Source: a virus | Length of the DNA: 44,636 bases | Direction: 5' to 3' (one strand) | Virus record (IMG/VR): IMGVR_UViG_3300032315_001445 | Span: 1-44,636 of that record | In this document: positions 1-44,636 of the stretch, piece by piece | Layout of the letters: each line of letters begins with the position of its first letter | How positions within the stretch are numbered: position 1 is the stretch's first letter | Notes under the pieces: generated by a model | Told to the model about the DNA's origin: nothing | What the model saw: only the letters and a program-made list of their open reading frames with translations | The model's database searches: none | Made by a program: the position numbers and the translations under genes

Positions 1-376
1 ATACATGATTAGTATGTCTGAATAAGATGTTACACAATGAAGTATTACAACTGAGTGCAGAGGGACTTGTAAAGTCAGCATTGTTATAAGTATTACACTT
101 TTAAAAGTAATACACTGTTTGTTATGGCTGTAAACAAATAATATACATCTAATTCTTTGATAATAACAGGTCTTGTATTAAAAAACAAGTACATCTACAA
201 TGTTATTAAAGTTTTAGGTGTTTTATAATGCATAGTTGTAATACTATAATGTGATGCATACTGCTTAAATGCAAGGATAACAAACTATGTATTACAATTA
301 TGTATTATAATTTCGGTGAATCTTACTACCAATAAATGTAAGAGTAATTAACAAGCAACTGGCAAGTTGTAATAAT
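1..376. other. Non-coding, hairpin-rich leader region
   Basis: No credible gene is seen in this stretch. It holds several inverted repeats: GACTT 64-68 with AAGTC 72-76; GTATTAC 90-96 with GTAATAC 107-113; AATAACA 162-168 with TGTTATT 201-207, which encloses CTTGT 172-176 with ACAAG 185-189; and CAACT 356-360 with AGTTG 365-369 just before the next start codon. Positions 45-63 nearly match 1074-1093 inside the structured RNA further on, so the left end may be the tail of a related RNA. Variants of GTATTACA recur with irregular spacing. Function is unknown. Confidence 0.4.
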
Positions 377-742
377 ATGCAAAACAAAATGAAAAACTTT
401 AAAATTTTACATCCCGTTGGTGGTTCATTAAATCACAATATGGAAAGAGGTTTGTATGAATTTGAACAAATATGTTCAATTGATTGTGAATCTTTAGAAC
501 AAGCTTTTAAACTTTCTCAAAATGATTTTTCTGAAAGATATGCTTCTTTAGGTAAAAGAAGTACATCAGTAGGAGATATTATTATTGATACTGATGAAAT
601 GATTCATTATATGATAGCTGGTAAAGGATTTATTGAAATTCCACCAACAGTTGCTATGTATATTGACTGGGGTAATCACATGGAAGATTTACAAAACGAG
701 TGTGAACTTAACTCTTTAGAAAATCAATCAAATGAGTGCTAA
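377..742 (+). CDS. Hypothetical phage protein with YodL-like RSTSVGDII motif
   Basis: A 121-residue soluble protein. Residues about 40-87 contain an AF..SQNDF stretch, then RSTSVGDII and GFIEI. This order resembles a small domain common in phages and mobile elements (YodL-like), whose function is not known to me. The ATG at 377 follows a short hairpin (356-369) that could affect access to the start. No Shine-Dalgarno sequence is visible. The 3' end overlaps the next gene by 11 bases, so the two are probably co-translated. Confidence 0.6.
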   Translation: MQNKMKNFKILHPVGGSLNHNMERGLYEFEQICSIDCESLEQAFKLSQNDFSERYASLGKRSTSVGDIIIDTDEMIHYMIAGKGFIEIPPTVAMYIDWGNHMEDLQNECELNSLENQSNEC

Positions 743-992
743 AAAAATAGTTTACTGGAAACAACGTAATGGTGAGTTAATATCTGTAGATGATATGGAT
801 ATTAACCACCTTCGTAATGTGTTAAAACTAATCATCAAAAATAAAAACAGATTAAAAACTGCTTTAAATGAAAAACTTGAAAAAGAAAAACATATTAAAG
901 CAGTTAATAACTTTGTTTTAAGAGGTGATATGGCTAATGAGTTTAATGAATCTCATATGTCTGATGAAGACGATGATAGATTCGAAGAATAA
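732..992 (+). CDS. Hypothetical small charged protein
   Basis: An 86-residue protein that starts inside the end of the previous gene. The middle (residues about 28-60) is a Lys/Glu-rich probable helix. The C-terminus is very acidic, with a DEDDDRFEE-type tail. No family is recognised. The acidic tail and gene overlap suggest a small early phage protein. The structured RNA region begins shortly after its stop codon. Confidence 0.6.
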   Translation: MSAKKIVYWKQRNGELISVDDMDINHLRNVLKLIIKNKNRLKTALNEKLEKEKHIKAVNNFVLRGDMANEFNESHMSDEDDDRFEE

Positions 993-1023
993 TTATCACC
1001 TTTGCACTAATCTTTTGGGATAG

Positions 1024-1604
1024 CAGTTGTAAATGCCATATAAAGGCAATGACTTCCTATAAATAAACATAGGTTACAACTGTAGTGCAGAGGAGATAAT
1101 TTATTTATGAATTCTCTATATCTTGTAAAACGGGTGAGATTAATATAGTTCCACAAGCATACTATAATTCATAAAAACGGCTAAACATTGATCCATTGTA
1201 AATATGTCGTAGTTGGATAGTGGCTTCCGCTACAAAATGAAGTTATGACATTTATTTACACAAAGATACTAATCCTGAATTGACAAGATGAAACAATGGC
1301 ACAAAACATTTTATATGTTGGTGTCAGCTATTCGGAGTAATCCTAGATGTGCTGCTACCTTGAGAAAGTAGTGAATAAGTGAGTAGACAGAACCCCAATG
1401 CTATCTGTCCAGCACAAATGAGTTCTCAGCAAGTAGTTAAAGATAATAATATGCTAGAGTCTGTCTTGGAGCAAGACTAGCTACTTTATGTATTACAGAT
1501 TAACCAAGTGACGAGTAATTGCTTTACCTACGTGACCCTACTCTTATGAAACTTATCATCCAGAAATGGACTTTCAGTTAGTAATAAGACAAGAGGGTGC
1601 TAAA
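1024..1604 (+). ncRNA. Candidate large structured RNA, copy 1
   Basis: A gene-free stretch of about 580 bases with nested helices. CAGTTGTAA 1024-1032 pairs with TTACAACTG 1074-1082 and encloses two hairpins (1034-1048 and 1056-1073). TATGAATT 1106-1113 pairs with AATTCATA 1166-1173. TGTGCTG 1348-1354 pairs with CAGCACA 1410-1416 and encloses CTAC/GTAG (1355-1371) and GACAGA/TCTGTC (1386-1409). ACCCT 1535-1539 plus TCTTAT 1542-1547 pair with ATAAGA 1584-1589 plus AGGGT 1594-1598. A second copy at 7985-8295 keeps the loops and junctions (CTTGRGAAA, GTTCYCAGCAARTAG, GTGACCCTACTYTTAT, GGGTGCTAAA) while helix sequences change with pairing preserved. It ends 28 bases before a start codon, so it could be a cis leader or a separate RNA. 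The class is unknown; GOLLD and ROOL are precedents for large phage RNAs. Confidence 0.72.
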
Positions 1605-1632
1605 CCAATTAAAACTTTAAAAATGTAAAATT

Positions 1633-1878
1633 ATGATAACTATAGATAATAAAAAGTATATACCTATTACCTCTGAAGATTACAAAAATCTAAAAGAAGG
1701 TGATAAAATACAAGTAATTGGCAAAGATTTAGAGACTAAAGAAGATGTAACTGTAGATATAGTATTTATTTGTAAAAGAGCATCAGATTCTTTTAGTCGA
1801 TTGTATGATATGTTTATTGGAGAAGCTGGTCGCAGAAGATTAACTTTTCTAAGAGAACATATTATAGTGCCAGCTTAA
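1633..1878 (+). CDS. Hypothetical small protein downstream of structured RNA
   Basis: An 81-residue protein that looks beta-rich, with a KEGDKIQVIGKD turn (residues about 21-32) resembling an SH3- or OB-like barrel strand pair. The tail is basic (AGRRRLTFLRE). No family is recognised. It is the first gene after structured RNA copy 1. Its start lies 28 bases after the conserved GGGTGCTAAA element, so the RNA could control its expression. Confidence 0.5.
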   Translation: MITIDNKKYIPITSEDYKNLKEGDKIQVIGKDLETKEDVTVDIVFICKRASDSFSRLYDMFIGEAGRRRLTFLREHIIVPA

Positions 1879-1986
1879 ATATTGCAGTTCTTTACGGTAG
1901 TTGAAAATTAGTTTCATGGGTACATATAGTATGAATAGGTGTTTGAAAAGTCAAATACTTTACTTAGTATCAGGGTTTTATTTGAG

Positions 1987-2035
1987 TATTACCAGGAGTT
2001 GTGTTCCCTTTAATTAGGTGAGCTGCCTGGTAATA
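1987..2035. repeat. Inverted repeat (10-bp stem) in non-coding DNA
   Basis: TATTACCAGG at 1987-1996 pairs perfectly with CCTGGTAATA at 2026-2035 around a 29-base loop. It lies in a stretch without genes (1879-2098) that also holds the short hairpin TTTGA/TCAAA near 1953-1965. It is followed by TTTATTTTTTAG, so it could act as a terminator for the gene at 1633, or belong to another structured RNA. Confidence 0.5.
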
Positions 2036-2098
2036 TTTATTTTTTAGAAATCAATACCATAGAAATAAGAGCAATAAATAACCTTATTTATTTATATT

Positions 2099-2251
2099 AT
2101 GTATTTCTTAGATTTCCCAGAAGAGATAGTACCAGGTATTTATCTCATTAGTAGCTTTAATGACTTTCTACTCTGTTCTCAATTCTACGGTAGGTTCGTA
2201 GTTGGGGCAGATGGTATGTTTGTATTCGTAGAACTTGGAGTTAATTTCTAA
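2099..2251 (+). CDS. Small hypothetical protein
   Basis: A 50-residue open frame starting at an ATG behind an A/T-rich leader. The protein begins MYFLDFPEEIVPGIYLISS and continues with a hydrophobic, beta-like sequence. It looks coding because of its plausible composition and a leader like those of its neighbours, but no family is recognised. It lies between the 1987-2035 inverted repeat and the tRNA gene. Confidence 0.4.
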   Translation: MYFLDFPEEIVPGIYLISSFNDFLLCSQFYGRFVVGADGMFVFVELGVNF

Positions 2252-2264
2252 AAAACACTAATTA

Positions 2265-2338
2265 GGGCTTGTAACTCAGATGGTTAGAGTGAAACACTCA
2301 TAATGTTTAAGTCAGGGGTTCGAGTCCCTTCAGGCCCA
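2265..2338 (+). tRNA. tRNA with anticodon CAT, probably Ile2 (decodes AUA)
   Basis: A full cloverleaf is visible. The acceptor stem is GGGCTTG/CAGGCCC, the D stem ACTC/GAGT, the anticodon stem AAACA/TGTTT with a seven-base loop and CAT at 2299-2301, and the T stem AGGGG/CCCTT with loop TTCGAGT. The acceptor and D arm resemble bacterial tRNA-Ile. The first pair is G-C, unlike initiator tRNA. I therefore infer tRNA-Ile with a lysidine-modified CAT anticodon that reads AUA, a frequent codon here; elongator Met is the alternative. CCA is not encoded (CTA follows the discriminator A). Confidence 0.93.
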
Positions 2339-2355
2339 CTAATACGTATAGTAAT

Positions 2356-2396
2356 AGCTTATAGTTAATGGTAACCAGAGACCTATACTATAAGCT
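2356..2396. repeat. Hairpin downstream of tRNA
   Basis: AGCTTATAGT at 2356-2365 pairs perfectly with ACTATAAGCT at 2387-2396 around a 21-base loop. The flanks AATACG and CGTATATT can extend it. Its place 18 bases after the tRNA suggests a processing or termination signal for the tRNA transcript. No U-tract follows directly, so the role is uncertain. Confidence 0.5.
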
Positions 2397-2446
2397 TTAC
2401 TTGCGTATATTACAGATTATTAAATTATTATATTATTACATATTAT

Positions 2447-2656
2447 ATGATATATGCTTATGAAAAAATGCCTATGCCTAATATATATAACTTTTACTTC
2501 TTAATTAATGAAACAGATACTATAATAGAGTTAAATGCTATTAAAGTAGTTATGAATGAAATTAATGAAAAAAAGTTAGTATTACATGGGTTAAAACAAT
2601 TAAATCAAATAAAACAAGAAAAAAACAATAAAACCGTAAAGATATTTGGGGTGTAA
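2447..2656 (+). CDS. Small hypothetical protein
   Basis: A 69-residue protein with an aromatic N-terminus (YAYEKMPMPNIYNFYFLI) and a Lys/Asn-rich C-terminal helix. No domain is recognised. It has its own A/T-rich leader and is the first of the long rightward run of small genes. About 65 bases separate it from the next gene. Confidence 0.45.
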   Translation: MIYAYEKMPMPNIYNFYFLINETDTIIELNAIKVVMNEINEKKLVLHGLKQLNQIKQEKNNKTVKIFGV

Positions 2657-2721
2657 GCCTTAATTCCCACGCTATTAGGGGTTAATAGCAAAAACAAGTA
2701 AACCTTTTAAATTAAAAAACA

Positions 2722-3264
2722 ATGGAAAACCAAGTAAAAGCAGTAATCCTGTTAAAAACAGATGAGTCCGATATTAAAGAGGACAAAAATGGAAAAATCT
2801 ACAAAACTATTGAACTAACTAAACATGGTTCACAAAGTGGATTAGAAGTAATTGATGGTATCGAGGTTATGGTTGAAGCCAAAGCTATTGTTACCAAAAC
2901 TAATGTGTATGAGGAAAGTTATTTAGATGGTAAAACTGAGTTAGGATTCAATGCTCCTATTTATGATAGAAGCAATCCAAAAGCTGGGGGGGCATTTTAT
3001 GGAGATATAGTTACTAAAACTGTAGAACCATACGATATCCCTCTTCGTGATGAAAATGGGGAGTTAACTGGGGAAGTTCGTACTGTAACTAGTTACACAA
3101 CTGTGGTATTAGGAGTTAAAACTACTGATACAGACAGATTTGAAGCAGCTGTAAATCGTGCGTTTGCTAATCGTCAGGTTCAAGTAGAAGCTGGTGTTGA
3201 AGCAGGAGCTCCTAGTGCAGTAGCTAATCCAGTAGCTTCTCCTAACGTACCTCTACAGGTATAA
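2722..3264 (+). CDS. Hypothetical protein with Ala/Pro/Val tail, apparently its own transcription unit
   Basis: A 180-residue protein. Residues 1-145 are beta-rich and contain GGAFYGDIVTKTVEPYDIPL. The last 35 residues are a low-complexity Ala/Pro/Val tail (AGAPSAVANPVASP). An OB-fold or SSB-like role is possible but not shown by any motif. Its leader contains AACCTTTTAAATTAAA, and a long inverted repeat follows, so it may be transcribed alone. Codons are less A/T-biased than in its neighbours (more GCT, CGT and CCT), which would fit a highly made protein. Confidence 0.6.
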   Translation: MENQVKAVILLKTDESDIKEDKNGKIYKTIELTKHGSQSGLEVIDGIEVMVEAKAIVTKTNVYEESYLDGKTELGFNAPIYDRSNPKAGGAFYGDIVTKTVEPYDIPLRDENGELTGEVRTVTSYTTVVLGVKTTDTDRFEAAVNRAFANRQVQVEAGVEAGAPSAVANPVASPNVPLQV

Positions 3265-3277
3265 TTTTTTAGTATAG

Positions 3278-3375
3278 TATAAAGCAAGGTGTTAGTTCAT
3301 AAATTAAATTGTTTAGTTAATGACTCATCTAAATAGTTTAGTTTATTTTTGGGGTTCTAACTACCTTGCTTTATA
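3278..3375. terminator. Long inverted repeat after the 2722 gene
   Basis: AAAGCAAGGTGTTAG at 3281-3295 pairs with CTAAC 3357-3361 and ACCTTGCTTT 3363-3372, with one extra base, and TAT/ATA extends the stem. The long loop (about 60 bases) is itself A/T-rich. It fills most of the gap between two genes and could end the upstream transcript or protect its 3' end. No clear U-tract follows, so classical intrinsic termination is not certain. Confidence 0.5.
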
Positions 3376-3396
3376 TTATATATATTAATTACTACT

Positions 3397-4062
3397 ATGA
3401 AAATACATTGTATTAGTGATACTCATAGGTTTCATAAAGACCTAAAATTTGCAGATGATATAGATACGATTATTCATGCTGGTGATTTTAGTCATAGCAA
3501 AAGCCCTATATTTAATCATCCAGAAGCATTAGAATTTTTAGATTGGTTTAATAGTGTATCAGTAAAATATAAAATATTAGTAGCCGGTAATCATGATATA
3601 TCTATGGAAAATAAGTCTATAGATATTAAGAAATTTGAATCCATTATATATTTAGAACATACTTCAGTTAATATTGAAGGTATTAATATATTTGGTAGCC
3701 CTTATACACCAGTTTTTCGTAATTGGGCATTTAATGTTAACAAAGATAGATTAGATAATTATTGGAAAGAAATACCTGATAATACAGATATTTTGATTAC
3801 CCATGGGCCCCCAAAAAGTATTTTGGATTTAGCCTATAAAGAAGATAATAGATTAGAATTTTGTGGCTGTAGAGCTCTATATAATCATGTTATGCGTGTT
3901 AAACCTAAATTACATATATTTGGGCATATTCATGATAATAATGATTGTAATAATCAAGGTTTATTCTTTAGAAATGATACTACTTTTATTAATGCATCTT
4001 GTGTTACTGATGGTAAGTTTTCTTTTGGATTAACCAGTAATGGTATTGTAACTTTATTTTAA
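3397..4062 (+). CDS. Calcineurin-like metallophosphoesterase
   Basis: A 221-residue enzyme with the complete metallophosphoesterase motif set: SDTH (residues 7-10), GD (29-30), GNHD (64-67), THGPP (135-139) and GHIH (176-179). These residues bind two metal ions and hydrolyse phosphoester bonds. The short length and GHIH spacing resemble the MPPED (239FB-like) branch. The substrate cannot be told from sequence; phage relatives may act on nucleotides, RNA ends or protein phosphates. It leads the array of small overlapping genes that follows. Confidence 0.88.
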   Translation: MKIHCISDTHRFHKDLKFADDIDTIIHAGDFSHSKSPIFNHPEALEFLDWFNSVSVKYKILVAGNHDISMENKSIDIKKFESIIYLEHTSVNIEGINIFGSPYTPVFRNWAFNVNKDRLDNYWKEIPDNTDILITHGPPKSILDLAYKEDNRLEFCGCRALYNHVMRVKPKLHIFGHIHDNNDCNNQGLFFRNDTTFINASCVTDGKFSFGLTSNGIVTLF

Positions 4063-4092
4063 CCTTTTTAATATGTTTAAAATCCCTGGATT

Positions 4093-4311
4093 ATGAATGA
4101 AATACCAACAGCAGAAGAATTTATAGACCAACATTTTGAAGAAGGATGGCAAACATCTGATTTTATGATTGAGTTTACTAAATTGCATGTTCAAGCTGCT
4201 ATTAAAACTTGTATAGAAGAAGCTCCATCTGGTTCATCCACCGATACAGTATCTTATGAAGATGTTGTATATGCTCTGAAAGATTGTTATCCATTAACTA
4301 ATATTAAATAA
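4093..4311 (+). CDS. Small phage protein, IPTAEEF family
   Basis: A 72-residue protein starting with IPTAEEFIDQH, then MIEFTKLHVQAAIK, and ending YPLTNIK. This pattern is a widespread uncharacterised family in Bacteroidota phages, to my recollection. It is a paralogue of the next gene, which has the same three blocks. The last base of its TAA is the first base of the next ATG, so the two are translationally coupled. Confidence 0.7.
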   Translation: MNEIPTAEEFIDQHFEEGWQTSDFMIEFTKLHVQAAIKTCIEEAPSGSSTDTVSYEDVVYALKDCYPLTNIK

Positions 4312-4580
4312 TGGCACATATACCAGCAGCTGAGGAATTTTTATCTAATCATAAAAATCATCTCATAGAACACGAAGAATATATTCCTAGGGTAATGGTA
4401 GAATTTGCAAAGCTTCATGTTGAAAAGGCATTAAAAGAAGCAAGTGAAAAAACTGAGATTCTACTATGGCAAAACAATGCTGATATAGATATAGTAGCCA
4501 ATAGAGCTAAATATATTGTTGAAGACCTTGAGATTGGTAAAATAATAAAGAATTCTTATTCATTAGATAGTATTAAGTAG
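4311..4580 (+). CDS. Small phage protein, IPAAEEF family (paralogue of 4093)
   Basis: An 89-residue paralogue of the upstream gene, sharing IPAAEEFL, MVEFAKLHVEKALKEA and the C-terminal YSLDSIK. It is longer in the middle and mainly helical. It ends in TAG, one of the few TAG stops in the window. The following ATG lies one base later. The tandem pair suggests local duplication. Function is unknown. Confidence 0.7.
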   Translation: MAHIPAAEEFLSNHKNHLIEHEEYIPRVMVEFAKLHVEKALKEASEKTEILLWQNNADIDIVANRAKYIVEDLEIGKIIKNSYSLDSIK

Positions 4581-4581
4581 T

Positions 4582-4947
4582 ATGAAACAGAAAGAAATAC
4601 AAGAGCGCAATAAAGAAATATCTATAATGTTAGATATGGAATATGATCCTCATTCTAATAATTATAGATATAATAATGAAATTTATAGTGAGTTAGCTTT
4701 TCATATTAATTGGAATATGCTTATGGAAGCTGTAGAATTTATAGAAAGACTAAAGTATGAATTTCATGGGTATATTGGTGTTCATATAAGTTCTAATAAT
4801 TGTACTATGCAAGGCACTAAATTAAGAACTGACCCTGAAAATTTCCATGCTGCATTTTTTACTGATACTCATGGTAAAAATAAAAAAGAAGCTACATTTA
4901 TAGCTGTATCTGAGTTCGCTAAACTTTACAATCAAAAGAAAATATGA
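4582..4947 (+). CDS. Hypothetical phage protein
   Basis: A 121-residue protein. The N-terminal half has a WNMLMEAVEFIERLKYE helix, and the C-terminus ends in EATFIAVSEFAKLYNQKK. This A-(x)-AV-FI-YN ending matches a family repeatedly seen among small Bacteroidota phage proteins, with no known function. It overlaps the next gene by four bases (ATGA). Confidence 0.65.
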   Translation: MKQKEIQERNKEISIMLDMEYDPHSNNYRYNNEIYSELAFHINWNMLMEAVEFIERLKYEFHGYIGVHISSNNCTMQGTKLRTDPENFHAAFFTDTHGKNKKEATFIAVSEFAKLYNQKKI

Positions 4948-5393
4948 GCAATATAAAAACAACATACGTAACCTTTGAACAAGCTAAATGGCTCAAAAAG
5001 AAAGGATTTGATGAAATAACTTATAGTTCATACATAACATTTGATGATTGGAAAACTCATAATATAGATTATTGTATAAACTTACCATTAACACAATTTT
5101 TAAATAGAGGAGATGATAACGTATTAGCAAGACCTGAACAATGGAAAGCAATTGAATGGTTAAGGGTTAATCATGGTATTTGGATTAGTGTTAATTACAT
5201 AGGTAAGGAAAGTTATTATGGAGAAAAAAACAATAAATGTATTTTTGACATAAGTAAGATTCCTACAGGTAAATCAATTTTTAATTCTTGGGAAAATGTT
5301 GATAAAGATATAAAACCAAAACCCTTATATTATTCCGCACCTCAAGAAGCCTACTCAGCAGCATTTGATTACATTTTAAAAGAATTAATATGA
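4944..5393 (+). CDS. Hypothetical phage protein (WLRVNHGIWI family)
   Basis: A 149-residue protein with three recognisable blocks: TFEQAKWLKKKGF near the N-terminus, PEQWKAIEWLRVNHGIWI in the middle, and SAPQEAYSAAFDYIL at the C-terminus. I recognise this arrangement from uncharacterised proteins of Bacteroidota phages. It overlaps both neighbours by four bases (ATGA), which indicates coupled translation. Function is unknown. Confidence 0.7.
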   Translation: MSNIKTTYVTFEQAKWLKKKGFDEITYSSYITFDDWKTHNIDYCINLPLTQFLNRGDDNVLARPEQWKAIEWLRVNHGIWISVNYIGKESYYGEKNNKCIFDISKIPTGKSIFNSWENVDKDIKPKPLYYSAPQEAYSAAFDYILKELI

Positions 5394-5794
5394 AAGAAAT
5401 AAAATTACAAAATAAAATTTATTTATTTGTAGAAATACCTGATAATCCACATTCTTTTAGAGAAAAATTAATAATGGATGGAGCTGGTTTATATGTAAGT
5501 TTTGAACCAAGATTAGAACCATATTTAGCTTTACAGAGTATAAAAGTGTCTAAAAATAATAAGGAAAGTTATCAAGTAATATTTACGACAAAAGATATTA
5601 CAGAAGAACAAGCTGAAAGTATTATAGGTAAAAAACACTTTATATATTCTTTTTCTGATAAAATTTGTGTTCAATGGCTTCCTATAAAAAAAGTAGATGG
5701 TTATTATCCAACAGCTAAAGAATCTCTACAATCACTAATTCAAGCTAACGAATTAGATGTTAATAAAAATTATTTAATCTTATTAAAGAAATGA
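5390..5794 (+). CDS. Hypothetical phage protein (ITEEQAESI family)
   Basis: A 134-residue alpha/beta protein with KDITEEQAESIIGKK in the middle and TAKESLQSLIQANEL near the C-terminus. The same blocks recur in small uncharacterised Bacteroidota phage proteins. It overlaps both the upstream and downstream genes by four bases. No catalytic motif is visible. Confidence 0.65.
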   Translation: MKEIKLQNKIYLFVEIPDNPHSFREKLIMDGAGLYVSFEPRLEPYLALQSIKVSKNNKESYQVIFTTKDITEEQAESIIGKKHFIYSFSDKICVQWLPIKKVDGYYPTAKESLQSLIQANELDVNKNYLILLKK

Positions 5795-6471
5795 AAAACA
5801 TTCATTTACTACCAACAGATACAGTAACTAATCTATATGTGTTCGAAGGTAAACTACATTTTTCAAAATCACCTCAATTAGTGAATTGTAGAAACATCTA
5901 CATCACTTCTAATGAAGAGATTAAAGAAGAAGATTGGTATCATGATGAAATAATTGGAATAAATAAAAAAATTAGTGATTTAAAATCTCCAAAATTGGAT
6001 AGACAAAAAATCATCCTAACAACAGACCAAGATTTAATCAAAGATGGAGTTCAAGCTATTGATGATGAGTTCCTTGAATGGTTTGTTGAGAATCCAAGTT
6101 GTGAGAGTGTTAAATTTAATGCTTATCCAATAGGTCCAAATGGAAATTTAATCGCAACTAATTATCCTTATCCTTTCAAGGGTTTAATTTCTAATTTTGA
6201 AATTGAATACAAAATCATCATTCCAAAAGAAGAACCTAAACAAGAAACACTTGAAGAAGCCGCTAAAAAACAAGACTATACTTTAGGAGTTGAATATTGT
6301 GCTTTTATTGAAGGTGCTAAATGGCAAGCTGAAAGAATGTATAGTAAGGAAGAAGTTTTAGAAATATTAGAACACCATACTTCTTATTTACAAACTTTTA
6401 TATCTCAATACATTGATAGAAATGATATGAAAGAAAATGACGAATGGTTTGAACAATTTAAAAAGAAATAA
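5791..6471 (+). CDS. Hypothetical phage protein with GAKWQAERMYS motif
   Basis: A 226-residue protein. Residues 1-150 are variable and beta-rich. The C-terminal part holds FIEGAKWQAERMYSKEEVLEIL (about residues 172-193 in total), a very common tail on otherwise unrelated Bacteroidota phage proteins that probably acts as a shared interaction module. It starts by a four-base overlap with the previous gene and ends one base before the next ATG. Confidence 0.7.
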   Translation: MKNIHLLPTDTVTNLYVFEGKLHFSKSPQLVNCRNIYITSNEEIKEEDWYHDEIIGINKKISDLKSPKLDRQKIILTTDQDLIKDGVQAIDDEFLEWFVENPSCESVKFNAYPIGPNGNLIATNYPYPFKGLISNFEIEYKIIIPKEEPKQETLEEAAKKQDYTLGVEYCAFIEGAKWQAERMYSKEEVLEILEHHTSYLQTFISQYIDRNDMKENDEWFEQFKKK

Positions 6472-6472
6472 A

Positions 6473-7366
6473 ATGACTAAAAAATACAAACTTATTAAAG
6501 AATACCCAGGTAGTCCTAAGTTAGGAACTACTGTAGACTATATGTCATTGGGTAAAGGTTATGGAAGTTATTTATCAGAAGGCAGTAAACTACCAATTCT
6601 AAAGGATTTAGTAGAAAATCAACCTGAATTCTGGCAAGAAATTATTGAAAAAGAGTATGAGATACTATCTTTAATATATAAAAAACCAGATGGATGGCTA
6701 CATAGTTTTAAATGCAATCAAATAGTAGAAGCAAAAATTGAAAATGGTTTTATAAAATTTAAAACACCGCATAAGAGTTGGGATTATTATAGTGACAGAA
6801 ATAGTCAAGAATCAACTTTAGAAGTATTTGCTATTCATTCAGTTAAACGAGTATCTGATGGGGAAGTATTTACAGTTGGGGATAAAGTAGAAAGTGAATT
6901 AGTAGGGCAAGGTATATGTATTATTTATGGTTTTGAAATTAAAGATAATCAATTAAAGATAGAACATACTCATTTTTCTTTACTAGATAAAAGATACCCT
7001 GGAACACAATATGGTAGACATTTACATTTAATTAATAAGTGTAAACCACTATTTAAATCTGTGGATGGAGTTGATATTTATGAAGGTGATAAAGTTTGGG
7101 TATACTCATCAGTAAATGTACAAGCTGAAAAAATAGGGTTCCCTATTATTTTAGATATTGCTTCCAAAAATTATGGTAGTTTAAGATATAAAGAAGTACA
7201 ACAAAGAAGTTTCTCAACTAAAGAAGCAACTGAAGAATATATTTTAATGAATAAACCATGTTTATCTATTAATGATATTATTACTCCACCAAATGTTTTT
7301 GAAACAATGATTAATGTCCATTATACTAACAAATTAAAACACCTTGTAAAATCAAAATTATGCTAA
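6473..7366 (+). CDS. Hypothetical phage protein, SPKLGT-type
   Basis: A 297-residue protein. I chose the ATG at 6473, one base after the upstream stop, over an in-frame ATG at 6437 that would overlap the upstream gene. It opens KKYKLIKEYPGSPKLGT and has a PEFWQEI block, both common in Bacteroidota phage proteins. The middle has repeated SH3- or KOW-like turns (SDGEVFTVGDKV, VDGVDIYEGDKVWV), which suggests tandem small beta-barrel domains. Function is unknown. Confidence 0.65.
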   Translation: MTKKYKLIKEYPGSPKLGTTVDYMSLGKGYGSYLSEGSKLPILKDLVENQPEFWQEIIEKEYEILSLIYKKPDGWLHSFKCNQIVEAKIENGFIKFKTPHKSWDYYSDRNSQESTLEVFAIHSVKRVSDGEVFTVGDKVESELVGQGICIIYGFEIKDNQLKIEHTHFSLLDKRYPGTQYGRHLHLINKCKPLFKSVDGVDIYEGDKVWVYSSVNVQAEKIGFPIILDIASKNYGSLRYKEVQQRSFSTKEATEEYILMNKPCLSINDIITPPNVFETMINVHYTNKLKHLVKSKLC

Positions 7367-7824
7367 CATTACTAGAAATATTCGTAATACTTATAGTACA
7401 TTGGATTGCTGACTTTGTATTACAAACAGATAAGCAAGCTAAAGGTAAGAGTAAGAATTGGGGCGATTTATTGGAACATACTCTTAGTTATAGTTCACTA
7501 TGGGGAATTGTTGGGTTTATTTATTTAGCAATTAGTTTCAAAGATTTTCCTTTTCAACCAACATCCAATTTATTAGTTATATTATACTTTGTATTAATTA
7601 CATTTATATGCCATACTATAACAGACTATTTTACTAGTAGATTAAATAGTAAATTAGTTCCTGAAAGATGGAATATAGTTTTAAATAATGGCGAAGGAAA
7701 TAAAACTTTTTAGAATTACCCTAAAGGAGAAAATTGGCATAATTTCTTTGTATCAGTAGGTTTTGACCAAATATTGCATTATGTACAGTTATTTACAACT
7801 TATTATTTACTAAAACAATTATGA
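7360..7824 (+). CDS. DUF3307-like membrane protein interrupted by in-frame TAG
   Basis: Residues 1-117 hold HWIADFVLQT, a central hydrophobic helix pair and ITDYFTSRLNSKL, the signature of DUF3307 inner-membrane proteins. A TAG stops the frame at 7711-7713. The same frame then continues for 36 codons with NWHNFFVSVGFDQILHY and LFTTYYLL, the expected C-terminal half of the family. It ends at TGA 7822-7824, overlapping the next ATG in the usual ATGA manner. The gene was therefore full length ancestrally. Either TAG is a recent nonsense mutation (or sequence error) or it is read through. TAG is not generally recoded here, because the long genes contain none in frame. Confidence 0.75.
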
Positions 7825-7970
7825 GTACAAAAATAATGAAATGCTCTTGTGAGCATGAATACCAAGATAAAACATACGGTAAGCACCAAAGAATTTTTAA
7901 TCCAACTACTAAAAAAGTTGGTGATAGAATTACTTATAGATGTACTGTATGTAGTAGAGAACAATCATAA
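7821..7970 (+). CDS. Small zinc-ribbon-like protein
   Basis: A 49-residue protein with paired cysteines, CSC near residue 8 and CTVC near residue 42, plus nearby His residues. This suggests a single zinc-binding ribbon. It overlaps the extended frame of the upstream gene by ATGA. It is the last gene before structured RNA copy 2. It could be a nucleic-acid-binding adaptor, but no family is recognised. Confidence 0.55.
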   Translation: MSTKIMKCSCEHEYQDKTYGKHQRIFNPTTKKVGDRITYRCTVCSREQS

Positions 7971-7984
7971 AAACCATACAGTAT

Positions 7985-8295
7985 AATACATAAGCTGTGT
8001 GTAAGGTTATAGAAGTCCTTTGAATTATAAAACGTCCAGAGTTTGATATTAGCTTAATAGAAGACTCTATAAACGAGCTTTTAAGGTAATGATAAAGCAA
8101 ACTATAATTCATAAAATACTGTCAGTAATGGCAGACTTGCATTCCACTTGGGAAAATGGAGGCTTTGTTATAGAAAGCTAATGAGATGCAAGAACTAGTT
8201 CCCAGCAAATAGATATAATCGTCGTAACTTATATCTATGTGACCCTACTTTTATCATTGGGCTAATAACCTGAGATTGGTAAAAAGGGTGCTAAA
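7985..8295 (+). ncRNA. Candidate large structured RNA, copy 2
   Basis: This shorter homologue of the RNA at 1024-1604 shows the same order of elements. TGAATTATA 8021-8029 pairs with TATAATTCA 8103-8111, followed by AAAA as in copy 1. CTTGCAT 8136-8142 pairs with ATGCAAG 8186-8192 and encloses TCCA/TGGA (8143-8160, loop CTTGGGAAAA) and GGCTTT/AAAGCT (8161-8179). Then come GTTCCCAGCAAATAG 8198-8212, ATAGATATAA 8209-8218 with TTATATCTAT 8229-8238, and ACCCT 8242-8246 plus TTTTATCA 8249-8256 with TGGTAAAA 8277-8284 plus AGGGT 8285-8289. Helices differ in sequence from copy 1 but still pair. It ends 21 bases before the next start codon. Confidence 0.75.
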
Positions 8296-8316
8296 TTAAA
8301 CTAAAAACTAAAAACA

Positions 8317-8538
8317 ATGACTAGAATAGACGAATTAACAGCAATTATTTCTTCACTAGAAACTAGAATAGCCTCAAACAATATTGTAGGCCAATCTACT
8401 AATATAGTTATTATAATTAATAGACTTATGGATTTATTAAAATATAGACAGGAGTATTTTAAATTACAAAATCCTGGTAAAGAATTGCCTAGCTATTTGA
8501 AGACAGAAAACATTACTCATTTTAAAGATTTTGAATAG
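8317..8538 (+). CDS. Small helical hypothetical protein
   Basis: A 73-residue, mainly helical protein containing RIDELTAIISSLETRIA and LMDLLKYRQEYF. It follows structured RNA copy 2 directly, with an A-rich leader, and so could be the RNA's regulated target. It ends in TAG; reading through would add only two codons. No family is recognised. Confidence 0.5.
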   Translation: MTRIDELTAIISSLETRIASNNIVGQSTNIVIIINRLMDLLKYRQEYFKLQNPGKELPSYLKTENITHFKDFE

Positions 8539-8539
8539 G

Positions 8540-8770
8540 ATGACTAAACCTGGATTTATATTAGATAGACTTAAATTATTATTTAGTAGTGATGATTTAG
8601 TTAATAAATTAAAGGTTTATAATGAATTTATTATTAAAAGGAATAAGCAACCTAAAAATGAAAAAATATGCTATTGTGGACATACTATTGATTGTAGTTG
8701 TGGTAATCCATCAATAGAAGAATTTACACATAATTTAATTAACAACAACATTAACGAAAAAAACTTATGA
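8540..8770 (+). CDS. Small hypothetical protein with cysteine cluster
   Basis: A 76-residue protein. I chose the ATG at 8540 (one base after the upstream stop) over an upstream TTG. Residues about 44-54 form CYCGHTIDCSCGN, a compact Cys/His cluster able to bind zinc. The rest is helical. It overlaps the next ATG by four bases. Function is unknown. Confidence 0.55.
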   Translation: MTKPGFILDRLKLLFSSDDLVNKLKVYNEFIIKRNKQPKNEKICYCGHTIDCSCGNPSIEEFTHNLINNNINEKNL

Positions 8771-8982
8771 ACACAAATGAATTAATTCAGTATGCAGCCC
8801 AATGCTATTTTTGGGTATTTATAGTATTGTTTATTATATCTTTTGCATTATTATTTACTGATGAGTATGCAGAAAATAAAAGAAATTCTATTAAAGGGGG
8901 CACTTTTTTTGGAAGTGAACCTGAAATGATATTAACTATAATAAGATGGGTATTGTTTTTCGTATCTATTAAATTAATGTAA
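8767..8982 (+). CDS. Small membrane protein with two predicted helices
   Basis: A 71-residue protein with two hydrophobic segments (residues about 14-30 and 54-70) joined by a charged loop with DEYAENKRNS. It is probably an inner-membrane protein. The start overlaps the upstream stop (ATGA), and its TAA shares a base with the next ATG. No family is recognised. Confidence 0.55.
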   Translation: MNTNELIQYAAQCYFWVFIVLFIISFALLFTDEYAENKRNSIKGGTFFGSEPEMILTIIRWVLFFVSIKLM

Positions 8983-9194
8983 TGAAAAGTGAGATACACC
9001 TAGATATATTAGGCAATCAGCCTAGTATAGGAAATATCATAGTATTTAAAGCTCCATATAGTTCTAAGCTACAATTAGGAACTATACATTCATTTACTAC
9101 ATCAGGATGCCCTAGTGTTGTAACAACAAATGACGATGGAGAACAGTATATTATTAGTGTAAAAAAGGAATTTTTAATCCATAAGTACGTATGA
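8982..9194 (+). CDS. Small hypothetical beta-rich protein
   Basis: A 70-residue protein whose sequence (PSIGNIIVFKAPYSSKLQLG, then EQYIISVKKEFLI) suggests a small SH3-like beta barrel. It overlaps both neighbours by one to four bases. No family is recognised. Confidence 0.5.
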   Translation: MKSEIHLDILGNQPSIGNIIVFKAPYSSKLQLGTIHSFTTSGCPSVVTTNDDGEQYIISVKKEFLIHKYV

Positions 9195-9544
9195 AAACAA
9201 AAGTAATAAATGTAGACCAATATGGTTTAACATTTGATGATGGTACTAAATTATCATCTACACATAGTCAAGATTGCTGTGAAAGTCACTCACTAACATT
9301 TGATGACTTAACCTTAAATGATTTTGAAACTTTAGAGTTTGATTTATCAAATGATAACTTTTTCAAAAAAGTACCTGAGTATGGAATAGAATTAATACCA
9401 ATTACTGGGTATTCTGTTAAAATTCCAGGGCACGGTTATAACAATGGATATTATGGTACAAACATAGATTTAGTGTTAACAGACAAAGATGAGCATATAA
9501 TCAAAACATATGATGTTTCTGAATGTCAAATTATAAAAGAATAA
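9191..9544 (+). CDS. Hypothetical protein
   Basis: A 117-residue acidic protein. It begins as a short beta hairpin (KTKVINVDQYGLTFDDGTKL) with HSQDCCESH, and then repeats the LTFDDLTL theme. The CC and His residues might bind a metal, but this is weak. Its start overlaps the upstream stop by ATGA. It is followed by about 40 bases without a gene. Confidence 0.5.
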   Translation: MKTKVINVDQYGLTFDDGTKLSSTHSQDCCESHSLTFDDLTLNDFETLEFDLSNDNFFKKVPEYGIELIPITGYSVKIPGHGYNNGYYGTNIDLVLTDKDEHIIKTYDVSECQIIKE

Positions 9545-9585
9545 CATGAATAAAAATGAAAATAATACCTAATCTATAAGCATGT

Positions 9586-9882
9586 ATGAAAGAATTTTTA
9601 AAAGAAATACAAGAGTTTATTGATAAAAACTCTGACAAATATAATATTGAAATAAGTATTAAAGATTGGAAAGGAAGTGGCCCTTATGGTAATGAAAATT
9701 CTAAACCAATAATGGATATTAAATTAACTGAAAAAGTATTAAGATGAAAACCAAATGGATATAGTGAGTTAGCTAAATATTTCGATGGTATTTATTGTAC
9801 TAACAGTTATAAAGATACTCTTAAAGGTAGTTTTTATAATTATGATGCAACAAATCTTGTTAAACAATTAAATGTATTTTAA
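9586..9882 (+). CDS. Hypothetical protein interrupted by in-frame TGA
   Basis: The frame from ATG 9586 codes 53 residues (MKEFLKEIQEFIDKNSDKY...) to a TGA at 9745-9747. It then stays open in the same frame for another 44 codons of protein-like sequence (KPNGYSELAKYFDGIYC ... LVKQLNVF) to TAA 9880-9882, two bases before the next ATG. No start codon in this frame could launch the second half separately. This looks like one gene of 98 residues broken by a nonsense codon or read through. TGA is a true stop elsewhere in the array. Confidence 0.55.
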
Positions 9883-9884
9883 AC

Positions 9885-10088
9885 ATGAAAATAAAACCTA
9901 TAATTTGTAATGCAGTAATAATTACTTTAGTTGCTTTATTATTATGTTATGTATTTGGTTCTTTAATGTGTGCTAATTTTGATATTACTGCATGGAATCC
10001 TGATATTAGAATACCCGTTTTTGCAGTTGGGTTATTTTTTACTATAATATGTAATTTTACATATTTAGTAAGTAATCTGAAACTTTAA
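9885..10088 (+). CDS. Small membrane protein with two predicted helices
   Basis: A 67-residue protein made almost entirely of two hydrophobic segments (residues about 8-30 and 46-64). It is probably inserted in the host inner membrane. It has only a two-base gap from the upstream frame. No family is recognised; small phage membrane proteins of this kind often affect the host envelope or superinfection. Confidence 0.5.
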   Translation: MKIKPIICNAVIITLVALLLCYVFGSLMCANFDITAWNPDIRIPVFAVGLFFTIICNFTYLVSNLKL

Positions 10089-10117
10089 TTTTAATTAACT
10101 TTTAACCTTTTATTATT

Positions 10118-10375
10118 ATGAGCTCTTTGTTAGACAAATCTGTAGCAGATGAAAAAACTCGCCTTAAAGCAACTTATTTTAAGTATTATGATAAGTTAAA
10201 ACCAGAAATAGCTAAAAAAGCTAAAGAAAATTGGAATTATAATTTTGCTAATCAGTATCATAACCCAATCTCCCTTGCCCATGCTATAAAAAATGGGTTT
10301 TCTTGGCCAAAAAATGAAGAAGACCATTGGCAAAAAATTGTTAATGGCACAAGTGAATGTATATTAAAAACTTAA
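10118..10375 (+). CDS. Small hypothetical protein
   Basis: An 85-residue soluble protein, helical at the N-terminus (LDKSVADEKTRLKATYFKYY) and aromatic at the C-terminus (NGFSWPKNEEDHWQKI). No domain is recognised. The leader contains the recurrent TTAACCTTTTATT element seen before other genes, so it may start a transcript or be a translation-initiation leader. Confidence 0.55.
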   Translation: MSSLLDKSVADEKTRLKATYFKYYDKLKPEIAKKAKENWNYNFANQYHNPISLAHAIKNGFSWPKNEEDHWQKIVNGTSECILKT

Positions 10376-10394
10376 CCCTTTAAATTAAAATTAA

Positions 10395-10862
10395 ATGAGT
10401 AAAATTACTAAAGTAGCTTTAATTGCAGTATTAACATTAATAACATTATTAATAGTGTTTTTAGTGTCAATATCTACTGCAAAAGCTCAGCCACAAGCAC
10501 AGTGTAATCCTAAATTAAAAGAAAGTGCTATCATAGTATTTGATTATGATAATCTAGTGTTTATTAACTATAATTTAACAGATTCTTCTTTAGAAATTTG
10601 TGAGACATTAGTTAATACTATTAAAAATCAGAAGCTAACTAGGTATCATAGCATTTATGAGAATCAAAAATGGGTATTTGGAGATTGCCCAATACTATCT
10701 TTATCCTATTATGCAGATAGAGATAATTTGGTATTCTTCCATCTACCATTAAGTGAAGTACTAATGAGTTCTTCGAAGAAGTTTAACATTATTTATGACT
10801 CTCGATGGTACAATTATAAACATGTAACTGATGAAAAAAGAAATACTAGCTTGGTGGAATAA
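10395..10862 (+). CDS. Secreted or periplasmic hypothetical protein
   Basis: A 155-residue protein with a clear signal peptide: positively charged start, hydrophobic core (residues about 7-27) and STAKA before QPQAQ, a plausible signal peptidase I site near residue 31. The mature part has three cysteines that could form disulfides in the periplasm. No family is recognised. The leader carries AACCCTTTAAATTAAA. The next small gene starts inside its 3' end. Confidence 0.6.
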   Translation: MSKITKVALIAVLTLITLLIVFLVSISTAKAQPQAQCNPKLKESAIIVFDYDNLVFINYNLTDSSLEICETLVNTIKNQKLTRYHSIYENQKWVFGDCPILSLSYYADRDNLVFFHLPLSEVLMSSSKKFNIIYDSRWYNYKHVTDEKRNTSLVE

Positions 10863-11007
10863 TTTAGATCGTCATGCTAAAATTAAAATTTTTGCAGAAT
10901 ATATTAGAATCTCTAGAAATATAATATCTTTTTTAGAGTTTCACCTTAATTATGAGTGTATACGAAGGATGTATCATGAAAAAAATACATACATTGATTG
11001 CGATTAA
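10831..11007 (+). CDS. Small hypothetical protein overlapping upstream gene
   Basis: A 58-residue frame from ATG 10831, overlapping the previous gene by 32 bases in another frame. The sequence (KKEILAWWNNLDRHAKIKIF, then ISFLEFHLNYECIRRMYHE) looks like a real amphipathic helical protein, and it fills the otherwise empty 10863-11025 gap. No family is recognised. Confidence 0.5.
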   Translation: MKKEILAWWNNLDRHAKIKIFAEYIRISRNIISFLEFHLNYECIRRMYHEKNTYIDCD

Positions 11008-11025
11008 TTTAAAAAACTAAAAAAC

Positions 11026-11385
11026 ATGAAAGTAAATAAAATAGTAATTCAGGCATTAGCAAGAAAGCTAATGTTAGAAATTAATGCTTTGAGAAATGCA
11101 AAATATAATTTGGAGTATGATAAAATTGTTAATGAGTGGTTTAAAACTAAAGACGGTAAAATACATAAAGCTTATTTAGATTTATGTGGAATTAAAAATG
11201 TTAGTTTGGGCACTTGTCCTCCTTTTAATGCTTTTTTCAACGATAAAGCGCTATCTCCTACAAGACGCGTGCATCAGCAAGAAATAGAAGATTTGATAGT
11301 ACTAAGTTTGGAAGAATCAAAAGACTTAGATGCTATAGCTAAAACTATAATTGCTAAATTTACTAATAAATTAAACCAATTTTAA
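11026..11385 (+). CDS. Hypothetical protein
   Basis: A 119-residue mixed protein with helical ends and a central SLGTCPPFNAFF segment, followed by TRRVHQQEIEDLIVLSLEES. No recognised domain. It is preceded by an A-rich leader (AATTTAAAAAACTAAAAAAC) and followed by the membrane-anchored hydrolase-like gene. Confidence 0.55.
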   Translation: MKVNKIVIQALARKLMLEINALRNAKYNLEYDKIVNEWFKTKDGKIHKAYLDLCGIKNVSLGTCPPFNAFFNDKALSPTRRVHQQEIEDLIVLSLEESKDLDAIAKTIIAKFTNKLNQF

Positions 11386-11396
11386 ATTTAAACCTT

Positions 11397-11915
11397 ATGA
11401 AAAGTATTTTGTTATTTGCGTGTATTTTTGCAATTATTATTGCATTATTTGCATTTGGGGATTATATGGATAAAGCTTATACTGAATCAGCAAGAGAAGA
11501 TAATATAAAGCTCAGATTAGATAAAATAGATTCTACTTTAGATAGGATAGATTCTACTATAGCTAAAATGAAACGTGATATAGTTGTTGCTCAAAGTAAA
11601 ACTAAAGAAAATAGAAAGGCTATAATGAAGTCTATTTCTAATTATTTTAGTGGACACCCAGATTCCATATTAATTATGCATCAAATTAAAAGTGAATCAG
11701 CTAATTTAAGTTCTAAAGCATTTATTAAGCATAATAACTTTGCTGGTATTATGAAAAATAATCAAATTAAGCATTATACACATTGGAAACAATGCATGAA
11801 TGATTATTTAAGAATTTTATCTAAGCAACCAGATAGAGCTAGAATATCATTTATAAAATGGATGCGTAGTTTTTATGGTACAGATTTAGCTTATTTCAAT
11901 AAGTACGATTCTTAA
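11397..11915 (+). CDS. Membrane-anchored glucosaminidase-like cell-wall hydrolase
   Basis: A 172-residue protein with an N-terminal membrane anchor (residues about 3-20), a heptad-rich coiled coil (about 32-65, with the repeat LDKIDSTLDRIDSTI) and a C-terminal domain. That domain contains QIKSESANLSSKAFIKHNNF (residues 96-115), which resembles the E-S-x-x-S...NN-F signature of phage and bacterial glucosaminidases. E100 would be the catalytic acid. The domain is short for the family (about 85 residues), so activity is uncertain. It could degrade peptidoglycan from the inner membrane during entry or lysis. It lies far from the amidase/holin cassette. Confidence 0.55.
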   Translation: MKSILLFACIFAIIIALFAFGDYMDKAYTESAREDNIKLRLDKIDSTLDRIDSTIAKMKRDIVVAQSKTKENRKAIMKSISNYFSGHPDSILIMHQIKSESANLSSKAFIKHNNFAGIMKNNQIKHYTHWKQCMNDYLRILSKQPDRARISFIKWMRSFYGTDLAYFNKYDS

Positions 11916-11917
11916 TT

Positions 11918-12115
11918 ATGTCTATAGCTGTTGGAGATAAATTAATTTATCAACCCAAACATTATGGTAGTTCACACTACGATAAATGTAGGGTAGCAAA
12001 AATAATAGACAGTGAACGAGTTAGTATAGTAACTATTTGTGGTGGAGATTGGGAAAATTACCTAAATTATTCATCACAGATAGTTGCTATATCTGACTTA
12101 AAGTCAGGATGGTAA
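11918..12115 (+). CDS. Small SH3-like hypothetical protein
   Basis: A 65-residue protein beginning SIAVGDKLIYQPKHYGSSHY, with further short strands (CRVAKIIDSERVSIVTI). The composition fits a small SH3-like barrel. It starts two bases after the upstream stop, and the next ATG follows its stop directly. No family is recognised. Confidence 0.55.
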   Translation: MSIAVGDKLIYQPKHYGSSHYDKCRVAKIIDSERVSIVTICGGDWENYLNYSSQIVAISDLKSGW

Positions 12116-12430
12116 ATGCATATTAGTGAATACCGATTGTTTCCATTAATAGAAGTAGAAGATGGTATACCAAAACCATTATCTAAGGAATCTGAATGGC
12201 TACTCAAAAATCACTTCAGTGGTAATCACAACGAAACAAGGTTAGCCTTTAATTTATTATTTAATAATAAAAAAGAACCTTTAGTATATATACCAAAAGA
12301 AGAAACATTTGAGTGGCCAAGAAAACGAAAACCTAATGCTTTTGAAAAAGCTGACAAAAAGCTATCAAAAGAAATCTCTAGAATTAAAAAGTCTCACCCT
12401 AACAAGTACAAAGATTATGCAAAACCCTGA
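12116..12430 (+). CDS. Hypothetical protein with basic C-terminus
   Basis: A 104-residue protein. The N-terminal half is mixed (YRLFPLIEVEDGIPKPLSKE), and the C-terminal half is strongly basic (WPRKRKPNAFEKADKKLSKE and on), suggesting nucleic-acid or acidic-partner binding. The next gene starts inside its last codons. Function is unknown. Confidence 0.55.
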   Translation: MHISEYRLFPLIEVEDGIPKPLSKESEWLLKNHFSGNHNETRLAFNLLFNNKKEPLVYIPKEETFEWPRKRKPNAFEKADKKLSKEISRIKKSHPNKYKDYAKP

Positions 12431-12608
12431 AAACATCAATCAAGTTAACGACAAAATGCCAAATATTCCTTTGCAAATTGATGAAATCAATAGTGAAATC
12501 ACCAAAACTAAAGCAAAGTTAGTAAATATTGCTGCATACCATAGAGAGCTTCAAGAAAAAATTAATGAGCTAGAGCATCTAAAAAATAAAGTAGAAGTGC
12601 CAGCATAA
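12417..12608 (+). CDS. Small coiled-coil protein
   Basis: A 63-residue protein. I chose ATG 12417, which overlaps the upstream stop by 14 bases, over an upstream ATG that would lie deep within the neighbour. Residues about 18-58 form a continuous amphipathic helix (QIDEINSEITKTKAKLVNI, then HRELQEKINELEHLKNK) with heptad spacing. It is probably an oligomerising small protein. Confidence 0.5.
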   Translation: MQNPENINQVNDKMPNIPLQIDEINSEITKTKAKLVNIAAYHRELQEKINELEHLKNKVEVPA

Positions 12609-12682
12609 TGGAATTGATAATGATTTTTTATGAAACTATTTGTGATATATTTAAAGCTTTAGGCTTTATAACAAACGAATAG
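12608..12682 (+). CDS. Possible 24-residue peptide
   Basis: A very short frame whose ATG shares a base with the upstream TAA (TAATG), the coupling style of this gene array. The peptide is hydrophobic to amphipathic (ELIMIFYETICDIFKALGF). It could be a real membrane-active micropeptide or chance. Only the coupling supports it. Confidence 0.25.
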   Translation: MELIMIFYETICDIFKALGFITNE

Positions 12683-12700
12683 TGTACTTAATTTTTAGTT

Positions 12701-13075
12701 ATGGATAGTAGTATTAGAAATGTTACAGCTGAGTATAATAATATTTTTATTAATTCAGTTAAAGAAGTAATTGATAAGGTTAAAAGAGTCAGAGATATGT
12801 ACTATTCTGATTCTATTGTTTCTTTAGAAATAAACGCCCCAACAAATTATAATGATAATGTTTTTTGTGCTCAAATAGACGTCGAACTAACAGCCACAGA
12901 GCATAATAAGATAGTTAGACCTGATGGAATTATCATTAATCCGATAAAAAGATATACATCGGTGTCAAGTGCAGATTTGTATAAATACATTTCTATACTT
13001 ATAAGACACAAAGAAACACAAAAACTAAAAATCATAATCAACTATGGGGTACCAGAAAGTCAAGATATCTCTTGA
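12701..13075 (+). CDS. Hypothetical protein
   Basis: A 124-residue protein with an N-terminal helix (FINSVKEVIDKVKRVRDMYY) and beta-rich remainder. No family is recognised. The next gene begins 32 bases before its end. Confidence 0.5.
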   Translation: MDSSIRNVTAEYNNIFINSVKEVIDKVKRVRDMYYSDSIVSLEINAPTNYNDNVFCAQIDVELTATEHNKIVRPDGIIINPIKRYTSVSSADLYKYISILIRHKETQKLKIIINYGVPESQDIS

Positions 13076-13292
13076 CACTAACGTGAGGGTAATCAAGGAT
13101 GGTAAATCAATTCCATTTAAGATTACCCCTTTATTTTTAGTAAAAAAAACGCAAGGGCAAATTATCAATGATATCAAAGCTATTGCTCATGATAAATATG
13201 GGCATGTATATGATATCACTGTGGATGGCCATAGCGTATCTTCAATTGAAGAAAAGTCTAATTATTTATTAAACAAAAACAAATTTCATTAA
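13044..13292 (+). CDS. Hypothetical protein
   Basis: An 82-residue alpha/beta protein (QKVKISLDTNVRVIKDGKSI, then KAIAHDKYGHVYDITVDGH). It overlaps the previous gene by 32 bases and lies one base before the next ATG. No domain is recognised. Confidence 0.5.
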   Translation: MGYQKVKISLDTNVRVIKDGKSIPFKITPLFLVKKTQGQIINDIKAIAHDKYGHVYDITVDGHSVSSIEEKSNYLLNKNKFH

Positions 13293-13293
13293 A

Positions 13294-13746
13294 ATGGAAA
13301 AGACTATGTTGGGATTAAAGTTATACTTTAAGCATGACTTTGAAACACGTAAAACTGAAGCTATATTAGCAGATGTACTAGTAGAAGATGAAAAAAAAGT
13401 TGATGTACCTATAATTACAGCATCAGCAATTGCTAGTATTAAAGATTGGGAAGCCAATAAAGAAATAGGTAGACGAAGAGCAGTTGGAGCTGCTATAGCT
13501 CTAGCTAGGTTAATAAAAAAAGTAAATAATAAGCATCATCCTAAATTGAAAAAAGAGATTATAGATAATGTAAGAACTAAGATGCCTAAAGTATGGAATG
13601 AATTTGTTAATCATCCATATGTAAAAAAAGAAAAAAAAGTAGAGCATTTAGTACATCAAGAAGGAGTGCACACCTTTTTAAGTGAGATAGGCACTAAAGT
13701 TTTGACTTCTATGTTTATTAGAGACGCACGAGCTACTACCCATTAA
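13294..13746 (+). CDS. Hypothetical basic protein
   Basis: A 150-residue protein that is acidic in its first third and then helical and basic (EIGRRRAVGAAIALARLIKK, then HHPKLKKEIIDNVRTKMPKV). It may bind nucleic acid, but no family is recognised. The start could be ATG 13294 or 13306. The MazG-like gene follows three bases after its stop. Confidence 0.55.
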   Translation: MEKTMLGLKLYFKHDFETRKTEAILADVLVEDEKKVDVPIITASAIASIKDWEANKEIGRRRAVGAAIALARLIKKVNNKHHPKLKKEIIDNVRTKMPKVWNEFVNHPYVKKEKKVEHLVHQEGVHTFLSEIGTKVLTSMFIRDARATTH

Positions 13747-13749
13747 GAT

Positions 13750-14103
13750 ATGGACTTAAAATTTGAAATACTAAAATTAGCTGAAGAAGCTACTGAGCTT
13801 AGTGAAGTTTGTATTAAAGCTGTAACTAAAGAAAAAGCTGTTAATGATGAACTAATAGATAAATTAGTAGAAGAAATGGGAGATGTAATAGCTAGAATTC
13901 ATTGTACTAAAAAAGCTATTAGAGAGCTTACAGGAGTAGATATATCAGAGAGAGTTATGAAAAGAGCTGAAGAAAAAAGAAGCCAAATAGAAAACTACTC
14001 TGTTCATAAAAGACTAGTTGTAGACTATTTAGCTTCTGAAAATAAAATTCTTGCCCAACCTAAAACTACAGAAGAACCAGTAAATGGAACAAACAGCAAC
14101 TAA
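13750..14103 (+). CDS. MazG-like nucleotide pyrophosphohydrolase
   Basis: A 117-residue all-alpha protein. LAEEATELSEV supplies the EExxE metal motif (E12, E13, E16), and VEEMGDVIARI supplies ExxD (E42, D45). These are the Mg-binding residues of MazG and related NTP pyrophosphohydrolases, which cleave NTPs to NMP and pyrophosphate. In phages they are thought to clear unusual nucleotides or lower alarmone stress; which applies here is unknown. The residues after about 85 form a variable tail. It overlaps the next gene by 20 bases. Confidence 0.75.
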   Translation: MDLKFEILKLAEEATELSEVCIKAVTKEKAVNDELIDKLVEEMGDVIARIHCTKKAIRELTGVDISERVMKRAEEKRSQIENYSVHKRLVVDYLASENKILAQPKTTEEPVNGTNSN

Positions 14104-14287
14104 GTACTTTGATTCTAACTTTAATTTATTAGAATCACCAGCAGATGTTAAAAATATAGCTTATAGAGTAGTTTCAGCTTCTAATAAAGTAGGTGTAACT
14201 TATTTAAAGCATTATAATGAAAAAGAGCTGTTTTTTGCACCAGTTAGCTCTCCTGCTGTAATAGATAAATTGCTTGCTTTAAGCTAA
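14084..14287 (+). CDS. Small hypothetical protein
   Basis: A 67-residue protein starting inside the end of the MazG-like gene. It looks globular (KYFDSNFNLLESPADVKNI, then VGVTYLKHYNEKELFFAPV). No family is recognised. Its stop overlaps the stop of the reverse-strand amidase by nine bases, so the two transcripts converge with no spacer. Confidence 0.5.
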   Translation: MEQTATKYFDSNFNLLESPADVKNIAYRVVSASNKVGVTYLKHYNEKELFFAPVSSPAVIDKLLALS

Positions 14288-14809
14288 TTCATCAATAATC
14301 TTAGCTATATTAGTAGCTAATATCTCTTTATTTTTTTGGTATTTAGTAATATCATTAATATTACTTATAAAACATACTTCAATTAATATGTTTTCACAGT
14401 TAATATTTAGTATTCCTATTTTACCTCTAGCTGAATCTAACTCTGTTTTGACACCTCTATTTTTAATATTTAGAGTTGTTGAAATAGTGTTAGACAGCTT
14501 GAGAGCTAATTCTTTTTCAAAAGTAGATGATTTAGCCGGTATTAGTACTTCAGTTCCGTTAGCTGAAGCTACTCCTGCGTTAAAATGAATATCAATAATT
14601 AAATCATTGATAGATATTTTAGATCTAAGCCAATTTAATACTTTTGCTAAAGGGTCAGTATTAGCATCTGAATATACTTTTTTATTTTTTATTTTAGAGA
14701 TAATTAAATCTCTTAATTCTAGAGTAAGATCAGCTTCTTTAAGTCCATTACCTATAGCTCCAGGGTCTGTACCTCCATGCCCTGCTGTTATATAAATATT
14801 ACTTGGCAT
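14279..14809 (-). CDS. N-acetylmuramoyl-L-alanine amidase (endolysin)
   Basis: A 176-residue Amidase_3-type zinc amidase that cuts the bond between muramic acid and the stem peptide of peptidoglycan. It shows AGHGGTDPGAIGNGLKEADL with zinc ligands H11 and E25, the third ligand H75 in DIHFNAG, and the catalytic Glu E144 in ILIEVCFISN. It has no signal peptide, so it needs the neighbouring holin-like protein to reach the cell wall. It is the last gene of a three-gene leftward lysis cassette and overlaps the holin gene by 11 bases. Confidence 0.9.
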   Translation of the reverse strand: MPSNIYITAGHGGTDPGAIGNGLKEADLTLELRDLIISKIKNKKVYSDANTDPLAKVLNWLRSKISINDLIIDIHFNAGVASANGTEVLIPAKSSTFEKELALKLSNTISTTLNIKNRGVKTELDSARGKIGILNINCENILIEVCFISNINDITKYQKNKEILATNIAKIIDELA

Positions 14810-15110
14810 TAATCTCAGATTTTAGTTTATTTAATTCTTCTACTATTTCTTTAGCTGTCATACTAGTACTAGTAATAGTCTCAGCTAGTTTTTTAATAGA
14901 TTCTGAATTATAATCAACAAATAGCTTTGATAATATTTTAGTAACAGCGGCTGTTGAAAATCCAGCTACTGATAAAATAGTACCTAAAGTACCTGTTACT
15001 GGAAAGAATCCTACGATTCCAACAATGGTACCTACTATTAAAGCGGTATCACCTGTAACTTGAGCCCATTTTGGAGTTGGCTTATTGAAGTTTTTTAGAA
15101 AGTTTAGCAT
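14799..15110 (-). CDS. Holin-like membrane protein
   Basis: A 103-residue protein with a hydrophobic, Gly-rich region of two probable membrane helices (residues about 22-63), a short charged N-terminus and a charged helical C-terminus. This, plus direct overlap with the amidase gene, fits a class II-like holin that releases or activates the endolysin. No named holin family is recognised, so the call rests on topology and context. Confidence 0.7.
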   Translation of the reverse strand: MLNFLKNFNKPTPKWAQVTGDTALIVGTIVGIVGFFPVTGTLGTILSVAGFSTAAVTKILSKLFVDYNSESIKKLAETITSTSMTAKEIVEELNKLKSEINAK

Positions 15111-15111
15111 T

Positions 15112-15357
15112 TTATTTATCTTTTATATTATTTAATAATACGTTTAATACAGTTTTTAGTTCTATAATAGCTTCAGTATTTTGCTGTATAGTAACTTTTA
15201 ACTCTTTTACATCTCTATTATGGTCTTCTATATTCTTAGTAAGAGTACGGTATCTTTCTTCTAAAATAGATACTTTGTCTCTCATATGTATATATAGAGC
15301 TATAATAGAACCCAGAAATAGTAATATTTCTATTATAAATTTAAAATCAAAGTACAT
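15112..15357 (-). CDS. Small membrane coiled-coil protein of lysis cassette
   Basis: An 81-residue protein with one N-terminal membrane helix (residues about 7-24), followed by a long heptad-rich helix (VSILEERYRTLTKNIEDHNR and on). The topology resembles XhlA-like or inner-membrane spanin components. It is the first gene of the lysis cassette and lies one base before the holin gene. Its start codon is only 19 bases from the divergent gene on the other strand, so its promoter must lie within or before that coding sequence. Confidence 0.6.
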   Translation of the reverse strand: MYFDFKFIIEILLFLGSIIALYIHMRDKVSILEERYRTLTKNIEDHNRDVKELKVTIQQNTEAIIELKTVLNVLLNNIKDK

Positions 15358-15376
15358 ACCATATATACAAAATTTA

Positions 15377-16579
15377 ATGACTATTGTTACAAAAGACCCT
15401 GTTGCTGTACAAAAAAAAGTGCAAACAGTGGCAAATAAATATTTTTATGATATAAGTAAAGAAACAAATAAAGAAGAGTACTTATTAAGAATGAGGCATG
15501 GAATAAGGTATTTAAGTCCAAAACATAGTAGTTCCCAAATCATTGCTGGTAATATTACTGTAGTTGATGGAATTATTACTAAACTTGATAAAGTATTTGG
15601 TAGTGGTGTACTTGCTGAGTATGGCTGTTGCGCATTTTTAAACACTAAAGATTTAGTAAAATTTCCTGATACTGCTTCACAAATATGTAATGTAATTTTT
15701 GATGAACCTACTATACATACTATTCAGTTATATTTAAAAAACTTATCTTATTTGTTAGATGTAGATTTTCAATTAGCTGCGTATAACAACAGATACTATG
15801 TAGTATATAATCATTCTACAAATAAAAAAAATAAGGATTTGAAACATTTCTATAGATTATTTTGCCACCAATTTATTAGAGCAATATACTCTGGAGAACA
15901 ACCACATACTTTAGACTTTATATTAAATGCTGATAAATACTTTGATACTTTATCTAAAAAAGATATACTTCTTTTATTAGGTATGAAAGCAGCTAATGGT
16001 TCTTTAAATGCTCGTTATAATTCTACATATGGTCTTGTTGGTAGATCCACATATACATTTGTAAGAGATAATTCAGTTGATTCTATAGTTTATATAACTA
16101 AAAACAAAACTTTACCTAAGTTAACGTATAATTTGTTTGGACACATAAATGTAAAAAGTCCTAGTTTTGTTCCAAATTATTATAAGACCCCTGATTATTC
16201 TAAAGAAGTAGTTAAAGGAAATAAAGAAGTTAATAATATTTGGAGTTATGTAGGTCATGACTTTTTAGTTCCAGGTCATTTATCCTATTTAAATGAGTAT
16301 ATTAAAGCTTATTTATTTATTAGATATGAGAATGATTATAATACTTTAGCTATTAAATTAGATGAATTAACTAGAATTATGCTTATTGCAGATAAAATTC
16401 CTGCTAATAGGGATGTTCATACAATTAAAAACAAATTTGATACATTTTGCGAAAATTTAGGAAATTGTTTAGAATTTATGGATAATAAATTATTTAATAA
16501 ATCTGAGCCAACAGCTGATAAAAAGCTAGATATATTATTTAAAGCTATTGAAACTAATGATTATAGCTTAATCAAATAA
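15377..16579 (+). CDS. Hypothetical protein upstream of ligase and PolA
   Basis: A 400-residue protein. I chose the ATG at 15377 because an in-frame ATG at 15275 would run 83 bases into the divergent lysis gene. The sequence is globular with mixed alpha/beta content, and short blocks such as LLLLGMKAANGSLNARYNST and PGHLSYLNEYIKAYLF. No domain or catalytic motif is recognised. It sits directly before the COOH-NH2 ligase gene and may serve the same pathway or provide its substrate. Confidence 0.65.
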   Translation: MTIVTKDPVAVQKKVQTVANKYFYDISKETNKEEYLLRMRHGIRYLSPKHSSSQIIAGNITVVDGIITKLDKVFGSGVLAEYGCCAFLNTKDLVKFPDTASQICNVIFDEPTIHTIQLYLKNLSYLLDVDFQLAAYNNRYYVVYNHSTNKKNKDLKHFYRLFCHQFIRAIYSGEQPHTLDFILNADKYFDTLSKKDILLLLGMKAANGSLNARYNSTYGLVGRSTYTFVRDNSVDSIVYITKNKTLPKLTYNLFGHINVKSPSFVPNYYKTPDYSKEVVKGNKEVNNIWSYVGHDFLVPGHLSYLNEYIKAYLFIRYENDYNTLAIKLDELTRIMLIADKIPANRDVHTIKNKFDTFCENLGNCLEFMDNKLFNKSEPTADKKLDILFKAIETNDYSLIK

Positions 16580-16597
16580 ATAATAACTAACATACTA

Positions 16598-17023
16598 ATG
16601 ATTAAAAATATAGTATTAGGGGCTGACCCTGAAGTTTTTCTATACGATTATAATACATCTCAAGATGTATCTCCATTATTTATACCTGGGACTAAACAAG
16701 ACCCTTGGGAATTAGAAAATGGATATTACATACAAAGAGATAATATGTGTGCTGAGTTTTGTATACCCCCTGCTAAAAATCCTATAGATTTTGTTAGAAA
16801 TATAGATAGAGGTTTGCATTTAGTAAACACTAATATATATCAAACTATAAATTATGATGGCATTAAGTTATCTAATAAGCAAGGAGTTACTTTTAATAAA
16901 GAAGATATAGATAACGACTTTATTGCTCAAGAGTTTGGGTGTGACCCAGACTATAATGTGTATACTAATGCTAAAAATCCTCATCCAGAATGTAGTAATC
17001 CTTACTATCGTTGCGCTGGAGGT
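16598..17023 (+). CDS. COOH-NH2 ligase type 2, exon 1 (phiEco32-like)
   Basis: First 142 codons of a ligase in the glutamate-cysteine ligase/glutamine synthetase-like fold. GADPEVFLYD near the N-terminus and CAEFCIPPA (about residues 49-57) match the phage phiEco32-like COOH.NH2 ligase family, which is predicted to join carboxyl and amino groups using ATP. The exon ends ...RCAGG. Without splicing, translation stops three bases later. Joined to 18162 it gives GGHIHIG, the family's catalytic metal-binding block. The complete protein would be 278 residues. The junction is inferred from protein continuity. Confidence 0.78.
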
Positions 17024-18161
17024 CAATAATGGCCCATATTTGTAGAAATATAAGTAATGAACAGAGCAAATACGGTGAATAAGACTGTTGATTTTATCTA
17101 AATGTTTTGTAACTTACCAATAGTATTTACGTACTAATGGTAAATATATACATGATAGAGAAATTAAAAATTTTCAAAGAATTATTGGATACAGGTTGGA
17201 ATATAAAACAAGCTGCATTAAAAGCAGGTATCCCACCAAAAAATGTACATTATTATATAAATAAATTTAATTGGAAAGCTTCTGGTAAATACAGAAAATT
17301 TCTAATTAATGACACTTATTTTGATGTAATAGATACGGAAGCTAAAGCATACTTTTTAGGATTTTTTATTGCAGACGGTTATTTGTCTGTTGAGAAAAAA
17401 ATAACTACAAAAAGTACTAGTTTTAGAATATGTATGAATAATTCTATAGATGATCTTGAAGTTGTAAAAAGATTTCAAGAAGAAATATCTTTATACAAAG
17501 AAGTAGAGTATAGAGAAAGAATATTATCAAATATAATTAGAAAGAAACAAGTATGTTTTAGATTTAGTTCTAAATATATGTTTGATATTTTAGTAAATAA
17601 GTATAACATTATACCCAATAAAACTAAAAATATATCTTTTGAATTTCCATTTAATGAAATACCAGAAAAATTAGTAAGGCATTTTATAAGAGGGTTTTTT
17701 GATGGTGATGGTTCTTTTTCTGATAATAATTTACGCTTAATATCAACAAGTTTAGTTTTTGTAAATCAACTTTGTGATATTATAGAAAAAGAATTTGGTG
17801 TTCTAAGAAATATATATACAGTACAAGGTAAAACTGTAGTGTATTATTCATTTAGATTTAATTCTTTTAGACACAAATATTCTTTTATAAGTAGATTACA
17901 TACTTACTTTTATGAAGATTCTACTATTTTTTTATCTCGTAAAAAAGATAAAATTGAAAATTACTTAAATACCGTGGTAACTAGACAAAATAATATTTAC
18001 TAGTACCGTAGAGCGTAGCAGTTGAACCTTGAAAAAGAATATAATACTGCCAAGAGTGTTCTGCCCCTAATTATTAAATTAAAGGGGAAAATGTACGCCG
18101 AACTATAACTTATACAGAAGGTTATAGATGTTAGGATAAAAAGCCTGACGGTAACAAAATG
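17024..18161 (+). mobile_element. Group I intron in the COOH-NH2 ligase gene
   Basis: A 1138-base intervening sequence between GGT (exon 1 end) and CAT (exon 2 start), with U before the 5' site and G as the last intron base, as expected for group I. P7 is GCGTA 18013-18017 with TACGC 18094-18098. A P9-like hairpin follows: CTATAAC 18103-18109 with GTTATAG 18121-18127. The 3' part aligns with that of the helicase intron, where P7 is GCATA/TATGC; this covariation supports the fold. It carries a LAGLIDADG endonuclease gene. The P1 guide pairing was not resolved. Confidence 0.75.
17137..18003 (+). CDS. LAGLIDADG homing endonuclease (ligase intron)
   Basis: A 288-residue protein with two LAGLIDADG helices, YFLGFFIADGYL (about residues 69-80) and FIRGFFDGDGSF (about 187-198). 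Each supplies a metal-binding acidic residue, making a single-chain double-motif enzyme. An N-terminal helix-turn-helix (about residues 14-45) probably aids DNA binding. It lies wholly within the group I intron and should cut the intronless ligase allele to spread the intron. The start could be ATG 17137 or 17152. Confidence 0.88.
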   Translation: MVNIYMIEKLKIFKELLDTGWNIKQAALKAGIPPKNVHYYINKFNWKASGKYRKFLINDTYFDVIDTEAKAYFLGFFIADGYLSVEKKITTKSTSFRICMNNSIDDLEVVKRFQEEISLYKEVEYRERILSNIIRKKQVCFRFSSKYMFDILVNKYNIIPNKTKNISFEFPFNEIPEKLVRHFIRGFFDGDGSFSDNNLRLISTSLVFVNQLCDIIEKEFGVLRNIYTVQGKTVVYYSFRFNSFRHKYSFISRLHTYFYEDSTIFLSRKKDKIENYLNTVVTRQNNIY

Positions 18162-18572
18162 CATATCCACATAGGTTACGATAATCCGAATAAGGAAACT
18201 AATTTTAATATTATTAAGCAAATGGATTTATACTTAGGAGTTCCTAGTATAATTCTTGATACACATGCTGAAAGAAGACAATTATACGGAAAAGCTGGTT
18301 GTTTTAGACATAAAAAATATGGAGTTGAATTTAGAACATTGAGTAATTTCTGGTTATTTTCCCCAGAATTAATACTATGGGCTGCTACTAACAGTTTAAT
18401 AGCTGCTAGTAATTTTAAAACTATAGATGACCAAGATTTAATTATATCTTGTATTAATGATAATAATGTAGAATTAGCTAGGCATTTAGTACATAAGTAT
18501 TCAATACCTATGCCTTTAGATAGAATAGAAATAAAAGGATTAGTTTATCATGATAATAAAGTATATCAGTAA
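18162..18572 (+). CDS. COOH-NH2 ligase type 2, exon 2
   Basis: C-terminal 136 residues of the split ligase. It begins HIHIGYDNPN, completing the GGHIHIG motif with exon 1, and contains CFRHKKYGVEFRTLSNFW, the EFR-type motif typical of this ligase superfamily (also in the amidoligase at 32150). The end overlaps the PolA start by 23 bases. The presumed role is ATP-dependent formation of amide bonds on a small peptide or envelope component. The substrate is unknown. Confidence 0.78.
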   Translation, partial: HIHIGYDNPNKETNFNIIKQMDLYLGVPSIILDTHAERRQLYGKAGCFRHKKYGVEFRTLSNFWLFSPELILWAATNSLIAASNFKTIDDQDLIISCINDNNVELARHLVHKYSIPMPLDRIEIKGLVYHDNKVYQ

Positions 18573-19713
18573 ACAAGAGTCTTTATTTACTAAAAACAAA
18601 ATAGAGCAATTTAATAGTTTGGAACCAGTGGTAGGAGAAATCCTATCATTGGCTTACCAACATGGTTATATAGCAGTAGATACTGAAACAGAAGGGTTTT
18701 TTGACTTTGTTAATAGAATTGTTATGTTTCAGTTATGTATTGAAGATAACTGTTATGTTATAGATGCTAGAACCATTGACATATCTCCTTTATATAGTTT
18801 ACTAGTTGATAAGCAAGTTACTAAACTATTGTGGAATTGTAAATTTGACTATAAATTTATAAAAAGAGATTATGGTATTGAGTTAGAAAATTGTTATGAT
18901 GGGTTTTTAGCTGAATTAACTATTAACTGTGGCATACAAGGTACTAAATATGATTTAGGTTCAGCTGCTTTAAAATATTTAGATATAAAATTAAACAAAG
19001 ACATACGAAATAAATTTGTTGGCTTAAATGGGGCGCCATTTACTGAGTCTCAAATATTGTATGGAGCTGAAGACGTTTATGTACTAAATAAAATAAGGCA
19101 AAAGCAACTAATAGCATTAACAAAGTATGATTTATTACCAGTATTAGAAGTAGAAAATGAAGCTATATTAGCATTAGCTGATATAGAATATAATGGTTTA
19201 CCCTTTAATAAAGATAAATGGATTGCTTTAGCTAATATTGCTATTGAAAAAACAGCTGATATACAAGATAGATTAGATACGTTAGTTTATAGTAACCCAA
19301 AACTAAGAAAATATCATAGTGGTAGTTTGTCTCTATTTGAAGACATAAAAGTTAGGGTAGTTAATATAGATTATACGTCACCTAAACAATCTTTAGATTT
19401 ATTTAGAAGATTAGGTTATGAACTCAATGGAGTTGGAGAACCAGAGCTAAGAAAATATTCAAAAGATGAATTTGTTAAGTTATTTTTAGAATACTCTCAA
19501 GCTAGTAAATTAAAAACTGCATTTGGATTAGATTTTCTAAAATATATTAATAAAGAAACAGGTAGAATACACACTGATATATGGCCTATAAAGGACACCC
19601 ATAGAATTAGTAGTGCTAATCCAAATTTACAGCAAATACCTGCGAAAAAAGAGTATTTAGCTTGTTTTGAATGTCTATCTGGTTATTATATAGTTTCAAT
19701 CGATTTTTCGGGT
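18550..19713 (+). CDS. polA: Family A DNA polymerase, exon 1 (3'-5' exonuclease and start of palm)
   Basis: First 388 residues of a PolA-type replicative polymerase. The N-terminal proofreading domain has Exo I VDTETEG (D44, E46), Exo II WNCKFDYKF and Exo III YGAEDVYVL, all with their metal-binding acidic residues. There is no 5'-3' exonuclease domain. The exon ends in polymerase motif A, SIDFSG. Joined to 20670 the motif reads IDFSGQELR, matching the family A D-(Y/F)-S-x-x-E-x-R. Without splicing a TAG follows at once. The start overlaps the ligase gene by 23 bases. Confidence 0.9.
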
Positions 19714-20669
19714 TAGCTAAAAATTCTGGAACATTGACTACATTGTACTCGTATACAGAGTATGCGTAAACAATATCCAGTAGAAAAAATTTGTAAAGAT
19801 TATTTAGAGGGTAAAAATACTGTTGAACTTGCAAAAGAATACGGTACTTACAATACTACTATTCGTAGATTTTTATTAAAAGCAGGTATTACACCTAGAA
19901 ATGTGGCCGAAGTGCTAGCTAGAGGTAATAGTAATGCATTTGATAATATTAATGATAGAGACACACAATATTTTATTGGTCTTTTATCTTCTGATGGAAA
20001 TGTATCTAATACTGATAATAGAATTTTAATTTCTTTACACGAAAAAGATATTAATCTATTGCAAAAATATGCAGATTTTATTGGAAGCTATATAAAAAAA
20101 TACAAAAATAATAGATATAATATATATGAATATTATGTATCTGTTGGAAATGTAACTATAGCAAATAAATTGAAAAATATTGGTATTTTACCTAATAAAA
20201 GTAAGACATTAAAATTAAATATTCCAATAACATGGGATATGCTAAGAGGTATTATTGATGGTGATGGTTATATAAGGCTTTTAAGTAACAGAAGCCAAAT
20301 AGAAATAGCTACAGCATCGAAACTTTTTTTAAATCAACTTTCTGAATTTTTAGTTATTAATAAAATACACCATACTAAAAGATATGGTGACATTAATATT
20401 TTAGGTATATATAAAAACACTGAAGTTGAAAAATGTTTTAAAAATCTTTACGAAGGTGCAAATATTTTTATGGAAAGAAAATATTTGAAATTTGGCCCCT
20501 ATATTGAGAAATCAATATTAGCAAATCCCCCTAAAACGGAGAAAGATTCACCATCCAACGCCGTGCTAGCAAGATATTAAAATATCTGGGCAAGTGTAGA
20601 GACTTTACAGGGGAACCCTAAATATAGTTTATATATGGGTAAGACAAAGTCCGGTAGAATAAACTACTG
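19714..20669 (+). mobile_element. Group I intron in polA motif A
   Basis: A 956-base intervening sequence inserted after the codon for Gly in IDFSG, the catalytic motif A of the polymerase. P7 is GACTTT 20601-20606 with AAAGTC 20646-20651, in the typical GTAGAGACT...GACAAAGTCC context. A P8 hairpin lies between (CCCTAAATATAG...ATATATGGG), and CCCC near 20527 pairs with GGGG 20610-20613 as P3. The last intron base is G, and the 5' exon ends in U. This core differs from that of the other two introns, suggesting separate arrival. It carries a LAGLIDADG gene. Confidence 0.85.
19762..20580 (+). CDS. LAGLIDADG homing endonuclease (polA intron)
   Basis: A 272-residue double-motif enzyme: YFIGLLSSDGNV (about residues 71-82) and LRGIIDGDGYI (about 155-165). 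The second has the usual DGDG, while the first has SSDG. An N-terminal helix-turn-helix (IEELAKEYGTYNTTIRR-like, about residues 20-37) is present. It should cut intronless polA. Its last 18 or so codons overlap the P3-P5 part of the intron core, so protein and ribozyme sequence constrain each other. It is only distantly similar to the endonuclease at 17137. Confidence 0.87.
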   Translation: MRKQYPVEKICKDYLEGKNTVELAKEYGTYNTTIRRFLLKAGITPRNVAEVLARGNSNAFDNINDRDTQYFIGLLSSDGNVSNTDNRILISLHEKDINLLQKYADFIGSYIKKYKNNRYNIYEYYVSVGNVTIANKLKNIGILPNKSKTLKLNIPITWDMLRGIIDGDGYIRLLSNRSQIEIATASKLFLNQLSEFLVINKIHHTKRYGDINILGIYKNTEVEKCFKNLYEGANIFMERKYLKFGPYIEKSILANPPKTEKDSPSNAVLARY

Positions 20670-21359
20670 CAAGAACTAAGAATCATAGCGCAGGGTTCTC
20701 AAGAGCCTAGCTGGATTAATGCATATAATAGTGGAGCTGATTTTCATTCTAGTACTGCTTCTTCTGTATTTAAAGTAGATATGGATAAAGTAACTGAACC
20801 TAGTCCTTTACTTAGAGGTAAATCTCCCAGACAAGCTGCAAAAAATATTAACTTTTTATTAGCTTTTGGAGGTACTGAATACAAATTATCAGAAGATTTA
20901 TTAATACCTATTGATGAAGCTAAAAGTATGATAGTAGAATATTTAGCAAAAGCACCTAAATTAAAACAATATTTTGACAATTGTTCTAATTATGCTAAAA
21001 AGCATAGATATATTAGGTCATTTAAACCTTTTTCTTTTATAAGATGGTTGCTACCTAATCAATTTAGACCAGATGCAATTCATAGAAGAGCTTTAAATAC
21101 TCCTATACAAGGTACTGGAGCTATTATGACTAAATTAGCATTAATATACATTAGAAGATATATTAAAGATAATAATTTACAGGATAAAATAAAATTAGTT
21201 CATGTTGTGCATGATGCTCCTTTAACTGAATGTCATGAATCTATTGTAGAAGAATGGGCTCTAATCAAAAAAGAACTAATTAATAAAGCTGGTAAAGTAT
21301 TTATTACAGATATACCAGTTTTATCAGATACAAAAATAAATACCTATTGGGAAAAATAA
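20670..21359 (+). CDS. polA: Family A DNA polymerase, exon 2 (palm and fingers)
   Basis: C-terminal 229 residues. It opens QELRIIAQGSQEP, the end of motif A, followed by motif B RQAAKNINFLLAFGG (the R..K...N...YG finger helix, with F for Y) and motif C VHVVHDAPLTE. Motif C usually reads HDE; here Ala replaces the Glu next to the catalytic Asp. With exon 1 the enzyme has 617 residues and should replicate the phage genome together with the helicase and primase encoded downstream. An in-frame ATG at 20781 is not the real start. The TAA shares its last base with the next ATG. Confidence 0.9.
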   Translation, partial: QELRIIAQGSQEPSWINAYNSGADFHSSTASSVFKVDMDKVTEPSPLLRGKSPRQAAKNINFLLAFGGTEYKLSEDLLIPIDEAKSMIVEYLAKAPKLKQYFDNCSNYAKKHRYIRSFKPFSFIRWLLPNQFRPDAIHRRALNTPIQGTGAIMTKLALIYIRRYIKDNNLQDKIKLVHVVHDAPLTECHESIVEEWALIKKELINKAGKVFITDIPVLSDTKINTYWEK

Positions 21360-23077
21360 TGCCAAAACAAATAAATTTCAAAGAATTAGTTTTACACTTA
21401 AATCAGTTGAGTTTTGATTTACAGCATAAAAATATAGCAGAAGAATTATTAAAAATTCATAATACTATAAATGAAAATAAAAAATTCGATAATTCTAGAG
21501 TTGAACAATTATTTAAAGAAATAGCTAATATTAATCTTAAATTTGATATTGTAGATTTTAAAATTTCAGCTGATACTGTACGTATTAGTTCAGGAGAAAA
21601 TGATGTAATTAACTTATTAAATCCTTTAGGAGATCAACTTAACATTCCTCAAAGATTAGTTATTAATTACTCTATAGCTACTAATGCATTTGAAAATCGT
21701 GAAAAATACGACCGTGCGATTATGTTTTTCGACACACATAGGGAAGCATTAGTTAATTTATTTGCACCTCATGCAGGTTATCGTTCATCTCGTAATAATG
21801 GGCTACAGTTTATTATTCAAACTATTATAGAGTTTAATATATATTCAATAGTACATAAACTAGGTGTAGCTCGCGAAGTAACAATGAGTAATAATTATGT
21901 TCATAATTCTTCATTTGGAGCTACAGGTAAAAAAAGTATTTTTAACTACTTCTTTTTATCTTGCTCAAAAGACCAATCTTCAGGTGAAAAAACTGTAGCT
22001 GATTTGTTATATGGGCATAAGCTTACAAAAGATGGAGCCATACCTGAACCTTTAGTATCGATATTATTAGCTAATAAGAGAAATGTACTACCTTATATAT
22101 TAAATTCAAATGAGCTAGTTAATCTTAATATAAAAGATAGCTACATATTAGTACCTAACGCTGATTATTTAAAATTAATAATTAACTATTCTCAAAATTA
22201 TTTGAAAGAATTTTTAAGTAATAAAAAAGATTGGGGTAATTCTTATATATATGCAGCAGAAACAAGATATGATGTTGATGCTGCAGAAGAAAATACAAAT
22301 ATTGTATTACCTTTAGTTGATAGAATAAAAGAATCTAAAAAAATAGTACAGACTCTAAATCAAGAGATAATAGATGTATTTAAAGAAAGAAAGAATCAGC
22401 TATCTTTGTTAGAAAAAGAATTAACTAATTTTAAGAAAGGATTATTTATAGAACAACTATTTAATATAGAGATTACAAAAAATGAGTTAATAAACGAAGT
22501 AAGTATTAGAAAACTATTAGCAAATTTTGAAGGTGAAGAAGTTATAGCTATGGTGAATGAGATTTTTGAAACTTATACTACTTATAATGAAAAGCAAAAA
22601 GATACTTCATTTAAAAAAGCATCTACTAGTAGTATATATGATTTGTTAGATGAAGAAGAAGCAATTGGAGAGCATCTTGTTGGGGAAGACTTGGAACTTG
22701 ATGACGAAGAATTTCAAGAATTAGCAGAAGAACCTATGGAAGAAACTCCAGAACTTACACAAGAAGAAGCTGCATTTATAAGAGCTAGGGGTAGAAGAAA
22801 TGACGCATCAGCTGTTTTTCCTTGGGCTACTTTTCCATCACCAATGGCAGAAGAACAAAGGCGCTCAATGATGGAAGCAGAATTTAGAAGAAGAAGTGTT
22901 GTAACTCGTAATCCAAATTTTATAACCCCAGCAATTGAGAATTTACCCTCAGTCACAGCATTTAGAGATGCTTTTTTGAGAGGTTCAGGTCCAACTGGAG
23001 AAACAGGTGTAACTGGAGAGACAGGTCCAACTAATGACGTAAATGAAGCACCTACTAATGTTGATACTAATTTTTAA
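21359..23077 (+). CDS. Hypothetical protein with collagen-like tail
   Basis: A 572-residue protein. I chose ATG 21359, which overlaps the polA stop as TAATG, over ATG 21347. Residues 1-320 are globular, about 320-400 are helical with coiled-coil character, and about 430-480 are Glu-rich. The C-terminus carries five G-x-T triplets (GPTGETGVTGETGPT), a short collagen-like run. No known domain is recognised. Its place between polymerase and helicase suggests a replication role, but the Gly-x-Thr tail is more typical of structural or surface proteins. Confidence 0.65.
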   Translation: MPKQINFKELVLHLNQLSFDLQHKNIAEELLKIHNTINENKKFDNSRVEQLFKEIANINLKFDIVDFKISADTVRISSGENDVINLLNPLGDQLNIPQRLVINYSIATNAFENREKYDRAIMFFDTHREALVNLFAPHAGYRSSRNNGLQFIIQTIIEFNIYSIVHKLGVAREVTMSNNYVHNSSFGATGKKSIFNYFFLSCSKDQSSGEKTVADLLYGHKLTKDGAIPEPLVSILLANKRNVLPYILNSNELVNLNIKDSYILVPNADYLKLIINYSQNYLKEFLSNKKDWGNSYIYAAETRYDVDAAEENTNIVLPLVDRIKESKKIVQTLNQEIIDVFKERKNQLSLLEKELTNFKKGLFIEQLFNIEITKNELINEVSIRKLLANFEGEEVIAMVNEIFETYTTYNEKQKDTSFKKASTSSIYDLLDEEEAIGEHLVGEDLELDDEEFQELAEEPMEETPELTQEEAAFIRARGRRNDASAVFPWATFPSPMAEEQRRSMMEAEFRRRSVVTRNPNFITPAIENLPSVTAFRDAFLRGSGPTGETGVTGETGPTNDVNEAPTNVDTNF

Positions 23078-23081
23078 TATT

Positions 23082-23222
23082 ATGGGAAGAAATAGAAATA
23101 AGCATAAACAAAAGAATAAAAAGACTATTACTGTTGTAACTAATAATAATAAAAAGCAGCCAAAAACTACTAAAATTAACGCAGTAGAAATAAAAATTGA
23201 AGAATATGAAAGAGAAACCTGA
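23082..23222 (+). CDS. Small, very basic hypothetical protein
   Basis: A 46-residue protein starting GRNRNKHKQKNKKTITVV, with Lys/Asn/Arg making up much of the sequence. It probably binds nucleic acid or is disordered. It starts four bases after the upstream stop and overlaps the next gene by 17 bases. No family is recognised. Confidence 0.45.
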   Translation: MGRNRNKHKQKNKKTITVVTNNNKKQPKTTKINAVEIKIEEYERET

Positions 23223-23436
23223 AATAACAGTCGTTAAAAGCGATAAGTCAGATTACAAATTTATGGTAATTGCTATTTATAAGAATACTAAAAGAGTATT
23301 AGCTTATGTACCTACTTACTATAAAGACCAAGGTTCAGCTATAGCTATAAAAATCGCTGAATTATTAGAAATGGATATAGAAGTGGGAGGTCTATTTCAT
23401 GATGATATTAATGTAACAGATACTTTTTATGGTTAA
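23206..23436 (+). CDS. Small hypothetical protein
   Basis: A 76-residue protein. I prefer ATG 23206; an in-frame TTG lies nine bases upstream. It is beta-rich (EITVVKSDKSDYKFMVIAIY) with an acidic C-terminal part. No family is recognised. It sits between polA and the helicase in a tight run of genes. Confidence 0.5.
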   Translation: MKEKPEITVVKSDKSDYKFMVIAIYKNTKRVLAYVPTYYKDQGSAIAIKIAELLEMDIEVGGLFHDDINVTDTFYG

Positions 23437-23441
23437 TAAAT

Positions 23442-24002
23442 ATGGTAGTTGCAATAGATATAGATAAAATAGCTGCTGCTAAAATAAATTTACAGCAATA
23501 TATTCTTCTATATTCTATTGTAACTAATCATTTAGAAATTTATATAAAATATCTAAGTAATATTTATAGTATAGAAGAGTATAAAAAAGATGTTAACTAT
23601 TTAGTTGCTAATGAGTTTTTAGTTTGTACAGATATGGTTGATTATCCTTTAGAATCTTTATTAGTTACTTCTAAATGGAATACATTAGAAGATGCTGATA
23701 GTAATTCTATATGGAATGAATTTATATCTGTATATCCTACAGTAACCCCAAATAATAGAAGATTAAAAGTAGATATAACTCAAAATAAAAAGAGGTATCT
23801 AAAACAAATACAAAATTCTATTAGTATGCACCAAATAGTTATGCAAGCTTTAAAAGATGAAATTAAAGATAGAACTATTAATAATAGTATGAATTATTTT
23901 CCTATGCTAACAACTTATATAAATCAGAAAAGATGGGAATCATACATAAATAGTAATGACGATAGAAACTCCAGTAGAGAGTGGTTCAATAAAGATATCT
24001 AA
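23442..24002 (+). CDS. Hypothetical helical protein upstream of helicase
   Basis: A 186-residue protein, largely helical, with many Ile, Tyr and Asn residues (QQYILLYSIVTNHLEIYIKY). Its length and position directly before the DnaB-like gene would suit a helicase loader or accessory, but no motif shows this. It overlaps the helicase start by 47 bases in another frame. Confidence 0.5.
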   Translation: MVVAIDIDKIAAAKINLQQYILLYSIVTNHLEIYIKYLSNIYSIEEYKKDVNYLVANEFLVCTDMVDYPLESLLVTSKWNTLEDADSNSIWNEFISVYPTVTPNNRRLKVDITQNKKRYLKQIQNSISMHQIVMQALKDEIKDRTINNSMNYFPMLTTYINQKRWESYINSNDDRNSSREWFNKDI

Positions 24003-24939
24003 TTTTGACAGAGCATTAGAAGAGATAAAAAGAGGGCAATTAGGTTTAAATGAAGGTCTTCCTCATGGAATTCCAGGATTAAATGATTATGTACCCAATG
24101 TCCAACAAAAATCATATTATCTATTAGGTGCCTCTACTGGTTGTGGAAAAACATCTTTAGCTGATAGTATGTTTATTTATTCTCCATATGATGCTTTTAA
24201 AACAGGAGATACTACCTACGATTTAGATATTACTTTATACTCTTTTGAAATAGATATTATATCTAAAATTATAAAGGGTATTTGTTATAAGATTTATAAA
24301 GACTTTAATATTATTGTAGATGTAAATTATATATTATCTAGAGGTAAAAATAGAATCAGTAAAGAAATATATGATAAGGTTATGTTGTACAGAGAGTACT
24401 ATGACCAACTAAGTGATAAAGTCACTATATTTGACTCTTCTATAAATCCAACAGGTATATATAAGTATTTAGAAGCTAAAGCAGAAAAGTTAGGTAAAAT
24501 AGAATACAAGTATATTACTACTAAAAATGATAGAGATGAAATTGTTAAGATAAAAGTATTTGATAAGTATACTCCTAATAATCCTCAATTAATAAAAATA
24601 TTTATTATTGACCATATAGCTTTAACTAAAGGAGAAAAAGGGCTAACAAATACTAAGTCTATAATTGATACTATGTCAGAGTATTCTATTAAACTAAGAA
24701 ACAATTATTATTATTCTCCAGTAATTGTACAGCAGCTATCTTATGAGATAAATGACCCTATTAGAGCTAGACTAAATAGGCTTTCTCCAATGTTGAGTGA
24801 CTTTGGAGATAGTAAATACACAACCCGTGATGCTGATTTTGTATTTAGTTTATATAGTCCTATGACACATGGGCAAGAGTTTTATATGGGATACGACATA
24901 AGATTATTAGGAGATAGATTTAGGGCTGTTGAAATCCTT
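23956..24939 (+). CDS. DnaB-like replicative helicase, exon 1
   Basis: First 328 residues of a RecA-fold hexameric helicase. Walker A is GASTGCGKTS (about residues 58-67), Walker B is IKIFIIDHIAL, and VIVQQLSYEI matches the DnaB H3 region. The usual DnaB N-terminal helical domain is absent; only about 45 residues precede the core. The exon ends GDRFRAVEIL. Joined to 25918 it reads LKGRNGGIG, the DnaB arginine-finger block. It should unwind DNA at the fork with the PolA and primase encoded here. The ATG lies 47 bases inside the upstream gene, and no later ATG would keep Walker A. Confidence 0.82.
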
Positions 24940-25917
24940 AAACAAATTTTTTGATATTTCGTAAACTGCTATATGAGCAGTGGAATATATAAAATAACTA
25001 ATACTATTAATGGAAAAGTTTACATTGGAAGTGCTATCGATATTAAACAAAGATTTCGTACACACAAGCATCTTTTAAAAAACAACAAACATTTTAATAA
25101 TCATTTACAAGCTTCTTGGAATAAGCATAAAGAATATGCATTTACATTTGAAGTTTTAGAATATTGTTTGTTAGTTAGAGAAGACCTAATTAACAAAGAA
25201 CAATACTATATCGATTTATTAGAGTGTTGTAATCCATTAAAAGGGTATAATAAAAAACCACATGCTTCTTCGTCTTTAGGAATAAAAATATCTGCTCAAG
25301 GTAGATTAAATATGTCTATAGGTCAAAAAGGTAAAAAGCAATCTAGAGAAGCAGTTGAAAGAAGAGCGGCTAAAATGAGAGGGCATACATTTAATAAAGG
25401 TATAAAAAGAACCCCTGAATTTTGTAAAAGAGTTGCTGAATTTCATAGTAAGCCTGTATTACAGTATACTTTAAAAGGCAAATTTATTAAAGAATTTTAT
25501 TCTATTAAAGACGCTGCTGAATCACTTAATATACGAGCAAGTGGTATATCAGCTGTCTGTAAAGGTAAAAGAACAAAATGTGGTGATTATTGTTTTTTAT
25601 ATAAAAATGGTGTAATAGAAGATGTTATTACACCAAGATTACGAAAAAATGCAAGAAGTAATGAGCATTTGTGCAGTAATGTACAAAATGAATTGGGTGA
25701 ATTCAGTGGAAGTCTTGTAGAAGATAATACTGAGCTAAGTGCTAATTTAAATGATTAGTAAAAGTGCAACGCATAGTTATTGAAACTCATAATTGAGAAT
25801 ATAATATAACCAAGAGCGCCCAATACCCCAAGTGGGTAGTGATATATGCTGAGCTACAGCTATAACAAATGAAACTGTAGAACTATAGGATAAAAAACTT
25901 ATAGGATAACAAAACTG
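24940..25917 (+). mobile_element. Group I intron in the helicase gene
   Basis: A 978-base intervening sequence after CTT, ending in G before AAA GGC CGT. P7 is GCATA 25771-25775 with TATGC 25845-25849. A P9-like hairpin is CTACAG 25854-25859 with CTGTAG 25875-25880. The 3' region aligns with that of the ligase intron (AATATAATA, CCAAGAG, then AGGATAAAAA and ATAACAAAA near the end), so the two ribozymes are relatives. It nevertheless carries a GIY-YIG gene instead of LAGLIDADG. The insertion falls in codons of the conserved arginine-finger motif. The junction is inferred from protein continuity. Confidence 0.78.
24973..25758 (+). CDS. GIY-YIG homing endonuclease (helicase intron)
   Basis: A 261-residue enzyme. 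The N-terminal GIY-YIG nuclease domain (residues about 3-95) shows SGIYKITN, VYIGSA, then R near residue 27 and E near residue 76 as catalytic residues. Then come basic NUMOD3-like repeats (about 110-155) and a NUMOD1-like DNA-binding region (LKGKFIKEFYSIKDAAESL, about residues 163-210). This domain order is typical of phage intron endonucleases. It lies inside the intron, 13 bases before P7. Confidence 0.9.
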   Translation: MSSGIYKITNTINGKVYIGSAIDIKQRFRTHKHLLKNNKHFNNHLQASWNKHKEYAFTFEVLEYCLLVREDLINKEQYYIDLLECCNPLKGYNKKPHASSSLGIKISAQGRLNMSIGQKGKKQSREAVERRAAKMRGHTFNKGIKRTPEFCKRVAEFHSKPVLQYTLKGKFIKEFYSIKDAAESLNIRASGISAVCKGKRTKCGDYCFLYKNGVIEDVITPRLRKNARSNEHLCSNVQNELGEFSGSLVEDNTELSANLND

Positions 25918-26067
25918 AAAGGCCGTAATGGAGGAATTGGAGTTAGAAAAGGATTATGTTACATTGGAGAAGTAGGGTATTTTAAAGAAATGCCATTATC
26001 CAAAGATATGAATATAGATATATATACTAAGATAAATAAAATATCAAAATACAATATAAATAATTAA
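25918..26067 (+). CDS. DnaB-like replicative helicase, exon 2
   Basis: The last 49 residues of the helicase, beginning KGRNGGIGVRKGLCYIGEVG. The RNGG-x-G block equals the DnaB K-x-R-N-G-x-x-G segment that contacts ATP of the neighbouring subunit. It has no start of its own and makes sense only after splicing. The spliced protein is 377 residues. It ends two bases before the next ATG. Confidence 0.78.
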   Translation, partial: KGRNGGIGVRKGLCYIGEVGYFKEMPLSKDMNIDIYTKINKISKYNINN

Positions 26068-26069
26068 AA

Positions 26070-26750
26070 ATGTCAAAATCAATAGCAATAGTAGGAATGC
26101 CTGGAACAGGTAAATCAACAAGTCTTAGATCATTAAACCCAGAAACAACATTTATAGTATCTTGCGCAGGTAAAGAATTACCATTTAGAGCTGCTAATAA
26201 ACTTTATACACCATTATCTACTGGTAATCCTAATGGTAACTTGATAAATACAGCTGATATAAATACAATATTAAGCACATTAACTTATATAAGTAATAAA
26301 AGACCTGAAATTAATGTTGTAGTTATAGATGACGCAGGTTATACAATGTCTTATGAATATATGGCTAGAGCTAAAGAAAATGGCTATACCAAGTTTACAG
26401 ATATTGCTCAAAAACACTTTAATTTGATTAATATGAGTAAAACATTTAGAGATGATTTACTAATTGTATTTACCTATCATCTTGAAGTAGATTCTGATGC
26501 ATTAGGTAATAAAACAATTAAAATTAAAACTGTTGGAAAGTTACTAGATTCAGCTATTACAATTGAAGGCATGTTTGCTGTAGTATTATATACAGAAGTT
26601 GCTAAAAACCAAGAAAATGTAGTAGAGTATCATTTTGTAACACAAAATACAGGTAATAATACAGGTAAGTCTCCAGATGGGATGTTTGACCTTAAAATAC
26701 CCAATGATCTAGAGCTCATAAGATCTAAAATGAATGAGTATTATAGTTAA
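26070..26750 (+). CDS. RecA-like P-loop ATPase (AAA_24/Sak4-like)
   Basis: A 226-residue ATPase with Walker A GMPGTGKST (residues 9-17) and Walker B NVVVIDDAG (about 84-92). The overall shape matches the AAA_24 group, which includes Sak4-type phage recombinases that anneal or pair single strands. The next gene is SSB-like, a pairing common for Sak4. It probably works in replication-coupled recombination with the two PD-(D/E)XK nucleases encoded at 34892 and 35328. A DNA-packaging or general replication ATPase is a weaker alternative. Confidence 0.72.
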   Translation: MSKSIAIVGMPGTGKSTSLRSLNPETTFIVSCAGKELPFRAANKLYTPLSTGNPNGNLINTADINTILSTLTYISNKRPEINVVVIDDAGYTMSYEYMARAKENGYTKFTDIAQKHFNLINMSKTFRDDLLIVFTYHLEVDSDALGNKTIKIKTVGKLLDSAITIEGMFAVVLYTEVAKNQENVVEYHFVTQNTGNNTGKSPDGMFDLKIPNDLELIRSKMNEYYS

Positions 26751-26774
26751 GTAACCTTTTAATTTTTATTTTAT

Positions 26775-27368
26775 ATGCTAAGTGCAATTGAGAGAGCTGA
26801 GAATTCAGCAAAAGATGGTGGTAAATTACCTTTGGCTAAGCCAGGAGTAGATGAGTTTACCATTGTAGATGCAGTAGGTAAATTGACAGGAGTAAAACAA
26901 ACTCCTTCAGTTGAAGTTTTGTTTCAAAATGGTAGATGCCAGTTCAAGCATTCTTACTATCTAACTCCTAAAGCTTTACCAAGACTAGTTTCTTTGTTAG
27001 AGGATTTCGGAGTAGAATCAGTAGAAATGGCTAGAATGGCTGAAAGACCTGATGGACTTTCTGATAAAGAAAACAGAACTCCTGAAGAGAATTTACAAGT
27101 AGCTAGCTATATGGCTGAAGATATCGTTGCTGCTGCTAAGAACAGAACTGTTAGATTACGTGTTATCGGAAAAGAAGTAGAAAGAACTATTGATGGAACT
27201 ACAAGAATTGTAGTAAATCCAGATTTAGAATACAGCAACTTTAGTGAGAAAGCGAATGCTAATCCTAGTAGACTTTCACCAGAGTTAACTGTTATTAAAT
27301 TAGCTACTCCAACAGCAGCGGTTGCTACTCCTGCTGCTACTGGAACAGCTGGTGATTTGCCGTTTTAA
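26775..27368 (+). CDS. Probable single-stranded DNA-binding protein with GDLPF tail
   Basis: A 197-residue protein with a long central globular part, an Ala/Thr/Pro linker (about residues 175-190) and the ending TAGDLPF. A flexible linker ending in an acidic-hydrophobic tip (DxPF) is the hallmark of SSB proteins, which use it to bind partners. No sequence-level OB-fold match is visible. The leader carries TAACCTTTTAATTTTT, and codons are richer in GCT/GCA than in its neighbours, which suggests high expression. A hairpin follows the gene. Confidence 0.62.
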   Translation: MLSAIERAENSAKDGGKLPLAKPGVDEFTIVDAVGKLTGVKQTPSVEVLFQNGRCQFKHSYYLTPKALPRLVSLLEDFGVESVEMARMAERPDGLSDKENRTPEENLQVASYMAEDIVAAAKNRTVRLRVIGKEVERTIDGTTRIVVNPDLEYSNFSEKANANPSRLSPELTVIKLATPTAAVATPAATGTAGDLPF

Positions 27369-27386
27369 ATTAATCAATTAACCAAT

Positions 27387-27424
27387 TATATAAGGGGGTG
27401 GTATAAAAGCCATCCCTTTATATA
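27387..27424. terminator. Strong hairpin between SSB-like and primase genes
   Basis: A 15-bp stem (27387-27401 with 27410-27424, two G-T pairs) encloses an eight-base loop, TATAAAAG. It sits 19 bases after the SSB-like stop. A short T-rich stretch follows. It could end or attenuate the transcript after the abundant SSB-like gene, or stabilise its 3' end. It ends 14 bases before the primase start. Confidence 0.6.
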
Positions 27425-27438
27425 TTTATATGTAAGAG

Positions 27439-28419
27439 ATGCTACTAAAAAATGTAAATAGAGCTGAGTTATCTAGAGACTTTATTTTTAGTAAACTTTC
27501 TCCATTAGAAATATACCAAAGATATATACCAAATTATAGATACAATAAATTATTACCATCTCCTTTTAGAACTGAAGAATCTCCGTCTTTTATAATAAAT
27601 AATTTTAAAGGGGATTTATTGTTTCATGATTTTGGAACTAATACAGTTGGAGATTGCATAAAATTAGTAATGATGCTAAATAATTGTAATTACTCTGAAG
27701 CACTATCCATAATTTATAGTGATTTTAATTTGAATAAAGTAACTAATACAATTATTAAAACTACTAATTTAGAGAGTAAACCAGATAAAATTAAGACTAT
27801 TATTAAACCTAATATCAGTATAATGATGAATGCTCCCTATCTTTATTGGGAGCAATATGGCGGTATATCCAGAGAATTACTAAGATTATTTGAAATAAGA
27901 TATAGTAACTCAGTATTAGTAGTAAAAGAAAAAGAATACAATTTATATGGTAGCGAAAGTAACCCTATGTTTGTATATTTTTGCTACGATGAAAAAAAAG
28001 AATTTATAGGTTATAAAATATATAGGCCTTTTTCAGCTAAAGATGATAAGTGGATTTCTAATACAAATGCAAAAGTAGTATTTGGAATTAAGCAATTAGC
28101 TGAAAGTGGTGATATATTGATAATAACTAAAGCATTAAAAGACGTAGTATGCCTACATAATATAGGATATAACGCTATTGCTTTTAATAATGAACATATA
28201 TTACCTAGTACTGATTTTTTAGAAAGTCTTAGAATAAGATTTAAAAATATATATTGTTTTTTAGATTATGATGACACTGGTATAAGAGATTCAGATAAAT
28301 ATTTTGAATTAGGAATACAACCTATATTCACAATGGAAAAGCAACATAAAGACCCAAGTGATTACATAAAAGAATATGGTAATCATAAGTTAATTGAATT
28401 AATAAACTCACAAATATGA
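27439..28419 (+). CDS. DnaG-like primase with TOPRIM domain and metal-less CHC2-like domain
   Basis: A 326-residue primase. The N-terminal part (residues about 30-95) follows the CHC2 zinc-domain pattern (SPFRTEESPSF, then FHDFGTNTVGD), but all zinc-binding Cys/His positions are replaced. The TOPRIM part has LIITKALKDV (about 231-240) and CFLDYDDTG (about 273-281), with the DxD metal site. It should make RNA primers for PolA alongside the DnaB-like helicase. It is short for DnaG, with no separate helicase-binding domain visible. It overlaps the next gene by four bases. Confidence 0.82.
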   Translation: MLLKNVNRAELSRDFIFSKLSPLEIYQRYIPNYRYNKLLPSPFRTEESPSFIINNFKGDLLFHDFGTNTVGDCIKLVMMLNNCNYSEALSIIYSDFNLNKVTNTIIKTTNLESKPDKIKTIIKPNISIMMNAPYLYWEQYGGISRELLRLFEIRYSNSVLVVKEKEYNLYGSESNPMFVYFCYDEKKEFIGYKIYRPFSAKDDKWISNTNAKVVFGIKQLAESGDILIITKALKDVVCLHNIGYNAIAFNNEHILPSTDFLESLRIRFKNIYCFLDYDDTGIRDSDKYFELGIQPIFTMEKQHKDPSDYIKEYGNHKLIELINSQI

Positions 28420-28790
28420 CTGACACAAAAGAAACTCAAGTTAATTTATTAGTGTATGGTACTTTAAAACCAGGGCACTATAATTTTGATCGCTTTTTTA
28501 ATGAAACCAATGTAAAAATTGGAGAGGAAATTAAACTACCTGGATTTAAAATGTATAGTTTAGGTGCTTATCCATGCGTAGTACATACTGAGAATAATGA
28601 AGATATTATTACAGCAGTAAAATTAAAGAATGTTAAATCTAATATTTTTAATTCTATTAATAATATGGAATTAGGAGCTGGTTATGTAAGAAAAGAAATT
28701 AAATTAGATAATGAAACATATTTTATATATGTATTTAAAGCTAATAATATCCACAATTTAAAAGTAGTCGAAAATGGCAACTGGAACTAA
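28416..28790 (+). CDS. Gamma-glutamylcyclotransferase-like (GGCT/AIG2) protein
   Basis: A 124-residue protein of the GGCT/AIG2 fold. It shows LVYGTLKPGHYN (about residues 9-20), LPGFKMYSLGAYPCV (about 43-57) and MELGAGYVRKEI, in which the Glu near residue 88 is the expected catalytic base. These enzymes split gamma-glutamyl amines, releasing 5-oxoproline. Here it overlaps the ATP-grasp gene and begins a run of amide-bond enzymes. It probably trims or removes a gamma-glutamyl unit made by the ligases. Confidence 0.85.
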   Translation: MTDTKETQVNLLVYGTLKPGHYNFDRFFNETNVKIGEEIKLPGFKMYSLGAYPCVVHTENNEDIITAVKLKNVKSNIFNSINNMELGAGYVRKEIKLDNETYFIYVFKANNIHNLKVVENGNWN

Positions 28791-29673
28791 AACTAAAGTA
28801 GTTACAAAAAATTATTTATTAATTAAAAGTAGGCACCCCAGTCATAATGTTATTAGAGGTAAAATACTAGTTCCTAAAGGTTATAAAGCTATTTTTAGGT
28901 TAGGTAGTACTACTCCTATAAATGTTAATTTAAAAGGCAAACAACTAATAGAAATAAATTCTACAGATTCTATTAGAAATAGTGCTAGTAAATTGTTAAT
29001 GAAACAATGCTTTACTAGAGCTGGTGTTAAAACAGCTGATTGGTTTACTTATTATGGTAGTCCTAACGGAGGACAATTATTTTTAATAAATGGGCAACCT
29101 ACTAAAGATAATATGGGTACTCAAATTAAAGATTTACCATTTCCTATTGTAGCTAAATCACACCATGGTTCTCGTAACGAAGGTAATACTAAATTAAATA
29201 GTTTAGAACAGTTTGAAGCTTGGAAAAAAGGTAAGAATTTAAATAATTATATTTTTGAAAAATTCTATAATTATAATAAAGAGTATCGTTTGCATGTAAC
29301 TAGAGATGGCTGCTTTTACGCAATTCGCAAAATGCTAAAATCTGATACTCCTGAAAATAGTAGATGGTTTAGAAATGACTCAAATTGTGTATGGGTATTA
29401 GAAACCAATCCTCAATTTAATAGACCTAGTAATTGGGATGATGTAGTAGCTGAGTGTGTTAAAGCACTAATTTCTGTTGGATTAGATGTAGGTGCTATAG
29501 ATTTGAGAATACAATCTTCTGAAAAAGATAAAAAGAAAAAAGATAAAGCACCTAACTTTATCATTTTAGAAACTAATTCAGCCCCTTCTTTTGGTGAAAT
29601 TACAGCAGAAAAGTATACTACTGAATTGGAAAATATCATTAACAATAAAATAAAAATACTATGTGTGGAATAA
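28774..29673 (+). CDS. ATP-grasp amide ligase
   Basis: A 299-residue ATP-grasp enzyme. It shows FPIVAKSHHGSRNEG (about residues 124-138; Lys plus the Gly-rich loop that holds ATP phosphates), YIFEKFYNYNKEYRLHV (about 161-177) and FIILETNSAPSFG (about 261-273; the E-x-N Mg site). It is of the RimK/YheC-D kind, which activates a carboxylate as acyl-phosphate and joins an amine, often an amino acid. It overlaps both neighbours, which encode a cyclotransferase and an amidotransferase. This points to stepwise peptide-like synthesis. The substrate is unknown. Confidence 0.85.
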   Translation: MATGTKTKVVTKNYLLIKSRHPSHNVIRGKILVPKGYKAIFRLGSTTPINVNLKGKQLIEINSTDSIRNSASKLLMKQCFTRAGVKTADWFTYYGSPNGGQLFLINGQPTKDNMGTQIKDLPFPIVAKSHHGSRNEGNTKLNSLEQFEAWKKGKNLNNYIFEKFYNYNKEYRLHVTRDGCFYAIRKMLKSDTPENSRWFRNDSNCVWVLETNPQFNRPSNWDDVVAECVKALISVGLDVGAIDLRIQSSEKDKKKKDKAPNFIILETNSAPSFGEITAEKYTTELENIINNKIKILCVE

Positions 29674-32144
29674 CTGGATATGTAGGGCCAACCTATATTA
29701 ATAAAAATGTATTAGATTTCTTTATGGTATCTAATTTAGTTAGAGGAAAAGATTCAGCTGGATATTTTAATGGAAAAAGCATATTTAAAGCTGTTGGCGC
29801 TGTCGATGAAAACTTACTAGTTAAGTTTCCTATAACTAAAACTAAAGTGTTTATAGGCCATTGCAGAGCAGCTACAGCAGGCTATCATGTAACTCTTAAT
29901 AATGCTCACCCTTTTAGCTTTAAATCATTTGTATTAGTACACAATGGTACTATTACGAATATAGAAGCAATGAAAAAAGAAGTGCCATTTCAATATCAAT
30001 TAGAAGATGGAACATGGGATACTTGTACAGTAGACTCAAAATATTTAGCTTATAGACTACATAAAGATTTTAATACAGCCAATAAATTTAAAGTATTAGA
30101 AGAGTATACAGGAGCAGCAGCTATTATATTTTCTTTTCTAGATGAATCTGGCGCATTACGGTACGCAGTTTATCATGATAAAGAAAGACCTATGTTTATA
30201 GGGGAATTAAATAATGGAGTAGTATTCCATTCTTTAGAGTATTCATTAAATATAGCTGGCGCTACTAATATAAAAGAAGTTCCTGTAGAAACAGTATTTA
30301 TCTATGATAATACTGGTAACTTAGTATCTGAAACAAAAATAGATCGATTAAAGAAGAAGCCAACTACCTATGTTACCTACACAGATTCTACATGGAGAAG
30401 TGGACATTCTAATATTATTGATTATACCAAAGATGAAACAGAAACAGATAAAATAGCTAATAAAGGTTTGAAGCTATTTAATGATCTTACTAAACCCAAA
30501 GCTGATATTAGTACAAATATAGTTAGTTTACTTAATAATAACCCAACTATGGCTGACCAAATGCTAAAAAGATTAGAAACTAGAGATAAATTAGTAATTC
30601 CTATTTTAGGAATAACAAACACTAATGAAAAGATAAAAACCTTATATACTACAACTAAATCTGTTGGGGCATCTTACAAAGAAAAATATGGGACTATAAG
30701 AGTTGAAAACGCTAAAGTTAATATAGATTTTATTTTAAATAACATGTATTTTGTATTTAATACTAATGGTATAACTGATGCAAATATTAAGGACTATATA
30801 GATTCTGATTATTACAAAAAAGCTAGTGATGTTATAGAAATAAACTTAGAACAGAAATTTAAGTATTATGAAGCAAAAGACTGTAAATTATTACCTTTAA
30901 CTAAAAATATATTATATACTCGTTCTAAAAAGGATACATATAAAATAATTAAAGGGGGTAATAATACACTTAAACTTTATATATATATTGATGATATATC
31001 TTCTTATGTTAATATAGATAAACTGCATTTAATTTATTATTTAAGTGACGAGTCAGCAGCTGCTGGTATTAATGTTCTTAATAGTATTGTTACTGCTAAT
31101 TTAAATCCTGTTAAAACAACTGTTTCTAAAACAAAGTTAGAAGCTTTTACAGTTAAACAAACAGTATATAAAACTAATGATCGTATAATATTGACTCCTA
31201 GTATTGTAAAAGGTATTATAGTTCAATTATTATGTGAAAATACTAAAGAATTATTATGTAATCCTGAAACTAAAGTATTAAATTATTCTAGTGTTGCGAT
31301 GGCAGAAATACGTGAGTCTAAAAAAGACTTCTCAGTATTAAAATCGATAATCAATACATATATAAACAGCTTTGTTGATAGTAGCAATACTTTTACCCAT
31401 GATAAACTTACTGGTAGAAAGAAAAATTTATGTTTAACAGGTATTCTTAGTAATATACGTACTCTTGATTCTCCTTTTGATTTTAATTTAAAAGGTGATA
31501 TAGCAGTAGACATTACTATTGCTTTACCAGTAGCATCTACTAATAAATTTGTAGAATCACTTTCATACCATACGCTTAGTGTAAATACTAAATTCTTTGA
31601 TGGTACACTTATTACTGTAATGGATTTAGAATCTTATTCTAAGTCTGCAAAAGAGTTATTATTTCATACTTGGATAACTGATTCAGCTTTTAGAATGTAT
31701 TTAGTAGATATAATGGAGCTTAAATATAATGAGCCTATTTCAGAGTTTGAAAATCAAATACAACTTGTAGCTGGGCTTACTCTTATGCAACGTATTACTA
31801 CATCTTTAGTAAAGATAACGCATAGTCAAAATAATCCTATTATGAGTAAGTTTAAAGATGATGAGTTTGATTTGATATCTGATGAAGATTTATTAGAAGG
31901 AAATAAAGCTAAAGACGTTACTGAAAGTGTATTAGATAATTTCTCTACTCAAATTTCTCATCCAAGCTTAATAGGAATAACTGAAAACGTAAGTAATATC
32001 AGAAGAATAATAGATGAAGCTGAAATTAAAGATGGCATTACTTGGGAAACAATGGAAGCTATAGATGACAATTTAAAAGAAATCGAAGAATATACTAATG
32101 AATTGGATGGAGCAATACTAGAAATAATGGAGTTAAATCACTAA
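29661..32144 (+). CDS. Class II glutamine amidotransferase fused to a long novel C-terminal region
   Basis: An 827-residue protein. The N-terminal 240 residues are an Ntn-type glutaminase: MCGITGYVG with nucleophile Cys2, RGKDSAG, GHCRAATAG (about residues 74-82), NAHPF and LVHNGTI. It resembles the GlmS/asparagine synthetase glutaminase half and should release ammonia from glutamine. The remaining 580 or so residues match neither the SIS nor the synthetase domain. They are mixed alpha/beta and end in an acidic helical segment. The start is fixed by the need for Cys2. It lies between the ATP-grasp and amidoligase genes. Confidence 0.85.
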   Translation: MCGITGYVGPTYINKNVLDFFMVSNLVRGKDSAGYFNGKSIFKAVGAVDENLLVKFPITKTKVFIGHCRAATAGYHVTLNNAHPFSFKSFVLVHNGTITNIEAMKKEVPFQYQLEDGTWDTCTVDSKYLAYRLHKDFNTANKFKVLEEYTGAAAIIFSFLDESGALRYAVYHDKERPMFIGELNNGVVFHSLEYSLNIAGATNIKEVPVETVFIYDNTGNLVSETKIDRLKKKPTTYVTYTDSTWRSGHSNIIDYTKDETETDKIANKGLKLFNDLTKPKADISTNIVSLLNNNPTMADQMLKRLETRDKLVIPILGITNTNEKIKTLYTTTKSVGASYKEKYGTIRVENAKVNIDFILNNMYFVFNTNGITDANIKDYIDSDYYKKASDVIEINLEQKFKYYEAKDCKLLPLTKNILYTRSKKDTYKIIKGGNNTLKLYIYIDDISSYVNIDKLHLIYYLSDESAAAGINVLNSIVTANLNPVKTTVSKTKLEAFTVKQTVYKTNDRIILTPSIVKGIIVQLLCENTKELLCNPETKVLNYSSVAMAEIRESKKDFSVLKSIINTYINSFVDSSNTFTHDKLTGRKKNLCLTGILSNIRTLDSPFDFNLKGDIAVDITIALPVASTNKFVESLSYHTLSVNTKFFDGTLITVMDLESYSKSAKELLFHTWITDSAFRMYLVDIMELKYNEPISEFENQIQLVAGLTLMQRITTSLVKITHSQNNPIMSKFKDDEFDLISDEDLLEGNKAKDVTESVLDNFSTQISHPSLIGITENVSNIRRIIDEAEIKDGITWETMEAIDDNLKEIEEYTNELDGAILEIMELNH

Positions 32145-32149
32145 TAAAA

Positions 32150-33997
32150 ATGTTTGCAAAAGTCATCGAGTCTAAGTATCCAGCTAGACTTGGTAATATA
32201 TATAGGGTAGTTCTAGTTAATGAGCTACCCTATTATATAACTAAAAAAGGATTAAAAGTTAAGTTTATACCAAAATACGAATTTTTAGAATTTATACACA
32301 TAAAAAGAAATATAAGTAACATAGAGATATGCGAAATCATACACACCAATAATATGAGTGAAATACAAAAAGACATTGTTTTAGGTAATACTGTTACACT
32401 AAGAAGTGGCAAATCTACATCTATTGACAATACCATTAAAATAGGTGAATACTATTATGAAAAAGAAAAAGATGTTGTACTTATAGAAGATAAATGGGTA
32501 TTAAAAAATAACAATATAGTAAAATGCGAAATTAGTGGAGAATATGATTATATTGTAAATATGGATTATGGAATTATAGGTAAATCTGGTGAACATTTAG
32601 TTAAAGGCTTTTTTAAAAAAATAAAAGGTAACCCTAATTTAGCACCTTTAATTACAACTTTAAAATGTAAAGATTCTAAATTAGTAGCTAAAGCTGTAAA
32701 AGAAGCTAAAGAACCTATAGGTATAGATATTCACGGAAAAAGCATATATTCTGAAGCTAAAGTATTAATACCTAAATTAAACATAAGAGATAATTTAGAT
32801 GTAACTCCAGATGGAGAGCTAAAACAAATAGACCATACTAAAATATCTATTAATTTAGATAGTGATATATTAGGTAGTATTAATGCTAAAGAGGCTTTTT
32901 CTCATGGTGTATTTTATACTCCAGAAGCAAAAGGTGTTATAGTTAAAATGCCAAGACCTACATATATATCTTTGGATTCTAAAAAGAAAAGAACTGGTAA
33001 TATAGAAATAGATATAGAAAATGGTACTGATTCTAAAACATTTAATTTATTAAGTGATATGCAATATACATTTGGAGTTGAAATTGAAACTTCTAGTGGT
33101 ATTATACCTGCGTATGTTCTAAAAACTTTAAATGTAGAAAGTATGAGAGATGGGTCTATTGATTCTGGTGAGTATGTTACAGGAGTTTTAAAAGGTGATG
33201 CTGGTTTAGTTCAACTAAATAAATTAATGTATGAAATATCTAAAAGATGTAGTGTTAATAGAAAATGCGGTATTCACGTTCATATTGGTAGTGCTGATTT
33301 TGATATAGCATTTATAGTTGCAGCTTATAAATTAGGTTTAGCTATACAAAATGATTTAAAATTATTTTTAGCTCCTAGTAGATTTAATAATAAGTATTGT
33401 AAAAACTTAAAAAATCTAGAATTTACAAATACTCCTACTCTTATAAATGATTTTAATAAAATAGTAGAGTATTTAGCACATGGTAAAAATGTTAGATTTA
33501 TTACTCCAGCAGATAAATACCCTATTGAGCAAAGATGGCCTCATGGAGTTGGATGGGGTGTAGAACCTAGATATGTATGGTTAAATCTTATTCCTACAGT
33601 ATTTGTTAGAGAAGATAGAAATCATACTCCAAACAGCGAGATAGTAAAAGATAAAAAATTAACTCATACTATAGAATTTAGAAATCACCATATTACTAGA
33701 GATTTTAATAGTGTGTATACATGGGTACTATTTTGTATGAGTTTTGTTAGATTCATAGAAGAAAATAAAAATGAAATAGCAACAACAGATATTGGAAAAT
33801 ATAGTATAAGTGACATATTAAATTCTATTTCTAATGTAAGTTTAAGAAGAAAAATAATTAATGATTTTGAAGAAAGAAAAGATAAATTTAAAATAAAAGA
33901 GTTACTTAAAAAAGTTAGTGAGGAAAAATTAGCTAGTGGAGAATATGATGTATCTATTTATGAAGAAGAAACAAAAACAAATAATATATTTAAATAA
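32150..33997 (+). CDS. Putative amidoligase with long N-terminal extension
   Basis: A 615-residue protein. The C-terminal half (about residue 304 onward) is an amidoligase of the glutamine synthetase-like fold: YTFGVEIETSSG, MRDGSIDSG, CGIHVHIG (about residues 370-377) and HTIEFRNHHI (about 504-513), the metal and ATP-binding blocks. The first 300 residues are an unrecognised, beta-rich region. It should form an amide bond using ATP. Flanked on both sides by class II amidotransferases, it is the core of the module. It is a second, distinct member of the superfamily besides the ligase at 16598/18162. Confidence 0.85.
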   Translation: MFAKVIESKYPARLGNIYRVVLVNELPYYITKKGLKVKFIPKYEFLEFIHIKRNISNIEICEIIHTNNMSEIQKDIVLGNTVTLRSGKSTSIDNTIKIGEYYYEKEKDVVLIEDKWVLKNNNIVKCEISGEYDYIVNMDYGIIGKSGEHLVKGFFKKIKGNPNLAPLITTLKCKDSKLVAKAVKEAKEPIGIDIHGKSIYSEAKVLIPKLNIRDNLDVTPDGELKQIDHTKISINLDSDILGSINAKEAFSHGVFYTPEAKGVIVKMPRPTYISLDSKKKRTGNIEIDIENGTDSKTFNLLSDMQYTFGVEIETSSGIIPAYVLKTLNVESMRDGSIDSGEYVTGVLKGDAGLVQLNKLMYEISKRCSVNRKCGIHVHIGSADFDIAFIVAAYKLGLAIQNDLKLFLAPSRFNNKYCKNLKNLEFTNTPTLINDFNKIVEYLAHGKNVRFITPADKYPIEQRWPHGVGWGVEPRYVWLNLIPTVFVREDRNHTPNSEIVKDKKLTHTIEFRNHHITRDFNSVYTWVLFCMSFVRFIEENKNEIATTDIGKYSISDILNSISNVSLRRKIINDFEERKDKFKIKELLKKVSEEKLASGEYDVSIYEEETKTNNIFK

Positions 33998-34002
33998 TAT
34001 CA

Positions 34003-34845
34003 ATGTGTACAATAGTATGTAAACCTTTAGGCACTGCATTATCTAAAGAAAGTGTAGTTGCAATTATTAATAACGCTGTGTCAGCAAATAAAGATGGATT
34101 AGGTATAATATTAGCTAATAAAACTAACCCTCATTATACAATATATAAATCTTACAATAAAGATTATATTGCAGAATTATCAGCATTCTATAATGGTTCA
34201 CAAAGGTCTATTATTGATTTAATGTGTGACCCAAATTTTATGTTTTATTTACATGCTAGAATATCTACTTGTGGCTCTGTTGGTATTATAAATGTCCATC
34301 CTTTTAGAATTCCAAAGATATATTCTTCAAATAATATGTCTGGGGGTACTATTTTAGAAAATATAAAGCATACATTAACATATAGAAGTAATCCTGTTAG
34401 TTATGCTGGAGTTGTCGAAAATAATAGCAATATAAAATATAATGAAGGCTTTTTAATGCACAATGGTGGTTTTAGTCAAGTTGGGGGAAGTCCTGTAACC
34501 ATAGATACTACAACTTACCATTTAAGTGATACTCATGAAATGGCTTTAAGTGTTTTACCACATTTACTAGGAGATTATTCTGATAGAGAAAAAATGACTA
34601 AAATATTTGGATATAATAGAGTGCTAATAGTAACTAATACTACTAATAAATACCCATTATTTTTTGGAGACTGGTGTAGTATGAAAGTTGGAGATAAAGT
34701 AATTTATGGGTCTAATAGCACTATAGCTGATAACAAAGTAATTATGAGAAATGGAGATACTATTAAAGGTGAAGACCTAACTAATAGGCTTAGAACTATA
34801 ATAGATGAAGATATAAAAGCTAGAATTGCAGTTAATATTAATTAA
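34003..34845 (+). CDS. Second class II glutamine amidotransferase-like Ntn hydrolase
   Basis: A 280-residue protein with N-terminal MCTIVCK, so Cys2 becomes the nucleophile after Met removal. NKDGLGIILA (about residues 31-40), FYLHARISTCG (about 82-92), NVHPF and LMHNGGF follow in the order of class II glutaminases. It has no partner domain and is much shorter than the enzyme at 29661. It may supply ammonia to the amidoligase or hydrolyse a gamma-glutamyl bond. It closes the amide-chemistry run and is five bases from the amidoligase gene. Confidence 0.82.
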   Translation: MCTIVCKPLGTALSKESVVAIINNAVSANKDGLGIILANKTNPHYTIYKSYNKDYIAELSAFYNGSQRSIIDLMCDPNFMFYLHARISTCGSVGIINVHPFRIPKIYSSNNMSGGTILENIKHTLTYRSNPVSYAGVVENNSNIKYNEGFLMHNGGFSQVGGSPVTIDTTTYHLSDTHEMALSVLPHLLGDYSDREKMTKIFGYNRVLIVTNTTNKYPLFFGDWCSMKVGDKVIYGSNSTIADNKVIMRNGDTIKGEDLTNRLRTIIDEDIKARIAVNIN

Positions 34846-34891
34846 ATAAACATTTTCAAGTATTTTCGTTTAATAGATAAACGAAAAAGCA

Positions 34892-35365
34892 ATGTCTAGA
34901 AAAATTAAGAAAGAACGATACCTAAAAGCTAAAATTCCATTTCAAAGAAAACGATCTGGTAAAAAGGTACAAAATGCTACACAAGTTATAGTAGGAGATA
35001 CTACTTATAAATCTAAATTAGAATTTAGAATGGCATCAGCTTTAGAAGCTAATAATATATCTTTTGGATATGAAACTTTAAAGGCAATTTTAGTAGAAGG
35101 GTTCGAATATTTAGGAAAGAAAGTACAACCAATTACATATAAACCTGATTTTATAGTAACTGATGCCACCATAACATATATAATAGAATGTAAAGGTTAT
35201 GCTAATGATGCCTGGCCACTACGAAGTAAATTATTCAAAAAATATATAGCTGACAATAATTTAAATTATAAATTTATAATAGTTAAGAATAATCAACAAA
35301 TACAAGAAACAGTTAATATAATATTAAATGATAGATTACAATTTAATACCAGCGATCAACCATAG
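34892..35365 (+). CDS. PD-(D/E)XK endonuclease (DUF1064/T7 endonuclease I-like)
   Basis: A 157-residue nuclease with a basic N-terminus. E44 in SKLEFRMASAL, D86 in YKPDFIV, and E99 and K101 in IIECKGY form the complete E...D...ExK catalytic set. The arrangement is that of DUF1064 proteins and of phage endonuclease I, which cut branched DNA or Holliday junctions. It probably resolves replication intermediates before packaging. It overlaps the next nuclease gene by 38 bases. Confidence 0.8.
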   Translation: MSRKIKKERYLKAKIPFQRKRSGKKVQNATQVIVGDTTYKSKLEFRMASALEANNISFGYETLKAILVEGFEYLGKKVQPITYKPDFIVTDATITYIIECKGYANDAWPLRSKLFKKYIADNNLNYKFIIVKNNQQIQETVNIILNDRLQFNTSDQP

Positions 35366-36260
35366 TGAATTAGTTAGATTTATTGAATGCAATAGTGCTA
35401 AAAAGTATAAATATTATTCACAACATGATTTATGGGGTAAAACTACACCAAAATTAATAGGAACTCTTGTTCATTTGAAAGTATTTAAACCTTTAGAGTA
35501 CGAAAAAAGAGTGGTAGCTACTCCAAATTTACCTGGAGGTATGTTTCCGAATTTTGTTTCTAATTATATTAAAGCCTGTAAAAATTTAAACTTAGATTAT
35601 CGAGAGTATGATAATGACGTACTAAAAGTATGTTATGCTAATGCTGGATATAAGGTTGGGTTTGATTCAGCTTTAATAATTTTAAAACAAGAATCAATTT
35701 CAGAATATATAGAAAAACATTTAAATTCTGAAAAAGATACAATATTAGTTTCTATTGAAGAAGAAACGGAAGTAACTAATATCTATAATGCTTTAGTAGC
35801 AGATACAGATACTTTTAATTTTCTAAATCAAGAAAAACAAGGTGAAGAGGTGTTTACTGAGCATACTCTAGTAACTAAAATAATAGTTAATAATAATGAA
35901 ATCGAGGTCAAATGTGTTATTGATAAATACATTATTAATCATGAAAGCAAAACTATTAAGTTATTAGATTTAAAAACAATTGATGATATAAATAATATTA
36001 GGCATTCTGTTTATAAATATGGAAATGATACTCAACAAGCTTTTTATACTAAAATATTAGAAAGTGAATATCCTGGTTACAGGGTTGAATTTTCTGCTTT
36101 AGTATTCATTGAAAAGAAATCTCCATATTTTACAGTTTGTGTAACATTATCTGAAGATACATTATTTAGAGCATTTGAAAAAATAAAATATAAACTTATA
36201 GAATTTAATGAAAGACGACAGATGAACAAGTGGGATGGATTACCGTCTTTAATAATATAA
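35328..36260 (+). CDS. RecB/Cas4-family PD-(D/E)XK exonuclease
   Basis: A 310-residue nuclease with the RecB-family motif order: IGTLVHLKVF (motif I, His near residue 49), VKCVIDKY (Asp near residue 199), LLDLKT (about 212-217, DxK) and QQAFYTKIL (the QxxxY motif). It should degrade or resect double-stranded DNA ends. With the RecA-like ATPase and SSB-like protein it would form a phage recombination set. It starts within the end of the DUF1064-like nuclease gene. Confidence 0.8.
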   Translation: MIDYNLIPAINHSELVRFIECNSAKKYKYYSQHDLWGKTTPKLIGTLVHLKVFKPLEYEKRVVATPNLPGGMFPNFVSNYIKACKNLNLDYREYDNDVLKVCYANAGYKVGFDSALIILKQESISEYIEKHLNSEKDTILVSIEEETEVTNIYNALVADTDTFNFLNQEKQGEEVFTEHTLVTKIIVNNNEIEVKCVIDKYIINHESKTIKLLDLKTIDDINNIRHSVYKYGNDTQQAFYTKILESEYPGYRVEFSALVFIEKKSPYFTVCVTLSEDTLFRAFEKIKYKLIEFNERRQMNKWDGLPSLII

Positions 36261-36261
36261 A

Positions 36262-36810
36262 ATGCAAACTAATACGTATACTAAAACTTCCTTTATGATT
36301 TTACCTTTATATGGTAAAACCATATATTTTTATGGAACAGATTACATAAATTCATATTTAATTGATTTAGAAGAAAATACTTATATAGGAATAGAATTTA
36401 AAAGACCTATTTCAGATGAAAATTCTGTTAGAGGAACTGAATGGCTAACCATAACTAAATATTTTCATAAAAAAGTAACAAAGCCAGATAGTGAATTATA
36501 TATAATGCATATACCAGAAAGCTTTAAAAATGATTTGATAGCATTTAAAAACGGTAAATATTCTCAATTTTCATTAGCTTACAAAAAGAAGCTACTTTCT
36601 TTTTATAGTGAAGATAGTAATATGCCTATTGTATTAAATCCTACTAAAGAAAAACTTATTGCTTTAGCAGATAAATTAGGTGTAGACGCAACACTAATAT
36701 TTTCTGTTGGTGAAATGTTAAGTAAACCAAAACAAGAAGAAGAAACCAAGTTAATAACTGACTACAGTGACACATACCATATTGGGCCGCCCCTTACAGA
36801 AACTGATTGA
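36262..36810 (+). CDS. Hypothetical protein
   Basis: A 182-residue protein with a beta-rich N-terminal half (FMILPLYGKTIYFYGTDYI) and a helical C-terminal half (KEKLIALADKLGVDATLIF). No domain is recognised. It starts one base after the nuclease stop and overlaps the following gene by 44 bases, so it belongs to the same operon. Confidence 0.6.
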   Translation: MQTNTYTKTSFMILPLYGKTIYFYGTDYINSYLIDLEENTYIGIEFKRPISDENSVRGTEWLTITKYFHKKVTKPDSELYIMHIPESFKNDLIAFKNGKYSQFSLAYKKKLLSFYSEDSNMPIVLNPTKEKLIALADKLGVDATLIFSVGEMLSKPKQEEETKLITDYSDTYHIGPPLTETD

Positions 36811-37195
36811 TGAAGTCAGTACTGAAGCTTATGTATTATCTAAAGATATATTAGAAAATGAAGAGCCTATTAGTAGGAAAGCAGCACAATTAAGTGTACT
36901 TGCAACAGAGTTTATGACTGTTGGAGAATTAAAAGCAGCCAAACTAATATTAGAAAACATAAATGCTAATATAGCTATGACAGACAATGATTATAAAATC
37001 ATAGAAGTATTAGCTAACAAATATGGTGTTAATAATTTAGAAGAAAATAGAAAGCTTATAGAAGAAGAATTAATTGTTAGAGAAGAAGGAGTAGCAGCTA
37101 TAGTAGAAGAAAGAGAAGACATACAAAATCAGATGTTATTATTTGATGACTTAGATTGTAATTATCCTTTTGATAAAAGAGAGCACAGTAACTAA
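36767..37195 (+). CDS. Hypothetical acidic helical protein
   Basis: A 142-residue, almost entirely helical and acidic protein with long Glu-rich stretches (ENRKLIEEELIVREEGVAAI). It contains RKAAQLSVLATEF and ends DCNYPFDKREHSN. No family is recognised. It overlaps the preceding gene by 44 bases and lies 13 bases before the HTH gene. Confidence 0.55.
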   Translation: MTHTILGRPLQKLIDEVSTEAYVLSKDILENEEPISRKAAQLSVLATEFMTVGELKAAKLILENINANIAMTDNDYKIIEVLANKYGVNNLEENRKLIEEELIVREEGVAAIVEEREDIQNQMLLFDDLDCNYPFDKREHSN

Positions 37196-37208
37196 AATTA
37201 ATAATTAA

Positions 37209-37529
37209 ATGAAAACTAAAAATTCAAAACCTAGTACAAATCGCTTAGTATCAGAAGCTAAAAGAAATGCTATCATACGTAGAGCGTTAAATGGTAAAAA
37301 AAGTAGAAAAGAGTTAGCAGAACAATATGGTATCAAAGTAGATACTTTAAATACTTGGGTGCGTAGATATGGTAGTACTATTACTGATACTACTAAACCT
37401 GTTGTTACTAATAACCCAGTTGCAGCACGTAGATCAGTTAATGCAATTATAACAGAAGCTGATAAACTTTTACTAAGAATGGCTAAATTAAAGAAATTAT
37501 TAGTAAATTTAGAAGATAATAATGAATAA
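37209..37529 (+). CDS. Helix-turn-helix DNA-binding protein
   Basis: A 106-residue protein. Residues about 17-48 form a transposase/sigma-type helix-turn-helix (RRALNGKKSRKELAEQYGIK, then DTLNTWVRRYG), and the C-terminal helix (EADKLLLRMAKLKKLLVNLE) looks like a dimerising leucine-rich segment. It has no catalytic domain, so it is more likely a transcription regulator than a transposase. As the last rightward gene, facing the late leftward genes, it may control the gene-expression switch. Confidence 0.7.
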   Translation: MKTKNSKPSTNRLVSEAKRNAIIRRALNGKKSRKELAEQYGIKVDTLNTWVRRYGSTITDTTKPVVTNNPVAARRSVNAIITEADKLLLRMAKLKKLLVNLEDNNE

Positions 37530-37549
37530 CTTTTTTCTTGATTAGCGGA

Positions 37550-37655
37550 GTAGTTACAATTATAGTAGAGAACCTTTTTTAATTGATTGTAAACTACATT
37601 TTTTAGATTTACTTTAGGTAAGAGTATCAGGAGCCATAAAACTCTTGATACTCTT
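37550..37655. terminator. Two hairpins between convergent gene blocks
   Basis: The first hairpin is GTAGTTACAAT 37550-37560 with ATTGTAAACTAC 37586-37597 (one bulge). The second is AAGAGTATCAGGAG 37620-37633 with CTCTTGATACTCTT 37642-37655, a 14-bp stem with one G-T pair and an eight-base loop. They fill the gap between the end of the rightward operon (37529) and the end of the leftward giant gene (37676). They should stop transcription from both sides. Confidence 0.72.
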
Positions 37656-37675
37656 CCCTTTAGTAAAAAATTTTC

Positions 37676-40600
37676 TTATTTAGTTCTTGGCTCTATTATT
37701 TTTTTAGTTGCTTTATAAGTTCTATAAAAGTTAACATACCCAGGTAATAATTTCTTTTTAGCTTTTTCCCATTGAGCTTCTCTTCTAGTAAATGTTTTTT
37801 TAGGTAATTTTTTAGAAGGGTTAACCATATACTCTCCCCAATCTAAAGGATTATTAGGTAGACTTTCAGTAGTAACTCTTTCTTTGCCTTCTTTAGATAT
37901 CATCAAAAAAGAAGTTTCTAAAATAAAAGATAATATATCTACAGTATAATTAAGAATAGGAGCAACATCCCTAACAATAGTTACTAAAGCTATGGGATTT
38001 ACATAAAAAGTTAATTCTGTATTTAGTTTCTTCCATATATTTAGTATAAAGCTTTCCCAGTATTCTAATTCTCTATCTTCATCATCTTTAATTGCCATAG
38101 GAAGCATTATTAATAATAATGAAGTCCAAATTAATAATCCAGCTAAATTCTTGCGCATATTAGCTTTTTGCCAATCTGTAAATTCATCTTTATTAAATCC
38201 ACTTTTTATATATTTTCCTAATGTTACATATCTACCTTCTGTTTTAGCTTTCCAAATATCACTATATTCTCCACCACTAAATCTATTAGCTATACCTTCA
38301 GCCATAAATGACCGATAAGTTGCAAATATAGTGTACCAGCCTCTTTTAATAGCCACAGGATTTTGAGCTTGATTATAGTTACCAATAGACCTTTTTAATA
38401 TATCATTAGACATAGCATTAGCTCTTGCAATAGCTTGCTTTACTTCTTCTACTTCTTCTTTAGTTAGTTTAGTAGAGTCTATTCTACCATTATCATTTAA
38501 TATATCAAATAAAGAAGTTTCTACCTCACCTATAGTTACTTTAGTATTTTTATAAACAGCAGTTATAATACTTACTTTAGGTAATGTTTCTCCTAAAGCC
38601 ATTAGAAAGTCTGGGCTTAAAGTACTTAAAGTTCCATTTATTAATTGTTGTATTAGAGCTAGTTTCTTTCTAACACTTATAGAACTAGACTTATTAGTTA
38701 TTTTATGCTCTTTATATAGTCCTTCGAAAATACCAGTATTTCTAGTTATTGCAAATACTTTACCTAAACTGATAGGGTCTTTAGCTATTTTAAATGATGG
38801 AATACTAGAAGATAATAAATTCCAAAATACACTAAATATGTCTGTAGTGTTAACTCCTAATCCTCCAGTAGACCAGATACTAATACTAATCATATTAGCT
38901 ATTAAATTTACAACAGCTGCTTTTACGTTCCATCCTAAAGTAGTAAAGTAGAATAATTTTAGTAATGGATTAATTATAGTTTTTTCCCATGTAAAAAGTC
39001 TAGTTGTCTTTGGCAACGGAGCTAATTCGGTTAAATTTACTTTTTTACCTTCCAATAATGATTTTACATATATATCTACTGCATTACTAATTTTGTTTGG
39101 AGATAAATCACTTGTACTTATTTTTTTCTCATTACCTTTTATTTTTACTATTTTAGCTTCTTTTAATTCATCAACTATATTTTTTAAAAGCATTATGGCA
39201 TCTTCAATACTTTTTTTATTTTTATAGTCTATGGCGCCTAAAGCAAATAACCTTAAATCATCATATAAATTTGGTTTTATTTTTTTAGAGCCAATTGCTT
39301 TAGAATTATAAGCATTAATTTTCATTGTAGCCAAATAACTTTTTGGTCTACCTAATGAATCTAGTACAGGTCTAATTTCTGTTTCTTCTGAAGTAACACT
39401 TTTTACTGTATTATCTATAATACCATCTCTAAGTTCTTTAAATTTATTCATTAAACTAGTTACAGAATTTATAGTAAGTATCTCCCCTAGTATATTTATC
39501 CCATGCTCACTAGCTGGTAGAAAATTACTATCTAATTCATTAGTCATAGAATTAGGAAATACATCTACATAATGATTTAGTGCATCTCTAAAAAAATTAT
39601 AAAATTCTTTTAACTCAGGAGTTTGAACTATTTGTTCATAGTAGTTATCATAATACCCAGTTTCAACCCCGCTAGTAAAAAATTTTCTTGGTACATATGT
39701 TATATAGTTCCATTTAGTATAATCTATAGAAGTATTATTTATAGTTACAGTTTCTGAAGTATCATAGAATCTTTCAGCTGCTTTAAATGGGGAATTCTTA
39801 TTATCCCATATTTGCTCTAAAATAGTGCTATTAGGGTCTGATTTAAAAGACTCAAATATAATCTCTCTTTCACTTAGAAATTTGTTTATCTTTTCTTCAG
39901 CTTTTTCTAAGTAATAATCATAATAATCTCCTAAATGCTCTTTTAATTCTTGCTTATGTCTATTTATTTCGGCATCTGAAGGCATAGTACCACCTAAAGT
40001 AACAAATGCTTCTGGAAATAATAACCTAGGGTCTAATACTATAACATTTTCTTTTTTCCATAAATTCCAGCGTTTTACTTGTGCTACTTTTTTGTAATTA
40101 GTAGGTTTATTTTTTATTCGTTGGTCATAGAATTTATTAGAAAATTTATCTACTAATTTACCAGTCCATACTCCATTATCTAATTGAAGAAATATAGTGT
40201 ACTTACCATATTTAGTCGGTAATCTATTTCTTTTACTATACTCTAAAAAATTATTATTTATTCTATCTGATTCTTCTTCAAATAAGTAATATTCAGCTCT
40301 AGTTTTTTCATTTATATTATATATAGTATTATATATAAGTCTAGTTAAAGGGTTATTTACTGTACTTAAATCTCTAAAATAATAAGGCAAGTCTCCTATT
40401 GGCTGGGCTCTTTGAGTTATATTGATAGCATCTTCAAAATTACCCTCTTCATCATTATAATATAAACCATATAGTACAGCTAATGATTTAAGTATTTGTT
40501 CGGGTTCTATATCTTCTATAACTGCACCTAATTCCTTATCTATAGTTTCTTTATTGCCTTCATATAATAGTTTAACTATAATACTCTGTTTTTTATCTCT

Positions 40601-41605
40601 AATACTAATTAATTTCTTACTGATTTCTTCAACGATATTTTTATACTCTAAATAAAATATACTAGGGTCAACTACATATCGCCCATTTAATTTTATACCT
40701 TTTTCAATTTCTGTAAATAGGTCGTTTTCTAAAACATTTATAGTTGCATTATTAGTATAAAACTTGTATATAGTATCTACTTGAAGCATTTGAGCAGCAG
40801 TAACTTCAGTTAGATTTAATATTCTATTTAAATCCATTAAATCTCTGTTCATTAGCCCAATAACATGAGCTAAATTTGGGTCACTTTCAAACTCTTCTAT
40901 ACGTTTACTTAGTTCTTCTTTTTGATTATTTAATAACGTAATTTCTTTATCAATACTATCAGCTAAAGCCTTATCATTGTTTTCTAATGCTTCTTTTTTT
41001 CTTTCACCTAAAACTCTAAATTGTTTATAAAAAGCTTCTTTAAGCCTTTCTTCTTTTTGAAAAGTTATAAATTTATCATAACTATTATTGTCTACTGTTG
41101 GTAAAAAATCTAATTTTAGTTGTTGCTGATTAGCATATTCTCTATCTAAAGCATCTTTAAAAAATAATAATACCTTAGGATTCCTAGATAATTCCATTAT
41201 TCTAGGGTACTTACTTACTAAATACTTAAAAAATGGTTTAGCTCCTGTATTATTAGTAGCAGCAAAAGCATCAAAATTAGTATTTTCAGCAGTTCTAGTA
41301 AGTAAACTAGTACTTTTTAGAAAGTTAGATAAGTATTCACCTTTATAACCAGTTATAAAAGGATATTTTATAATAGTATCTATTAAAGGTTTAGCTACTT
41401 TTAATTTAAATTTTTCTTTTTCATAATCATTACCAAAGTAACTAAGAGCCCCTATTGCTTTACCATACTCATCACCAGAGGTAGCTAAATCAGCATTTGG
41501 AGCATGCATATTAAAGTAAGATCTAATTACATACTCTGTTATAAAATCTCCATATCTAGAAGAAAACTCTTTAAACCTTGGATGTTCTTTATTTATACAA
41601 CTCAT
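37676..41605 (-). CDS. Giant hypothetical protein with C-terminal membrane segments (probable virion or injected protein)
   Basis: A 1309-residue protein. Residues 1-880 are soluble and mainly helical, with a charged coiled-coil stretch near 180-250 (KKEALENNDKALADSIDKEI). Hydrophobic segments lie near 885-905, 1150-1175 and 1205-1235. No catalytic motif is recognised. Giant helical proteins with late membrane segments, next to a zincin-bearing giant protein, resemble the polyvalent or ejection proteins of large phages, including crAss-like phages, which enter the host with the DNA. Its start overlaps the stop of the upstream gene (41605). It has its own flanking terminator. Confidence 0.6.
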   Translation of the reverse strand: MSCINKEHPRFKEFSSRYGDFITEYVIRSYFNMHAPNADLATSGDEYGKAIGALSYFGNDYEKEKFKLKVAKPLIDTIIKYPFITGYKGEYLSNFLKSTSLLTRTAENTNFDAFAATNNTGAKPFFKYLVSKYPRIMELSRNPKVLLFFKDALDREYANQQQLKLDFLPTVDNNSYDKFITFQKEERLKEAFYKQFRVLGERKKEALENNDKALADSIDKEITLLNNQKEELSKRIEEFESDPNLAHVIGLMNRDLMDLNRILNLTEVTAAQMLQVDTIYKFYTNNATINVLENDLFTEIEKGIKLNGRYVVDPSIFYLEYKNIVEEISKKLISIRDKKQSIIVKLLYEGNKETIDKELGAVIEDIEPEQILKSLAVLYGLYYNDEEGNFEDAINITQRAQPIGDLPYYFRDLSTVNNPLTRLIYNTIYNINEKTRAEYYLFEEESDRINNNFLEYSKRNRLPTKYGKYTIFLQLDNGVWTGKLVDKFSNKFYDQRIKNKPTNYKKVAQVKRWNLWKKENVIVLDPRLLFPEAFVTLGGTMPSDAEINRHKQELKEHLGDYYDYYLEKAEEKINKFLSEREIIFESFKSDPNSTILEQIWDNKNSPFKAAERFYDTSETVTINNTSIDYTKWNYITYVPRKFFTSGVETGYYDNYYEQIVQTPELKEFYNFFRDALNHYVDVFPNSMTNELDSNFLPASEHGINILGEILTINSVTSLMNKFKELRDGIIDNTVKSVTSEETEIRPVLDSLGRPKSYLATMKINAYNSKAIGSKKIKPNLYDDLRLFALGAIDYKNKKSIEDAIMLLKNIVDELKEAKIVKIKGNEKKISTSDLSPNKISNAVDIYVKSLLEGKKVNLTELAPLPKTTRLFTWEKTIINPLLKLFYFTTLGWNVKAAVVNLIANMISISIWSTGGLGVNTTDIFSVFWNLLSSSIPSFKIAKDPISLGKVFAITRNTGIFEGLYKEHKITNKSSSISVRKKLALIQQLINGTLSTLSPDFLMALGETLPKVSIITAVYKNTKVTIGEVETSLFDILNDNGRIDSTKLTKEEVEEVKQAIARANAMSNDILKRSIGNYNQAQNPVAIKRGWYTIFATYRSFMAEGIANRFSGGEYSDIWKAKTEGRYVTLGKYIKSGFNKDEFTDWQKANMRKNLAGLLIWTSLLLIMLPMAIKDDEDRELEYWESFILNIWKKLNTELTFYVNPIALVTIVRDVAPILNYTVDILSFILETSFLMISKEGKERVTTESLPNNPLDWGEYMVNPSKKLPKKTFTRREAQWEKAKKKLLPGYVNFYRTYKATKKIIEPRTK

Positions 41606-44600
41606 TATTTACTAAAATTACAGTATATATAACTCATAAAATCTTCTATGTCATAGTGTCTATCTACACTTAATATTTTGAGCATAGTCTTCATACTTTG
41701 AACATCATAGCCATAGTCAGCTATTCTTGTATCATTATACGCTTTTGTAAGCCTTTCTGTTATAGGGTCTATTTTAGGCATATAATCTATGTTATTACCA
41801 GTATTAGAGTTAGTAGTTTCAGTTAAACTAACTATATTTACTAAGGCTCTTTTTAATAGTGCACCATCTCTAACAGTAATACCCATAGATTTTAAAGTAT
41901 TTTCTAATAATTTATAAATTTTATTTATAAAACTAAGAAATAGATTATCTTCATTAAAATCTTTAATATTATTTAATAAATTTTTTACTTCATAAGAATC
42001 TAAAACAGCATTTACAAATTCGGATAAATCTTGTGGATTATTCTTTCCGTGATATTCTATAAAAGCATAGTATTTATCTCTTAATTCATTGAAATTAGTG
42101 CCTTTACTTAATACTTCTGGATTACTATTAACATTGCTAGTAAATTGCCTTAATGCTTCTGGACCTTTTCTAGCTGCTTCTACATATTGTTTATATAACT
42201 GTTCAAATAACAGTAATTCATCAATATCAAAGTTTTCTAATGCTCTAGGGTCTATAAGCATAGAAGTATCCCCCATTTTATATAATTGTAGAGCATTTCT
42301 AGCAGCTTTACGAATAGCATCTAGCTCTTTTATTACTCTTTTTTGATTTGGAGTAACAGGATTACGAGTTATTGGATTTAGTATATGATGTAATAATTCA
42401 TGTAACAAGTGCCTTTTAGTTTTGGCACTATCTGAAGCTGCAAATGTAACTGTTTTAGTAGTATTGTTGTAAGAATTAACAGCACCATACCCAGCCATTT
42501 GGTTTACTTTTAATCCATTTTTATCATTCTTAATGATACTATATATATAGGAGGCTAATGTATCCATATAAACATCATTAGTATCTTTTAATAAAATACT
42601 TTGAATTTCTTTTATAGATATATTATCTTTACTAGTTAATGCAGTATCAGTACTAACAGATGGTAGCATATCAAAATCCCCATCTTCAGCAGCATCTACA
42701 TATTTTATAGTATTATCAAACTTAATTAATTCGGATACAGGGTTATAAACATCATGAACAATCATATTATTAGGGTCATATTGAGTTATTCTAGGTGCAG
42801 TTGCTGTATCCATTACTTTATATACTCCTGAAGAATAATCAAATGCATATAAAAAATAATGACTAGCTGTTTTTTGTCCTTTAAGTTTAAAGCTAACTCT
42901 AATAACCGGCATAAACATACCATTTTTAATAACATTATCACTTTTAGGTATTAACTTAGCATAAATACTATTTTGTTTACTTTTTCTATCTTTAAAAGTA
43001 GTTATATTGCCATACAACTCACTATCTGGTGTAAAGTCATCATTAGTGCCCCCAGTAAATTTAAAGGCAGGGGCTTCTTCTGGATAATTTTGAAAAAATT
43101 GATATACAAATGGAGGTATTTTTAGAAATTTACCATCCCCAATAGATTCTAAACCAAATAATTCAGTATTATTATAATCCATATTACTAAGAGTAGTTAA
43201 AAACCCTGAATTTAATAATATAGTAGGAGGTATATATCTTACGTATTGCATAGCTTTTTGTATACCGCCACTTAAATAACTAGCTAATATGTAATCCATA
43301 CCTAATGCTACAGTTTCAGGATTGTTAAATAAATCAGCAAACCCTTGATAAGTACTTGTTTCATCAACACTTAATCCAGCAGCTCCATTATAAGTGACTA
43401 CTTTATATCTAGATTGTAGTAAATCTGTAACTGTATCTAGCTTATTTATAAATGAATTAGATAAGCCATATTTCTTTTTAGCTTCTTGTGTTCTAGTAAC
43501 TAAGCTTTTGTTGGTTGGAGTATCAATAAATAGCCTTTCTCTTTCTCTATTAAAATCTATATCTGACTGAGATATAGGTGTATCAGATAAATAAGAGTAC
43601 AATCTATTTAATGCCATTAAAAATAAGTAAGACTTAAATTCATTAAATATATCTTTTTTTCTTTCTGCTTCAGATTCTATACGTACTTCTTTTATTGCTC
43701 TTTTAGACATTAAAGAAATAAGTTTATACATTCCTTTGAAAGAATCGCTTTCTATACCTAATAAATCGTATGCATTTTTAGTATTAGCAAAGTAATGGGC
43801 ACTAAATAATGAGTAAAATATAGATAACCCAGATACATTATTTTTTAGTAAATCATCATACCCTATGACAGTTTTACTTCTTGAATAATCTTCTACTCGT
43901 TCTATTTTAGTATTAACATAGAATATAGTCTTTCCTAATCCTTTAGAGTGATTATTTATACTAGAAGCAATACTTTGAATAGTTTCTCCTAATTCAGTAG
44001 CTTTTATGAATCTTAGAAATACAGTTAAATTAATTTCTTTATAATTAATTGGTAATTGTTCTATAGCTGCATTACCACTAAACAAAGCAACATCTTTTAT
44101 TTGTTGTAATGGATAAGTATCAAATTGGTCTATATTTGAGTTTTCGGCTTCAAACCCAAATTGTTTTAGTGTTTCTAATTGTGCTTTTGCTTTAGCATCA
44201 GTTATAGATAATGGAGTTGTACTATCTCCATGCATAGATGCTTTTTCTATATAGTATTTTATAGAAGGCACATTTATTATGTATGAAATATCTTCTTCAC
44301 TATACCCTAATTCTAATAGAGCTATAATAGAAGGATAAAACATACTATTAATACCTAAACGAGAAAGTATTTGTTCTTTTTCTTCATCGACAGCAGCTGA
44401 TTGAAAAGCTTTATGACTATTATTTTTTAGTTCTCCATGTATATTATACTTGTAACTCATTGGTAATCGAGAATACCATACACCATTTACTTTTTTCTCT
44501 TGATATTCACTTGTTACATATACTCTTATAGGTACTTTTTTATCATTTAATATATCAAAGTAAATTCCTTCTAATTGAGAGTTATATGTATTAGATACTG

Positions 44601-44636
44601 AGAATACCCCAGTGCCGCCCTTACCTATACGAGATG
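41605..44636 (-). CDS. Giant protein with zincin metallopeptidase motif (partial, runs off window)
   Basis: At least 1009 residues. The frame is open from the window edge, and the 58 codons before the first ATG (44460) read as convincing protein (SRIGKGGTGVFSVSNTYN, then KKVNGVWYSRLPM), so the true start lies beyond 44636. A zinc-peptidase motif, HLLHELLHHIL, occurs about 687 residues after that ATG; HELLH supplies two zinc ligands and the catalytic Glu. The rest is mostly helical and unrecognised. The pairing with the other giant gene suggests a large virion or co-injected polyvalent protein that may cleave host or phage proteins. Confidence 0.7.
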   Translation of the reverse strand, partial: SRIGKGGTGVFSVSNTYNSQLEGIYFDILNDKKVPIRVYVTSEYQEKKVNGVWYSRLPMSYKYNIHGELKNNSHKAFQSAAVDEEKEQILSRLGINSMFYPSIIALLELGYSEEDISYIINVPSIKYYIEKASMHGDSTTPLSITDAKAKAQLETLKQFGFEAENSNIDQFDTYPLQQIKDVALFSGNAAIEQLPINYKEINLTVFLRFIKATELGETIQSIASSINNHSKGLGKTIFYVNTKIERVEDYSRSKTVIGYDDLLKNNVSGLSIFYSLFSAHYFANTKNAYDLLGIESDSFKGMYKLISLMSKRAIKEVRIESEAERKKDIFNEFKSYLFLMALNRLYSYLSDTPISQSDIDFNRERERLFIDTPTNKSLVTRTQEAKKKYGLSNSFINKLDTVTDLLQSRYKVVTYNGAAGLSVDETSTYQGFADLFNNPETVALGMDYILASYLSGGIQKAMQYVRYIPPTILLNSGFLTTLSNMDYNNTELFGLESIGDGKFLKIPPFVYQFFQNYPEEAPAFKFTGGTNDDFTPDSELYGNITTFKDRKSKQNSIYAKLIPKSDNVIKNGMFMPVIRVSFKLKGQKTASHYFLYAFDYSSGVYKVMDTATAPRITQYDPNNMIVHDVYNPVSELIKFDNTIKYVDAAEDGDFDMLPSVSTDTALTSKDNISIKEIQSILLKDTNDVYMDTLASYIYSIIKNDKNGLKVNQMAGYGAVNSYNNTTKTVTFAASDSAKTKRHLLHELLHHILNPITRNPVTPNQKRVIKELDAIRKAARNALQLYKMGDTSMLIDPRALENFDIDELLLFEQLYKQYVEAARKGPEALRQFTSNVNSNPEVLSKGTNFNELRDKYYAFIEYHGKNNPQDLSEFVNAVLDSYEVKNLLNNIKDFNEDNLFLSFINKIYKLLENTLKSMGITVRDGALLKRALVNIVSLTETTNSNTGNNIDYMPKIDPITERLTKAYNDTRIADYGYDVQSMKTMLKILSVDRHYDIEDFMSYIYCNFSK

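Follow-up and report, generated by a model that had tools for sequence, protein, structure and literature searches.

Introduction

The window analysed here is a whole virus record of 44,636 bases, and two of its stretches raise a question. Both are on the plus strand, between open reading frames (ORFs), and both hold the same motifs together with helices that differ in sequence and still pair. The initial annotation took them for a duplicated RNA under selection for its fold, could match it to no class and named GOLLD and ROOL as possible relatives. What kind of RNA is this, and what might it do? New RNA classes this large and complex are few, and the role of the phage GOLLD and ROOL RNAs is still an open question. 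We conclude that the element is very probably an RNA gene of its own class that acts in trans. The fuller reading, to which we give an even chance, is a stand-alone phage RNA gene with a pseudoknotted fixed core and interchangeable arms, processed from a tRNA precursor and scaffold-like in its action.

Results

The window holds one structured RNA in two copies of approximately 426 nt (copy 1, 1179–1604, from H1 to GGGTGCTAAA) and 293 nt (copy 2, 8003–8295). Reading of the sequence and a motif search located the two gene-free stretches and their common motifs where they had been reported, and GTGACCCTACTYTTAT was found with zero mismatches only at 1532 and 8239. All four helix pairs originally named could be identified: TGTGCTG/CAGCACA in copy 1 versus CTTGCAT/ATGCAAG in copy 2, CTAC/GTAG versus TCCA/TGGA, GACAGA/TCTGTC versus GGCTTT/AAAGCT, and TCTTAT/ATAAGA versus TTTTATCA/TGGTAAAA. 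Other details had to be revised. The loop CTTGRGAAA and the motif GTTCYCAG are shared as described, but they are not single-stranded; they are the two sides of a pseudoknot, which pairs CTTGAGAAA/GTTCTCAG in copy 1 and CTTGGGAAA/GTTCCCAG in copy 2. The proposed start of copy 1 at 1024 is too far out, and that of copy 2 at 7985 has also been moved; the 5′ ends are now placed at approximately 1179 and 8003 because hairpin H1 sits there. ACTATAATTCATAAAA, given as a common ordered motif, occupies non-equivalent sites, being the 3′ strand of H2 plus the linker in copy 2 (8101) and lying before H1 in copy 1 (1161). The folding energy is unremarkable, with z-scores of -0.23 (copy 1) and -1.71 (copy 2) in a calculation that leaves pseudoknots aside; the evidence for the fold is comparative. 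Elsewhere in the window, gene-poor stretches at 44–64 and 1073–1093 have TTACAACTG(TA)GTGCAGAGG in common; they may be what is left of another RNA, or else a regulatory repeat. The region 29661–33997 has genes resembling a glutamine amidotransferase/GFAT N-terminal domain and an amidoligase.

Motif scans yielded more than 100 distinct homologues on viral contigs of 4–373 kb. A pattern for the 3′ end, GTGACCCTAC followed after a gap by the same terminal motif as in copy 1, matched 41 viral contig stretches, most of which have one long conserved scaffold in common upstream of it. A second pattern, composed of the P2 loop and the pseudoknot strand, matched 113 stretches. An anchor script left 101 sequences once identical ones had been removed; the set contains Cellulophaga phage phi14:2 once, as L044, and also L082, which is coding. 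A covariance model of 209 positions was built from 24 sequences, a diverse and short-armed selection from 43 non-redundant candidates. Built without copy 1, the model (R1) still detects it (1337–1604, 139.1 bits, E = 8.5e-36), the 5′ domain being assigned by motif; copy 2, which was in the training alignment, is matched at 8125–8295 with 115.4 bits. The model recovers 92 of 93 sources in one set (the miss is L082) and 32 of 36 in the other (L107, L129, L135 and L138 are missed), a rate that is not an independent test because the loci had been chosen by motif. Loci identical to others (L013, L023, L026, L028, L034, L035, L037 and L040) were not scored. Three matches of the BC pattern (L082, L107 and L129) are coding-like, and these and L135 have no model match.

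A pattern for the 5′ hairpin only matched 64 stretches, 23 of them new, and a model of the 3′ domain placed that domain just downstream in 20 of the 23. Two of the three misses, L242 and L249, are cut off by the stretch end. At the third, L257 (reverse strand, near 5109–5131), an ORF that is NUMOD/HNH endonuclease-like by eye replaces the 3′ domain, which suggests a homing endonuclease inserted in that domain. The element of L261 is cut, and L254 matches without P5. A scan for variants of the pseudoknot, in which one position was set to N, gave at least 85 new loci; among the 60 of 87 rows listed, L164, L172 and L200 are members by eye. BLAST against phages with four queries returned phi14:2 as the sole match, from two of them, and BLAST against plasmids with one query returned none. 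The exact 3′ pattern, which divergent copies escape, had no true match in 84,980 prokaryote genomes (species). Its sole prokaryote match (L138, a Psychrobacter MAG) was rejected as a porin-like coding gene by eye.

Eight helices and one pseudoknot were tested, and covariation is far above that of shuffled and slid controls. The view that compensatory change reflects a selected RNA fold is strongly supported by three alignments. In A3 (24 sequences, 35 pairs), 93.5% of cells are paired versus 38–46% in slid versions, and 68 cells show double changes versus 12.8 after shuffling (reached by 0/500 shuffles). L062, L124 and other long-armed rows, which align out of register or lengthen the model, are outside A3. 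A4 (25 sequences of 53 candidates, 16 pairs) has 52 double-change cells versus 14.2 shuffled (0/500); four of its five measures were reached by 0/500 shuffles, and further pair types by 10/500. A5 comprises the 5′-motif-only set (21 rows, one of them a weak extra match of 31 bits) in an alignment fitted to the model; 96.2% of its pair cells are standard, versus 36–51% in slid versions, and 31 cells are doubly changed versus 4.5 shuffled (0/500). Judged from these alignments, the predicted fold is conserved, tertiary-type and pseudoknotted.

From 5′ to 3′, the element consists of H1, H2, a linker (AUAAAGAUA), H3, a three-way junction of P1, P2 and P3, the pseudoknot strand, P4 and P5. H1 is a hairpin with the loop UAAACAUUGA and a variable stem (AGG/CCT, GTCGT/ACGAC, CTTCG/CGAAG and others). 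In copy 1 (1179–1194, by motif) the conserved loop TAAACATTGA is carried by a stem of just 2 bp (GG/CC), and in copy 2 an H1-like hairpin was recognised by eye at 8003–8020, with the stem AAGG/CCTT and a variant loop, similar in L064. H2 pairs GUAAAU with AUUUAC around a variable insert and covaries in relatives. Copy 1 (1197–1260) forms it from TGTAAAT (1197–1203)/ATTTACA (1254–1260) and TGTC (1205–1208)/GACA (1247–1250), and copy 2 (8022–8110) from GAATTATA (8022–8029)/TATAATTC (8103–8110). H3 shows double changes at 5/5 tested pairs in A4. It ends in a GNRA tetraloop, with GGA-GTAA-TCC as the tip in copy 1 (1334–1343) and CTGTCA-GTAA-TGGCAG in copy 2 (8119–8134). The tetraloop is present in at least 85 of 98 sequences (GUAA 71, GAAA 7, GAGA 3, GUGA 3, GGAA 1). 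For 12 of the remaining 13 the script register was wrong, and inspection by eye shows a GNRA hairpin; the exception, L021, is ambiguous.

P1 surrounds P2 and P3 and has seven pairs, with double changes at all of them in A3. It spans 1348–1416 in copy 1 (1348–1354 with 1410–1416) and 8136–8192 in copy 2 (8136–8142 with 8186–8192). P2 lies at 1355–1358/1368–1371 and at 8143–8146/8157–8160; covariation of P1 and P2 is seen in relatives, and the same test supports both helices in copy 2. P3 is variable and was identified by eye, in copy 1 at 1386–1391/1404–1409 and in copy 2 at 8161–8166/8174–8179. The P2 loop, CUUGAGAAA, has its partner strand, GUUCUCAG, 3′ of P1. According to the alignment test, the resulting pseudoknot joins TTGAGAA (1360–1366) to TTCTCAG (1423–1429) in copy 1 (1360–1429) and TTGGGAA (8148–8154) to TTCCCAG (8199–8205) in copy 2 (8148–8205), an exchange also found in L053. 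Its seven pairs are intact in 102 sequences, apart from a single cell in L010 and another in L019, a constancy that is partly a selection effect because most loci were fetched by those very letters. L029 and an upstream partial copy in L016, not fetched by pseudoknot letters, by eye have GGCA/TGCC and AGCA/TGCT for AGAA/TTCT, with their outer pseudoknot pairs partly unformed. In the 5′-fetched set, the pseudoknot loop varies and the core GAGA/UCUC is mostly kept; L261 breaks at least one pair and L252 has a wobble.

The P4 arm covaries in relatives. It is formed by GTAGTTA/TACCTAC, with one mismatch, in copy 1 (1433–1531) and by ATAGATATAA/TTATATCTAT in copy 2 (8209–8238), and it is absent in eight elements inspected (L066, L109, L116, L240, L246, L250, L255 and L259), where CAGCAA or CAGC almost directly joins GACC. 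The P5 arm provides the 3′ end, GGUGCUAAA. In copy 1 (1532–1604, ending GTGCTAAA) it pairs ACCCT (1535–1539) with AGGGT (1594–1598) and CTTAT (1543–1547) with ATAAG (1584–1588); in copy 2 (8239–8295) it was included in the covariation test. P5b is paired in just 70.6% of cells in A3. The length from H1 to the end has a median of 335 in 86 elements, with quartiles of 302–376 and a range of 189–509 whose extremes rest on automatic anchors; the count leaves out 9 more elements without the H1 loop at ≤1 mismatch.

The arms H2, P3, P4 and P5 were compared in 98 elements. In this comparison, made without a random control, 48 elements belong to at least one pair in which one arm is ≥80% identical and another is unlike (<60% identity or a length difference >30%). 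For 14 of these pairs, which involve 18 elements, the flanks on both sides likewise fall below 60% identity. L085, for example, has its P3 in common with L027, its P4 with L080 and its P5 with L096. As far as the sequences tell, elements swap their peripheral arms while the core stays fixed, and the conserved core stretches flanking each arm could be the recombination sites.

Plus-strand frames from H3 to the end are open in 0 of 94 elements, and the minus frames in 2, 1 and 0. The next question is whether the RNA belongs to the gene that follows it. An ATG follows the two window copies after 29 and 22 nt, and an ORF of ≥50 aa starts within 60 nt in 24 of 89 elements, an arrangement that would suit a cis-acting leader (riboswitch, thermosensor or attenuator) of a gene starting 20–30 nt downstream. 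However, the 28 ORFs found ≤80 nt downstream, among the 89 elements with room for one, fall into 26 sequence clusters and are not the genes of one pathway, and therefore the element is an RNA gene rather than a leader. At other elements a tmRNA or tRNA comes next, and there is mostly one copy per record; we consider a leader very unlikely. One copy was found in 57 of 60 records (19/20 and 38/40; in large records among the first 60–120 candidates scored, and records may be fragments). Two are present in the window and in the record of L071, and the record of L122 has a doubtful second one (22.8 bits). By model matches, L071, L087 and L132 carry tandem elements approximately 85 nt apart, unlike the usual single copy.

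A conserved core with a pseudoknot, a GNRA loop and free arms would also be in keeping with a self-splicing intron or another mobile ribozyme, and NUMOD/HNH-like ORFs (by eye) lie beside L101 and L257. Against this, the next ORFs, with their 26 clusters, suggest that there is no common interrupted gene, and the copy is again mostly single. No Rfam intron model matches at the element, and group-II-D1D4-1 was found in 0/50 records. An intron is, in our estimation, less probable still than a leader. In a search for a conserved partner gene, which may exist, the commonest neighbour-gene cluster (the clusters are unannotated) occurs at 25 of 97 loci and at varying distance. A protein that by eye is SPFH/band-7-like is a neighbour at 11/97 loci including L090, mostly just upstream.

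Downstream of the element, tRNA-type genes exceed chance. With default ARAGORN settings, 17 of 90 elements have a tRNA or tmRNA start ≤300 nt downstream, compared with 2.6% of random positions within those loci; the upstream figure is weak (5 of 97 versus 2.8%), and most elements have no called tRNA or tmRNA within 300 nt on either side. tmRNA accounts for ten of the 17, tRNA-Met for five and tRNA-Cys for two; L111 and L127 are near-copies. A relaxed threshold gives 36 of 90 versus 12.1% downstream and 22 of 97 versus 12.0% upstream, and with it the H1 region starts ≤3 nt from the 3′ end of a called tRNA at ten loci (at L092, a permuted tmRNA). In the window, a tRNA-Met (CAT) lies on the plus strand at 2265–2339, approximately 660 nt downstream of copy 1. 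Among 50 carrier records, tmRNA is over the cut-off in 16, and five more at 32–46 bits were counted as likely. Of the resulting 21 records, 10 have its start ≤100 nt downstream on the same strand. Records with a phage-encoded tmRNA include G018, G040, G027, G019, G049, G016, G044 and G032. A tally of 34 at E ≤ 0.001 includes tRNA cross-matches, because all 14 controls also match. The tmRNA of phi14:2 (4031–4502) is just under the cut-off, with 46 of 47 bits.

GOLLD (RF02032) is present in 4 of 31 carrier records (31 of the 50), 3 of them over the cut-off. In G011 it lies approximately 1.1 kb and in G021 6.6 kb downstream of the element; in G009 it is 26 kb away, and G008 has a match of 53.6 bits, under the cut-off, approximately 1.2 kb from the element. 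In G011, a 266-kb phage, tmRNA, element, tRNA-Met, GOLLD and a tRNA array follow one another in that sequence, all on one strand. Further recurrent stretches were noted upstream of the element. One, TAGCTAAGCTGTGTAAAGC...GAAGCTA, is conserved just upstream in L017, L024, L048, L062, L097, L100, L103 and L137 and may represent a further structured RNA of that island. Another candidate RNA, around GAACRCTTGTGAGTTGCAATGATA...AACTCTCA, occurs in L006, L008, L024, L038 and L130. Unusually long tRNA-model matches (L012 5809–5895 and 6041–6170, L019 2820–2924, L016 3631–3729, L263 2420–2540) perhaps reflect inserts or long variable arms.

Is the element, then, a highly diverged GOLLD or ROOL? The setting, phage plus tRNA island, is the same, and GOLLD likewise has a conserved 3′ and a freer 5′ part (PMC12286853). 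The annotated lack of a known class holds for Rfam 15, which has no match at the element: all-Rfam scans were blank there to E 5 and at the gathering threshold for the window copies, and to E 1 for seven further loci. The GOLLD covariance model is unmatched at the element; where it does match, in L262 and L264, it does so at other sites. Some carriers (4 of 31, as above) have GOLLD as a gene of its own, and therefore the element is not a divergent GOLLD. As homology, the hedged kinship with GOLLD or ROOL finds no support, and we regard such descent as exceedingly improbable; the likeness is one of setting, that of a large structured RNA in a phage tRNA island.

The tRNA and tmRNA neighbours and the arm exchange around a constant core also fit an RNA that would guard the tRNA island or act as a decoy for it, absorbing host tRNA-cutting nucleases or other defences with the exchanged arms as bait. 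The P5 arm of L047 holds a tRNA T-arm-like hairpin. Such hairpins are not general, however, occurring in 3 of 320 distinct arms (chance about 0.5, T-arm test only), and we rate this function as improbable.

The carriers bear on two further readings. Their sole isolate is phi14:2 (Crassvirales, Steigviridae), with the 3′ domain at 3120–3360. Its minus-strand genes gp007–gp009, over or beside the RNA gene (KC821624, 3106–3431), are probably spurious. A homologue of the crAss001-type major capsid protein was found in 15 of 50 carrier records and not detected in 35, including the window and all seven records of 244–373 kb. Because some carriers have a crAss-type capsid and in others none was detected, the element probably crosses virus orders, unless the undetected capsids are merely too divergent. 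The nearest relative of the window's DNA polymerase fragment is that of the human-gut phage cr111_1 (32% identity), which we take to be crAss-like. For carriers other than phi14:2 we infer Bacteroidota as hosts. A covariance-model scan of bases 1–100000 of the 102,679 of crAss001 found no credible element; the best match there (23.1 bits, E 1.9e-4) lies inside a coding gene and was rejected.

The phi29 pRNA is a packaging RNA that sits on the portal. A similar role would agree with an RNA that is phage-borne, mostly single-copy, pseudoknotted and, by exact pattern, truly matched in no prokaryote genome. It would not agree with crAss001, which is without a credible element though its relatives carry one, or with the setting among tRNA-type genes, and the chance of it is slim. 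Y RNAs can mimic tRNAs, and crAss001 encodes a Ro60 (TROVE) protein, so that a Y-RNA-like partner of such a phage protein was considered as well. TROVE is encoded in 1 of 50 carrier records (absent from 49, where records may be fragments), and crAss001 has the protein and no credible element; the probability of this partnership is negligible. The leader, intron, pRNA-like and Y-RNA readings all rank lower than the scaffold and the defence decoy.

Discussion

Sequence comparison establishes the fold, the non-coding nature, the usual single copy, the unrelated next genes and the excess of downstream tRNA and tmRNA genes over chance. For the preferred reading, a tRNA-precursor-processed RNA gene with a scaffold-like product, we propose the following course. 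The element is somewhat more probably than otherwise cut from the same precursor as the neighbouring tRNAs and tmRNA, persisting as a stable RNA; RNase Z would act at its 5′ end and RNase P at its 3′ end. The GNRA loop and the pseudoknot would lock a compact body, which may, as a tentative step, serve as a scaffold during infection. It might do so alone, as a homo-oligomer, or with ribosomes or tRNAs, by analogy with what has been proposed for GOLLD and ROOL. The arms would be surface parts under relaxed or diversifying selection. A bolder version, which we think unlikely, is a function new to any RNA. Here a constant pseudoknotted body with plug-in arms, swapped by recombination in the conserved stretches, would form with GOLLD, tmRNA and tRNAs a phage system for rebuilding or protecting translation in the course of infection, or would itself be catalytic.

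Carriers of the element include crAss-like phages as well as far larger ones in which no crAss-type capsid gene was detected, and more than 100 sequences are available for modelling. Since the carrier isolate phi14:2 grows on the culturable Cellulophaga baltica, transcript, structure and deletion phenotype are directly testable. Some elements lie close to tmRNA, tRNA-Met and GOLLD, which suggests that the 'RNA islands' of phages are sets of functional RNAs beyond tRNAs.

Among known RNAs, tmRNA (RF00023) resembles the element as a structured RNA encoded by the same phages and is the next RNA gene ≤100 nt downstream in ten records; it has no covariance match at the element and is a separate neighbour. 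OLE RNA, which is bacterial, is likewise large and has an ornate fold (PMC12286853). Its hosts and setting differ from those of the element, at which it has no Rfam match. ROOL (RF03087) is a large phage or prophage RNA of tRNA islands with pseudoknots (PMC12286853), but its model has 574 positions; it has no match at the element and was found in 0/50 records, in a search whose positive control was silent too. GOLLD, too, is a large structured RNA that phages encode close to tRNA islands, and its 3′ part is conserved (PMC12286853), but it has other helices and exists alongside the element as a gene of its own in one and the same phage. GOLLD and ROOL form RNA cages and lie near tRNA islands, GOLLD as an RNA-only oligomer in a 14-mer cage (PMC12286853). 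Of the GOLLD traits, the element is phage-borne and lies near tRNA islands, with such neighbours not at every locus. A literature search of incomplete coverage, including PMC12286853 and PMC2864571, gave no recognisable description of the element. With its complex covarying fold, its non-coding sequence and its place in phage genomes, it belongs to the large structured phage RNAs, and we rate it as a new class within this known kind.

Follow-up and report, generated by a model that had tools for sequence, protein, structure and literature searches.

A putative amide-bond enzyme cassette in a phage related to Crassvirales, with a second class II glutaminase and a split COOH-NH2 ligase gene

A linear 44.6-kb fragment of a virus record (IMGVR_UViG_3300032315_001445, positions 1 to 44,636; here, the window) carries a set of putative amide-bond enzymes that appear to constitute one functional module, a reading supported by their co-conservation in related and unrelated phages. 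The cassette is already known in kind, since phiEco32, PaP3/LUZ24-like and RIO-1-like phages and the Cellulophaga phage phi14:2 (Crassvirales) carry the same set. Distinctive of the window are an additional class II glutaminase gene downstream of the amidoligase, an unrecognizable tail of ~590 residues on the first glutaminase and the lack of a Peptidase_C26-type hydrolase within these 44.6 kb; because the window is a fragment, however, absent cassette members prove nothing. We hold with moderate confidence that this is a crAss-like-phage variant of the amide-ligase cassette of the RIO-1/LUZ24/phiEco32 type, whose acceptor is most likely an envelope precursor, so that the host wall would be altered. 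The phage is a relative of the crAss-like phages (Crassvirales) known from the gut and the sea. Crassvirales-type synteny was present (Sak4, primase, cassette, and endonuclease and exonuclease block), and no capsid, terminase or portal hallmark genes were found in the fragment.

Five cassette ORFs lie end to end on one strand at 28416-34845, as an earlier note on this DNA had described, with overlaps of 17 and 13 bases at the first two junctions and gaps of 5 and 5 bases at the next two (Table 1). The first ORF overlaps the primase gene by 4 bases. Four cassette families and the second class II glutamine amidotransferase (GAT) are placed directly 3' of the primase, and the COOH-NH2 ligase is found 10 kb away beside polA. 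All five families of the module (GGCT, ATP-grasp, class II GAT, amidoligase and COOH-NH2 ligase) are in the window, the last only after joining of its exons. The families proposed earlier for the five contiguous genes were recovered with Pfam and PHROG profiles or, for the fifth, by iterated profile search and class II residues. Catalytic residues had been described as intact in all six enzymes; this held for the five cassette proteins, which keep the residues invariant in relatives, but not for the COOH-NH2 ligase as an unjoined ORF.

Table 1. Cassette genes, flanking genes and parts of the split COOH-NH2 ligase gene, with positions in the window
Feature	Coordinates	Strand	Evidence or remark
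COOH-NH2 ligase exon 1, 142 codons	16598..17023	+	phrog_3815 residues 2-139, E=1.4e-26; boundary by sequence and homologues
Intron-like insert in COOH-NH2 ligase gene, 1138 b	17024..18161	+	Ahead of HxHxG catalytic codons
LAGLIDADG homing endonuclease within insert	17137..18003	+	phrog_4645 E=3.8e-40
COOH-NH2 ligase exon 2, 136 codons plus stop	18162..18572	+	phrog_3815 residues 139-266, E=4.9e-33
DNA primase, usual left flank of cassette	27439..28419	+	CHC2 zinc finger; same place in phi14:2 and most cassette contigs
GGCT-like gamma-glutamyl(amine) cyclotransferase, 124 aa	28416..28790	+	Pfam GGACT E=8.5e-14; phrog_2520
ATP-grasp (RimK/S6-glutaminyl-transferase-like) carboxylate-amine ligase, 299 aa	28774..29673	+	phrog_2599 E=7.3e-32
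Class II glutamine amidotransferase, 827 aa (residues 1-235 catalytic, ~590-residue C-terminal region)	29661..32144	+	Pfam GATase_6 9.7e-10
Amidoligase_2 family ligase (glutamine-synthetase-type fold), 615 aa	32150..33997	+	Pfam Amidoligase_2 E=1.9e-8; phrog_2443 9.9e-19
Second short class II glutamine amidotransferase/Ntn hydrolase, 280 aa, ~33-aa insert	34003..34845	+	Iterated profile search
PD-(D/E)XK-type exonuclease, usual right flank of cassette	35328..36260	+	phrog_412; own profile across loci

The GGCT-like protein retains the YGTL motif and Glu85, and its nearest solved structure is E. coli YtfP (1xhs). The ATP-grasp ligase is 49% identical to phi14:2 g038 and 42% identical to the cr108_1 counterpart, and has the invariant residues E266, N268, R172, R185 and K128. 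Cellular versions of the cassette were sought in one genome scan with this ligase, which gave only 4 weak matches to its close family in 84,980 prokaryote genomes. The close family thus seems nearly confined to phages, suggesting that the cassette probably serves a virus-specific pathway.

In the first glutaminase, Cys2 is the catalytic residue, and the invariant C2, R28, H67, R69, N95, G96 and D125 are present. It has the marks of class II (Ntn) enzymes: an N-terminal Cys, the GHxR and HNG motifs, Asp residues and, in the predicted model, an Ntn fold. Pairing this model (pLDDT >90 across most of residues 1-230) with solved structures in Foldseek gave GlmS, PurF and EgtC (E=1e-12 to 1e-10); alignments for the structure models were built without rows from the phage collection. 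The partner region, earlier called novel and put at 580 residues, is real: neither jackhmmer nor profile-profile comparison detected relatives of the ~590-residue tail, and structure prediction gave it no confident fold. The amidoligase likewise keeps its invariant residues (E311, E313, D334, H376, H378, R474, N479, E509 and R511), comprising the metal-binding ExE, HxHxG and ExR residues of Amidoligase_2, and its model has a predicted glutamine synthetase (GS) fold, with a match to YbdK (1tt4). A search of viral contigs with the amidoligase as a single sequence returned no matches, and profile queries were therefore required. The second glutaminase matched nothing in Pfam or PHROG and only weakly matched solved structures; its iterated profile search recruited the gene 3' of the amidoligase in ~20 other contigs. 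It has C2, H84, R86, H153, N154, G155, D176 and S237, all invariant, including the N-terminal Cys, HxR, HNG and Asp residues of class II enzymes, and is probably either a glutaminase or an EgtC-like hydrolase.

The phiEco32-type COOH-NH2 ligase had been placed 10 kb upstream of the cassette, next to polA. Location and family stood; however, the gene is not one intact ORF, and an insert with a LAGLIDADG gene between its halves had been overlooked. Joined, the exons give a normal protein of 278 residues (272 bits against the family profile), and the fusion reads RCAGG/HIHIGY, matching unsplit homologues. The insert borders are GGT/CAATAA...AAAATG/CATATC, with U ending the 5' exon, G ending the insert and the reading frame restored. 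A homologous ORF-less insert of ~300 b occupies the identical site of the gene in another locus, L015 (folding z=-3.6), and the inserts of two others (L042 and L047) end in AACAAAATG or AACAAAATT, at most one codon from the insert site. Borders, frame and ORF-less copy are those expected of a group I intron, but Rfam intron covariance models had no match in the window at the gathering threshold or at E≤10, nor in homologous loci at the gathering threshold; we therefore describe the insert as intron-like. The neighboring polA is split in the same manner.

Co-conservation, which the earlier note had proposed as a check, was strong across the ~200 phage loci surveyed, and active sites in homologues were not disrupted. 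In 136 of 146 loci the gene immediately before the amidoligase encodes a class II GAT; this count includes reduced cassettes that retain the pair without the ATP-grasp and COOH-NH2 ligases. Loci sampled via the flanking primase had all five core genes in 3 cases, none in 18 and GGCT only in 4. Close versions of the cassette were found in cr108_1 and Leptolyngbya phage Lbo-JY46, and phi14:2 has the order primase-GGCT-ATP-grasp-COOH-NH2 ligase-GAT-amidoligase-UDG (uracil-DNA glycosylase). Outside this group, phiEco32, PaP3 and a Rhizobium phage have all five core families in differing orders and a Vibrio phage has four; the COOH-NH2 ligase family occurs in 315 of 50,697 phage records. The idea of a single amide-bond module was thus upheld by co-conservation and intact active sites, but a usual member in relatives had been missed, since most carry a PuuD/C26, gamma-glutamyl hydrolase-type partner. 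PaP3, phiEco32 and the Vibrio phage each have a separate gene of ~200 aa between the COOH-NH2 ligase and the amidoligase; these were considered as a hidden C26, and none matched. Replacement of the missing C26 by the second GAT was not supported either (second GAT in 10 of 64 loci with C26 versus 5 of 13 without; p=0.12).

The known module has been termed a putative "peptidoglycan modification module" and predicted to alter a peptidoglycan side chain (PMC5498523, PMC11945000); its genes are listed in UFV-P2 (PMC3890496) and partly present in OM43 phages (PMC10580990). No experimental product for any phage version was found in the literature. Like the modules of RIO-1, PSA-HP1, LUZ24/PaP3/UFV-P2/U17 and phiEco32, the window has the same five enzyme families clustered near the primase in the replication region. 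It differs from the RIO-1/LUZ24/phiEco32 type in its distant, split COOH-NH2 ligase, its additional glutaminase and tail, and its relation to Crassvirales. The neighborhood (primase, cassette, nuclease, exonuclease) is like that of phi14:2 (g037-g041; Steigviridae) and cr108_1. Unlike in the window, however, the COOH-NH2 ligase of both is part of the cluster, which is followed by UDG and lacks a second class II GAT; moreover, the GAT of phi14:2 bears a membrane helix, and cr108_1 has a C26 hydrolase.

Such a membrane helix, N-terminal and stopping immediately short of the catalytic Cys, was found on ~40% of cassette glutaminases and was nearly absent from other cassette proteins. Among distinct sequences, 57 start Met-Cys and 43 do not, nearly all of the latter because the catalytic Cys follows directly on an N-terminal hydrophobic helix and a basic linker. 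Both glutaminases of the window start Met-Cys and lack the helix. We rejected the possibility that gene annotation had created the helix: the extension shows coding constraint (pooled pN 0.10 versus pS 0.23), is present in the deposited phi14:2 gene, and in such genes no Met precedes the Cys. A lipoprotein signal was judged unlikely, given basic residues after the helix and Leu at -2. The helix-bearing form comes and goes within groups of close relatives, with 24 changes on the tree, and hence cannot be essential to the chemistry. We found no description of it in the literature searched.

The helices on relatives' glutaminases favor an envelope-directed product. Glutamine would be split by the first class II glutaminase, and with the ammonia released, the adjoining amidoligase would convert a carboxylate to its amide at the expense of ATP. 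The ATP-grasp and COOH-NH2 ligases may link amino acids or gamma-glutamyl groups via isopeptide bonds; GGCT, with the C26 hydrolase in relatives, may strip off gamma-glutamyl groups or cleave a host form that competes; and the second short glutaminase could supply ammonia or act as an EgtC-like gamma-glutamyl hydrolase. Most likely the acceptor would be a precursor of the envelope on the inside of the cytoplasmic membrane, the peptidoglycan stem peptide being the leading candidate, and the altered wall of infected cells might hinder superinfection or prepare lysis. No cassette enzyme was close enough to Mur ligases or GatD/MurT to name the substrate. A more specific version, which we offer as speculation and think rather unlikely, is that the crAss-like glutaminase is made as a pro-enzyme tethered to the membrane, and that cleavage of its helix at a conserved L-[S/G/N]|C site frees the catalytic Cys beside lipid-linked wall precursors; the cassette would then build a phage-specific peptidoglycan stem peptide, and the window would hold a soluble version plus a second glutaminase.

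Gamma-glutamyl groups serve as protecting groups in the Puu/Pau, butirosin (BtrJ/BtrG) and ergothioneine (EgtA/EgtC) pathways, where the same kinds of fold add and remove them, an analogy at fold level only. It is possible, though doubtful, that the cassette likewise makes a soluble gamma-glutamyl compound (e.g., a gamma-glutamyl polyamine or amino-acid conjugate); the GS-fold and ATP-grasp ligases would put the group on, and GGCT, C26 or the second Ntn hydrolase would take it off. Consistent with this, relatives' C26 members match PuuD (6vtv) and probable glutamine amidotransferases (7d4r, 7d50 and 7d53), the best solved match of the amidoligase model is the glutamine synthetase homologue 4hpp, and the EgtC and GGACT matches noted above point the same way. 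However, the membrane helices would go unexplained, the clusters have no consistent amine-metabolism partner gene, and, unlike in the protection pathways, no carrier protein, oxidase or sulfoxide synthase was seen. Protein modification, in which the RimK-like ATP-grasp and its companion ligases would attach amino acids or amides to a protein of host or phage (a ribosomal or virion protein, or RNA polymerase), is in our view improbable: the S6 glutaminyl transferase-like annotation and the location in the replication region agree with it, but a set of three ligases with two glutaminases and one or two gamma-glutamyl hydrolases exceeds the needs of a single protein modification, and no protein substrate gene is consistently in the cluster.

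A role in hypermodifying phage DNA, by addition of an amide or amino-acid group, would suit a cassette between primase and exonuclease, beside UDG in many relatives, and phages use GAT-type domains in Gat-QueC DNA modification (PMC8594841). UDG also occurs in loci without the cassette, however, and was therefore rejected as a member and regarded as a resident gene; in addition, no base hydroxymethylase, DNA kinase or deazaguanine gene was found beside the cassette in annotated relatives or among the scanned ORFs of the window, making this account very improbable. Finally, the clustering could be merely the inherited neighborhood of related phages, with no pathway behind it. GAT and amidoligase distances do correlate at 0.86-0.89 with those of the flanking primase and exonuclease, and much of the co-conservation within crAss-like phages therefore reflects common descent. 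Nevertheless, presence is nearly all-or-none, active sites are invariant, and phiEco32, PaP3 and Rhizobium phages have the set too, as for the most part does a Vibrio phage; since the gene order is reshuffled in unrelated phages, the absence of any pathway is already largely refuted and scarcely credible.

The cassette recurs in hundreds of phage genomes, including those of phages of E. coli and Pseudomonas that are within reach of any laboratory. The GAT-amidoligase pairing, the C26 partner and the membrane-tethered glutaminases of relatives allow sharper questions to be asked of it: which carboxylate is amidated, whether its bearer is a lipid-linked precursor, and whether cleavage in front of the Cys removes the helix.

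The earlier note had described five amide-bond synthesis genes lying end to end at 28416-34845, with intact catalytic residues and a sixth ligase upstream. The arrangement was borne out: five ORFs on one strand are joined by successive junctions of a 17-base overlap, a 13-base overlap, a 5-base gap, and a 5-base gap, and the first shares 4 bases with the primase gene. The last ORF had no curated match in Pfam or PHROGs; iterated profile search grouped it with the short class II glutaminases encoded after the amidoligase in ∼20 other phage contigs, and it keeps all invariant residues of that family (Cys2, His84, Arg86, His153, Asn154, Gly155, and Asp176).

Features of the amide-ligase cassette and the lysis region in the window, with helix-bearing glutaminases of other phage loci (L numbers)
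Feature	Position	Strand	Basis or note
GGCT	28416-28790	as cluster	Pfam GGACT
ATP-grasp, S6-glutaminyl-transferase type	28774-29673	as cluster	PHROGs
First class II glutaminase	29661-32144	as cluster	Pfam GATase_6
Amidoligase	32150-33997	as cluster	Pfam Amidoligase_2
Second, short class II glutaminase	34003-34845	as cluster	iterated profile search, invariant residues
COOH-NH2 ligase, whole interrupted gene	16598-18572		PHROG and profile matches
COOH-NH2 ligase exon 1	ends 17023		...RCAGG
Intron-like insert in COOH-NH2 ligase gene	17024-18161		1138 bases
LAGLIDADG gene within insert	17137-18003		
COOH-NH2 ligase exon 2	starts 18162		HIHIGY...
Endolysin, Amidase_3 type	14279-14809	minus	
Helix-bearing glutaminases	L002:16210-18126; L008, L010, L029, L040, L055, L069, L087, others		

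Catalytic residues are also intact across the cluster. Both glutaminases and the amidoligase keep every column invariant among 19 to 50 relatives. In the GGCT, YGTL and the catalytic glutamate are preserved, as are the metal-binding Glu and Asn of the ATP-grasp protein. The predicted amidoligase structure is similar to those of YbdK, a carboxylate-amine ligase, and of glutamine synthetase homologues, and the confidently modeled residues 1 to 235 of the first glutaminase resemble GlmS, PurF, and EgtC. The ∼580-residue partner region that the earlier note called novel is real: no relative of the last ∼590 residues was detected in the fetched loci, even among the C-terminal regions of other cassette glutaminases, and the predicted model gave them no confident fold. 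Downstream, two adjoining, very long ORFs lie on the minus strand (37676-41605, 1309 aa; 41605-44460, 951 aa). Neither had a significant Pfam match; for the first, phage records gave no match and PHROGs none better than E = 0.1, and for the second, PHROGs gave no match.

The sixth ligase, of the COOH-NH2 type, is present, but its gene is split by a 1138-base insert; joining the exons gives a 278-residue protein that retains all conserved residues and matches the family profile with a score of 272 bits. Homologous intron-like inserts, with or without a homing endonuclease, occur at the HxHxG site of this ligase, or no more than one codon away, in at least four phages: L015 (∼7792-8088) has an ORF-less insert in the same place, with ends and core nearly those of the window's, and inserts in L042 (∼5300-5720) and L047 (∼12450-13450) lie within one codon of it. 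In sequence, the boundaries of exons and insert are consistent with a candidate group I intron, and the inserts of the window and homologous loci had no Rfam intron match. The adjoining polA is likewise in two parts (18550-19716 and 20781-21359), separated by a second LAGLIDADG gene (19762-20580) that shares its PHROG with the one in the ligase insert. Introns are reported to be common in some crAss-like groups (PMC7886860). At 23956-25758, a DnaB-like helicase ORF (332 aa) is followed directly by an ORF (24973-25758) in which a GIY-YIG motif was recognized by eye; this may be a third interruption carrying an endonuclease gene.

A survey of co-occurrence in phages, proposed in the earlier note, was made with profiles built in this analysis and run on loci recovered by ATP-grasp or amidoligase queries. 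The same set recurred, its genes arranged in at least three different orders. In Cellulophaga phage phi14:2 (Crassvirales), the consecutive genes are primase, GGCT, ATP-grasp, COOH-NH2 ligase, glutaminase, amidoligase, and uracil-DNA glycosylase; closely similar versions occur in cr108_1 and a Leptolyngbya phage. Among 81 primase-exonuclease intervals, recruited via cassette genes and including near-duplicates, 69 held all five core genes (the five families just listed between primase and glycosylase), 6 held three or four, and 6 held none there. With recruitment by primase, all five were found in 3/25 intervals versus none in 18/25, and 4 near-duplicates held only a long GGCT; empty intervals were mostly 1.0 to 1.7 kb versus 7.0 to 8.6 kb for full ones. 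In 136 of 146 loci, among them reduced clusters without ATP-grasp and COOH-NH2 ligase, the gene immediately upstream of the amidoligase was the glutaminase. Most relatives have as an additional member a Peptidase_C26 (C26) protein related to PuuD (nucleophile motif GICRG); none was found within the 44.6-kb window. Within the crAss-like set, glutaminase and amidoligase distances track primase and exonuclease distances (r 0.86 to 0.89), so that much of what these phages share reflects vertical descent. The five families also occur in other orders in phiEco32, PaP3, and a Rhizobium phage, and four of them in a Vibrio phage; this recurrence in unrelated phages is a stronger argument for a conserved set than crAss-like co-inheritance.

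Between primase and exonuclease, the cassette-free crAss-like loci L175, L177, L183, and L191 encode a single GGCT-containing protein of ∼322 aa. The cyanophage Lbo-JY46 (Leptolyngbya phage, L003) has, in addition to the cassette, several C26 hydrolases and, immediately upstream of the cassette, genes for PRPP synthetase and nicotinate phosphoribosyltransferase. Directly before the COOH-NH2 ligase, phiEco32 (L205:6827-9008; phi32_87, phi32_88) and PaP3 (L206:2495-4425; orf49, orf50) each have two genes, of 315 to 399 aa; no families were found for these, and the two pairs had no detectable similarity to each other.

Among distinct cassette glutaminases, 57 begin Met-Cys and 43 have the catalytic Cys at a position other than 2. 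Nearly all of the 43 carry, ahead of this Cys, an N-terminal hydrophobic helix (∼18 residues) followed by a short linker (consensus, [IL]-F-K-P-K-x-N-[TV]-L-[SGN]-Cys); a helix and basic linker directly before the catalytic Cys are present in ∼40% of cassette class II glutaminases. Such a helix is rare or absent in all other cassette proteins. The extension is under coding constraint (pN 0.10, pS 0.23; pooled, with nonindependent pairs), and its presence varies among near relatives (24 changes on an 87-row tree). The window glutaminases are of the Met-Cys type, although the window's nearest relatives on the tree (L055, L063, and L092; support 84) carry the helix. Given the positive-inside rule, the basic residues between helix and Cys suggest that the glutaminase lies on the cytoplasmic face. 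Because Ntn amidotransferases require a free N-terminal Cys, we infer that helix-bearing glutaminases are cleaved directly before the catalytic Cys.

In the proposed mechanism, the glutaminase would pass ammonia to the amidoligase, the best-supported step given their strict adjacency and predicted folds. The ATP-grasp and COOH-NH2 ligases would make bonds of the isopeptide or gamma-glutamyl type, and removal of gamma-glutamyl groups would fall to GGCT and C26. The main rival for the product is a soluble gamma-glutamyl compound, since by analogy the Puu, butirosin, and ergothioneine pathways add and remove gamma-glutamyl groups with the same kinds of fold. We favor an envelope precursor as the putative substrate, on the basis of the membrane-tethered glutaminases and earlier predictions (PMC5498523, PMC11945000), of which the second also gives creating endolysin targets as an alternative purpose. 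The Amidase_3 endolysin of the window cleaves ahead of the stem peptide, changes in which it would tolerate; this is compatible with an altered wall and is not evidence for it. Two small ORFs lie upstream of it (region 14279-15357, minus strand); that at 15112-15357 begins with a hydrophobic stretch and may encode a holin.

In the literature searched, with subscription journals and preprints mostly outside it, we found neither a description of the set in crAss-like phages nor, in agreement with the earlier note, an experimental product of a phage version. The gene set itself is already known: its original prediction is reportedly that of Iyer et al. 2009, beside which citing papers name Hardies et al. 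2013. The additions here are a crAss-like variant with paired glutaminases, a ligase split by a candidate intron, and membrane-tethered relatives.
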